Shown piece by piece: positions 1 through 33,541 of a stretch of DNA of 33,541 bases (the stretch's first letter is position 1; the number at the start of each line of letters is the position of its first letter). Origin of the DNA: a virus; the IMG/VR virus record IMGVR_UViG_3300030118_006691, positions 1 to 33,541 of that record; one strand, given 5' to 3'. Made by a program: the position numbers and the translations under genes. The notes below the pieces were generated by a model, which saw nothing but the letters and a program-made list of their open reading frames with translations, ran no database searches and had not been told where the DNA came from.

Positions 1-654
1 GTGAATAATGTTAAAGTAGCACATAAAAGTTATCTGTCTAGTGAAGCTATTTCAGGAAATGTCACGATAGGTTCTAATAGTAATTTAGCCTCAAAAGGCG
101 AGTTTTATAACGGCAATATTGAATTTGTTAGACACGCACATTCAACACGTTACAGAACCCCTTCGATAGCTGCTGTGTCAGATTTCACTCCTAATGTTTT
201 AACAGGTGCTCCTTTAGGAGCTGTTGATCCTACAGACAGCTTATCAATAAGAGTTTTTGATGGAACAATCAGCACTCAAGATAGATTTTCATCAATGGCA
301 GATAGGAAACCAGATAAAGGGTTTTCATCAGAGAAAAAGTTTGATACAATCACTTTTACTTCTCAATCTGGATATGAAAAGCGTAGACTTAAATCAAGAC
401 GTCCTAAAAGGGCATACAACCTTAGATATACTAATATAACTGGAGTTGAGAAGACAGCGATTGAGAACTTTTACAACGCAAGAAGCGGAGAGTTTGAGTC
501 TTTCACATTTAATTTGTCACACATCAATGAAAGTGGTACTATAAATGCTAGATTTGATGGTCCTCTTCAAATAACTCAAGTATTATCTCACGGGTTAGCC
601 TTGACTGATAATTTTTATACTGTTAATTTTAAGCTTCAAGAGACATATGATTAA
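1..654 (+). CDS. Minor tail protein, lambda gpM-like (5' end uncertain)
   Basis: Probably a tail-tip protein joining the distal tail tube to the tip complex, as gpM does in lambda. Residues about 120-217 read as the gpM/DUF2460 type: a Gly-Tyr stretch followed by a basic run and an Arg/Tyr strand, then an 'I-x-x-F' helix and a sheet segment ending in NFKLQETYD. Lambda gpM is about 109 residues, so this 217-residue protein has an extra N-terminal region. The frame is open from base 1, where the first codon is GTG, and nothing upstream is visible, so the gene may start outside the window. Its stop overlaps the next start by one base (TAATG), as M and L are adjacent in lambda. Family by pattern recognition and synteny. 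Confidence 0.7.
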   Translation: MNNVKVAHKSYLSSEAISGNVTIGSNSNLASKGEFYNGNIEFVRHAHSTRYRTPSIAAVSDFTPNVLTGAPLGAVDPTDSLSIRVFDGTISTQDRFSSMADRKPDKGFSSEKKFDTITFTSQSGYEKRRLKSRRPKRAYNLRYTNITGVEKTAIENFYNARSGEFESFTFNLSHINESGTINARFDGPLQITQVLSHGLALTDNFYTVNFKLQETYD

Positions 655-2234
655 TGACAAGCGCAAGAAACTATGATGTAATTTTATCTGTGGCAAGTGC
701 GTCAGGTTTTGTCCCTGGCAATACTGTTATTGGAGTAACTACAAAAACCACTGGTTTTATTGCGAATGTAAACACAGATACAAAACAGGTCAAAGTTAAA
801 CTTAACAATGTCTTACAAGAGTTTACAGCAAGTGAAACAATTAAGTCTAACACAATAACTATCACCGGCAGTGCAAATGGTTTACTCAATACAACTTCTT
901 TACCTTTTCAATCTAATGTTCGATCTGGTGAAACTACCACTGCAACCTCTACGATAACTTCTATTTCTCCAAGTCCTTTCATTGCAGAAAAAAACGCTTT
1001 TACTCAAAATCCTGTGGTTCGTTTATACGAGGTGTTTTACCCAGGTGAGTGGTATCCTCCTAATGAAGCAGGAAATCCAACTGAGGATGGCACAGGTAGA
1101 ACTTGGCCGAATGATTTTCCTATTAGGTTCGCAGATATTAGGGCGGAACTTGCCGCTGATCTACAATATAATGTAACCTATGATGGCACTTCTTACATTC
1201 CTTTTCCTGTTAACCAGTCTTCTATTGAACAATCTTCCGATGGAAAGGTAAATGAACTTACTCTAGACGTATTTAATGTTGATAATATTATAACAGCTTT
1301 GGTAGAAGACCCATACTTAGTGGGTAACTGTACTACTAATTCGGTTGTTGCTTTCGTAAATGGAGAGGCAGTTCATGGAATTGATCCAAGAACTGTAAAC
1401 GCTAATCCATCAGATGTCGGTAGTGCAGGAAGTGAAGCTTTTGATACTTTGACTCGCGCTAGAGCAAACGGTTTAGCATATAGTGCTGCTGTCGTAGGAG
1501 CGTATGGTAGGTCAAATGCCTCTTTTACAAGAACTCAGTGTGAGATTGTAAATGGTACTTGGCAAGAGGGTAAACCAGATACAAGAGATTTACTTGGTGG
1601 CGCTGTTACAGTAAAAACAACATTCGCAAACTTTTTAGATCATTGGCCTGAGTATAGTAAAATACGTTATGTCGGTGGAGAAAACTATGTAGAGGTTCTT
1701 AATGCTTTACCTTACAGAATTGGAGATAATGTTAAAGTTGAAGGCACTACCACTGAGGCAACTATAACAAAAATTGAAGAGAACAGATTTATCTTTTTGA
1801 GTAATGCTCTCGATTCAAGTGCATCTTCAGAAGATAAATTATTTGTTGTTAATAGTTTGGCAGATACTGAGTCTTATATAGAAGATAGATTCAAGATTGA
1901 TGCATTAGAGTCTCTACAAGAATCTGTCGCAAGCTTTGGCCTTGTATCTTGGCTACAATTTTTTAAACAAGTCACTCCTAAACGTAAATACTATAAGAAT
2001 GTTTGTCAGTGGAAATATAAGGGCGAGGAGTGCCAATACCCTGGTCCTGGAGGGGGTACAATTCCTGGTACATCACTCTCCGCTAATTCAAGTCCAATCA
2101 CAGCAGCTAACGAAGCAGGGTCTACTGCGGCCGATGACGTATGTGGTAAAAATATTCAAGCATGTACCTTGAGAAATAATCAGATTCACTTTGGAGGCTT
2201 TCCTGCGACAGGACGAACTATCCCTAAGCAATAA
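654..2234 (+). CDS. Minor tail protein, lambda gpL-like, with C-terminal Fe-S cysteines
   Basis: Tail-tip protein of the gpL family, which sits under the tail tube and in lambda carries an iron-sulfur cluster in its C-terminal domain. The gpL signature is visible: 'ADIRAELAADLQYNVTYDG' and 'LTLDVFNVDN' in the middle, 'RTQCEIVNGTW', and a C-terminal domain with Cys451, Cys460, Cys497 and Cys504 ending in an 'FGGFP' motif, matching the cysteine pattern known from lambda gpL. At 526 residues it is more than twice lambda gpL (about 232). Residues 1-85 form an extra small beta domain of a type I recognise from marine phage virion proteins, and a similar beta segment lies around 355-405. ATG overlaps the upstream stop by one base. 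The last 44 bases are shared with the radical SAM frame that follows. Confidence 0.85.
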   Translation: MTSARNYDVILSVASASGFVPGNTVIGVTTKTTGFIANVNTDTKQVKVKLNNVLQEFTASETIKSNTITITGSANGLLNTTSLPFQSNVRSGETTTATSTITSISPSPFIAEKNAFTQNPVVRLYEVFYPGEWYPPNEAGNPTEDGTGRTWPNDFPIRFADIRAELAADLQYNVTYDGTSYIPFPVNQSSIEQSSDGKVNELTLDVFNVDNIITALVEDPYLVGNCTTNSVVAFVNGEAVHGIDPRTVNANPSDVGSAGSEAFDTLTRARANGLAYSAAVVGAYGRSNASFTRTQCEIVNGTWQEGKPDTRDLLGGAVTVKTTFANFLDHWPEYSKIRYVGGENYVEVLNALPYRIGDNVKVEGTTTEATITKIEENRFIFLSNALDSSASSEDKLFVVNSLADTESYIEDRFKIDALESLQESVASFGLVSWLQFFKQVTPKRKYYKNVCQWKYKGEECQYPGPGGGTIPGTSLSANSSPITAANEAGSTAADDVCGKNIQACTLRNNQIHFGGFPATGRTIPKQ

Positions 2235-3420
2235 AACAAAAGGATGTATTTTACCTTGGGTTCACTTATTCGGCACCATACGTGGTGATTACCGATTATG
2301 TTGTTATGCAGAGTATGTGGAACCTAATATAAAACTAGGCACTTCAGATCAGTCTTTAACAGATGTTTGGAATGGTAAACCCATGAGAAACATCAGGAAA
2401 GCAATGCTAGCAGGTAAGGTTCCCTATGAATGTGAAAAAGCGTGTTATGATCGAGAAAGTTTAGGCGACAAAAGCAACAGAATTAGTAGCAATATTAGAT
2501 TTCATCACTGGGCTAAACTACAAAAACTCACTAAAGAAGACGGGTCGATTCCTACAAAGCCTATCTATTTAGATATTAGATTCGGAAATCTTTGCAACTT
2601 TAGATGTAGAATGTGCTTGCCCGAATCATCGACCAGCTGGTATAAAGAGGCTAGAGAGATTGACTTTCTCCCTGAGTGGACAGAGACAAAACCCATTGAC
2701 AAATATACAGATAATCAAATATTTTGGGATAGTTTAGATGATATTGCGCCTTACTTGTTAGAGGTTTATTTTGCAGGAGGTGAGCCTTTTGTACAGGATG
2801 GTCACTATAAGCTACTAGAGTACCTAATTAGTAAAGGATACTCAAAGAAAATTACTTTAAGTTACAATACAAACTTAAGTTATGATAAATACAAAAAATT
2901 TGATTTAACAGAGATGTGGGATAATTTTAAAAAGGTTAAGCTATGGCCTAGTTGTGAGGGTATGGGCAAAAGAGGAGAGTATTCTAGAAAAGGCTTAGAT
3001 TGGAAAAAGTTTGAGAGCAATGTTGATAAGTTTTCTAAGCATATTGATACTATTAGTTCAGTTGTAAGTATTTGGAGTATTACAGCGATGCCAGACTTTA
3101 TCTTATGGCTAAAAAAGCGTAACTTAAATTTTTATTTAACCTCCTTAACAGGTCCGCCTTTCGCGTCTGTCACTTGTTTACCAAAAGACGCTAAAATTAC
3201 CATTAACAAAATGTATAAATCATTTATGCAAAAATATGGACATCTTTTAAATGAGCATGAGGTAGATAACATTAAAAATATCCTATCCTATATGAATGGT
3301 AGAGATGACAGCCATGAACTTCAGCTTTTCAAAGCGTTTAATGAAAAACTAGACGAGTCAAGAGACGAAAGCTTTTTGACCACGTATCCAGAGTTTTCTT
3401 CATGGTACAAAAATATATAG
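2191..3420 (+). CDS. Radical SAM protein with N-terminal twitch/SPASM-like domain
   Basis: Radical SAM enzyme: uses a [4Fe-4S] cluster to split S-adenosylmethionine and abstract hydrogen from an unknown substrate, often a peptide in this subfamily. The SAM cluster motif CX3CX2C is at Cys135, Cys139, Cys142 (LCNFRCRMC), and AGGEP (196-199) is the SAM-binding motif. An N-terminal region (Cys19, Cys37, Cys38, Cys81, Cys85; 'PWVHL' then 'RLCCY') looks like an auxiliary-cluster domain placed before, not after, the core. It lies between L-like and NlpC/P60 genes, where lambda has none. The start is unclear: there is no ATG or GTG. TTG at 2191 is the longest choice; CTG at 2203 has GGAGG (2193-2197) five bases before it. 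The conserved part begins near residue 15. The 3' end overlaps the next gene by 19 bases. Confidence 0.87.
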   Translation: MEAFLRQDELSLSNKTKGCILPWVHLFGTIRGDYRLCCYAEYVEPNIKLGTSDQSLTDVWNGKPMRNIRKAMLAGKVPYECEKACYDRESLGDKSNRISSNIRFHHWAKLQKLTKEDGSIPTKPIYLDIRFGNLCNFRCRMCLPESSTSWYKEAREIDFLPEWTETKPIDKYTDNQIFWDSLDDIAPYLLEVYFAGGEPFVQDGHYKLLEYLISKGYSKKITLSYNTNLSYDKYKKFDLTEMWDNFKKVKLWPSCEGMGKRGEYSRKGLDWKKFESNVDKFSKHIDTISSVVSIWSITAMPDFILWLKKRNLNFYLTSLTGPPFASVTCLPKDAKITINKMYKSFMQKYGHLLNEHEVDNIKNILSYMNGRDDSHELQLFKAFNEKLDESRDESFLTTYPEFSSWYKNI

Positions 3421-3791
3421 GATTAAAACACGACTACGGAGTAGTTGACTGTATAGAACTTGTTAAGATGTTTTATAAAAATGAACTTAACTTAAGGTTC
3501 GAGCCTCCTGCCTATCCTAAGTCATCACAATGGATGAAATTGTTTTCTTGCAAAAATGTTGATTCTTGGGCTGCTCTTTATGGTCAAAAAGTTGAATTGA
3601 CAGCTGCTAAAAATTATGATGTAATGGTCTTTAAGTCAATGAAAACTGATTTAGTTATTCATTTTGCTATTTACATTGAACATAACAAGATTTTACACGT
3701 TGAAGAGGGGAGAGATTCGTGTTTAGAGGTTTTGTCCGATTACTGGAGAGAACGTTTATACACTATCTATAGGCATCATGAAATGGTATAA
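3402..3791 (+). CDS. NlpC/P60-like tail-tip cysteine peptidase (copy A)
   Basis: Predicted peptidoglycan-cleaving tail-tip protein, corresponding to the C-terminal half of lambda gpK. The NlpC/P60 layout is visible: catalytic Cys17 in 'YGVVDCIELVK', a strand-helix middle, and His87 in 'VIHFAIYIEHNKILHV', with His99 a possible third residue. It is short (129 residues) and has no export signal, as expected for a virion-delivered enzyme. ATG overlaps the end of the radical SAM gene by 19 bases, and its own end overlaps the next paralogue by 14 bases, so translation is probably coupled. It is related in layout to the next gene but clearly diverged. Activity is inferred. Confidence 0.72.
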   Translation: MVQKYIGLKHDYGVVDCIELVKMFYKNELNLRFEPPAYPKSSQWMKLFSCKNVDSWAALYGQKVELTAAKNYDVMVFKSMKTDLVIHFAIYIEHNKILHVEEGRDSCLEVLSDYWRERLYTIYRHHEMV

Positions 3792-4206
3792 TTCTTATAC
3801 TGATTTTCCATATAAACATCTAGGTAATGATACAGAGACTGGGATTGATTGTTTTAATCTCTGTAGGCTAGTTTATGAAAAAGAATTAAACATCACAATT
3901 CCCTACACAACAGATCATTTTTGTAAAATTGTCGATGAAGACTGGTATCAAAAAACTCAGGAGAGACTTTTTGAGTTAGGAGGCACAGAGTCATATGGCT
4001 GGAAAAAAGTCTCAGAGCCAAAAGTTTACGACGTAATTACCATGAGTCTAGGTTCTACAAATGTCACTAATCATTGTGCTTTGTTTGTAGGCGACAAAAA
4101 AATATTACAAACAATGATTAAACATAAAAGTTGGATAGCTCCATATGGTAACTATTACAAACAATACACTACAGGGATTTACAGATGGAAAGATTTAATC
4201 AATTAA
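3778..4206 (+). CDS. NlpC/P60-like tail-tip cysteine peptidase (copy B)
   Basis: Second small NlpC/P60-like protein (142 residues) directly after copy A. Catalytic Cys25 lies in 'GIDCFNLCRLVY' and His99 in 'NHCALFVGD'; 'DVITMSLG' before it is the usual strand of this family. As in gpK it would open the cell wall during entry or help assemble the tail tip. A second Cys (29) follows the catalytic one in the same helix. ATG at 3778 is inside the end of copy A (14-base overlap), and the 3' end overlaps the JAMM gene by 22 bases. The two copies share the Cys-helix block (D-C-x-x-L/C-x-x-x-x-Y-x-K/E-E-L-N) and may stem from a duplication, one perhaps being structural. Confidence 0.72.
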   Translation: MKWYNSYTDFPYKHLGNDTETGIDCFNLCRLVYEKELNITIPYTTDHFCKIVDEDWYQKTQERLFELGGTESYGWKKVSEPKVYDVITMSLGSTNVTNHCALFVGDKKILQTMIKHKSWIAPYGNYYKQYTTGIYRWKDLIN

Positions 4207-4556
4207 AAAATGATATGGCGAAACACTCTGTCAGTGAGTATCCAAGAGAGTGTGTAGGCATAGTAACAAAAGATTTTGACTACATTCCTTGTGAAAATAT
4301 TTCTCCTGAGCCTAAGCTAACTTTTATATTAAATCCTGGAGACCTGGTAAAACATGACGGCAACATCTGGGGAATCTTTCACTCTCATCCAGGTGAGGAT
4401 AATCCCATTCCTAGCAAAGAAGACAAAGTCAGTGCAGCGTTTAAAGAGTATAAATTTTTAGTTGGTTTCAGCGAAAATATCTATATATACTGGTTAGATG
4501 AAAATATAGATGCTCTCATCTTTGATGAGTTTAAGGAATCACATATTGCTAATTAA
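4185..4556 (+). CDS. JAMM/MPN metallopeptidase-like tail protein (gpK N-half equivalent)
   Basis: Zinc-dependent JAMM/MPN (Mov34) family protein, matching the N-terminal half of lambda gpK. The metal motif is complete: Glu22 ('PRECVGIV'), His66 and His68 in 'FHSHPG', Ser77 and Asp80 in 'IPSKED'. At 123 residues it is a single-domain protein. In lambda this domain and the NlpC/P60 domain are fused in one polypeptide; here they are separate and the JAMM gene comes last. ATG at 4185 follows an AGGGA and overlaps the preceding gene by 22 bases. The 3' end overlaps the I-like gene by 11 bases if that gene starts at TTG 4546. Role in tail-tip assembly or peptidoglycan processing is inferred from gpK. 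Confidence 0.82.
   Translation: MERFNQLKNDMAKHSVSEYPRECVGIVTKDFDYIPCENISPEPKLTFILNPGDLVKHDGNIWGIFHSHPGEDNPIPSKEDKVSAAFKEYKFLVGFSENIYIYWLDENIDALIFDEFKESHIAN
4533..4537 (+). promoter_or_regulatory. Ribosome binding site deciding the gpI-like start
   Basis: AAGGA lies eight bases before TTG at 4546. It supports that TTG as the start of the I-like protein, rather than ATG 4510 or ATG 4525 in the same frame, which would add 12 or 7 residues not expected in the family. Confidence 0.55.
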
Positions 4557-5286
4557 TGTTAAAATTCACTCATCTTTTAAACAATACTTTGAGGGTACGG
4601 ATTTTATGGTTGACGCCTACAATCCAGATACTCTCAATGATTACTTGCGTGCAGTTCATCCAAAATTTGGAAACTACATACGACAGATTGAAAGTGGTGA
4701 AGCTCAAGAATCTTACAGCTTAGTTGATTCAAATTATAATTTAATAGAGAATGACTCCTTTGGCCTGAAAAAATTTCGTGAGGGTGATATAGTCTATGTT
4801 GCTCCTCTTGTGTCCGGTGGTGGCGGTAAACGTGGGACTCTACTACTGCTGATGGCTTTTGCTGTGTTTGCTGGCCCTGCGATTGCAGGTGCTTTGAGTG
4901 GTGGCGGAGCAGCTGCAAGTGCAGCTGGAAGTGGATTTGTAGGCCCATATCCGATGGGCGCTACCGCTGGTCCTGGTGGGGGATTTTTTGCAGGCTTAGG
5001 CAAAGCTTTTGGGGCTATGCCATCATTTATGAGATCAATTGTAGGTAACTTAGCACTAGGTGTGGTATCCTCAATATTTAATAAAAAACCGAAAGCTTCA
5101 CAACAAACAGAATCCACCACTAGAGAGAACGGCATGTTTGGATCATTAACTAACACCTCTACAAGTGGCACTCCTGTTCCATTACATTATGGACAAGTTA
5201 GAGTAGCTGGGCAGTTTTTAAGTGGTTACATTAATTCAGAAGAGCATGGCAAGAATGATAATGTTAAAGTAGGGGATCAATTCTGA
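4546..5286 (+). CDS. Tail assembly protein, lambda gpI-like
   Basis: Lambda gpI family protein, needed to assemble the tail tip before the J protein is added. The N-terminus has a ubiquitin-like beta-grasp pattern (M-L-I-N-V-K-I, 'YNPDTLNDYLRAVHPKFGNYI', ending 'GDIVYVAPLVSG'). A Gly-rich hinge follows, then a hydrophobic alanine-rich segment (residues about 97-118) that could cross or insert into a membrane, and a C-terminal 'PVPLHYGQVRVAGQFLSGYI' block of the kind found at the end of I proteins. I chose TTG 4546, 11 bases inside the JAMM gene, because AAGGA precedes it and the protein then begins as family members do. The stop shares one base with the J-like ATG (TGATG). Confidence 0.78.
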   Translation: MLINVKIHSSFKQYFEGTDFMVDAYNPDTLNDYLRAVHPKFGNYIRQIESGEAQESYSLVDSNYNLIENDSFGLKKFREGDIVYVAPLVSGGGGKRGTLLLLMAFAVFAGPAIAGALSGGGAAASAAGSGFVGPYPMGATAGPGGGFFAGLGKAFGAMPSFMRSIVGNLALGVVSSIFNKKPKASQQTESTTRENGMFGSLTNTSTSGTPVPLHYGQVRVAGQFLSGYINSEEHGKNDNVKVGDQF

Positions 5287-8200
5287 TGAGCACTAAAAGT
5301 TTTGTAAAACACTCTAATCTATTAGTCCCCGACATCCGTGGAGCAAAAGGGGGTAAAGGTGGAGGAGGCTCTGAGCCTAGAGAAGATCCTAATAGTCTTT
5401 TCTCTACAGATATCTTATTTATTACTACAGGTATTGGTGAAGGTCCTATCTACAGAATTAACCCTAATGGACCTCAAGACATTGAAATTCAAGATGGATC
5501 AATTGATGATCTAATAAATTTAGATGGTGATGGACAAGAGAATAACGAGAAGTTTAAGACTCTCTCTGCTACAGGCACAACAACACAAGATAGGCTAGAT
5601 GTATTCGGAGAAACTGTTATCACACCTCAACAGTTTACCTCTCCTGTAACCCTTAAAAAAGGTAATTTAGATGGAGTTCCTTCCTCAAGCGTAACTTTAC
5701 AAAATACCTCTCCTAATGATTGGGACGCTCTCAAATTTAACTTTATTATTCCTCAACTGCAAAAAATTGAGAAGAATGGTGACGTTTTAATTCATACGGT
5801 TTCATTAAAAGTTACAGTTTTTAATAGGCTCGGAACTTTAGAGATAGCATCTGCAACAAAAACAATCACTGGTAAAACTAATACTCCTTTTAAATTCAAT
5901 GTAACTGTAAATATACCGGAAGCTTCTCGTAGCACAGACGGTTACAAGTTTACAATAGAAAAAACGTCAGATGACAGTGACTCATCTTCTAAACAAGAGG
6001 TTATAAAATCAATAGGATGGTTTGAAATTGAGAATGCCGCGCAAGCCTATCCTAGAACTGCACATATTGGATATGCCTTAAAAGCCGTTGATGAGCACAC
6101 TAATGGTATTCCTACGTTTACATCTCTTATAAAAGGGTTGTTAGTCAAAGTACCTTCAAATTACAATCAACCAATTTTAGCAAACGGTGAAATCGATTGG
6201 AGAGAGGTAGAGGTCGCTGCAACAGGACTTAACTCAATTGGAAATGGCTATCGACTACAACAGTCTGGCACCGGGACAGTTTTAACTGCGACTAATCCTA
6301 ATATCTATGTTGGTGCTTGGGATGGCACGTTTGTGTACTCTTGGACCCAGAATCCAGTTTGGATTATATACGACATTTTGACCAATAAAACATATGGGTT
6401 AGGTATTCCAGAAGAAAATATTGATAAGTACAGATTCTTTCAAGTTGCTCAATACTGTGACGCATGTGATTCAGTAACTGGAAACTTTATTGGTGTAGAT
6501 GGATTAGCTGATGGTACATTTAGACATAAACCAAAAGGACTATTTACAACAGTAAGGGAAAATCAAATTGGAATTCCAGAGGGATTTAAGATTAAAGAGA
6601 GAAGATTCATCATGGATGTTACAATCTCTGATGAAAATCCAACAATGGATACCCTCAACTCTCTTGCAGGATCGTTTAGGTCTGCGCTTGTCTACTCTCA
6701 TGGAAAATTAACCTTAGCTTCAGACTTACCTGATGAGCTACCTATTATGAGTTTTTCAGAAGTTAATATTAAAGATGGTTCATTTGTAATCACAGGCAAT
6801 AAAGAAAGTGATATTCTTACAGCAGTTGAAGTGAGCTATGTTGATCCTACAAACCACTATAAAAGAGAAGTTGTTAGAATTGATGAAGCTGGTAGGAACG
6901 ATGGTATTAACAGAAATGTCCCTGAAAACGTAAGCACACTGGACCTACCAGGAGTTACAAGAAGAAGTCAGGCACTGAGATTCGGTCAGTACCATATTGC
7001 AGCTTCAAAGTTTTTAAAGAGAAGTATTAATTTTACCACGAGCACTGACGCGCTCAGTCTTGTTCCTGGTGATGTAATTTCTGTGTCTCAAAATCAAACT
7101 GGAATTAACTATGGATATGGTGGAAAAATTTCATCTAATTCTGCTACTGCCGGCTCTAATGCTAACGTATTTTTAGAGCACTATACTGTTCCCTCTCTTG
7201 CTGATACTAATTTTACCGCAAATTCAGGTCCTTTAGCTCTTCGTGTAATTAAGATGAAAGATGACAGAATAGACTTGTATTTGTTATCTAACACACGATT
7301 TGCACTTACTGCCTCTGATAATGTTTCTACAGGTAAGGAATTTGCAGAGGTCAATATTATTGGAAGATTTAATCCAATCACAAAAGTTTTCGACGGAGCA
7401 TCAGGATTTAGTGCAAACAACTCTCCACAAAAAGGAGATTTATGGAGCTTTGGTGAAATCGAGTCAACAGGAGATGTGTATACTAATAAGGCTGGAAAAC
7501 TATTTAAAGTCACTAGTCTAGAGCGTGTCCCAGAAAATGAAGAAGTTAACCTTGGAGCTATTGAGTATATATCAAATGTATATGTGGACTCTGATACTTT
7601 TATCGATTACAAACCAACTGCTTACACAGATATTCAATCTGCTTTTACAGTGCCACCACCACCTAACTTTAATTTCCAAGCCGTTCCAAGAGTTTTAGCA
7701 GATGGATCAATCACCGTTGATGGTAGAATTACTGAGTCTACTGAGCGAGATGGTTTCGGAATTACATTTGCTACTGAATTTTTTGCCTCAAGCCCGGATG
7801 AGACCACTCTTGTTGCGAACTCAACTCAGGGCACTCCTTTGAGTTTGTCTGTATCCACTGCTAATGCTATAAGCGCAGGAGCAACTCCTGCTCAGCTTGT
7901 AGGTAAGAATGGATTTACATCATCAGTAGGCGAAATAAAGTTACTTTGTAATGCCGTATCTGTAGTTGATACTTTAGGAGGAACTGTAGATGGAAATGTT
8001 CAACTTACTCTAGAGGGACTTAATGTTGCATTTGATGAAAACTTCCATAAGCATGTGTTAAATGTAAATGACGATTCAGTTTTTGGAGGACTAAAGGGAA
8101 CAGACTTTGTCTCTATTCCGATTAAAGAAAAAAGTGCCGCACAAGGTCTTTTAAACTTTGTCGGGTTCGCACCAATTGTCACTGAAGTGAGTCAAAATAT

Positions 8201-11200
8201 TGCAGACTTCGACATTGTTAACAATACGCTTAAGTTTGAGAATAGAAGAAGTGGGTCACTCAACATAGTTGACGCACTTCCTACAGCTCCTTTCTTTGTT
8301 ACAATTAATCAACTTTTAGATGCAAGATTTTATAACAACAATAGCTTCTATGTAAACGGTTCAGAGTTTACCTATGTTAGAGAGGGTGAGATAACACAGG
8401 ACGAGACTCACATCGACTTAGAGGTACGTCCAAAAAGTGCTTCCTTCACTAGGCTTTTTGTTGATGGGGTAGAAAAATCATCTGGTCAGTTTTCTGTAAA
8501 CTTAAACGTTAATCAAACTCAAAATGCAAATATTGTTTATAGTCGCGCTGCTTCAGATACTGTTTTCAGAGCTGAAGTTGACTATTATACTGTGCCTGCT
8601 ATTGAAATTGGAGATAATGTACAGGCTTCCTCTGGTAATGTCTTTGCAGTAATCAACACTAGCTTTGACCCCTCTAGTTTAGCATTTAATGCTGCGCTTA
8701 CTGCAAATTCTGTATTCAGAATACAGTTAGCATCAACACCTAAAGCTAACTTAGCTGGCTTATCTTTTGTTAATATATCTCCTGATCCTGTTGGTACTTT
8801 GAATAATATTAATGGAGGAGCTTGCACCTTAGATTTTGACCCCGCAACTTTCCCTGGTAATTTCAAACTGGCAAATAATAGAATATATAATCTTAATATT
8901 GGATCGGAATTTGAAAAGCTATTCTTAACAAAAGACTTAACTATTCCAAATTTACCTGTGGGTGTTACAACCGTCAAAGCAAGAAATAAAACTAGGTTAG
9001 GCAGATTTAGTGCTTTTAATACTAAATCAGTGGTTGTTGAGGGAATTCCAATCCAAAAGGTAACGGGCCTTACAGTAACAGAATCTCTGTATAGAGAGCA
9101 AACGGGTGGAGTTGCCGTAAGAGCAACAGTTCAGTTTGATCATATTCAAGGTCAACAAGTAACTGATTATGAAATCTCCTACAGGTTAGATAACGTTGAT
9201 AATGTTGGGGCTGATGACGGAGGAGCTGACCTTACATCATTTAATACTGTCAAAGTACCGGCCACAGGGGTTGACTCTGATGGAAAAATTAGATTTACCG
9301 TAAACGGAATCAATAGAGGAACAACTTCAGATACCAACACAATATTCTTTAGAATTGTACCTTTAAACAAAGAGATTAGAGGAATAATCGCTACAACAAG
9401 TAAATCAATTGTTGGAAAAACCGCAAAACCTGCAAATGTATTTAACTTTACAGGAGGTCAGCAGACTGATCAGATCACTCTTTTATGGCAGTATGAGAGA
9501 CAGCCAGATGGTGAGTTACTTGACCTTGATTTGAAAGAGGTTATTATTCGTAGGGCTCCTGGAAATGTTGCTCTTACCCTTGAGAACTTTATTGCAGCTG
9601 AACCTTTAGTTACTGTTTCAGCTGGCACTGCAAGAAAATCTATTCCAATTGACATATTTGGACAGTTTACTTATTTGGTTAGAACTAGAGATACTAGTGG
9701 AAACTTTAGTGAAAGTGTGACAGGTATTGCATTGACCACTACTCGACCAGCTAGAGCAACTGTTGTAGCAGCATTTAATGAAGATTCTCCATCTGTTACT
9801 TTTGCAGGAATAGCTAATGATAATCTTGGAGAAGAAAACTTCCCCTCGTTTGCTAACTCAAACACCGGAGGTTTATCGTTTAACGCTTCTGCGACTGGTG
9901 GAGCTGCAGCCGCATTTAACTCAAGTCTAGTGGACAACGCTAATGGAACTTCGACAGGATTTGCTGCGGTATCTGGATCGCCTACTGATTTGATAGCAGT
10001 GAGCAGTGGTGAATATATTACCCAGATAAGAGACTTTGGAGCGGTGATCACGGGGTCAGTTCAGGTTGATATTGAAGGTACTCAAGAGATACAAACAACT
10101 TTTAACGATGAAAAAACAGTGATTCTATCTGGTGTGACAGAAGAATCTACAAAATCTAATGTGTTACATGATGTTAATTTTGGCGGCATAGGTCACGTGT
10201 TGGGCGTTTCTAACTCTTCCGTGATTAATCCAAGGTTTGATTCAAACAACGAAACTTTCATGTCAGGCGGTGCTGATGGTAATGTTTTTGCCATCGTTAA
10301 TGATGGTCAGTTTGTAGGCAATGTTATCCCAATTTCAACTATTACAAAGGCTTCAACTGCTAGAGTCACAACCACAGGTTCTGAGCACGGAATAAGCTCT
10401 ACAGGGGCTCCAGGAACTAGAGTAATTGTACATGATGTTGTTGGAATGTCTGAGATTAATGACAGGGAGCTTTTTGCAAAACGAATTAACGCAACTACCG
10501 TGGATTTATTTACTGACTCTGGGTTAACTACAGGTTTGAATTCTTCTGGGTTTGGCACGTTTACGAGTGGGGGAGTGTTAGATCAAGGCGACTTCTCTAA
10601 CGCAAATTCATTTGCCTTCATAGCTGGAACCATTAACGCAACAGCTATTGAACTTGGTGCTTCCTTCTTTGCAAATGGTGATCCTACAGGCTCTAATGCA
10701 TTTTCAAATATTACAAGTAGTAGCAATAACTATAAACTTGTTAATTTAATTCAGTTCAATGATAAAGGCTCTGGTGATACGTTTGCTGGTACTTTAGGGG
10801 CTGTTCAGTCCCAAACTTTAATTAGAACGACTGAAGCAGCAAATACAGCTTTATACCCTAATCAAAATGGTAACGTTGATATCACACAGTTTACTGGATT
10901 CAGCGTAAATGAAGGTTTTCAACCATACCAGGCAGGCTCTAGAACTTTTAGACAGTTCCAATTAAAATTTATCGTAAACAACTCGCAGCCTGACCAATTT
11001 GACTTTACAATTGATAAATTTAGATATACAATTGAGAAAGATATTGTAACATTCACTGATACTGTGACCTATGATGGCAGCCCTAAGACAGTTAATTACT
11101 CTGGCAGTGGTTTTTTAAATAGACCTGTGCTCTCTTATGCAGTTTTAACTCAACTAGATGCAGAGGCTAATCCTGCAATCGTAGTTACGACTGCTGCTAC

Positions 11201-11300
11201 AAATGAATCCGCATCATTTAAGTTGATTGCGTCTGACGGGACCGGAGAATATTTAGGCAATAGTAGTGCAACAGTGATGATAACAGCACAAGGAGTTTAA
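5286..11300 (+). CDS. Host-specificity protein, lambda gpJ-like tail tip/central fibre
   Basis: Central tail fibre and receptor-binding protein of the gpJ type. The conserved J block is at residues about 345-395 ('WTQNPVWIIYDILTNKTYGL', then 'FFQVAQYCDACD'), preceded by the N-terminal hub region and followed by 'TLNSLAGSFRSALVYSHGKL' and 'SILTAVEVSYVDP'-type strands. Fibronectin-III-like segments appear around 1255-1500 ('KVTGLTVTES...', 'FFRIVPLNKEI', 'YLVRTRDTSGNFSE'). The last 500 residues are Ser/Thr/Asn/Gly-rich beta structure and probably the variable receptor-binding tip. At 2004 residues it is much longer than lambda J (1132). There is no frame break and no signal peptide. The next gene follows directly at 11,301, with AAGGAG inside the end of this gene as its ribosome site. 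Confidence 0.88.
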   Translation: MSTKSFVKHSNLLVPDIRGAKGGKGGGGSEPREDPNSLFSTDILFITTGIGEGPIYRINPNGPQDIEIQDGSIDDLINLDGDGQENNEKFKTLSATGTTTQDRLDVFGETVITPQQFTSPVTLKKGNLDGVPSSSVTLQNTSPNDWDALKFNFIIPQLQKIEKNGDVLIHTVSLKVTVFNRLGTLEIASATKTITGKTNTPFKFNVTVNIPEASRSTDGYKFTIEKTSDDSDSSSKQEVIKSIGWFEIENAAQAYPRTAHIGYALKAVDEHTNGIPTFTSLIKGLLVKVPSNYNQPILANGEIDWREVEVAATGLNSIGNGYRLQQSGTGTVLTATNPNIYVGAWDGTFVYSWTQNPVWIIYDILTNKTYGLGIPEENIDKYRFFQVAQYCDACDSVTGNFIGVDGLADGTFRHKPKGLFTTVRENQIGIPEGFKIKERRFIMDVTISDENPTMDTLNSLAGSFRSALVYSHGKLTLASDLPDELPIMSFSEVNIKDGSFVITGNKESDILTAVEVSYVDPTNHYKREVVRIDEAGRNDGINRNVPENVSTLDLPGVTRRSQALRFGQYHIAASKFLKRSINFTTSTDALSLVPGDVISVSQNQTGINYGYGGKISSNSATAGSNANVFLEHYTVPSLADTNFTANSGPLALRVIKMKDDRIDLYLLSNTRFALTASDNVSTGKEFAEVNIIGRFNPITKVFDGASGFSANNSPQKGDLWSFGEIESTGDVYTNKAGKLFKVTSLERVPENEEVNLGAIEYISNVYVDSDTFIDYKPTAYTDIQSAFTVPPPPNFNFQAVPRVLADGSITVDGRITESTERDGFGITFATEFFASSPDETTLVANSTQGTPLSLSVSTANAISAGATPAQLVGKNGFTSSVGEIKLLCNAVSVVDTLGGTVDGNVQLTLEGLNVAFDENFHKHVLNVNDDSVFGGLKGTDFVSIPIKEKSAAQGLLNFVGFAPIVTEVSQNIADFDIVNNTLKFENRRSGSLNIVDALPTAPFFVTINQLLDARFYNNNSFYVNGSEFTYVREGEITQDETHIDLEVRPKSASFTRLFVDGVEKSSGQFSVNLNVNQTQNANIVYSRAASDTVFRAEVDYYTVPAIEIGDNVQASSGNVFAVINTSFDPSSLAFNAALTANSVFRIQLASTPKANLAGLSFVNISPDPVGTLNNINGGACTLDFDPATFPGNFKLANNRIYNLNIGSEFEKLFLTKDLTIPNLPVGVTTVKARNKTRLGRFSAFNTKSVVVEGIPIQKVTGLTVTESLYREQTGGVAVRATVQFDHIQGQQVTDYEISYRLDNVDNVGADDGGADLTSFNTVKVPATGVDSDGKIRFTVNGINRGTTSDTNTIFFRIVPLNKEIRGIIATTSKSIVGKTAKPANVFNFTGGQQTDQITLLWQYERQPDGELLDLDLKEVIIRRAPGNVALTLENFIAAEPLVTVSAGTARKSIPIDIFGQFTYLVRTRDTSGNFSESVTGIALTTTRPARATVVAAFNEDSPSVTFAGIANDNLGEENFPSFANSNTGGLSFNASATGGAAAAFNSSLVDNANGTSTGFAAVSGSPTDLIAVSSGEYITQIRDFGAVITGSVQVDIEGTQEIQTTFNDEKTVILSGVTEESTKSNVLHDVNFGGIGHVLGVSNSSVINPRFDSNNETFMSGGADGNVFAIVNDGQFVGNVIPISTITKASTARVTTTGSEHGISSTGAPGTRVIVHDVVGMSEINDRELFAKRINATTVDLFTDSGLTTGLNSSGFGTFTSGGVLDQGDFSNANSFAFIAGTINATAIELGASFFANGDPTGSNAFSNITSSSNNYKLVNLIQFNDKGSGDTFAGTLGAVQSQTLIRTTEAANTALYPNQNGNVDITQFTGFSVNEGFQPYQAGSRTFRQFQLKFIVNNSQPDQFDFTIDKFRYTIEKDIVTFTDTVTYDGSPKTVNYSGSGFLNRPVLSYAVLTQLDAEANPAIVVTTAATNESASFKLIASDGTGEYLGNSSATVMITAQGV

Positions 11301-12503
11301 ATGGCACTAGTAGATTCAAATACTTTTATTGAACCAACAGCAGGTACGGCACTTAACACTGCTAGAAGCCAGTTCAATAACTCTCTTCGGTCCTTGTTAA
11401 CTAATTTTAGGTCCTCTTCTCCTCCTGTCACTACGAATATTGTCAGATCAGGTGATGCAGCTGGGCCTGAAGATGGCACACTATTTCATATGGCCAACAG
11501 TAATGTTAATGCTATATTTGTGTCTGACTCTACTACTAAAAAAGAGGCTGTACTAGGAGGTAACTTTACTCGTGTAGGCATTGGTAACCGTTTAGAAAAT
11601 GGCGTCGTTGCTATGATGTCTAACGTTACTCACTATGAGATTGGTGAACTTGTTGCTACTGTTTCTGCTGATGTTGGATTAGCAGGTAATGCTAGACTCT
11701 ATCTTAACAAGTCTAACAACCAATCTGCAGCAGATTTTATAGATGTTGGTATTCCTCCTACTAACGGTTCTGTCGTAAATACTATGATCGCAGTCAGTGG
11801 AGTGACTGGAGATAGAATAAATTTCGCCTTTGAGGACGATCATGGAAACTCAGGAGCAAATGCTCAACTTAAAGTTTCCTCTGCATCAAGTAAAAATGCT
11901 GCGATAGCTTTAGGTACAAAAGACACAGCTTCAAACGTTTCACTAGTAAAATTAGCATCTGCAACGGGCGTAAAAGCAGGTGTTAATGTTTTAGATAAAA
12001 CAGGTAAACAGTTTGCTCCTGTGGCTGCTAATACTATCGCAGTTAGCCAGATTACAGGCTCACTATCATCTGATGTTGCGGAGTTGATACCTGCTGGCTC
12101 AGTTATCCTCTGGACTGGAGCGTCAATTCCAAGTGGGTGGTTATCTTGTGACGGTCTTGCTGTAAATAGAACTACGTATGCTGCTCTATTTGCTGTTCTT
12201 GGAACTACCTTTGGTAGTGGAGACGGGTCATCGACTTTTAATTTACCTGATACAAGAGATGTCGTTATTATAGGTAAAGGTCCTAATAACGCACTAAATG
12301 CTGGACCTGGTACATCATTCGACTCCAGCCAAACAGCTACAACAAATTCAGGAAGTGCTTCACTTTCAACTACAACTACATCAGTTAGTTCTGGTGCTAA
12401 AGACGCAGGGTCAGTTAATGTTTTAAATGCTGTATCAGCGGGTGGACACACTCACACTTACAGAATTCCAAGTAGAACCTTGCATTACATAATTAAAACA
12501 TAG
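11301..12503 (+). CDS. Tail fibre protein with C-terminal tail-collar domain
   Basis: Fibre protein. Residues about 262-310 match the phage tail collar domain (PF07484 type): 'AGSVILWTGASIPSGWLSCD', then 'YAALFAVLGTTFGSGDGSS' and 'FNLPDTRD'. After this come a Ser/Thr-rich spacer and a C-terminal 'GGHTHTYRIPSRTLHYIIKT' tip; the HTHT motif and the 'HYIIKT' end are usual in collar-type fibres and the histidines may hold metal in a trimer. Residues 80-200 ('GELVATVSADVGLAGNARLY') are beta-rich. ATG lies right after an AAGGAG located in the last codons of the J gene. Likely a side fibre or receptor-binding accessory working with J. Confidence 0.85.
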   Translation: MALVDSNTFIEPTAGTALNTARSQFNNSLRSLLTNFRSSSPPVTTNIVRSGDAAGPEDGTLFHMANSNVNAIFVSDSTTKKEAVLGGNFTRVGIGNRLENGVVAMMSNVTHYEIGELVATVSADVGLAGNARLYLNKSNNQSAADFIDVGIPPTNGSVVNTMIAVSGVTGDRINFAFEDDHGNSGANAQLKVSSASSKNAAIALGTKDTASNVSLVKLASATGVKAGVNVLDKTGKQFAPVAANTIAVSQITGSLSSDVAELIPAGSVILWTGASIPSGWLSCDGLAVNRTTYAALFAVLGTTFGSGDGSSTFNLPDTRDVVIIGKGPNNALNAGPGTSFDSSQTATTNSGSASLSTTTTSVSSGAKDAGSVNVLNAVSAGGHTHTYRIPSRTLHYIIKT

Positions 12504-12511
12504 AGGGATAA

Positions 12512-13105
12512 ATGAAAGACTATAAGTATTTAAAATTTAATGTGGATGATATCTCACAATCAATGGTATTTTTTGAATATACCCCAAAAATTGAGGGTGA
12601 AAAAAATAAACTTGTTACAAGAGCAATTCCACTGTCAAAATTATTAGAGGTTGAACAAAAACTTAGTGAATATTTAGAGGGTGATACTGTAGGTATCTAT
12701 TTCGAAGAGAGACCTAATTCTTTAGTATCTGAAAAACACTATGAAGATTTTATGGAACCTTTAGAAGAGGAAATGTATGATTATGTAAGAGAGCTTACGA
12801 AAAGGGCTTGTTTTGATAAAGAGTTTGATGAGCTATTGAAACCTCCTTCTATTGATGAACAGGTTGAAGACTTTATCAAGGAGTTCTTTACCGATGAAGA
12901 CTCTGAAGATATTGAACAAAAAGACTTTTTAGAAGACTTCTTTTCTGAGCTTGAAGAAGAGGCTGAAGACCAACCTTTAGAAACTTCAAAACCTACATCT
13001 AGATCTTTACATAAAGAATTTGATGATGAATTTAATAATAAAACAGCAACTTCAAGAGACTTTTTAGCAGAGTTTTTTGCAGAGATTGAAGAAGACGATA
13101 AATAG
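12512..13105 (+). CDS. Acidic protein with repeated DF(L/I)xEFF motifs, unknown function
   Basis: I do not recognise this family. The protein has 197 residues and is strongly acidic in its second half. Residues 1-110 look folded (beta start, then helices). The C-terminal part carries three copies of an acidic aromatic motif: DFIKEFF (120-126), DFLEDFF (138-144) and DFLAEFF (183-189), each followed by acidic residues, plus related pieces 'FDKEFDEL' (101-108) and 'HKEFDDEF' (167-174). Such spaced short motifs suggest multivalent binding to a partner. Position between two fibre genes suggests a fibre assembly chaperone or fibre partner, but this is inference. Ribosome site GAGGGATAA precedes ATG; the gaps to the neighbours are only 8 and 13 bases. 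Confidence 0.75.
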   Translation: MKDYKYLKFNVDDISQSMVFFEYTPKIEGEKNKLVTRAIPLSKLLEVEQKLSEYLEGDTVGIYFEERPNSLVSEKHYEDFMEPLEEEMYDYVRELTKRACFDKEFDELLKPPSIDEQVEDFIKEFFTDEDSEDIEQKDFLEDFFSELEEEAEDQPLETSKPTSRSLHKEFDDEFNNKTATSRDFLAEFFAEIEEDDK

Positions 13106-13118
13106 TTAGGAGAATCTA

Positions 13119-14417
13119 GTGGCGTTAACTAGAGTTACAAATCAAGTCATAGCAGCAAACGCGCTTAGCGCAGAAAAGATTGCAAATGCCACGATTGTAA
13201 GCAGGCATTTAGCTGAACAGTCTGTTGAATTAAAACATCTAGCTTCTAGTGCAAACTCGACTGCAGATGTCTCTGCGATTCAAGATAATACCATTAGACT
13301 CCAAGCTAATCTAGCTGCTAATGTAGCAGCTGCTCAGTCTAATACAACAGCTGTTGAAGCAAGAAGAGTTGCCAATATCGCTGGAGCTGTTTCAACTATT
13401 ACCACAGCAGATCTAACTGCATCTAGAGCGCTCCAATCTGGCTCTGGCGGTAAAATTGAGGTTTCCGCTGTTACCTCAACAGAACTTGGACATCTAGATG
13501 GTGTCACTTCTGCTATCCAAACGCAGATAGACGGAGTTGAATCTAGAAGAGCTGCTAATTTAACTAGCGCCACATTCACAGGAGAAGTGAATGTTAATGA
13601 TGATTTAATCGTTGCTGGAAATTTAACCGTAAGTGGAGATACCACAACTGCTAATTCTATCAACTTGGTTGTCGAAGATAGAATTATTATGCTGGCTAAC
13701 TCTGTAACAGGGTCGCCTTCTCAAGACATTGGAATTTTTATGAATCGTGGAAATCAAGGCAACGCCGCCTTTTTCTATGACGAACAGACCCAATCTTTTG
13801 TAGTAGCAGACACAAAGAGCCCCATGACGAATACGCTAGTGTCTGTCGTTACCTTGTCTAATTTATCAGTTGGTACTCTCTCTTTTAATGGAGCTGACCT
13901 TAATACCGCAATAACTAACAATGTAACTGCCTTAAATAACGAAGACACAGCTTTACAAGCAAGACTAACTACTAATGCGACTGCACTTATAGCAGAAGAT
14001 ACAGCCTTACAAGCTAGAATCACCGCAAACAATACTTTACTACACGCTAATGACTTTATAACATTTACTAGATTGAACGCTAATCTTAATGCTGTGTCTG
14101 CTAACGTTGAGATTCGTAATACACAACTGAATGCAAATATTGATGTAGTTCAAGATAATGTTGCAGCTTTAGGCGGTGGTGGAACTTTCTTTAAACCCTT
14201 TATGAATGTAAACGTAGCACTTGGGACATCTAATGTGTTCTTTGTAGGCCAAAATACGACGTCAGATGATAATGTTCTTACAGTCACGTTAGATGGTATA
14301 GTACAATCTAATTCTGAGTTTGTAATGCATCACTCGAATGATACAATTCAGTTTAAAGACGCTAGTATTCCTAGCGGAACAAAAGTGACAATATTATCAA
14401 TGATAGGCGTTGCATGA
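13119..14417 (+). CDS. Tail fibre / structural protein with repeat motifs
   Basis: Probable fibre or tail-associated structural protein (432 residues). The N-terminus ('MALTRVTNQVIAANALSAEK') and the segment 'ELGHLDGVTSAIQTQIDG' (about 122-140) are of the type I know from marine phage fibres. A beta part follows ('FTGEVNVNDDLIVAGNLTVS'), then two near-identical 'EDTALQAR(L/I)T' repeats around 275-305 and Asn/Ala-rich heptad-like stretches up to 350, consistent with a trimeric coiled coil. The C-terminal 75 residues form a compact beta domain. The start is GTG at 13119, supported by AGGAGA eight bases before. The gene ends in ATGA, sharing four bases with the radical SAM gene, so the two are translationally coupled. 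Confidence 0.75.
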   Translation: MALTRVTNQVIAANALSAEKIANATIVSRHLAEQSVELKHLASSANSTADVSAIQDNTIRLQANLAANVAAAQSNTTAVEARRVANIAGAVSTITTADLTASRALQSGSGGKIEVSAVTSTELGHLDGVTSAIQTQIDGVESRRAANLTSATFTGEVNVNDDLIVAGNLTVSGDTTTANSINLVVEDRIIMLANSVTGSPSQDIGIFMNRGNQGNAAFFYDEQTQSFVVADTKSPMTNTLVSVVTLSNLSVGTLSFNGADLNTAITNNVTALNNEDTALQARLTTNATALIAEDTALQARITANNTLLHANDFITFTRLNANLNAVSANVEIRNTQLNANIDVVQDNVAALGGGGTFFKPFMNVNVALGTSNVFFVGQNTTSDDNVLTVTLDGIVQSNSEFVMHHSNDTIQFKDASIPSGTKVTILSMIGVA

Positions 14418-15403
14418 GGAAATACAGACAACTGACTACAGAATTAACATTTAGATGTAATGCTAAATGTCCTGCTTGTCATAGGCAAAAACCTTTAACG
14501 ATTGACTTGAATGACAAGAAATACACTATCACACTTGATAACTTTAAACAGATTTTTTACCCAGAGTTACTTAAAAATTTAGAGTGGTTGATGTTAAATG
14601 GTAATTTTGGCGATTCTATAATGAATAAGCAGTTTAGACAAATTATTTCTTACGTTAAATCACACGGCACTAAATTAAAAATTCATACAAATGGAGGAAT
14701 TCATGGCGTTGATTACTGGAAAGATGTCGGTTCTATCTTAACTAAACAAGACATAATCAATTTTGATATGGATGGATTAGCTGACACTCATTCAAAGTAT
14801 AGAATCAATACCGAATTTGAAAACGTTTTTAGAAATGCATGTACAGTTATTAATAACTCTGATACTCAGGTGCATTGGAAGTATATTGTATTTGAACATA
14901 ATAGGCATCAAGTTGAAGAGGCTAGAGAGTTAGCAAGAAAACATAATTTTCATACTTTCTCAACTGTCAAAACTTCAAGAGATGTGTTTGCCCCTAAAAG
15001 TGGTAAGTTTGTTCATGCTAAAAAGACAGACGCATATGAAAAAGCTGATAAAGTTATAAGGTGTGTTTGGGATGATTGGGGCAAGTGGTATATATCACCT
15101 GAAGGTTTAGTGTTTAGGTGTTGTTGGACTGGTGGTCATTATTATGACCAAGGCGAAAAGAGGTTTTACTATCCTCCTAAGTTTGAACAAATGTTTAATG
15201 GACTTCATGTTCCTTTAGAAAAAATTCTAAGCTATGAATATTGGACTAAACTACAAAATTATTTGAAAGGTTATGAGCGCTCATTCAAGATGTGCAAGTC
15301 TCAGTGCGGTAAGATTGTTTCTTCTATAGAGAAAGAAGAAGATAATCTTAAAACTGGTAAAAAAACATATTTTGATTCTCACGCTGAAAATAGTCAAAGA
15401 TGA
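14414..15403 (+). CDS. Radical SAM protein with C-terminal twitch/SPASM-like cluster
   Basis: Second radical SAM enzyme of the window (329 residues). The SAM cluster motif CX3CX2C is Cys15, Cys19, Cys22 ('CNAKCPAC'), with 'NGNFGD' in place of GGEP and 'IHTNGG' as the next strand. The C-terminal part holds Cys217, Cys236, Cys237, Cys294 and Cys298 ('IRCVWDDWGKWYISPEG', 'RCCW', 'MCKSQC'), an auxiliary-cluster domain of the twitch/SPASM kind, common in peptide-modifying enzymes. It differs from the first radical SAM gene in length and in where the auxiliary domain lies, so it is not a recent copy. ATG overlaps the fibre stop (ATGA), and its stop overlaps the next small gene the same way. Substrate unknown; the coupled neighbours are the obvious candidates. 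Confidence 0.88.
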   Translation: MRKYRQLTTELTFRCNAKCPACHRQKPLTIDLNDKKYTITLDNFKQIFYPELLKNLEWLMLNGNFGDSIMNKQFRQIISYVKSHGTKLKIHTNGGIHGVDYWKDVGSILTKQDIINFDMDGLADTHSKYRINTEFENVFRNACTVINNSDTQVHWKYIVFEHNRHQVEEARELARKHNFHTFSTVKTSRDVFAPKSGKFVHAKKTDAYEKADKVIRCVWDDWGKWYISPEGLVFRCCWTGGHYYDQGEKRFYYPPKFEQMFNGLHVPLEKILSYEYWTKLQNYLKGYERSFKMCKSQCGKIVSSIEKEEDNLKTGKKTYFDSHAENSQR

Positions 15404-15603
15404 AAACAGTAATTAAAAAGGGAAAATTTAAGTTTGTTAGGCCCATTAATAGGGGTATTCGACGTAATGAAAAAATTAGAAAACTTGCCACCTCTGGAAA
15501 ATTAGGTTATCCTACACTTGAAAGATTTATTGCAAGGGAACGTTCGCTTGGGTATCCTATAAAGTACTCCAAGCCAATTGGTTTTAAAAGGAAACGCAGA
15601 TGA
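15400..15603 (+). CDS. Small basic protein, unknown function
   Basis: A 67-residue very basic protein: about a third of residues are Lys or Arg, including 'RRNEKIRKLA' and a C-terminal 'KRKRR'. It has no Cys and no hydrophobic segment. It overlaps the radical SAM gene by four bases (ATGA) and the next gene by four bases (ATGA), so all three should be made together. It could bind nucleic acid, be a virion component, or be a substrate of the radical SAM enzyme. The sequence does not decide, and I do not recognise a family with certainty. Confidence 0.7.
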   Translation: MKTVIKKGKFKFVRPINRGIRRNEKIRKLATSGKLGYPTLERFIARERSLGYPIKYSKPIGFKRKRR

Positions 15604-16214
15604 TTACAAAAGATGGACACACTGATGTAGCTTCCTCTCGCAGGATGTGTATGACAATAATCGAAGATGCTGAAGATATTATGAAGGCTCTTCCAAGAGA
15701 TATGGAAGCCTCACTTCCTACCTGGTGGACAAATAAACTAGCTACAACGGCAGCCTATATTAATAGTGCTCGTGACTATTTAGTTTTTATGGGGAACCCG
15801 CCAGCGTCAGAGGTTGTGACTGAGACAACTCCTATGGTAGCAGATGATCAAGTTGTAGTTGGAGAGTTCATGTCTAAGCACTTTGACATCTGTCCTAGTG
15901 CCGTTGCACTTTATAAAGACATTGAGCCAAGTGCTTTAGCGGTTGAGTCTGCAATGTTACATGATTTATTGTTTAAAATTGAAAAACAAGCAATTACAGC
16001 TAATTTAGCAACTCCAGAGATGGTCGATAAAGCTCAACACTATGCAGACATGATTAATGAGTTAGCAGAGGAAATGGATTTAGTTGATGAACACTCATAT
16101 GTTGAGGATGTACACATGGCTAAAATGAAAGAGCTTGCTGAGAATGCTGTCGAAGATGATGAGGAGGAAGATGATATGATGCCTCCGTCTGTAAGGATGA
16201 TGAATGCCTCTTAA
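15600..16214 (+). CDS. Conserved marine-phage-type protein with acidic tail, unknown function
   Basis: A 204-residue, mostly helical protein. The N-terminal block with 'DGHTDVASSRRMC' and 'LPTWWTNKLATTAAYINSAR' is one I associate with a protein of unknown function recurring in marine phage structural regions. Residues 70-180 are helical, and the C-terminus carries an acidic run (EDDEEEDD) followed by 'MMPPSVRMMNAS'. It overlaps the previous gene by four bases (ATGA) and the next by 11. The strongly acidic tail lies next to strongly basic small proteins on both sides, which could pair by charge; this is a guess. Confidence 0.7.
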   Translation: MITKDGHTDVASSRRMCMTIIEDAEDIMKALPRDMEASLPTWWTNKLATTAAYINSARDYLVFMGNPPASEVVTETTPMVADDQVVVGEFMSKHFDICPSAVALYKDIEPSALAVESAMLHDLLFKIEKQAITANLATPEMVDKAQHYADMINELAEEMDLVDEHSYVEDVHMAKMKELAENAVEDDEEEDDMMPPSVRMMNAS

Positions 16215-16407
16215 GCGTGGTAAATCACAAAAAACTATATCTGGAAATATTAAGGAGCTAATGAAAAAACCCTCAAAAGCTCGGTCTAAAGGCATTAGTA
16301 CTTTAGCAAAAAGAATGGGTATTACAAGGGAAGAGGCGCAGCGTCGTCAAGCAGTTGCGATAGCACTTAGAGCAGCGGGAAAGCCTAATCCTAAAAAGAA
16401 AAAATAA
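16204..16407 (+). CDS. Small basic protein, DUF6496-like
   Basis: A 67-residue basic protein beginning 'MPLKRGKSQKTISGNIKELM' and ending 'AVAIALRAAGKPNPKKKK'. The 'GKSQKTIS-NI' start and the 'QAVAIAL-AGK' end match a small phage family I know as DUF6496 (function unknown). An extra middle segment with a helix-turn-helix-like 'LAKRMGITREEAQRRQAV' could touch DNA or simply be helical. ATG 16204 lies in the last codons of the preceding acidic protein (11-base overlap). It is the last gene before a promoter-bearing gap of 63 bases. Confidence 0.7.
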   Translation: MPLKRGKSQKTISGNIKELMKKPSKARSKGISTLAKRMGITREEAQRRQAVAIALRAAGKPNPKKKK

Positions 16408-16410
16408 ATT

Positions 16411-16439
16411 TTGACATACAGTAAATTATCCGTGATAAT
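16411..16439 (+). promoter_or_regulatory. Sigma70-type promoter
   Basis: TTGACA (16411-16416, perfect -35), a 17-base spacer and GATAAT (16434-16439, five of six to the -10 consensus) lie in the 63-base gap before the beta-helix-like gene. A start near 16446 would leave a leader of about 25 bases containing the ribosome site AAGGAG (16459-16464) six bases before ATG 16471. It is the strongest promoter-like sequence in the window and should give its own supply of the downstream genes using host RNA polymerase. Confidence 0.72.
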
Positions 16440-16470
16440 AATCACATATTAAACTTTTAAGGAGTTCAAC

Positions 16471-17106
16471 ATGTCTACAAACCCTCAATTAACGTATGCA
16501 GTTGGCGGACCTAATTCAAACTTTAAAGACTTAGCGTCAATTGATACTACTACTTTAGCACAAGGTAACGTGTCTATCCACGTTTATCCTGGTGAATATG
16601 CAGGCCTTACTGATGCAGTGATGAAAGATGTTTCTTTCAGAGGCATGGGCCATCAGGATGAGATCATCATCCACGGACCGTTTACGGTTGCTAATACCTC
16701 GACTGGAACTATTAACTTCTCAAACATGAGATTTAAAGGTTCTGCATCTGGTGCAACTGCTAACACTTTCTGCGTTGAAAAACTCGGAATCGGTCACACA
16801 AACTTACACTTCCAGAACTGCGTTTTTGCTAACGCTGAGACAGGTGTTCGCTCACACACTACCCCAGCTCTTGGAACAACTAATAAAGTTGTTAAGATGG
16901 AGTACTGTCACGCGACTAACCTGAATACTGGAATTCACATGAATGCTAATATCGAAGCTTCACACTCTTCTTTCCCAACTGGTAAGCAGTATTGTGTGCC
17001 TCTTTCTGGTGCCGTTGAAGCTATTACGACTGCCACAGTTCGTCTGTGTGCTGGTGGTGCAAACGTCGGTCTTATGGTCGAGACAGTCGAAGCTGCAATT
17101 AGCTAA
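16471..17106 (+). CDS. Beta-helix-like virion protein, probably abundant
   Basis: A 211-residue protein with short alternating beta stretches and turns ('VSIHVYPGEYAGLTDAVM', 'VSFRGMGHQDEIIIHGPFTV', 'GTINFSNMRFKGSASG', 'HTNLHFQNCVFANAETGV') that look like coils of a right-handed parallel beta helix of the pectate-lyase/tail-spike kind, without a recognisable active site. It has its own strong promoter and ribosome site, and its codons end in C much more often than in neighbouring genes, both signs of high expression. I infer an abundant virion protein such as a head or tail decoration protein. No homologue is recognised with certainty. It could be a receptor-binding accessory instead. Confidence 0.72.
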   Translation: MSTNPQLTYAVGGPNSNFKDLASIDTTTLAQGNVSIHVYPGEYAGLTDAVMKDVSFRGMGHQDEIIIHGPFTVANTSTGTINFSNMRFKGSASGATANTFCVEKLGIGHTNLHFQNCVFANAETGVRSHTTPALGTTNKVVKMEYCHATNLNTGIHMNANIEASHSSFPTGKQYCVPLSGAVEAITTATVRLCAGGANVGLMVETVEAAIS

Positions 17107-17128
17107 TTAACCTAAAAGGAGAAACATC

Positions 17129-17398
17129 ATGGCAATGATTTCTAAAAATGCAAAACAGCCAGAGGAAGGTAGAGCTTCCGCAGCTACTCCGTTTACAGCC
17201 GCTGAAGGTGCAATGAAAACTGGCACCGGCTCTGACGGTGGAGCATGGGCCGCAGATATGCGTGCCCCGTCTCCTTACGGTAACCTCCGTACAGGCGATA
17301 ATATTCCTGGTAAAAAAGGCGGAATGGCTGGATCAGTCACAGTAGCTAATGAATCAGGAAAAGGCTTTGGTGGTCGCGTCATTAAGGATATGAAATAA
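17129..17398 (+). CDS. Small Gly/Ala-rich protein, unknown function
   Basis: An 89-residue protein rich in Gly, Ala, Ser and Lys with little hydrophobic content, so probably disordered or an extended virion component. A strong ribosome site (AAAGGAG) precedes ATG, and codon choice resembles the beta-helix gene before it, suggesting the two are expressed together from the promoter at 16,411. The stop overlaps the next ATG by one base (TAATG). I do not recognise a family. Confidence 0.68.
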   Translation: MAMISKNAKQPEEGRASAATPFTAAEGAMKTGTGSDGGAWAADMRAPSPYGNLRTGDNIPGKKGGMAGSVTVANESGKGFGGRVIKDMK

Positions 17399-17610
17399 TG
17401 GCTAGAACATCTTTCGGCAGTGGACTTGGCAGCGGTAAAGTTGAGCCAATCGGTGATAATCGGTATGGAGTCCGTGAAATGTATGATGCTGAAGAGATGC
17501 AGAAAACTCTCGCTTACTATAAAGGTGGGGGAGAGCTTACTGTAAAAGAAGTCAAAAATCCCTTAACTCAGACCGTCAAGACTGTGAAGAAAAATGGCAA
17601 TCGTTCCTGA
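17398..17610 (+). CDS. Small protein, unknown function
   Basis: A 70-residue protein: a Gly-rich start ('SFGSGLGSGKVEP'), a central helix-like 'VREMYDAEEMQKTLAYYKGG' and a basic tail. It shares one base with the previous gene and follows it in the same transcription unit. No family is recognised. The middle region resembles small phage structural or scaffold-linked proteins only in a general way. Confidence 0.62.
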   Translation: MARTSFGSGLGSGKVEPIGDNRYGVREMYDAEEMQKTLAYYKGGGELTVKEVKNPLTQTVKTVKKNGNRS

Positions 17611-17722
17611 AGTATTTCAACGTTCTATGCCGAAAATTGTGATGACCAAAACCAGGCCATCTAAAAAAGTAAAAATGAAAGATATTTATAAAACAAAAAT
17701 TAAATATATCAAGGTGAAATAA
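17594..17722 (+). CDS. Very small basic protein (42 residues)
   Basis: ATG at 17594 opens a 42-residue frame that ends with TAA at 17722. The product is basic (12 Lys, 2 Arg; 'MAIVPEVFQRSMPKIVM' start, repeated K-I-K / K-V-K pattern at the end). It overlaps the previous gene by 17 bases, is preceded by GAAGAA close to the start, and its last 14 bases overlap the end of the leftward gene on the other strand. The overlap style matches the rest of the operon, and without it the operon would end in about 100 untranslated bases. Family unknown; could be chance. Confidence 0.45.
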   Translation: MAIVPEVFQRSMPKIVMTKTRPSKKVKMKDIYKTKIKYIKVK

Positions 17723-18458
17723 TTCTACCGTCTTTATCGTAGATTAGATTACTTTTTTTAATACTATCTTTCATCCATTGTCTATTATAAGGCGCACATA
17801 TGTATACGTGCGCCTTACTTGTTTCTAAAACTTTTTTATATATATCATCGCTGTCAACATCACAGGAGATAAAGACTAGATCATCATCTTCAAGTCTAGA
17901 GTAGTCGAAATCAATACCATCTAATTTTAATATTTTTATTTTATCTCTAGCTGGACCACCTTCCACAAGTTGTTTAGATGCTGAATACCTACTCTCTTCA
18001 ATCTCTATTCCTAACATCTTTATATGTTTAAATTTTTTATGAATATCAAAAAGAGAATAGGGGTATAAACCACTACCTACTAATATGAGCTTACTACACT
18101 TTTTAAAGAGTGGGAGTTTCTTTTTTTCTAGTAGAGTTTTATAAATCCAAGAGTTTTGTTCAGCATGTCTGTAGGCATAAAGTGCTTTTCGTCTCTCAAG
18201 TCCTTTTTTTGAGTGATATCTTAGAAATTTCTTTTCTGTTTCTTCTGACAGGTCATACTCTTTATCTTTATAAACAAAAGATGTTTTACCTAAAGAAATA
18301 GCATCTTTTTTGTTAGTGTAAAAATCATTAATAAATTCTTCATTATCTTTTTTAGCGTTTAAGAAAATAGCCTTTAATCGTCCCAGCTCTCCTGAAGCTA
18401 CTAAATTTTGCCAATCTAATCCGTAGTAGTTTTTAAGCTCTTGAATTACATAGTCCAT
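17709..18458 (-). CDS. SAM-dependent methyltransferase-like (nicotianamine-synthase-like) protein
   Basis: Rossmann-fold, probably SAM-binding, protein of 249 residues. The SAM motif is 'KLILVGSGLYPYS' (about residues 118-130) followed by 'LGIEIEESRYSASKQLVEG' and 'DDLVFISCDVD'. The pattern GSG-x-x-P with a following acidic strand resembles nicotianamine synthase and related aminopropyl- or methyl-transferases. Product unknown. ATG 18458 is chosen over GTG 18470 because a GAG-containing ribosome-like site stands seven bases before it. The gene overlaps the glycosyltransferase before it by 26 bases and is the last of the leftward operon. Its 3' end overlaps the last rightward small gene by 14 bases and contains the hairpin at 17,788. 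Confidence 0.65.
   Translation of the reverse strand: MDYVIQELKNYYGLDWQNLVASGELGRLKAIFLNAKKDNEEFINDFYTNKKDAISLGKTSFVYKDKEYDLSEETEKKFLRYHSKKGLERRKALYAYRHAEQNSWIYKTLLEKKKLPLFKKCSKLILVGSGLYPYSLFDIHKKFKHIKMLGIEIEESRYSASKQLVEGGPARDKIKILKLDGIDFDYSRLEDDDLVFISCDVDSDDIYKKVLETSKAHVYICAPYNRQWMKDSIKKSNLIYDKDGRIISP
17788..17817. terminator. Perfect 10-bp inverted repeat beyond the end of the rightward operon
   Basis: TAAGGCGCAC (17788-17797) and GTGCGCCTTA (17808-17817) form a perfect 10-base-pair stem with a 10-base loop. It lies 65 bases past the last rightward gene, inside the 3' part of the leftward methyltransferase-like gene. It is the most stable hairpin I noticed near the point where the two operons converge, and could stop rightward transcription. 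There is no direct T run after it, only a loosely T-rich stretch, so a factor-independent terminator is not certain. Confidence 0.4.
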
Positions 18459-19569
18459 TGTACATCTCACTTAAAAATTTAGCTGAATTACTAGCCCCTT
18501 TTAAGTTAAATTCAAAGGGATTAGGTTTATAGTTAGTCAGTAGTTCCTCTAATAGATTTTCAACATTGCCAGCTTCAGCCATCGTCATTACTTTAAAAAA
18601 GTCATAAGGCTCAAAAGTGTAGGCTCTAACAAATTGCTCTAATTTTTTACCACTTTGTCTCGGAATTACTATCGATGGAATTTGCCCTTGTAAAATTTCA
18701 ACGGTAGCATTATACCCTCCATAAGTGATATAAGCTGCACAGTTGGTAAGTTTATTTCTAAGCTTTGGCACATACTCAACTAGGTATATGTTTTTATTTC
18801 TTTTTCCAGATATTTTTTGATATTTATTAGCCACTGGCATAATAAAATTATAGTCAGAAAACTTTGAAGCTATCTTAGCTATGTTTTTAAATAGATATAC
18901 AGATTCATCCTTATTTAGCCCTGTTGAAACAAAAATATTATTGTTTTTCTTATTATGTTTAGGTTGTTGCTCATCACACACGTAACCAGTGTAATAGAGC
19001 ATGTGTTTGATTGATTTTATAATTTGTGATGAATGGGAGTGCCTTGTTCTATCACTTAAGAGAGGTAATATTTCTTCATCACCGTGAATTAAAATTTTAT
19101 CAGCGTAGTGGAGACAAACCACGTTCTGAGTGTATAAAACCCAATCTTGTAATGAAGTGTTGTGAGGTTCATCCCAAGGAAAGTCTCTGATTGATATAAC
19201 AATCTTAATTCCTCTTTTTTTACATTCTTCAAAATATCTAAAATACTCATGAGCGAATTGTTGCCTACAAAAAGGAAACCCTTCACAAACTAATATTTTG
19301 ACATCATACTTTTCTATAGTGTTGATAAACTGCTTTATTCTAAAGTTTATCATAGGAGCTTGCTGTATAAATTGAAAAACAGAGTTTAAGTTAGGAACAT
19401 CATAGTCCTTCAGAAAAGCAATATGTGGAACACAATAATCGATTGGAGGTAGAAACAGCTGATCCATAATAACAACGTCATTATACTTAGCTGTTTCTTC
19501 AGCAATAAATTTGATTCTTTGAGAGTGTCCTAACCCTCTATAGTATTGAGTTAAAAATCCTATAGTCAT
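18433..19569 (-). CDS. GT-B glycosyltransferase, MurG/UDP-glycosyltransferase-like
   Basis: Probable sugar transferase of 378 residues with two Rossmann-like halves. The N-terminal 'TQYYRGLGHSQRIKFIAEE' has the G-x-G-H-x-x-R loop of GT28/UDP-glycosyltransferases. The C-terminal half has 'YITYGGYNATVEILQGQIPS' and 'VIPRQSGKKLEQFVRA' (about 278-315), the nucleotide-sugar-binding pattern of MurG-type enzymes. No membrane segment is evident. It starts at ATG sharing ATGA with the end of thyX. The acceptor could be phage DNA, a virion protein, a host surface glycan or a small molecule; the sequence does not say. Confidence 0.75.
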   Translation of the reverse strand: MTIGFLTQYYRGLGHSQRIKFIAEETAKYNDVVIMDQLFLPPIDYCVPHIAFLKDYDVPNLNSVFQFIQQAPMINFRIKQFINTIEKYDVKILVCEGFPFCRQQFAHEYFRYFEECKKRGIKIVISIRDFPWDEPHNTSLQDWVLYTQNVVCLHYADKILIHGDEEILPLLSDRTRHSHSSQIIKSIKHMLYYTGYVCDEQQPKHNKKNNNIFVSTGLNKDESVYLFKNIAKIASKFSDYNFIMPVANKYQKISGKRNKNIYLVEYVPKLRNKLTNCAAYITYGGYNATVEILQGQIPSIVIPRQSGKKLEQFVRAYTFEPYDFFKVMTMAEAGNVENLLEELLTNYKPNPFEFNLKGASNSAKFLSEMYNGLCNSRA

Positions 19570-20237
19570 CTTGGAGGTGCTAAATAAGACTCGCCCATGG
19601 GAAATACCTGAGTAATCACTTCAGCACAAGCTCTCGCTATTTCGATGTGTTCTTTTTGAGTTCCATTCTTCTCTCTAAGGTCGATGTAGTGAAGCCAAGA
19701 TCTTAAAGTCCCATTCATATACAATCTAGATTCAGTTAAACCCTCCGGCAATACACAACGTGCTTGTTCTTTCGCAATTCCTCTTTCAATAGCCCAGTTA
19801 TATGCTTTAATTGCTTGTAACCAAACTAAATCCTGTTGTGATCTCCAACTTTGATCTAATTTATTATCATCAACTTCAATAGAATTTTGTCTATTTTTAA
19901 GGTCTTGTAGCCTCGCTTGTCTAGTGACATGTTTTAAAGATGTAGTAGGGTCGGCGTAACGTTGCGAAAACTCTTGGAATGAAAACGATCTATGCCTTAG
20001 CATTTGTCTAGCAATATCTCTAGTTGTTGTTATTTCCAGACAAATAGATACCATTTCGAACGGAGACCAGTGCTTTTCTCTTATGAGATATTTTAAAAGT
20101 TTGTCACTTGTCTCAGTATTAACTTGGTTCTCAGGATTAGAAACTCTAGCACAATATGCTATAAGTTCTTGAACATTTTCTCCAACATATAATCCATCTT
20201 TTGGAGGTTGTGAGTAGCTAATTAATCTTACTTCCAT
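19566..20237 (-). CDS. thyX: Flavin-dependent thymidylate synthase ThyX
   Basis: Makes dTMP from dUMP with FAD, NADPH and methylenetetrahydrofolate. The ThyX signature is at Arg81-His82-Arg83 with Ser91 and Arg93 ('RHRSFSFQEFSQRY'); 'REKHWSPFEMV' (53-63) and the C-terminal 'YIDLREKNGTQKEHIEIARA' are also family blocks. At 223 residues it has the normal length. ATG follows AAGGAAGAATA and shares one base with the stop of the dUTPase-like gene upstream; its end shares ATGA with the glycosyltransferase. Together with NrdAB and MazG it provides nucleotides for phage DNA. Confidence 0.95.
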   Translation of the reverse strand: MEVRLISYSQPPKDGLYVGENVQELIAYCARVSNPENQVNTETSDKLLKYLIREKHWSPFEMVSICLEITTTRDIARQMLRHRSFSFQEFSQRYADPTTSLKHVTRQARLQDLKNRQNSIEVDDNKLDQSWRSQQDLVWLQAIKAYNWAIERGIAKEQARCVLPEGLTESRLYMNGTLRSWLHYIDLREKNGTQKEHIEIARACAEVITQVFPMGESYLAPPR

Positions 20238-20863
20238 TATTCTTCCTTTTTTTCAAAATCAACTCTATCTTTTATCTTACCCTTATAGATATATTCTTCA
20301 ACATTTTCTCTTGAGTAGCAAAAAGCAGGCGCATACTCTTTTTTATTATCGTATATGTCAGGTAGTAATTTTTTCTTAATTTTTTGAATATAACTTTTTG
20401 CAGATTTATTTTTCCATTCAATTTCTTCTATCTGATCAACGTAATTTATTACCATTCGCGGAAGATAATTTACAGAAAAAGTTGCTATTTTTTGAGTGGG
20501 CTGTATAGTCTGTGCTTGTTGAAATTTATTTTCTATTAAAAGCCAGATTTCATTCCTAAATGAATATTCAAAGGTAGAAATACCATCTGCTAATGTTAGT
20601 CCCTGCTCATAGACTACATCAGTGTGGGAGGCACAAACAATTCTAAAATTAGGACTTTTTAATTGTGGATAGATGCCTGTCGGTATAGGAATGATTTGAC
20701 CAGGGCTGATTGATAGAGGCTTAGTTACACAAGCTCTAAGGTCAAAAAAACTGTCAAGAGTGGTATCTTGATTGAACTCCCATGAAGTGCTGTACTCTTT
20801 TTCTAAATGCCTAGCAGTTGAGCTTATCTCAATATCTATTTCACAAGCCTGAAAGTTTTTCAA
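20237..20863 (-). CDS. dUTPase/dCTP-deaminase-superfamily protein, catalytic motifs degenerate
   Basis: A 208-residue protein with the trimeric dUTPase fold pattern: motif 1 'FFDLRA' (39-44), 'ISPGQIIPIPTGIYPQL', a changed motif 2 ('ASHTDVV' where RSGLA is expected), a changed motif 3 ('GISTFEYSFRNEI', lacking the catalytic Asp of G-V-I-D-x-D-Y) and motif 4 ('IQPTQKIATFSV'). The Gly-rich motif 5 is absent and a lysine-rich tail replaces it. The fold is probably kept while dUTP hydrolysis is doubtful; binding or regulation is possible. I start at TTG 20863 because AAGGAG stands nine bases before it; GTG 20905 in the same frame has no ribosome site. It lies between the exonuclease and thyX, overlapping them by 23 bases and 1 base. 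Confidence 0.65.
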   Translation of the reverse strand: MKNFQACEIDIEISSTARHLEKEYSTSWEFNQDTTLDSFFDLRACVTKPLSISPGQIIPIPTGIYPQLKSPNFRIVCASHTDVVYEQGLTLADGISTFEYSFRNEIWLLIENKFQQAQTIQPTQKIATFSVNYLPRMVINYVDQIEEIEWKNKSAKSYIQKIKKKLLPDIYDNKKEYAPAFCYSRENVEEYIYKGKIKDRVDFEKKEE

Positions 20864-21683
20864 GAGGTTTATCTCCTTCTTTACCTGATATAATAGCGTC
20901 TTCACAATATTTTTTAAGGTTAATCAGTTTTTCATTCCTAACTAGCGTTTCGAAACCGGCATTCAGGTTTTGAATATATTTTGCTCTGCCTTTAATTGGA
21001 AGAGCCTCTAAAAGACTTGAAAGAGTCTTATATTCTTTAGCCAAGCTTTGCGCACGTTTTGGACCGATACCTTCAATCCCAATAATGTTATCGGATTTAT
21101 CACCTTCAATAATACGAGATAGCATAAATTCAGAGGGTATAAGGCCTAAGTCTTCATACAGGCTTTGTTTTGTGACTTCTTTTCTACCAAAGATATTGAA
21201 AATAGAAACGTTATCATCAACTAATTGGATTAAGTCTTTGTCTGATGAAACAATCCAAGTATGGTCATATTTATCAGAAACATTTTGTGTGATCCACGCT
21301 AGAATATCATCAGCCTCCACACCACGAAACTTTAGCACTTCTTCGTCTAGCTGCTCAGGCAAGTCATTCAGCACTGCAAAGAAAGCTTCATATTTCTTTA
21401 TCTCTTCCTCTTCTTGAGGTTTTTTACGAGTGCCTTTGTACTCCTCGTGCATATCCATTCGATAGTAGCTTTTACCAAAGTCAAAACAGACAATGGTTCT
21501 AGCAGCTTCATATGATTTAGAGAGAGATTGGATTGTACGAATAAAGTCAGCACCAAAAGAATCGTAGTTTGGTCGCTGAAGCCAACGATAAGAAAGGTTG
21601 TTAGCGTCAACAATTAAAAGATTATTGTAATTAGAATAGTCTGGCTCTTGCAGGTCTGCAAGGTCATTCCATGATTTTGTCAT
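20841..21683 (-). CDS. 5'-3' exonuclease / flap endonuclease
   Basis: Structure-specific nuclease of the PolI-exonuclease/T5 FEN/T4 RNase H family, removing primers and flaps during phage DNA synthesis. The metal-binding acidic residues are present: Asp26 ('IVDANN'), Asp68 ('CFDFGKSYYRMD'), Glu123, Asp125, Asp126 ('GVEADDILAW'), Asp148, Asp150 ('SSDKDLIQLV'), Asp195, Asp198 ('GDKSDNI'). A helix-hairpin-helix follows ('GIEGIGPKRAQSLAKEY'). With 280 residues it is the usual length for a free-standing enzyme. AGGAGA lies before ATG 21683. It follows the only noticeable gap in the leftward operon, so it may have its own promoter. Confidence 0.93.
   Translation of the reverse strand: MTKSWNDLADLQEPDYSNYNNLLIVDANNLSYRWLQRPNYDSFGADFIRTIQSLSKSYEAARTIVCFDFGKSYYRMDMHEEYKGTRKKPQEEEEIKKYEAFFAVLNDLPEQLDEEVLKFRGVEADDILAWITQNVSDKYDHTWIVSSDKDLIQLVDDNVSIFNIFGRKEVTKQSLYEDLGLIPSEFMLSRIIEGDKSDNIIGIEGIGPKRAQSLAKEYKTLSSLLEALPIKGRAKYIQNLNAGFETLVRNEKLINLKKYCEDAIISGKEGDKPLEKLSGL
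20873..20878 (-). promoter_or_regulatory. Ribosome binding site deciding the dUTPase-like start
   Basis: AAGGAG on the minus strand, nine bases before TTG 20863 and inside the end of the exonuclease gene. It favours TTG over the GTG at 20905, which has no comparable site. Confidence 0.55.
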
Positions 21684-21707
21684 AGTTATCTCCTGTATTT
21701 ATATATA

Positions 21708-21736
21708 ACTATAACAATTAAAATACCATTAAGCAA
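21708..21736 (-). promoter_or_regulatory. Possible leftward promoter in front of the exonuclease gene
   Basis: Read on the minus strand, TTGCTT (21736-21731), 17 bases, then TATAGT (21713-21708). The -10 fits five of six; the -35 only three of six. It ends just inside the only gap of 45 bases between leftward genes and would leave the ribosome site AGGAGA (21694-21689) in the leader. Weak but sensibly placed. Confidence 0.3.
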
Positions 21737-22181
21737 GATTAGATTGTTTTTTAACAGCCTCAATCCAGTCATCAAGTTTTGAAACTTTAAAATGACAGCC
21801 AAATGAGTTTATTTCAACATAGAATGGCACATTTGTGTCATCATTAAATGCGACAAAATCTTTTGACCGATTCCACCTAAATATAAGAAGTGGCTTCTTT
21901 TCCATAACTTCTGCTTCACGTATTGTTTGACGCCAAAAGTTAAGTAGGTCTGTTGTTTTAGAGGTTAATAGATTATTCCACTCAATGTTTTTGTAGTGTT
22001 TACATTCAGTAGCATACGGCCACCAAGCAGTGTCATGCGGAGTCCAAATGTCTCCCTTGAGATAGTCTATCGATCCTGATAGAGGTACTCGTCTAAACTC
22101 TTTTCCAAATTCAGATGTCAAATATGTAGCTATTTTCTGTTCGTATGCAGATCCTTTAGCTTTGCTTTTGTTGTGTGCCAT
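21729..22181 (-). CDS. PD-(D/E)XK nuclease, Holliday-junction-resolvase-like
   Basis: Small nuclease-fold protein of 150 residues. The PD-(D/E)XK residues line up as Glu14 ('GSAYEQKIATYL'), Asp44 ('YLKGDIW') and Glu59-x-Lys61 ('ATECKHYKN'), the arrangement of archaeal-type Hjc and phage resolvases. Resolving branched DNA before packaging, or recombination, is the likely role. ATG at 22181 lies in the end of the SGNH-like gene (26-base overlap) with a poor ribosome site, so translation is probably coupled. The substrate is inferred from family only. Confidence 0.72.
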   Translation of the reverse strand: MAHNKSKAKGSAYEQKIATYLTSEFGKEFRRVPLSGSIDYLKGDIWTPHDTAWWPYATECKHYKNIEWNNLLTSKTTDLLNFWRQTIREAEVMEKKPLLIFRWNRSKDFVAFNDDTNVPFYVEINSFGCHFKVSKLDDWIEAVKKQSNLA

Positions 22182-22824
22182 TTAGGTCGTTTAAAACTCT
22201 TTCAGAAAATCTTAAATTATCCTCAAAGCTGAGATGATTAGTAGTATTAACTAACTCAGACTCATAATCATACGGGCCAGAATTGATTAGATTGTTAAGA
22301 CCATAATAATACTCATCGTTATACTTTGAGATGTCATCATGGTAGCGTGGAAAGATGTTTCTGTAAAGTAAATATTTACATTGCAGTTTTGATGTAAGAT
22401 AATTTATGGCCCAGGCTTGATTCTGTGCGCTTAGCCTTTGTGATGATGAGATAAGATAAGACTTAATGTATTGAATAGTTGCATTTCTTACATGAGATGT
22501 AATATTACCTGATGTAATTGTGGGGTTTCTTTTGAAAGGTTTTTCTTTGACTTCATCAATGTTATGTTTAAAATCTTCTATCGTTGCAGGAGGTCCAAAC
22601 TCATCTTCATCTATTTCAAACCTTTCAGCAGCCGTAAGAGAAATAATTACATATGTAGGGTCTAAGTTATCTAGTATATACTGCAACTGATGACAGATAG
22701 CATTGTTTCCACAGCCTACAATAGAAAGATTTACAAGAGGCATTTCTAATTTATCAGCTACCATTGCGGGCCAGGTAGTCCTATCTCCTCCATAACTAAA
22801 ACTTTCACCACAAACTACTAACAT
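22156..22824 (-). CDS. SGNH/GDSL-hydrolase-like protein
   Basis: A 222-residue protein beginning 'MLVVCGESFSYGGDRTTWPA', the block I of SGNH hydrolases with Ser8 as nucleophile. 'NLSIVGCGNNAICHQLQYIL' (about 32-51) gives the Gly and Asn oxyanion-hole blocks, and 'YVIISLTAAERFE' the following strand. A late His ('TTNHLS') may be the catalytic base, but the usual Asp three residues before it is Thr, so activity is uncertain. Proteins like this occur in marine phages next to sugar or amino-acid genes and could remove or transfer acyl groups. ATG 22824 is preferred to TTG 22851 because the family block begins there; it overlaps the amidinotransferase stop by 7 bases. Confidence 0.65.
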   Translation of the reverse strand: MLVVCGESFSYGGDRTTWPAMVADKLEMPLVNLSIVGCGNNAICHQLQYILDNLDPTYVIISLTAAERFEIDEDEFGPPATIEDFKHNIDEVKEKPFKRNPTITSGNITSHVRNATIQYIKSYLISSSQRLSAQNQAWAINYLTSKLQCKYLLYRNIFPRYHDDISKYNDEYYYGLNNLINSGPYDYESELVNTTNHLSFEDNLRFSERVLNDLNGTQQKQS

Positions 22825-23840
22825 TTTCTTTTTACATCCAAAGTTACACAATGAAAACCGCCTGAGATGATTCTATCGTGTCTTAATTCTAAAGGGATTG
22901 AGTCAATGCCGTGCTGTTTAAGTTTAGTTCTGAGTTCAACTTGTTTCTTATCAACTATGGCAAGTTTATCATTTACAGATAAAAAATTCATACCAATCCA
23001 CTCACTAGCACCCCAAGGAAGACCAAAAGGAGGATGTGAGGGAGTAAAACAACTTTCGATCCAAATTTTATCCCATGACTTAAATATTTCAGGCTCGTTT
23101 TCAGGAGTGACTCGAGATGCATTGTAAACTACTAGCCCTTCTCTGACTGGTACTATAGTGCTGTCAAGGTGAGCAAAAGAGTAAAGGTTGTCAGCTATAT
23201 GAACTTTGTACTTATCACCTAAAACCCTCTGTAACCACTCCCCTCCTTTGTAGTTACCAGTATTACTAACTTGATAAAGAATGTCTTCATTGACTCTAAC
23301 ACAATTAGCTGCTTCAAATAATATCTCTTCATTATGTAAAGAAATTACACCATCTGTTTCTTCGACATAATTTTCATCATACAGAATTGGAGTGGGTGCT
23401 TGAAACCAGTTGTATCCTTCTTCATATAGTTTAGTGAATATTTTTCGATAAGCCCAGGTCTCAAATTGTCTATTCCAGTGAGGGGATGGTGTTTCAATAA
23501 GATTATTACCAATAACTAAAGTTAAATCTCTAGGACAGTGATAATGCCAGTTTTTACCGTGCCAATGAGGAGACTTAATTTCTGATTCTGCATATTGGAG
23601 ATCTGGTCTGTGAACAGTTACTCCAAGTTCTTTTAGAGTGTCTGCCAATGTATCTAAATCTTCATTTTGTTCATCAATAATCTGTTGGGGGAAGAATCCT
23701 ACGTATTTTTTAATATAATCTTCAGTATGTTCTGGAAAACAACATTTCATGAAAGCAATATTAAGTTGAGGTATTCCTGAATAATCTGCTACACCAACAA
23801 TAATTTCCTCTAAATCATCCCAATCGTTATTACACGTCAA
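22818..23840 (-). CDS. Amidinotransferase (glycine/inosamine amidinotransferase-like)
   Basis: Guanidino-group-modifying enzyme of the AGAT/StrB family, which moves an amidino group from arginine to an amine acceptor. Visible family blocks: 'CPRDLTLVIGN' (102-111), 'FEAANCVRVNEDILYQVS' (175-192), 'HLDSTIVPVREGLVVYN' with His224 and Asp226, and 'GGFHCVTLDVKRKC' with the nucleophile Cys331. By my alignment the catalytic Asp of human AGAT (Asp254) is Glu176 here, which may alter the substrate or rate. Length (340 residues) fits. The start is TTG 23840, supported by GGGAGA eight bases before it, and it overlaps the aminotransferase-like gene by 11 bases. A role in making a guanidino compound with its neighbours is inference. 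Confidence 0.85.
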   Translation of the reverse strand: MTCNNDWDDLEEIIVGVADYSGIPQLNIAFMKCCFPEHTEDYIKKYVGFFPQQIIDEQNEDLDTLADTLKELGVTVHRPDLQYAESEIKSPHWHGKNWHYHCPRDLTLVIGNNLIETPSPHWNRQFETWAYRKIFTKLYEEGYNWFQAPTPILYDENYVEETDGVISLHNEEILFEAANCVRVNEDILYQVSNTGNYKGGEWLQRVLGDKYKVHIADNLYSFAHLDSTIVPVREGLVVYNASRVTPENEPEIFKSWDKIWIESCFTPSHPPFGLPWGASEWIGMNFLSVNDKLAIVDKKQVELRTKLKQHGIDSIPLELRHDRIISGGFHCVTLDVKRKC

Positions 23841-24771
23841 GTTTCATTCTCCCATCCCAAATTCTTGAAAAACACAATCTATTAGTATTATTACCTCTAT
23901 TATACTGAGGATATTGATTATTGTGATCAATTCCAAAGTATACACAATCTGAAACTTGCAATTCCATCGCCTCACATAGCGCTATCTGTTTTTCTCTATA
24001 TTTATTGTAAGTGTAATCTGCTGAAAACTTTTTCATCATTTCTAGTCCTAGATGACAGCTTAGAATATTAATGTAATTATAGTAAGGCTCATTAATTACA
24101 TACAATTGATCTTCCCATTTTTCTCTCTGTAGTCTGATTCCGACTCTATGAAGCTCGATAGGAAATACTTTAGAAAGAGAAGAGACTATATATTTAATAC
24201 AAGGATGGCTTAAATCGAACTCTAAATCAACTGCTAAGTTTAGGTAAGCTAAATCAATCATTACTGGAACATCTAATTTATCACACTCACATAGCATATC
24301 TTCAAGATATTCGGGTACGCAACCTGTATCAGAGAAGGGAACACTGATTAAAACAACATCATCCTTTGTTATAGGTTCATCCTCAATCCAAGCAAATCTA
24401 CCTTCTGGATACCACAGTCTCGACATCATTTGGTGAAAAAAATATTCACCCTTTGCTAATCTTAATCTACGGTGTGATCTATACCTGATATAAAATTGAT
24501 AAAAGGACTCTGTTGTGCCTTGAGTAAAACACGCTTCATTAAAGTCTTCATAGCCTTTTATTTTAGGAAAAGTTGAAAACATCCACTTTTTATATACAGA
24601 GAAATATTCATTTTTAACTTCTTCCGAATTTTCTTTATTATAGTAATCATTTATAGAAAAATTATTTATGATAGTGTCTCTGTAAGAACACAGTTCGTCA
24701 TCATGCACACTATGTGCTTCTCCAAAAGGTCTATGCCTGTTATTAGGTAAATTAGTATATCTAATAGTCAT
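23830..24771 (-). CDS. PLP-dependent aminotransferase-like protein (fold type I)
   Basis: Probable pyridoxal-phosphate enzyme of 313 residues, class I/II aminotransferase type. Visible: 'TQGTTESFYQFY' (phosphate loop, 83-94), 'VPFSDTGCVPEYLEDML' (equivalent of the 'NPxNPTG' region), Asp173 with Tyr176 in 'PVMIDLAYLNLA' (pyridine-nitrogen Asp), and Lys201 in 'SSLSKVFPIELHRVGIRL' (Schiff base lysine, with Arg209/Arg213 for phosphate). It is shorter than typical enzymes (about 380-400) and seems to lack much of the small C-terminal domain, so activity needs care. Donor and acceptor are unknown. It overlaps the oxygenase-like gene before it and the amidinotransferase after it by 11 bases each. 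Confidence 0.78.
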   Translation of the reverse strand: MTIRYTNLPNNRHRPFGEAHSVHDDELCSYRDTIINNFSINDYYNKENSEEVKNEYFSVYKKWMFSTFPKIKGYEDFNEACFTQGTTESFYQFYIRYRSHRRLRLAKGEYFFHQMMSRLWYPEGRFAWIEDEPITKDDVVLISVPFSDTGCVPEYLEDMLCECDKLDVPVMIDLAYLNLAVDLEFDLSHPCIKYIVSSLSKVFPIELHRVGIRLQREKWEDQLYVINEPYYNYINILSCHLGLEMMKKFSADYTYNKYREKQIALCEAMELQVSDCVYFGIDHNNQYPQYNRGNNTNRLCFSRIWDGRMKLDV

Positions 24772-25294
24772 CTAAAAATCCTGAAAGTTGTAAAGTGAAT
24801 TTATCCTGCATTCCGCAGTTAGCGGAAAGATGAGGAATATCTTGATTAAAGATAAAACCAGTTAACTCTTCCCAGTGAGTAAAAACCTCATCATTAAATT
24901 GAATAAAGTGGCCAAGTTTCCAATCTTCTAGAAAGTAGTTAGCTCTAACCGGCATTCTTGTATCGTTTGGAAATGTTTTACGTAACTTATAAAAAGTATC
25001 TATATGTAGAGGTATAATATTACCTGGTCTTTGCTTGATAATTGATACAGTTTTAATATCCATTTGAGTTTGCTCGCTAAGTGTCTTAAAATCTAGCTCA
25101 TTATCGTTAAAAAACTTTTGGAATATAATAGTATTCCACTCGTTAAAACTATCGGGAAGCCCTCCATAGGGAGAATGTAATTCCTTCATTGCGTTCATTG
25201 AGTGATAGGAGCTGGATAGGCTTCTATAATTTTCCCAATCAATTTCCTTAATTATTGAAGTATCAAAAATGAGTTTATTTACTTTTTTAAGCAT
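24761..25294 (-). CDS. 2OG-Fe(II)-oxygenase/cupin-like protein
   Basis: A 177-residue beta-helix-core protein. 'RPGNIIPLHIDTFYKLR' (89-105) holds the His97-x-Asp99 iron motif, and 'IPHLSANCGMQDKFTLQLSG' (153-172) holds a second His155 followed ten residues later by Lys165, the usual spot for a 2-oxoglutarate-binding basic residue. 'YFLEDWKLGHFIQFND' forms the middle strands. This resembles small aspartyl/asparaginyl-hydroxylase-type oxygenases. The substrate is unknown; its place beside aminotransferase and amidinotransferase genes suggests hydroxylation of an amino acid or of a guanidino compound. It lies three bases after the upstream oxygenase gene and overlaps the downstream gene by 11. 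Confidence 0.62.
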   Translation of the reverse strand: MLKKVNKLIFDTSIIKEIDWENYRSLSSSYHSMNAMKELHSPYGGLPDSFNEWNTIIFQKFFNDNELDFKTLSEQTQMDIKTVSIIKQRPGNIIPLHIDTFYKLRKTFPNDTRMPVRANYFLEDWKLGHFIQFNDEVFTHWEELTGFIFNQDIPHLSANCGMQDKFTLQLSGFLDDY

Positions 25295-25297
25295 TTT

Positions 25298-26401
25298 CTA
25301 CTGTTCCCACGAAAAAGGACCCTTCTTTTCTACTCCCCATGATCTGTACATCTTAATATAGTCTAAATCAGATTCGTTTTCTAAAATCAATCCTTCATTA
25401 GCAAAGTGTAAAATTACCTTATTATTCAATGCTTTATTTAAAAAATAAGATGAGTCATCTGGTAGTTGATAAATACTACAAAAAACCATACCGTTTATAT
25501 CTTGATCCAAATAATGGTCTAAAACAGGCAAGTTATCAAGAAACTCATTTTCATATTGAGTGCCATTATTCTTTATGCCTATCTCTTTAATATAATTGTT
25601 AATTATAGCTCTTTGAAAGTTTTTAGGCCAGAACTTACTTAAGTTATGATTATTTGATAAATATGTTATATAACGCTGATTACTATAGTCTCTTTTTCTT
25701 AGCATAGAATGATCATCTGGGTGCCTAAAGAACCCTCCAGGAAGTCTTCTATAAAATTCCTCTCCTTTAGGTAATACATGCCAATCAAAAGATAACCTAG
25801 TTAAATTAGTCTCATTATTAACATTACCATGAATAATTTCTTGATTAAAGAGATGAGCCTGACCAGGCTCTAGATTAACAGGATAAGCTACTTTTAAACA
25901 CTCATTTTCGAACTTTTCTAAATTCCAACCGTTCTTGATGACGTTTTTTGTTATTTCTTTAGATTTTTTTGTATCAATTACCCACATTGAATTTGTATCG
26001 AAAGCACTTGTAAGAGGCATCCAAATAGTACCTTGGCCTCTTCCATTATCGTAAAATATTCCCTGATGGAATGGTAGTCTTCTAGCAATTTTTTCCTGAT
26101 TAGGGACTACTAAGTTAAGAGTAGGCTGTCTTTTTATCAAAAATGGTTTATTATCAATAAGTTCTGGTACAATTTCTTTAGCGAAAGTAGAGAGTCTTCG
26201 CATCCATTTTTCTTCAGTAGCAAAAAGATTCTGAATAGTAATCGTTAACTCGAATATTTCATGTTCTTTTAATACTTCATGTATTAAGGACAATTCTACA
26301 ACATGCGGCCACTTTTTTTGTACTTCTTCAAGCACCCACTCATTCCAAGGATACTTTTTTAAATTATAATTGATTGTTTTGTTTTCAAAATTTTGATTCA
26401 T
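25298..26401 (-). CDS. 2OG-Fe(II)-oxygenase-like protein with an HxG iron motif
   Basis: A 367-residue protein of the phytanoyl-CoA-hydroxylase/StrG-like 2OG-oxygenase type. The distal block is classical: 'LEPGQAHLFNQEIIHGN' with His191 and Arg202 in 'NLTRLSFDWHV' (iron and 2-oxoglutarate binding). The proximal motif reads 'PFHQGIFYDNGRG', that is His112-x-Gly114, where most members have His-x-Asp/Glu. Loss of that carboxylate is seen in 2OG halogenases, but it may also be a subgroup trait. The C-terminal 140 residues are an additional domain without a recognised match. ATG overlaps the preceding gene by 17 bases. Reaction unknown. Confidence 0.7.
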   Translation of the reverse strand: MNQNFENKTINYNLKKYPWNEWVLEEVQKKWPHVVELSLIHEVLKEHEIFELTITIQNLFATEEKWMRRLSTFAKEIVPELIDNKPFLIKRQPTLNLVVPNQEKIARRLPFHQGIFYDNGRGQGTIWMPLTSAFDTNSMWVIDTKKSKEITKNVIKNGWNLEKFENECLKVAYPVNLEPGQAHLFNQEIIHGNVNNETNLTRLSFDWHVLPKGEEFYRRLPGGFFRHPDDHSMLRKRDYSNQRYITYLSNNHNLSKFWPKNFQRAIINNYIKEIGIKNNGTQYENEFLDNLPVLDHYLDQDINGMVFCSIYQLPDDSSYFLNKALNNKVILHFANEGLILENESDLDYIKMYRSWGVEKKGPFSWEQ

Positions 26402-27515
26402 CTAACATCTCGTGAATTTTCTCAGTTACGTATCTCTTTTTACTAAGCCAAATATTATGGTTATGCTCTAAAACATCTTTTAATTTGTTAATATCAGGTT
26501 TGTTGTTAATGTAAACTTTTAAGGAAAGAAGAGCTTTTTGAACTCTTTTTAAATCATCTGTTTCATTATCGTAGTCTTCATCAAGTATATCAGAAAATGT
26601 CTTGTAACCTAAATGTTTTATTGCTTTAAGAGTGCCTTTTTGCCCTAATGCAATAAAAGGTTTCTTCAAAGCAAAATTTCTATTAATTGCTTCACCTACC
26701 CATACAGCGTTACACGTTAAAATATCTCCTGTGTATACTAGGTTTAAGTCAACTTTTTCAAAAGTTTTAAACAATGAAAGATTATCAAAAAGTTTATCAT
26801 TAGAAGAAAATGATAATTTATAGTCGGGTGCTACAGCAGAGGTTGAGGAAAAAATACTATTAAAATTTTTGGCTTTTTCTTTAGCACTAACAAATCCATA
26901 ATTTAGTAGTTCATGTTTCTCGAGTAAATCTAATACTAAACCTTTATCAGGAGTCTCATAAAAATACTGCATAAAACAGCAATAGTGTCTATTGTCAAAG
27001 TTTTCTAAGTTCTCAAAACTAGTGCTACCATCCCCATAATAGTAATTAAAATGAGCAGCTTTTTGGCTCGGTGCAAACTCACTTAAAACACTAAAGTGGT
27101 CATAGTCATATTTTGAATGTCTGATAAAGTTTGGATTATTTACTGTATGAAATGTTATCATAACAATTTTCTGACCGATTTCTGTATTGTTTATCATAAA
27201 TTCTAAATGATCTAAAATCTCTTGCCTTAAGGGTTCATTAATACATATTAATATTAAACCTCTACCCGAAAGGGCTCCATCTACTACATTTTTAGGTAAA
27301 GCCTTTTTTAATTTATTTTCGTTAAGCATTAATGTATTTAACAAAATCATATTATCTAAAATTATAGGATAAACCCATTTAGTCATTTTGTTGGCAAAGT
27401 AGCTATGAAAATACTCAACTTCATCATCTACATTTAAAAATAGCTCAGACCCATAGAGATTAGGAATCGGACCCTTTACAGGATGAATTTCATCTATAAG
27501 GCATTTAATCGACAT
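26385..27515 (-). CDS. Glycosyltransferase-like protein, paralogue B
   Basis: A 376-residue protein, clearly a tandem paralogue of the upstream gene. Both begin 'LIDxxHxxxGPxPNxYG', share the 'WxYPIxL' and 'LPKxVxD' blocks, and end with a helical tail 'DHNHNIW/DHNYDNF'-like. The C-terminal signature is 'EAINRNFALKKPFIALG' then 'LGYKTFSDILDEDYD' (about 270-310). I know this 'EKT..KPFI..G..TF..DESYD' signature from uncharacterised marine phage proteins that resemble the donor-binding half of GT-B/exostosin-type transferases. The E-K-T triplet is lost in this copy (E-A-I), so it may be inactive or changed. It overlaps paralogue A by 22 bases. Function unproven. Confidence 0.55.
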   Translation of the reverse strand: MSIKCLIDEIHPVKGPIPNLYGSELFLNVDDEVEYFHSYFANKMTKWVYPIILDNMILLNTLMLNENKLKKALPKNVVDGALSGRGLILICINEPLRQEILDHLEFMINNTEIGQKIVMITFHTVNNPNFIRHSKYDYDHFSVLSEFAPSQKAAHFNYYYGDGSTSFENLENFDNRHYCCFMQYFYETPDKGLVLDLLEKHELLNYGFVSAKEKAKNFNSIFSSTSAVAPDYKLSFSSNDKLFDNLSLFKTFEKVDLNLVYTGDILTCNAVWVGEAINRNFALKKPFIALGQKGTLKAIKHLGYKTFSDILDEDYDNETDDLKRVQKALLSLKVYINNKPDINKLKDVLEHNHNIWLSKKRYVTEKIHEMLDESKF

Positions 27516-28639
27516 TTTATTTCATTTTCTAAAAAGGATTTTCTCTTATGAAAATTATCATAATTATGATCAACAATATCTTTTAACTTTTTCTTATCTA
27601 ATCCGTCTTTTTTTACTTGTTTGAGTGATAGTAAGGCTTTGAAGAGTCTTTTTTTAGTGTCTGGTTCAGAGTCATAAGACTCGTCCAAAATTTCGTGAAA
27701 TGTTTCATATCCTAGATTTCTGCAGTTTTTAGCTACACCTTGCCTACCTAAAATAATAAATGGCTTTTTATAGTAAAAATTTCTGCTTGTTTTTTCAGAG
27801 AAGAAAGGATATATACCATCAAAGTCACACTCAACAACTAGATTTAATAAAGACTTATTTAAGGCCTCTTCTGTTTCAACAAAGTTGTAAACACTATTAA
27901 ACTGTGAAAATGTAGGAGTAGTTTTAACCCAAGATGCGGAAGTTTGTAAACTATTGTAAAGCTCTTTAAATTTTTTAGCTTTATCATAACACGTAACAAT
28001 GCCGTCGTCTAATAACTGTAAATCTTGTAAAAGATTTAAAATAACAAACCTTTCTTCGCTTTCGTAGAATGTAAACATAAAACATGTATATAATTTATCA
28101 TTTATACCGTCTAAGGTAGATTTAGGATATTCTCTACTATTTCCAGGTTCATTACTATAGGGAGTATGATCAACTAATTGATTATCGTCATATCTAAATC
28201 CACTTTTTATAGACGGAGTAAATACTTCAACAAAAGTACCTTTTAGTATTCTAGGATGATCTACTTCATGCAAAGTTAAGATCAGAACATTTTTAAATAT
28301 TGGATCGGAATCCATCATATACTTTAAGGTTTCTATTGTACTATCGTAAAGGGGTTCATGGTAGTAAACTATTACTAAGCCTTTACCTTTGTTTATACAA
28401 TCAAATACTTTTTTAGGTAATATTTTTTTAAACTCTGGTTTACATGATACATAACTTTCTGGACTTAAGGTAGCAGGAAGAACTATTGGATAAATCCATT
28501 TTTCTATTTCATCAGCAAAATAGGATGATCTTATCGTCGTGTTATGTTCGAGTTCTGGTGGTACAGGTAATTGACCGTAAAAATTAGGAACAGGACCGTC
28601 ATCTCGGTGTACATGATCTATCAATACATTAATATTCAT
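27494..28639 (-). CDS. Glycosyltransferase-like protein, paralogue A
   Basis: First of a tandem pair (381 residues). The C-terminal signature is intact: 'PFFSEKTSRNFYYKKPFIIL' then 'LGYETFHEILDESYD' (about 278-320), which in other proteins lies in the donor-binding part of GT-B-like transferases. The N-terminal half has alternating strands and helices ('KGLVIVYYHEPLYDSTIETL', 'NVLILTLHEVDHPRI') consistent with a Rossmann-like domain. Transfer of a sugar is plausible but not shown. The ATG lies 11 bases inside the end of phoH. Duplication followed by unequal change in the second copy suggests a heteromer or two different substrates. Confidence 0.58.
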   Translation of the reverse strand: MNINVLIDHVHRDDGPVPNFYGQLPVPPELEHNTTIRSSYFADEIEKWIYPIVLPATLSPESYVSCKPEFKKILPKKVFDCINKGKGLVIVYYHEPLYDSTIETLKYMMDSDPIFKNVLILTLHEVDHPRILKGTFVEVFTPSIKSGFRYDDNQLVDHTPYSNEPGNSREYPKSTLDGINDKLYTCFMFTFYESEERFVILNLLQDLQLLDDGIVTCYDKAKKFKELYNSLQTSASWVKTTPTFSQFNSVYNFVETEEALNKSLLNLVVECDFDGIYPFFSEKTSRNFYYKKPFIILGRQGVAKNCRNLGYETFHEILDESYDSEPDTKKRLFKALLSLKQVKKDGLDKKKLKDIVDHNYDNFHKRKSFLENEIKCRLNAL

Positions 28640-29336
28640 AACCTAATTTATACTTCGCTATAATGTAGTATTTAAGAAAGTCACTTCTTACAATATCGTC
28701 GATACTAAATTCAATGGTTTCAAATTCCTTAAGACTATTAAGTATTTTCATAAAGTTAAGAATACCTCTTTTGTCGTTTTCTCTAGTTAAATCTGTTTGT
28801 GTATAGTCTCCACAAAATATTATTTTACTATTCTTACCTATTCTAGTGATAATACTATCAAGTTCATGAAAATTTAAATTCTGACATTCATCAACAATAA
28901 CTACAGCGTTATTGATTGTTATGCCCCTAATGAAAGAAGTGCTCATGAATTTAATATTATTTTGTTGTTTTAGGGCATCATATGCATCTTTCATCCCGAA
29001 AAGCTCTCTACATATAGACCTATAGGGTGCTTCGTATATAGAAACTTTTTCTTGCTCATCACCAGGCAAAAATCCGATGTCACGAGTTGATACGACTGAC
29101 CTGACAATAAACACATCGTCGTAAACATTTGAAGGGTCTAGTACTTCCTCTAAAGCTAGGTATAAACTCATAAAAGTTTTACCAGTACCTGCTATTCCAT
29201 GAAGAAGTAGATGCTTGTTATTATGATATGCTTGAAATGTTTTTTCTTGGTTTGTAGTTATTGGAGAGAATGTAAGAAGATCATCTATTCTTACTTTTTT
29301 AAGGTGGTGCTTACCGTTACCATTACCGTTAGGCAT
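28629..29336 (-). CDS. phoH: PhoH-like ATPase
   Basis: P-loop ATPase of the PhoH family (235 residues), very common in marine phages. Walker A is 'GIAGTGKTFMS' (47-57), 'DIGFLPGDEQEKVSIYEAPY' (87-105) is the PhoH-specific block, Walker B is 'AVVIVDECQNLN' (144-155), and 'IIFCGDYTQTDL' is the sensor region. The biological role is unknown; links to RNA handling and phosphate stress have been suggested for the family. It starts at ATG next to the glutaredoxin stop, with no gap. The N-terminus is short and rich in Asn/Gly/Lys. Confidence 0.92.
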   Translation of the reverse strand: MPNGNGNGKHHLKKVRIDDLLTFSPITTNQEKTFQAYHNNKHLLLHGIAGTGKTFMSLYLALEEVLDPSNVYDDVFIVRSVVSTRDIGFLPGDEQEKVSIYEAPYRSICRELFGMKDAYDALKQQNNIKFMSTSFIRGITINNAVVIVDECQNLNFHELDSIITRIGKNSKIIFCGDYTQTDLTRENDKRGILNFMKILNSLKEFETIEFSIDDIVRSDFLKYYIIAKYKLGYEY

Positions 29337-29606
29337 TTAATTCCTTTTTAAGAAAGTGTCAGGGATATCTAAAGTATTTATATACTTTACAAGGTCATTA
29401 TAACCTCCAACAACTTTTCCATCAATGATTATTTGTGGAACTGATCTTGCATCGGGGACCATTTCCAGTAATTGTTCTCTAGACCAATCTTGGCCTATTA
29501 GTCTCTCTTCAAATTCAATATTATTATCTTTTAAAAGGTGCTTTGCTTTTAAACAAAAAGCACAATTTGTTTTGCTCCAAACAATTACCTTAGTTTGTTT
29601 TTCCAT
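29337..29606 (-). CDS. Glutaredoxin
   Basis: An 89-residue thiol-disulfide protein with a dithiol active site Cys15-Ala-Phe-Cys18, the cis-proline block 'ARSVPQIIIDGKVVGGYND' and the usual beta-alpha order. It most likely re-reduces the C-terminal cysteine pair of the ribonucleotide reductase encoded in the same operon, as phage T4 glutaredoxin does. ATG overlaps the end of the epimerase gene by 22 bases. Confidence 0.93.
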   Translation of the reverse strand: MEKQTKVIVWSKTNCAFCLKAKHLLKDNNIEFEERLIGQDWSREQLLEMVPDARSVPQIIIDGKVVGGYNDLVKYINTLDIPDTFLKRN

Positions 29607-30502
29607 ATTTCAATTGTCCTATCTAAACCATCATTTAAAGTAACTTTAGGCTCCCAGCCTAATTTTTTGGTAATTAGCTTATTATTTGAATTTAGCCAAT
29701 AAATTTCTCCAGCTCTAAACAGTTTTGTATCCCAATTTATCTTGCCTTTCCAGTTAAGCTTTTCGGCAATCAGAGTAGCATAGTCTTTTATTTTGATTGG
29801 ATTGTCTGGTCCTATGGTAAATATATTTCCATCATTACATTTTTCAGGATTATTTATAACTGAAAGCCAAGCATCAATCATATCATCAACATAAATGAAG
29901 TTTCTAAAAGGTTCACTATACCCTAGATTACATTCATCAGGATTGTTTAGCATTTGAGATATAATTTGTTCTGTCACAAAAAACGCATTGTCTTTTCTGC
30001 CATAACAATTTGTCTGTCTTAACGCAGTAAAGGGCAGTCCCAAACATCTGTTTGCGTACTCTAGATACTTTTCACAAGCATACTTAGCAACTGCATAGGG
30101 AGCGTTGGGGTTAGGTAGTGTGTTCTCGTCAAAGGCTATAAAATTATCAGGAATTCCTTTTTTCTCAACTTCGTCAGAAATCGGTTGCCATCCATACACT
30201 TCCATTGTGCTAGCGAATACAAAATTTTTAAGATTTTTAACTTTTGTTGCAGCCTCAATAAGATTCACAGTGCCTACGTAATTTACTTCGCTAAAAGTAA
30301 TTTGCTCATAAAAGCTCTGTTCAACTTCAGTCCGTGCAGCTAAGTGGACTATGATATCTGGACTATGCGCTAATACTTCTCTAGCTACTGCATCATGATC
30401 TCGTAAGTCACTTTTTAGCTCGTGTACAAAATGGCTTCGTTTAAGTTCAGGAGTTATATGTTGACCTAAAAATCCAGAGGCTCCTGTAATTAATATTTTC
30501 AT
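29585..30502 (-). CDS. NAD-dependent sugar-nucleotide epimerase/dehydratase
   Basis: Extended short-chain dehydrogenase of 305 residues acting on nucleotide sugars. NAD-binding 'ITGASGFLGQHI' (5-16), 'VHLAART' (52-58), 'FASTMEVYG' (96-104) and the catalytic Tyr136-x-x-x-Lys140 in 'APYAVAKYACEKY' are present, followed by 'LRQTNCYG' and 'FRNFIYVDDMIDAW', typical for UDP-glucose-4-epimerase or dTDP-glucose-dehydratase relatives. It may supply sugars to the glycosyltransferase-like proteins of this operon. ATG shares one base with the mazG stop. Confidence 0.9.
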   Translation of the reverse strand: MKILITGASGFLGQHITPELKRSHFVHELKSDLRDHDAVAREVLAHSPDIIVHLAARTEVEQSFYEQITFSEVNYVGTVNLIEAATKVKNLKNFVFASTMEVYGWQPISDEVEKKGIPDNFIAFDENTLPNPNAPYAVAKYACEKYLEYANRCLGLPFTALRQTNCYGRKDNAFFVTEQIISQMLNNPDECNLGYSEPFRNFIYVDDMIDAWLSVINNPEKCNDGNIFTIGPDNPIKIKDYATLIAEKLNWKGKINWDTKLFRAGEIYWLNSNNKLITKKLGWEPKVTLNDGLDRTIEIWKNKLR

Positions 30503-30900
30503 TACAGATCACCGTCTTTTCTATTTTCGGAATAATTAACATCAAATTCTCCACCAGGATACCTTGCTTTAAGTTTATTAACATTCTCTTCAACTACTTC
30601 GTTAGGGTCTAATCCAAGAGCCCGACAAGCACTAATCCAGTACCACATGATATCACCAAGCTCTCTCTTCATGTGAAAAATAGTTTCGTCTTCCATAGGT
30701 TTGCCTTGAAATACGCACTTTTTTACAATCTCACTGAACTCTCCACCCTCACTTGCTAATCCAATAGCCCCGGTCATAAGTAACGCTACATTAACTCTTG
30801 AATCTAAGTCAGATAAGCGTTGTGTTAATGGTCCTAATTCATTACTCTCTGCTGAAGTCACTGCTTCAACAAATTCTTTGTATTTATTTAAATCAATCAT
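30502..30900 (-). CDS. mazG: MazG-like nucleotide pyrophosphohydrolase
   Basis: All-alpha NTP pyrophosphohydrolase of 132 residues. The metal motif is Glu51, Glu54, Glu80 and Asp83 ('SEGGEFSEIVKK' and 'KRELGDIMWYW'), the EXXE-12-28-EXXD pattern. Phage MazG proteins hydrolyse dNTPs or other nucleotides, and marine phage versions have been linked to nucleotide-pool control. Single-domain form. ATG overlaps the nrdB stop by four bases (ATGA). Confidence 0.92.
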   Translation of the reverse strand: MIDLNKYKEFVEAVTSAESNELGPLTQRLSDLDSRVNVALLMTGAIGLASEGGEFSEIVKKCVFQGKPMEDETIFHMKRELGDIMWYWISACRALGLDPNEVVEENVNKLKARYPGGEFDVNYSENRKDGDL

Positions 30901-32075
30901 AAAGAGAAGCCTTTAAATGTATCTTTTGATACGTCTTGCTTTGTGCCTCCAATAACATAACTGGAGATTTCTGTTTCTTGAGGTGCTACTTGTACTTCCG
31001 CACCACTAATCCATTTCTGAGTCCACGGAAGAGGATTAGCTCTTGGGACTGAAAGCGGTGATTTAATACCGATAGCAGTCATACGTTTATTACCAATCCA
31101 TTCAATATAATCAGAAAGTAATTCAGCATTAAGACCAATCATTGACCCGTCTTTGAAAAGATAGTTAGCCCATTGTTTTTCTTGATCGATTGCTTCTATA
31201 AACATATCAATTACTTCTTGCTCACACTCTTTTGCGATTTTTGCAAAGTCAGGGTCATCTTGTGGTAAGAGTTTAAGAATCTGCTGAGTTGAGCCTAGGT
31301 GGACGTTTTCATCACGAGCAATTAGCTTGATAATCTTTGCATTACCTTCCATCTTTTTAAGTTCTGCAAAGGCCCAACTACATGCAAAACTCACGTAGAA
31401 ACGAACACCTTCGAGAATGTTTACACTAGCGAGACAGAGGTATAATTTCTTTTTAAGTTCATAAAGATCAATTTTTTTAGTGTGATGCTTACGACTTACT
31501 GAAAGAACTTGTCCGTCTACCGGGTCACCTTGCTCTTCTGAAGTGACATTATGCTCACCTTCACCAAACAACTCATACCATTTAATCATCTCAATAAACT
31601 CGTCATAGTGTTTTGAGATAGACTCAGCACAATCAACAATCTCTTGAATGTCCATCATTTCGTCAAAAACCTTTGACGGGTTAGGATATACATTTCTAAT
31701 AATGTGAGTGTAGCTACGAGAGTGAATCGTTTCACTAAATGCCCAAGTTTCGATCCAAGTTTCTAGCTCTGGGATAGTTACTACAGGTAAGAATGCTAAG
31801 TTCGGAGAACGACCTTGCACAGAATCTAGAACGATCTGTCTTTTTAGGTTTGACGTAAAAATGTGTTGCTCATGCTCTGACAAATCTTTAAAGTCATTTG
31901 CATCACGTAAGATATCGACCTCTTCTGGTCTCCAGAAGAATCCTAACTGTTTGTCAGTAAGTTTATCAAAAGCTCGATACTTTAGGGTATCAAATCTTTG
32001 CATTCCAAGTTCTTCTTCGTCAAAGAACATTTTTGATTGTGTATGGTTATAATTATTTGTATTTAGTACAGACAT
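30897..32075 (-). CDS. nrdB: Ribonucleotide reductase class Ia, beta subunit
   Basis: Small subunit (392 residues) that generates the tyrosyl radical for deoxyribonucleotide synthesis. The block 'AFSETIHSRSYTHIIRN' contains a metal Glu and His and the radical Tyr in the same spacing as E. coli NrdB (Glu115, His118, Tyr122). 'DEMMDIQEIVDCAESI' and 'LEGVRFYVSFACSWAF' with 'LIARDENVHLGST' follow as expected for the second ligand set. The C-terminal tail ('GTKQDVSKDTFKGFSL') would bind NrdA. AAGGA precedes ATG, nine bases after the nrdA stop. Confidence 0.96.
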   Translation of the reverse strand: MSVLNTNNYNHTQSKMFFDEEELGMQRFDTLKYRAFDKLTDKQLGFFWRPEEVDILRDANDFKDLSEHEQHIFTSNLKRQIVLDSVQGRSPNLAFLPVVTIPELETWIETWAFSETIHSRSYTHIIRNVYPNPSKVFDEMMDIQEIVDCAESISKHYDEFIEMIKWYELFGEGEHNVTSEEQGDPVDGQVLSVSRKHHTKKIDLYELKKKLYLCLASVNILEGVRFYVSFACSWAFAELKKMEGNAKIIKLIARDENVHLGSTQQILKLLPQDDPDFAKIAKECEQEVIDMFIEAIDQEKQWANYLFKDGSMIGLNAELLSDYIEWIGNKRMTAIGIKSPLSVPRANPLPWTQKWISGAEVQVAPQETEISSYVIGGTKQDVSKDTFKGFSL

Positions 32076-32084
32076 TGTTTTTCC

Positions 32085-33541
32085 TTAAAGCACGCAAGTA
32101 TCGCACGCTACTTCATCATCGATTTCTTCTAATTCGGTAGGTCGATCGAATTTTTCAATATCGATCTCACCTTGTCCATCATAAGTATTAAAATAGTATA
32201 GTTGTTTACCACCGTACTTATAGAACATAAGGAGGTGTTGAATCATTTCACTCATCGGAATCTTTTCATCTTCATAGTGCTGTGGGTTGTAGCTCGTATT
32301 AACAGATATACCTTGATCAATGTATTTCTGTAAAATAGCACAAATCTTCATATATCCTTCTGGCGAACGTTGATCCCAAAGTAAATCATATTTAGATTTA
32401 AGTTTATGGATTCCTGGCACTACCTGTTTCAAAACACCATCTTTAGATTGTTTAACAGACACAAACGAACGAGGAGGTTCAATACCATTTGTCGCATTTG
32501 AAATCTGTGCTGACGTTTCGGACGGCATCAGCGCCATCAAAGTAGAGTTACGAATACCGTGAATCTGGAGTTGTTCTCTTAAATCTGTCCAGTCCATACG
32601 TTCAACATGAGGTACTAATTCATCAACCTCTTTCTTATATGTATCGATTGGTAAGATAGTTTGACCGTATTTAGTTTCACTACTGCCAGGGCAGGCTCCT
32701 TGTTCTTGTGCTAAGTCTGCACTAGCTCGAATAAGATAGTAACTCCACGCTTCTGCATATTCATCAAGTAATTCTAAGTCAGGATTTTGATATGATGTAT
32801 TGTTTTTTGCAAGCCAGTATGCAAGATTAATGATACCGATTCCGAGAGGTCTACGTTTCTCAGTTGATTTCTGAGCAGCTTTTACAGGATAATCTTGATA
32901 AGTTAAGAGGGCATCTAATCCTCTGACCGCTAATTCACAAGGCTTTTTGAAGTCTTCTGGTTTCTTAATATTACCCCAGTTGATTGCGCTAAGAGTACAC
33001 AGAGCAATCTCACCTTCTTCGTCGTCAAAGCTATTAAGAGGTTTGGTGGGGAGATCAATCTCACAACAAAGATTAGACTGGTGAACAGGAGCAATACTTT
33101 CGTCAAATGAGCTATGCGTGTTTGCATGATCTACATTCATTAAGTAAACACGTCCCGTGTTCTTGCGTTCTTCCATAAACTGAGAGAATAATTCAATGGC
33201 AGGAATAGTCTTTTTTCTAATGTCTGGATGTACTTCTGCTTTTTCGTATAGATACTTAAACTGATCTTGATCATTAAAGAAAGCTTCATACAATCCTGGT
33301 ACGTCACTTGGAGAGAAAAGAGTAATTTCTCCACCAGTTAACAGACGTTCGTACATTAACTTATTGAATTGTACTCCATAATCCATGTGCCTCACACGAT
33401 TATCTTCAGTGCCTTTGTTATTCTTCAGCACCAAGAGATCTTCAACTTCAAGGTGCCAGATTGGATAGTACAAGGTAGCCGCTCCGTTTCGCACTCCACC
33501 TTGGCTACAGGATCGAGTCGCACTTTGAAACATTTTGTAAA
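32085..33541 (-). CDS. nrdA: Ribonucleotide reductase class Ia, alpha subunit (5' end outside window)
   Basis: C-terminal two thirds of the large catalytic subunit; the frame is open through the right edge and begins mid-protein, so the true start lies beyond base 33,541. Visible: 'RSCSQGGVRNGAATLYYPIW', 'RHMDYGVQFNKLMYERLL', the active-site Asn-Leu-Cys-Cys-Glu ('SNLCCEIDLPTKPL', matching Asn437, Cys439, Glu441 of E. coli), the partner Cys in 'EIALCTLSAINWG' (Cys462), 'LMPSETSAQISNATNGIEPP', the radical-transfer Tyr pair in 'GKQLYYFNT', and a C-terminal 'CDTC' for glutaredoxin. No intein or intron interrupts the visible part. Confidence 0.96.
   Translation of the reverse strand, partial: YKMFQSATRSCSQGGVRNGAATLYYPIWHLEVEDLLVLKNNKGTEDNRVRHMDYGVQFNKLMYERLLTGGEITLFSPSDVPGLYEAFFNDQDQFKYLYEKAEVHPDIRKKTIPAIELFSQFMEERKNTGRVYLMNVDHANTHSSFDESIAPVHQSNLCCEIDLPTKPLNSFDDEEGEIALCTLSAINWGNIKKPEDFKKPCELAVRGLDALLTYQDYPVKAAQKSTEKRRPLGIGIINLAYWLAKNNTSYQNPDLELLDEYAEAWSYYLIRASADLAQEQGACPGSSETKYGQTILPIDTYKKEVDELVPHVERMDWTDLREQLQIHGIRNSTLMALMPSETSAQISNATNGIEPPRSFVSVKQSKDGVLKQVVPGIHKLKSKYDLLWDQRSPEGYMKICAILQKYIDQGISVNTSYNPQHYEDEKIPMSEMIQHLLMFYKYGGKQLYYFNTYDGQGEIDIEKFDRPTELEEIDDEVACDTCVL

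Follow-up and report, generated by a model that had tools for sequence, protein, structure and literature searches.

A putative carbohydrate-tailoring cassette in a siphovirus-like contig and in related marine viruses

The window analysed here, a siphovirus-like IMG/VR contig of 33,541 nucleotides, carries on its minus strand (22156-28639) a block of seven genes whose core, two putative 2OG enzymes (OG2 and OG1), an aminotransferase (PLP) and an amidinotransferase (AmidT), is found again in the order OG2-OG1-PLP-AmidT on dozens of contigs from marine viruses, in some of them at about 45% identity. The block may be a phage carbohydrate-tailoring cassette making a guanidino-sugar as a glycan precursor, a reading that we hold to be evenly poised between right and wrong. 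The first-pass annotation had already suspected a tailoring island, and the adjacency of the core in many phages, the coupling of AmidT to an aminotransferase and the kinship of OG2 to SpoChoClust proteins all speak for it. Phage islands for glycosyl and oxidative tailoring are known and have almost never been tied to chemistry; this cassette predicts a definite one, amination followed by guanidinylation, in abundant marine phages.

Gene layout and enzyme assignments

The seven consecutive, overlapping or adjacent genes described earlier were recovered at the same coordinates and on the same strand, neighbouring reading frames overlapping by 11-34 nt or sitting 3 nt apart (Table 1). The block lies within a directon of nucleotide-metabolism genes, with RNR, ThyX, dUTPase-like, exonuclease and MazG genes around it. 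An epimerase and a further glycosyltransferase had been assigned to the operon of the block, and what holds of this is that both share its directon; a promoter/terminator scan was uninformative, with fewer matches than in shuffled sequence. Elsewhere in the window, a haem-oxygenase-like match at 15600-16214 (E 0.006) falls below the cut-off, and the tail protein at 654-2234 had no match in the phage collection.

Table 1. Cassette genes, OG2 parts and associated sugar genes in the window
Feature	Position	Strand	Basis or remark
SGNH-like hydrolase candidate (SGNH)	22156..22824	-	conserved residues; weak family assignment; optional cassette member
Arginine-dependent amidinotransferase, StrB1/GATM family (AmidT)	22818..23840	-	profile vs PDB, catalytic residues
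Fold-type I aminotransferase, Aminotran_1_2 family, HisC-like (PLP)	23830..24771	-	Pfam, conserved residues
Fe(II)/2OG oxygenase, Asp_Arg_Hydrox-like, probable hydroxylase (OG1)	24761..25294	-	H-x-D...H triad
Two-domain protein, N-terminal PhyH/SpoChoClust_2-like 2OG and C-terminal SpoChoClust_1-like (OG2)	25298..26401	-	profiles, model
OG2 part matching TIGR04324 (SpoChoClust_2)	25784..26305	-	77 bits, cut-off 150
OG2 part matching TIGR04323 (SpoChoClust_1)	25352..25666	-	44 bits, cut-off 55
Presumed GT-B glycosyltransferase (GTa)	26385..27515	-	GTb paralogue, 34% identity
GT-B-fold glycosyltransferase candidate (GTb)	27494..28639	-	predicted structure (pLDDT 80)
NAD-dependent epimerase/dehydratase, sugar-nucleotide type, likely sugar supplier	29585..30502	-	Pfam 9e-41
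GT28-type glycosyltransferase (Glyco_tran_28_C)	18433..19569	-	above Pfam cut-off; kept downstream in many relatives

Most of the enzyme classes proposed in the first-pass annotation were upheld, with differing firmness. By sequence, AmidT is a member of the StrB1/GATM family of arginine amidinotransferases: its profile matches the inosamine-phosphate type over the full length (StrB1, PDB 1bwd, E=8e-123), and the catalytic Asp-His-Cys triad (D105, H224 and C331) is invariant in the 116, 114 and 111 homologous stretches covering each residue, counts that are not independent since some loci overlap. Other relatives in the same comparison are GATM, SxtG and HsvA, which act on glycine and other amines. 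PLP is a class I/II aminotransferase that scores above the Pfam Aminotran_1_2 cut-off and has invariant D173, K201 and R209, that is, the Schiff-base Lys together with the PLP-binding Asp and Arg; its profile gave at best weak HisC/AspC matches against the PDB (E 0.03). Aminotransferases of the HisC/AspC type often act on amino acids. Both 2OG-oxygenase calls also stand, that of OG1 through an invariant H-x-D...H triad and that of OG2 through a PhyH-like profile and the modelled fold. OG1, which gave weak Asp_Arg_Hydrox matches and matched no solved structure in the PDB, is probably a hydroxylase.

The remaining three genes are less clear-cut. The SGNH-like call is the weakest of the seven: it keeps a G-[ED/N]-S motif and a C-terminal His (G15, S17 and H206, invariant in the 34, 34 and 32 stretches covering each), while Lipase_GDSL_2 matches one relative only, at E 0.06. 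The reading frame opens at a TTG at 22851; its start is probably the ATG at about 22824, since the relatives L001 and L025 start there. For the two glycosyltransferases, neither of which has a credible Pfam match, the earlier call holds for GTb through its model, which has a GT-B fold with GT-B glycosyltransferases in all of the best 50 rows (Z 10-11), and for GTa, presumed to be of the same kind, through homology to GTb.

Conservation of the core and related systems

Among non-redundant loci, OG2 stands directly 5' of OG1 in 42/62, OG1 directly 5' of PLP in 50/60 and PLP directly 5' of AmidT in 46/66, and AmidT is present in 36 of the 41 OG2 loci with enough flank. With AmidT so regularly present and the order recurrent, independent occurrence of the genes in related phages, named beforehand as evidence against a joint function, is not what is found for the core; chance co-location of the core genes is ruled out by the gene order kept across divergent contigs. 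The check whether all seven genes stay together in other phages comes out positive for the core and not for the rest. AmidT is directly 5' of SGNH in 17/18 loci, and 19/25 loci have a GTa/GTb homologue close to AmidT; both SGNH and the glycosyltransferases vary among loci and may have come to lie beside the core by chance. As they differ in number and place, the glycosyltransferases may serve a function of their own, which counts against the proposed reading. In cultured phages, OG2 (by tblastn, 50,697 phage records) and GTb had no match.

The window PLP matches Aminotran_1_2 only, not the DegT/StrS type, in Pfam. In locus L073, a short DegT/StrS protein overlaps AmidT, and a DegT-like gene lies near AmidT in cyanophage S-SCSM2R, so that AmidT is partnered by either of two unrelated aminotransferase families. 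This non-orthologous exchange suggests that amination feeds guanidinylation. Sugar enzymes also occur in these neighbourhoods. L073 has a homologue of UDP-glucose/GDP-mannose dehydrogenase in the vicinity of AmidT, and in L078 one directly adjoins PLP-OG1-AmidT. Epimerase homologues are neighbours of AmidT or OG2 homologues in L069-L072, L097, L101 and L102, though the epimerase is absent from the cassettes of most close relatives, which counts against a sugar product.

The first-pass annotation compared the block to streptomycin-type pathways and knew of no described phage pathway with this set. The comparison is borne out for the amidinotransferase, whose nearest PDB relative is StrB1, and for the proposed logic of transamination before amidino transfer. 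It does not extend to the pathway, as the window aminotransferase is not of the DegT/StrS (StsC-like) type, a difference that rules out a complete streptomycin-type pathway in the window, and neither a cyclitol gene nor an inositol-phosphate/inositol dehydrogenase gene was found among the larger genes scanned in this window, itself a fragment. To our knowledge, OG1 and OG2 have no part in such pathways. As to phages, the statement went too far. Interchangeable modules that combine radical-SAM genes with an amidinotransferase are described in Campylobacter phages CP220/CPt10 (PMC2853527); the island amidinotransferase is homologous to AmidT (28% identity over 98%) and adjoined by nucleotide-diphospho-sugar-transferase-like genes, but five radical SAM genes replace the 2OG enzymes and PLP, and no OG2, OG1 or PLP homologue was found in the island. 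Cyanophage S-SSM6a has a cluster predicted to make a halogenated amino-acid/sugar metabolite (PMC7824862), with 2OG enzymes, a predicted halogenase and sugar enzymes, but with carbamoyltransferases and a HemK-like methylase in place of AmidT and PLP. The Synechococcus phage S-SCSM2R has an OG1-like gene immediately ahead of AmidT (36% identity), glycosyltransferases on both sides and radical SAM genes, and lacks OG2 and an Aminotran_1_2 PLP of this family. What stands of the statement is that the mainly open-access literature searched holds no description of an OG2-OG1-PLP-AmidT-type set, nor of a phage Fe/2OG halogenase.

The two-domain protein OG2

OG2 is a fusion of proteins related to the NCBIfam 'sporadic carbohydrate cluster' families TIGR04324 and TIGR04323, and links these two bacterial families; neither the fusion nor the H-x-G site described below figured in the first-pass annotation. 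Both halves score below the curated cut-offs and are thus homologues, not members, which weighs against a sugar reading. In bacteria, the two are adjacent but separate genes with H-x-D instead of H-x-G, and in 6/6 genomes checked an NAD-epimerase gene is found no more than about 5 kb away from them. This kinship points to a carbohydrate substrate, 'carbohydrate cluster' being a family name based on context. The whole-protein profile of OG2 gave spurious S2 matches only against the PDB, while that of the N-terminal part found PhyH and PtlH; a family match (best member 8e-6), the model and its fold matches also show OG2 to be PhyH-like. The C-terminal, SpoChoClust_1-like domain has a serine-recombinase-like fold.

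In model and sequence, the OG2 site combines a 2OG-oxygenase fold, two His, Gly in place of the carboxylate and the 2OG-binding Arg, as in the Fe/2OG halogenases (SyrB2, CurA, WelO5, BesD; PMC8407142), where two His ligands go with Ala/Gly for Asp/Glu. In every viral copy, H-x-G replaces the H-x-D of cellular relatives; the H-x-D block had no regular-expression match in 3/23 further cellular relatives. It is possible but unlikely that OG2 is a non-heme iron halogenase of the guanidino-sugar pathway, having arisen from a carbohydrate-cluster hydroxylase that lost the carboxylate ligand and became fused to a recombinase-like domain; infected marine bacteria or virions would then bear a guanidino glycan with chlorine or bromine. 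We lean slightly towards OG2 being instead a hydroxylase without the carboxylate ligand or a non-catalytic partner. The hydroxylase AspH likewise has an HXG...H motif (PMC10947486), a D-to-G change alone did not turn prolyl 4-hydroxylase into a halogenase (PMC2767507), the close relatives of OG2 are H-x-D enzymes, VIA-align places hydroxylases in its top rows, and the sequence profile matches are PhyH and PtlH. Pulling the other way, the five best Foldseek matches of the model are the CurA halogenase domain, and, unlike in a decaying site, none of H112, G114, H191 and R202 varies across 104-109 viral stretches. The characterised phage halogenase in the literature searched is the flavin-dependent VirX1 (PMC8407142). 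Whichever holds, OG2 offers a natural comparison of cellular H-x-D and viral H-x-G forms within one family, a pair that makes hydroxylase-to-halogenase conversion in Fe/2OG enzymes testable.

A guanidino-sugar pathway and its alternatives

In the proposed pathway, PLP would aminate an oxo-sugar or similar polyol precursor, AmidT would transfer the amidino group of arginine onto that amine and OG1 would hydroxylate the resulting guanidino-sugar, with OG2 performing a second C-H oxidation, maybe a halogenation. The GT-B glycosyltransferases would then attach the product to an acceptor that is probably a host-surface or virion glycan, and the SGNH protein, where present, may trim or transfer an acyl group. 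The order of the reactions, the sugar substrate, halogenation, the acceptor and the benefit to the phage are what we infer.

The HisC/AspC type of PLP and the use of glycine and other amines by AmidT kin tell against a sugar and fit a diffusible small molecule, such as an aminocyclitol or a modified guanidino amino acid, that serves as signal, toxin or osmolyte in the infected cell, with the glycosyltransferases unrelated or merely decorating it. Several fold neighbours of OG2 (GriE, proline hydroxylase H11) use free amino acids, and the predicted S-SSM6a product is comparable. This is nevertheless rather improbable given the carbohydrate-cluster kinship of OG2, the frequent glycosyltransferase neighbours and the dehydrogenase and DegT partners in L073 and L078.

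A different product, an amino, guanidino or glycosyl group built on a base of the virion DNA, would suit the nucleotide-metabolism directon, and other phages hypermodify thymidines by means of PLP enzymes and glycosyltransferases. Base hydroxymethylases derive from a thymidylate-synthase homologue (PF00303), which was not found in 15 related virus records, possibly all fragments, and QueC appeared as weak partial matches only. Although DNA hypermodification genes have been reported in pelagiphages (PMC9599517), we consider this product quite improbable here.

Very improbable, finally, is a post-translational modification of virion proteins such as tail fibres. In its favour, tail-fibre genes adjoin a comparable island of Pelagibacter phage Mosig, OG1 is kin to Asp/Arg-hydroxylases, and radical SAM genes, which would take part in this modification, lie beside the fibre genes in the tail region of the window. 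However, protein side chains would be unusual targets for a PLP aminotransferase and an amidinotransferase, the tail genes and the cassette are in different directons, and the conserved partners of the cassette are sugar enzymes.

Organization and conservation of the gene block

The window is a virus record from IMG/VR, 33.5 kb in length. Its tail region lies on the plus strand and is siphovirus-like (Phage_tail_L, phage tail J-type, tail collar). The minus-strand directon carries RNR, MazG, a sugar epimerase, glutaredoxin, PhoH, a PDDEXK nuclease, a 5'-3' exonuclease, ThyX, a GT28-type glycosyltransferase, a dUTPase-like protein (assigned by eye and without a Pfam match) and the seven-gene block. 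The seven ORFs delimited in the first-pass annotation were confirmed, neighbouring ORFs overlapping or almost abutting.

Coordinates and assignments of the features discussed
Position	Strand	Feature
2191-3420	+	SPASM-domain radical SAM enzyme
14414-15403	+	Radical SAM protein (phrog_21308, E 7e-32)
15400-16214	+	Genes of 67 aa and 204 aa
17709-18470	-	253-aa protein
18433-19569	-	GT28-type glycosyltransferase
22156-22824	-	SGNH, SGNH-like candidate
22818-23840	-	AmidT, amidinotransferase
23830-24771	-	PLP, aminotransferase
24761-25294	-	OG1, Fe(II)/2OG oxygenase
25298-26401	-	OG2, two-domain 2OG protein
26385-27515	-	GTa, glycosyltransferase-like
27494-28639	-	GTb, paralogue of GTa
29585-30502	-	Epimerase

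Among 80 non-redundant viral loci, fetched via AmidT or OG2 so that neighbour counts are conditional on that choice, the gene immediately 5' of AmidT is PLP in 46 of 66 cases, that immediately 5' of PLP is OG1 in 50 of 60 and that immediately 5' of OG1 is OG2 in 42 of 62. The 41 OG2 loci with enough room contain AmidT in 36, PLP in 37 and OG1 in 34 instances, and other phages (homologous loci L089, L097 and L104) retain this core at roughly 45% identity, sometimes with its order changed. Independent occurrence of the genes in related phages, named at the outset as evidence against a common tailoring pathway, is thus not what is seen for the core, the order of which recurs across loci; it applies in part to the remaining genes, since SGNH is optional (8/25 loci) and the GTa/GTb family, with at least one member in 19/25 loci, varies in number and position. 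Three cassettes (L097, L101, L102) hold two divergent OG2 copies with an epimerase in between, and in six loci (L129, L131-L133, L135, L138) a B12-binding radical SAM homologue sits between OG2 and OG1.

Amidinotransferases are already known from the CP220/CPt10 phage islands, where modules are exchanged whole (PMC2853527). For cyanophage S-SSM6a a halogenated sugar/amino-acid metabolite has been predicted (PMC7824862). No description of the set AmidT, Aminotran_1_2, OG1 and OG2 fusion was found in the literature searched.

Core enzymes and their likely substrate

The nearest solved structure to AmidT is the inosamine-phosphate amidinotransferase StrB1 (E 8e-123), with SxtG, HsvA and GATM ranking behind, and D105, H224 and C331 show no variation among the homologues aligned. 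PLP scores above the Pfam Aminotran_1_2 cut-off and its K201 is invariant; HisC/AspC are its closest solved structures, with weak E-values. The OG1 motif H97-x-D99...H155 is likewise invariant, and Asp_Arg_Hydrox matches OG1 relatives in few members only (best 0.013). Catalytic competence of these three enzymes is supported. No Pfam family was found for GTa or GTb; all top 50 structural rows for the GTb model (pLDDT 80) are GT-B glycosyltransferases. The SGNH assignment is made at motif level.

In locus L073 a short DegT/StrS-type aminotransferase gene overlaps AmidT, and cyanophage S-SCSM2R has a homologue of it close to AmidT. The coupling of two unrelated aminotransferases to one amidinotransferase suggests that oxo to amine to guanidine is the conserved logic. 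The DegT/StrS proteins of L073 (9277-10005) and L082 (9293-9880) are unusually short (195-242 aa) and keep an apparent catalytic Lys.

In the OG2 model (pLDDT 90), residues 1-236 form an N-terminal 2OG-oxygenase domain; the C-terminal domain, from about 240 to 358, adopts a serine-recombinase catalytic-domain fold (Z 12.3, 117 residues, rmsd 2.6). The two parts match, under cut-off, NCBIfam SpoChoClust_2 (TIGR04324, E 1.8e-23) and SpoChoClust_1 (TIGR04323, E 3.5e-13), which in bacteria are separate adjoining genes, both above cut-off in the five genomes tested; phage OG2 is therefore a fusion of this carbohydrate-cluster pair. The family name is based on gene context. A Pfam Epimerase-domain gene lies at most about 5 kb from the bacterial pair in 6/6 genomes inspected. 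In alphaproteobacteria (L154, L155, L163, L166 and others) a SpoChoClust_1 gene comes after that of the SpoChoClust_2 oxygenase; the phage counterpart of SpoChoClust_1 has the recombinase-like fold.

A UDP-glucose/GDP-mannose dehydrogenase homologue occurs within the L073 island and immediately before PLP-OG1-AmidT in L078, and in L069-L072 the arrangement AmidT-OG1-OG1 is followed by an epimerase 66-70% identical to that of the window. Together with the SpoChoClust relation, these links suggest that the substrate is a sugar.

The iron site of OG2

H112-x-G114 is present in 104/104 viral OG2 stretches, and H191 and R202 are invariant in 109/109, these stretches coming from partly overlapping loci with 66 distinct sequences. 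Cellular relatives carry H-x-D in 23/24 aligned cases, the remaining one (L146) being misaligned and H-F-D by eye, and in 20/23 further cases by pattern search, a set overlapping the aligned 24. The H-x-G sequences fall together on one side of a branch (support 98/94, long branches flagged), and phage OG2 reads PFHQG where PtlH reads PFHQD. Ala or Gly is usual at this position in halogenases of the superfamily (PMC8407142), and the CurA halogenase domain ranks first in Foldseek; in VIA-align hydroxylases rank first. Halogenation by OG2 falls slightly short of an even chance. This reading is not secure, because AspH has an HXG...H motif yet is a hydroxylase (PMC10947486), and a prolyl 4-hydroxylase with an Asp-to-Gly change did not become a halogenase (PMC2767507).

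Proposed pathway and neighbouring genes

Beyond the competence of AmidT, PLP and OG1, we infer the following scheme. PLP would aminate an oxo-sugar, AmidT would guanidinylate the amino-sugar with arginine as donor, OG1 would hydroxylate the guanidino-sugar and OG2 would perform a second C-H oxidation, perhaps a halogenation. The GT-B enzymes may then hand the product to an acceptor, which could be a host surface glycan or a virion glycan; alternatively there would be no acceptor and the product would be a free metabolite.

The 253-aa protein, a conserved neighbour of the GT28-type gene, is Rossmann methyltransferase-like by eye and gave no match in Pfam or PHROG. On the plus strand, the SPASM-domain enzyme is flanked by two tail genes, an unusual location for such an enzyme. 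The second radical SAM gene lies immediately 3' of a fibre-like virion gene and is kept with its neighbours in relatives, including the 67-aa and 204-aa genes, for which a haem-oxygenase-like match is weak and under cut-off; its protein is related to the CP220 and Mosig radical SAM proteins.

Follow-up and report, generated by a model that had tools for sequence, protein, structure and literature searches.

Does a phage protein with the motifs of a 2-oxoglutarate (2OG) oxygenase, in which glycine stands where the iron-binding aspartate is expected, halogenate its substrate, or does it serve another chemistry? The question is raised by a 367-aa protein encoded on the minus strand of the virus record IMGVR_UViG_3300030118_006691, whose complete 33,541 nucleotides (hereafter the window) were analysed. 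A first-pass annotation had noted a proximal His112-x-Gly114 motif together with a standard distal block of His191 and Arg202. Direct reading of the codons bears this out, the proximal motif being His112-Gln113-Gly114, and His112, Gly114, His191 and Arg202 are fixed in the phage relatives. The left arm of this 33.5-kb virus record carries tail genes, and its right part genes for ribonucleotide reductase, MazG, PhoH, glutaredoxin and ThyX. The tail-gene module also contains radical-SAM PHROG matches at 2191-3420 and 14414-15403 (phrog_14086, phrog_21308), whose products perhaps modify a virion protein.

Domain organization and predicted structure of the target protein

The target protein found no family match in Pfam or PHROGs. 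Its N-terminal part is related to the NCBIfam family TIGR04324 and its C-terminal part to TIGR04323/LIC12192 (Table 1). By score the target falls outside TIGR04324 (77.2 against a cut-off of 150 bits), as do the phage relatives L048, L104, L089 and L130, and it has HxG at the position of the HxD motif that is common to all members of the family examined. It likewise stays below the TIGR04323 cut-off of 55 bits with 41.2 bits, a threshold that the relative L130 exceeds with 64.2 bits. In the Pelagibacterales genomes read, a LIC12192-like gene is located directly downstream of the oxygenase gene; since the two genes adjoin there, the phage protein is, on the evidence of homology, a fusion of two partners that are encoded by adjacent genes in bacteria. 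The target oxygenase may also, we suppose, be akin to StrG.

Table 1. Position of the target protein, its motif residues and domains, and the neighbouring genes in the window.
Feature	Position (bp)	Strand	Evidence or conservation
Two-domain protein, HxG 2OG-oxygenase domain and LIC12192-like domain	25298..26401	minus	367 aa, ATG start
2OG-oxygenase domain, TIGR04324 relative	25784..26296	minus	residues 36-206 as matched; 77.2 bits, E 1.4e-21, NCBIfam cut-off 150
His112, predicted proximal iron ligand	26066..26068	minus	89/89 distinct sequences
Gly114, replaces iron-binding Asp	26060..26062	minus	Gly in 89/89 distinct phage sequences; Asp in 26/26 cellular rows
Asp118, unconserved	26048..26050	minus	Asp in 13/89 distinct sequences
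Glu188, 3 residues N-terminal of distal His, phage clade only	25838..25840	minus	Glu in 90/90; acidic in 0/26 cellular rows
His191, predicted distal iron ligand	25829..25831	minus	90/90
Arg202, presumed 2OG-binding Arg	25796..25798	minus	90/90 phage; 26/26 cellular rows
Asp206 (Arg202+4), possible substrate contact	25784..25786	minus	Asp in 90/90 phage; Asn in 26/26 cellular; Asp in 2/2 distant HxD/HxE relatives
C-terminal domain, TIGR04323/LIC12192 relative, predicted serine-recombinase-like fold	25352..25663, residues 247-350 as matched (about 25301-25696)	minus	41.2 bits, cut-off 55
Cassette gene 2, small 2OG-oxygenase-like protein, normal H97-x-D99 and H155	24761..25294	minus	13/21 target clusters
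Cassette gene 3, fold-type I PLP enzyme, invariant L-S-K201	23830..24771	minus	PF00155 E 2.5e-4; 14/21 clusters
Cassette gene 4, amidinotransferase closest to StrB1	22818..23840	minus	profile vs PDB 1bwd 401.6 bits, E 2.5e-119; 15/21 clusters
NAD-dependent sugar epimerase/dehydratase-like gene	29585..30502	minus	PF01370 E 8.8e-41; relatives adjoin target in L048, L060, L125, L140

The AF2 model of the full-length target (pLDDT 90.0, pTM 0.88) has the predicted fold of a 2OG oxygenase. A Foldseek search of the PDB placed chains of the CurA halogenase at its first five positions (best E 1.9e-09) and SyrB2 at rank 25. VIA-align ranked PtlH first (Z 13.9, rmsd 3.4, 204 residues aligned), and PtlH, MysH, GriE and other hydroxylases are present among the 50 matches listed, from which CurA and SyrB2 are absent. 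As judged from the model, the structural ranking does not separate halogenase from hydroxylase, and the Foldseek order headed by CurA is weak evidence. A sequence search of the solved structures gave no useful match to the target, and none to a solved halogenase. Foldseek comparison with viral predicted structures returned just other 2OG-oxygenase-like proteins and a few recombinase-like matches.

When folded alone, the C-terminal domain (pLDDT 87.8) found the catalytic domains of serine recombinases as its top matches (Foldseek E 8.7e-05), among them PhiC31 integrase (Z 12.8, rmsd 3.5, 120 residues aligned), and no sequence match to the recombinases of Pfam or the PDB. A serine-recombinase catalytic fold is thus predicted for a LIC12192-type domain, on which the family name of TIGR04323 is silent.

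Conservation of Gly114 in phage relatives

Scans of IMG/VR returned 13, 95 and 218 relatives; from the two larger scans the best 80 of 95 and the best 80 of 218 were kept, and 139 loci were fetched, corresponding to 90 distinct sequences. One of these stops short of residue 114, so that 89 cover it, and one relative (L078) carries a stop codon. An early alignment comprised 78 of 80 loci, two same-looking copies being left out. From the third scan 30 of the 80 loci were read first, the rest being repeats of earlier contigs, and the later count took in all 139.

The comparison of residue 114 in close homologues, which the annotation had proposed as a check, gave glycine in all 89 distinct covering sequences. 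Every one of those 89 also has His112, and no variation is seen at His191, Arg202, Gln187, Glu188 and Asp206 in 90/90. The result is not built into the search, because the patterns of the third scan omit residue 114; sequences found only by such patterns have glycine in 22 of the 22 that cover it. Identity among the phage representatives falls as low as 39% with Gly114 kept, and its occurrence in every covering sequence rules out chance or sequencing error. Across the loci compared, Gly114 is a constant feature of a single phage clade.

The first-pass annotation had also allowed for a family trait with another ligand, for example Asp118. The trait stands, at the level of the clade, and the ligand does not: position 118 is variable (N26 K23 G14 D13 S11 Q2 among the 89 distinct sequences), and an aspartate present in just 13 of them is ruled out as iron ligand for want of conservation. 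A true HxD motif on a different strand of the fold, named by the annotation as grounds for abandoning its proposal, found no candidate either, as no other conserved HxD column is seen in the phage alignment.

Comparison with cellular relatives

A probe sequence brought in 70 cellular and two viral loci. All 72 of them have H-x-D, 29 (hand count) having come through patterns without that motif. Of 385 genomes searched by HMM in the class to which the Pelagibacteraceae genome G001 belongs, 29 scored above the cut-off, and H-x-D is present in 31/31 distinct loci (30 read from the class search and one SAR11 locus), a count that mostly excludes the weak matches for which there was no locus. The phage profile was taken to several further sets: for G001, 398 genomes from its phylum, 162 from its order and 52 from its family; for G003, which is an Aequorivita MAG, 395 from its phylum; and for G004, 296 from its phylum. 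These genome searches returned weak or partial relatives at most, and those read have HAD, HSD, HVD, HKD, HRD and, in a SAR11 paralogue, HRE; the 395-genome search, which gave no match at all, is therefore uninformative on residue 114. The HxE paralogue (L226 670-1422, on G001:C5 of the SAR11 genome) has an FHRE motif and adjoins another family member. No relative of the target was found in the cultured phages and plasmids searched (E 0.3 at best for L048) or in a first scan of genome contigs.

A joint alignment and tree were made from 50 chosen rows, of which 22 are phage sequences, 26 are of the cellular type (one of them, L213, from a viral contig) and two are distant. Column 114 is Gly in 22/22 phage rows, Asp in 26/26 cellular-type rows and Asp or Glu in the two distant ones. 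In this unrooted tree a long branch with support 95/97 separates the phage rows from the others. Because all examined cellular relatives keep Asp or Glu at this position, the glycine is read as a replacement favoured by selection within a single clade, not as decay. The proposal that glycine takes the place of the carboxylate, leaving an open iron site, is thereby sustained at the level of aligned residues, Gly114 falling in the column of the aspartate of its relatives.

Other positions differ as well. Asn119 of the phage clade corresponds to Asp or Glu in 25/26 cellular rows, and Glu165 is specific to the clade bar one cellular row. Asp206 was considered as a compensating ligand and is ruled out, since it occurs beside HxD or HxE in the distant relatives. 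The mean net charge of residues 105-131 is -3.0 in the 26 cellular rows versus +3.1 in the 22 phage rows, with the whole-domain charge equal in both groups (-0.018 and -0.016 per residue).

The gene cassette and its distribution

Clustering of the target at 75% identity gave 21 groups, which the window enters as a cropped 3.5-kb locus. Besides the amidinotransferase, the PLP enzyme and the HxD oxygenase (Table 1), flank genes are common to at most six groups each. Gene order and orientation of the cassette vary between phages, so that it does not belong to one conserved phage backbone. These comparisons point to a mobile, guanidino-type cassette that is usually the companion of the target gene in aquatic phages, and it is the best clue to the target's substrate.

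The amidinotransferase is closer to StrB1 (401.6 bits) than to AGAT (254 bits). Its full-length homology and the residues His224, Asp226 and Cys331, which we take to be catalytic and which are invariant in 13/13 sequences, place it in the StrB1/AGAT family. Alignment A6 does not include the locus L130, which has a stop codon. The PLP protein has only weak kinship to HisC. No homologue of the amidinotransferase, the PLP enzyme or the HxD oxygenase was found in 87 cellular TIGR04324 loci.

Some lineages that bear the enzyme (the L025, L082 and L104 groups) have no cassette within the fetched flanks. Sugar-type genes are often nearby in these cases: L082 has an epimerase together with a gene that weakly matches glycosyltransferases, and L025 a UDP-glucose dehydrogenase. 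In L137, where the HxD oxygenase alone represents the cassette, an epimerase and a DegT-type gene are found, along with a weak match to a glycosyltransferase. Among cultured phages, relatives of the amidinotransferase are annotated in Campylobacter phages and in the Synechococcus phage S-SCSM2R; in the latter, a gene for a 2OG oxygenase lies ahead of the amidinotransferase. The S-SCSM2R region (L230 1-18599) encodes, besides the amidinotransferase, several 2OG oxygenases, a radical-SAM maturase, glycosyltransferases and a PrnA-annotated gene.

Several other genes lie near the target. Adjacent genes at 26385-27515 and 27494-28639 encode proteins of 376 and 381 aa that resemble each other and match no Pfam, NCBIfam or PHROG family of note; in several of the phage groups, relatives of these two adjoin the target. 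Immediately downstream of the amidinotransferase gene, the window encodes a 231-aa protein (22156-22851; Pfam DUF6473 at best, E 0.045) that is found in 3/21 groups and whose start resembles the SGNH/GDSL hydrolase motif. In the L082 phage group a membrane protein of the Bax1-inhibitor family (7105-7779 of L082; PF01027, E 4.5e-55) directly follows the target.

Possible halogenation and alternative activities

The target combines H112-x-G114 with H191 and the presumed 2OG-binding R202, the motif arrangement of the Fe/2OG halogenases (HxG/HxA...H plus Arg), and its AF2 model has their fold. From ligands and glycine that are fixed over a divergent clade we infer that the enzyme is active and that two histidines make up its iron centre. 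Our tentative preference, held at somewhat less than even confidence, is that such an active Fe(II)/2OG enzyme, derived from the HxD oxygenases of the sporadic carbohydrate clusters, halogenates a guanidino-type intermediate of the cassette. The target, which is fused to the usual partner protein of these bacterial cluster oxygenases, would descend from them; its iron would be bound by two histidines only, and 2-oxoglutarate would be its cosubstrate. The cassette of StrB1-like amidinotransferase, PLP enzyme, HxD oxygenase and target would yield a small molecule, a sugar or a glycan decoration that bears a guanidine group. A halide would occupy the site left by the aspartate, and the ferryl intermediate would chlorinate or brominate an intermediate, cationic and perhaps of guanidino type, at an aliphatic carbon. 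The positive charge around the open site favours the binding of an anion there. The new Glu188 speaks against an anion if it faces the metal, and Asp206 would under the same condition be equally unfavourable to halide; a cationic guanidino substrate would suit both residues. The want of a sequence match to any solved halogenase, and the cassette's absence from the fetched flanks of some lineages that retain the enzyme, also weigh against halogenation. In BesD, to go by the title of work on it, halide and cationic substrate reportedly bind together. The HXG/A motif has been used to mine Fe/2OG halogenases, with a warning of false positives in the sections available of the two sources (PMC11186838, PMC12871659).

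The main competitor is a hydroxylase resembling human AspH (or a desaturase or epimerase), in which the two-histidine iron would keep a water, held by the second shell, in the open position and the cassette intermediate would be hydroxylated. We consider this a serious possibility of lower probability, halogenation being slightly favoured over it. AspH provides the precedent of an HXG...H enzyme that hydroxylates, a motif that the target shares; as described in the portions available of two papers, its D721, four residues before the distal H725, stabilises the water, halogenation does not occur, and FIH with Asp changed to Gly retains some activity (PMC10947486, PMC13168262). Gln187 and Glu188, which precede His191 and are fixed in 90/90 sequences, are candidates for such a second shell. 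At the position of D721 the target has Gln187 and not an acid, the glutamate being at His-3; glutamine is found there also in 18/26 HxD cellular relatives, and the shift to a positive charge near the open site counts against the AspH-like mechanism as well.

An ordinary hydroxylase with another carboxylate on the iron, whether supplied by Glu188 as third ligand, by the substrate or by the second domain, is unlikely. Position 188 is Glu throughout the phage clade and acidic in none of the 26 cellular rows, so that this clade-specific residue could change the metal site, and the nearly clade-specific Glu165 lends the idea some further weight. To our knowledge, His-3 is not a ligand position in the 2OG-oxygenase fold, and both Asp118, by its poor conservation, and Asp206, by its presence beside intact HxD or HxE motifs, argue against a replacement. 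Very improbable is a metal-free oxygenase domain with a binding or scaffolding role in the cassette: a missing metal ligand is a usual first sign of a pseudoenzyme, but decay would not spare both histidines, the 2OG arginine and the whole motif block, which are fixed in 89-90 distinct sequences.

Halogenation remains our preferred reading. Its fuller form is somewhat more doubtful: a four-gene guanidino cassette spread among marine and freshwater phages, with an Fe/2OG halogenase of independent origin (Asp to Gly in a carbohydrate-cluster oxygenase, fused to a resolvase fold), which might lead to a chlorinated guanidino compound or glycan in infected cells.

Relation to published work and to known systems

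In the open-access literature, searches for 'sporadic carbohydrate cluster', TIGR04324, LIC12192/LIC12193, or StrG with streptomycin and oxygenase found nothing, and searches for phage with inosamine or with halogenase gave, in titles and the beginnings of abstracts, nothing on this cassette. A virus-encoded gene of the creatine pathway and a glycine amidinotransferase entry are mentioned in excerpts of two reports, and these do not concern this cassette (PMC11360552, PMC8226683). The viral halogenases in the available text of a further source are flavin-dependent (PMC10452541). Neither the fold nor the two motif chemistries are new; in the accessible parts of the open-access literature we found no description of an HxG clade in an HxD family, of the fusion or of the guanidino cassette.

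A natural switch from HxD to HxG, fixed in one large clade beside HxD sisters, offers a test case for halogenation versus hydroxylation in Fe/2OG enzymes. If the target halogenates, it would be a non-flavin phage halogenase with a new class of substrate. Whatever its chemistry, the recurrence of a cassette of StrB1-like amidinotransferase, PLP enzyme and dual oxygenases in unrelated aquatic phages points to a guanidino compound or modification made by phages, of which the literature searches gave no description.

Among known systems, the TIGR04324 bacterial oxygenases are homologous to the target over residues 36-206 and share the columns of both histidines, the arginine, Trp127 and Asn196; they differ in having HxD and a separate gene in cells, where the phage target has HxG and a fusion. 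The C-terminal domain is homologous to TIGR04323/LIC12192 (41 bits; 64 bits in L130), from which it is set apart by its fusion to the oxygenase in phages and by a score below the cut-off for the copy in the window. With the Fe/2OG halogenases CurA Hal, SyrB2, WelO5, BesD and AdaV the target has in common the HxG/A...H motif, the 2OG-oxygenase fold and the presumed 2OG arginine; it differs by the added resolvase-fold domain and by the lack of detectable sequence kinship in the PDB set, and the joint alignment suggests that it arose from an HxD lineage separately from them. Human AspH (aspartate/asparagine beta-hydroxylase) resembles the target in its HXG...H two-histidine iron site and differs in the second shell, with Asp at His-4 where the target has Gln. 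The StrB1 inosamine-phosphate amidinotransferase (1bwd), finally, is matched over its full length by the neighbouring gene product, which is encoded by a phage.
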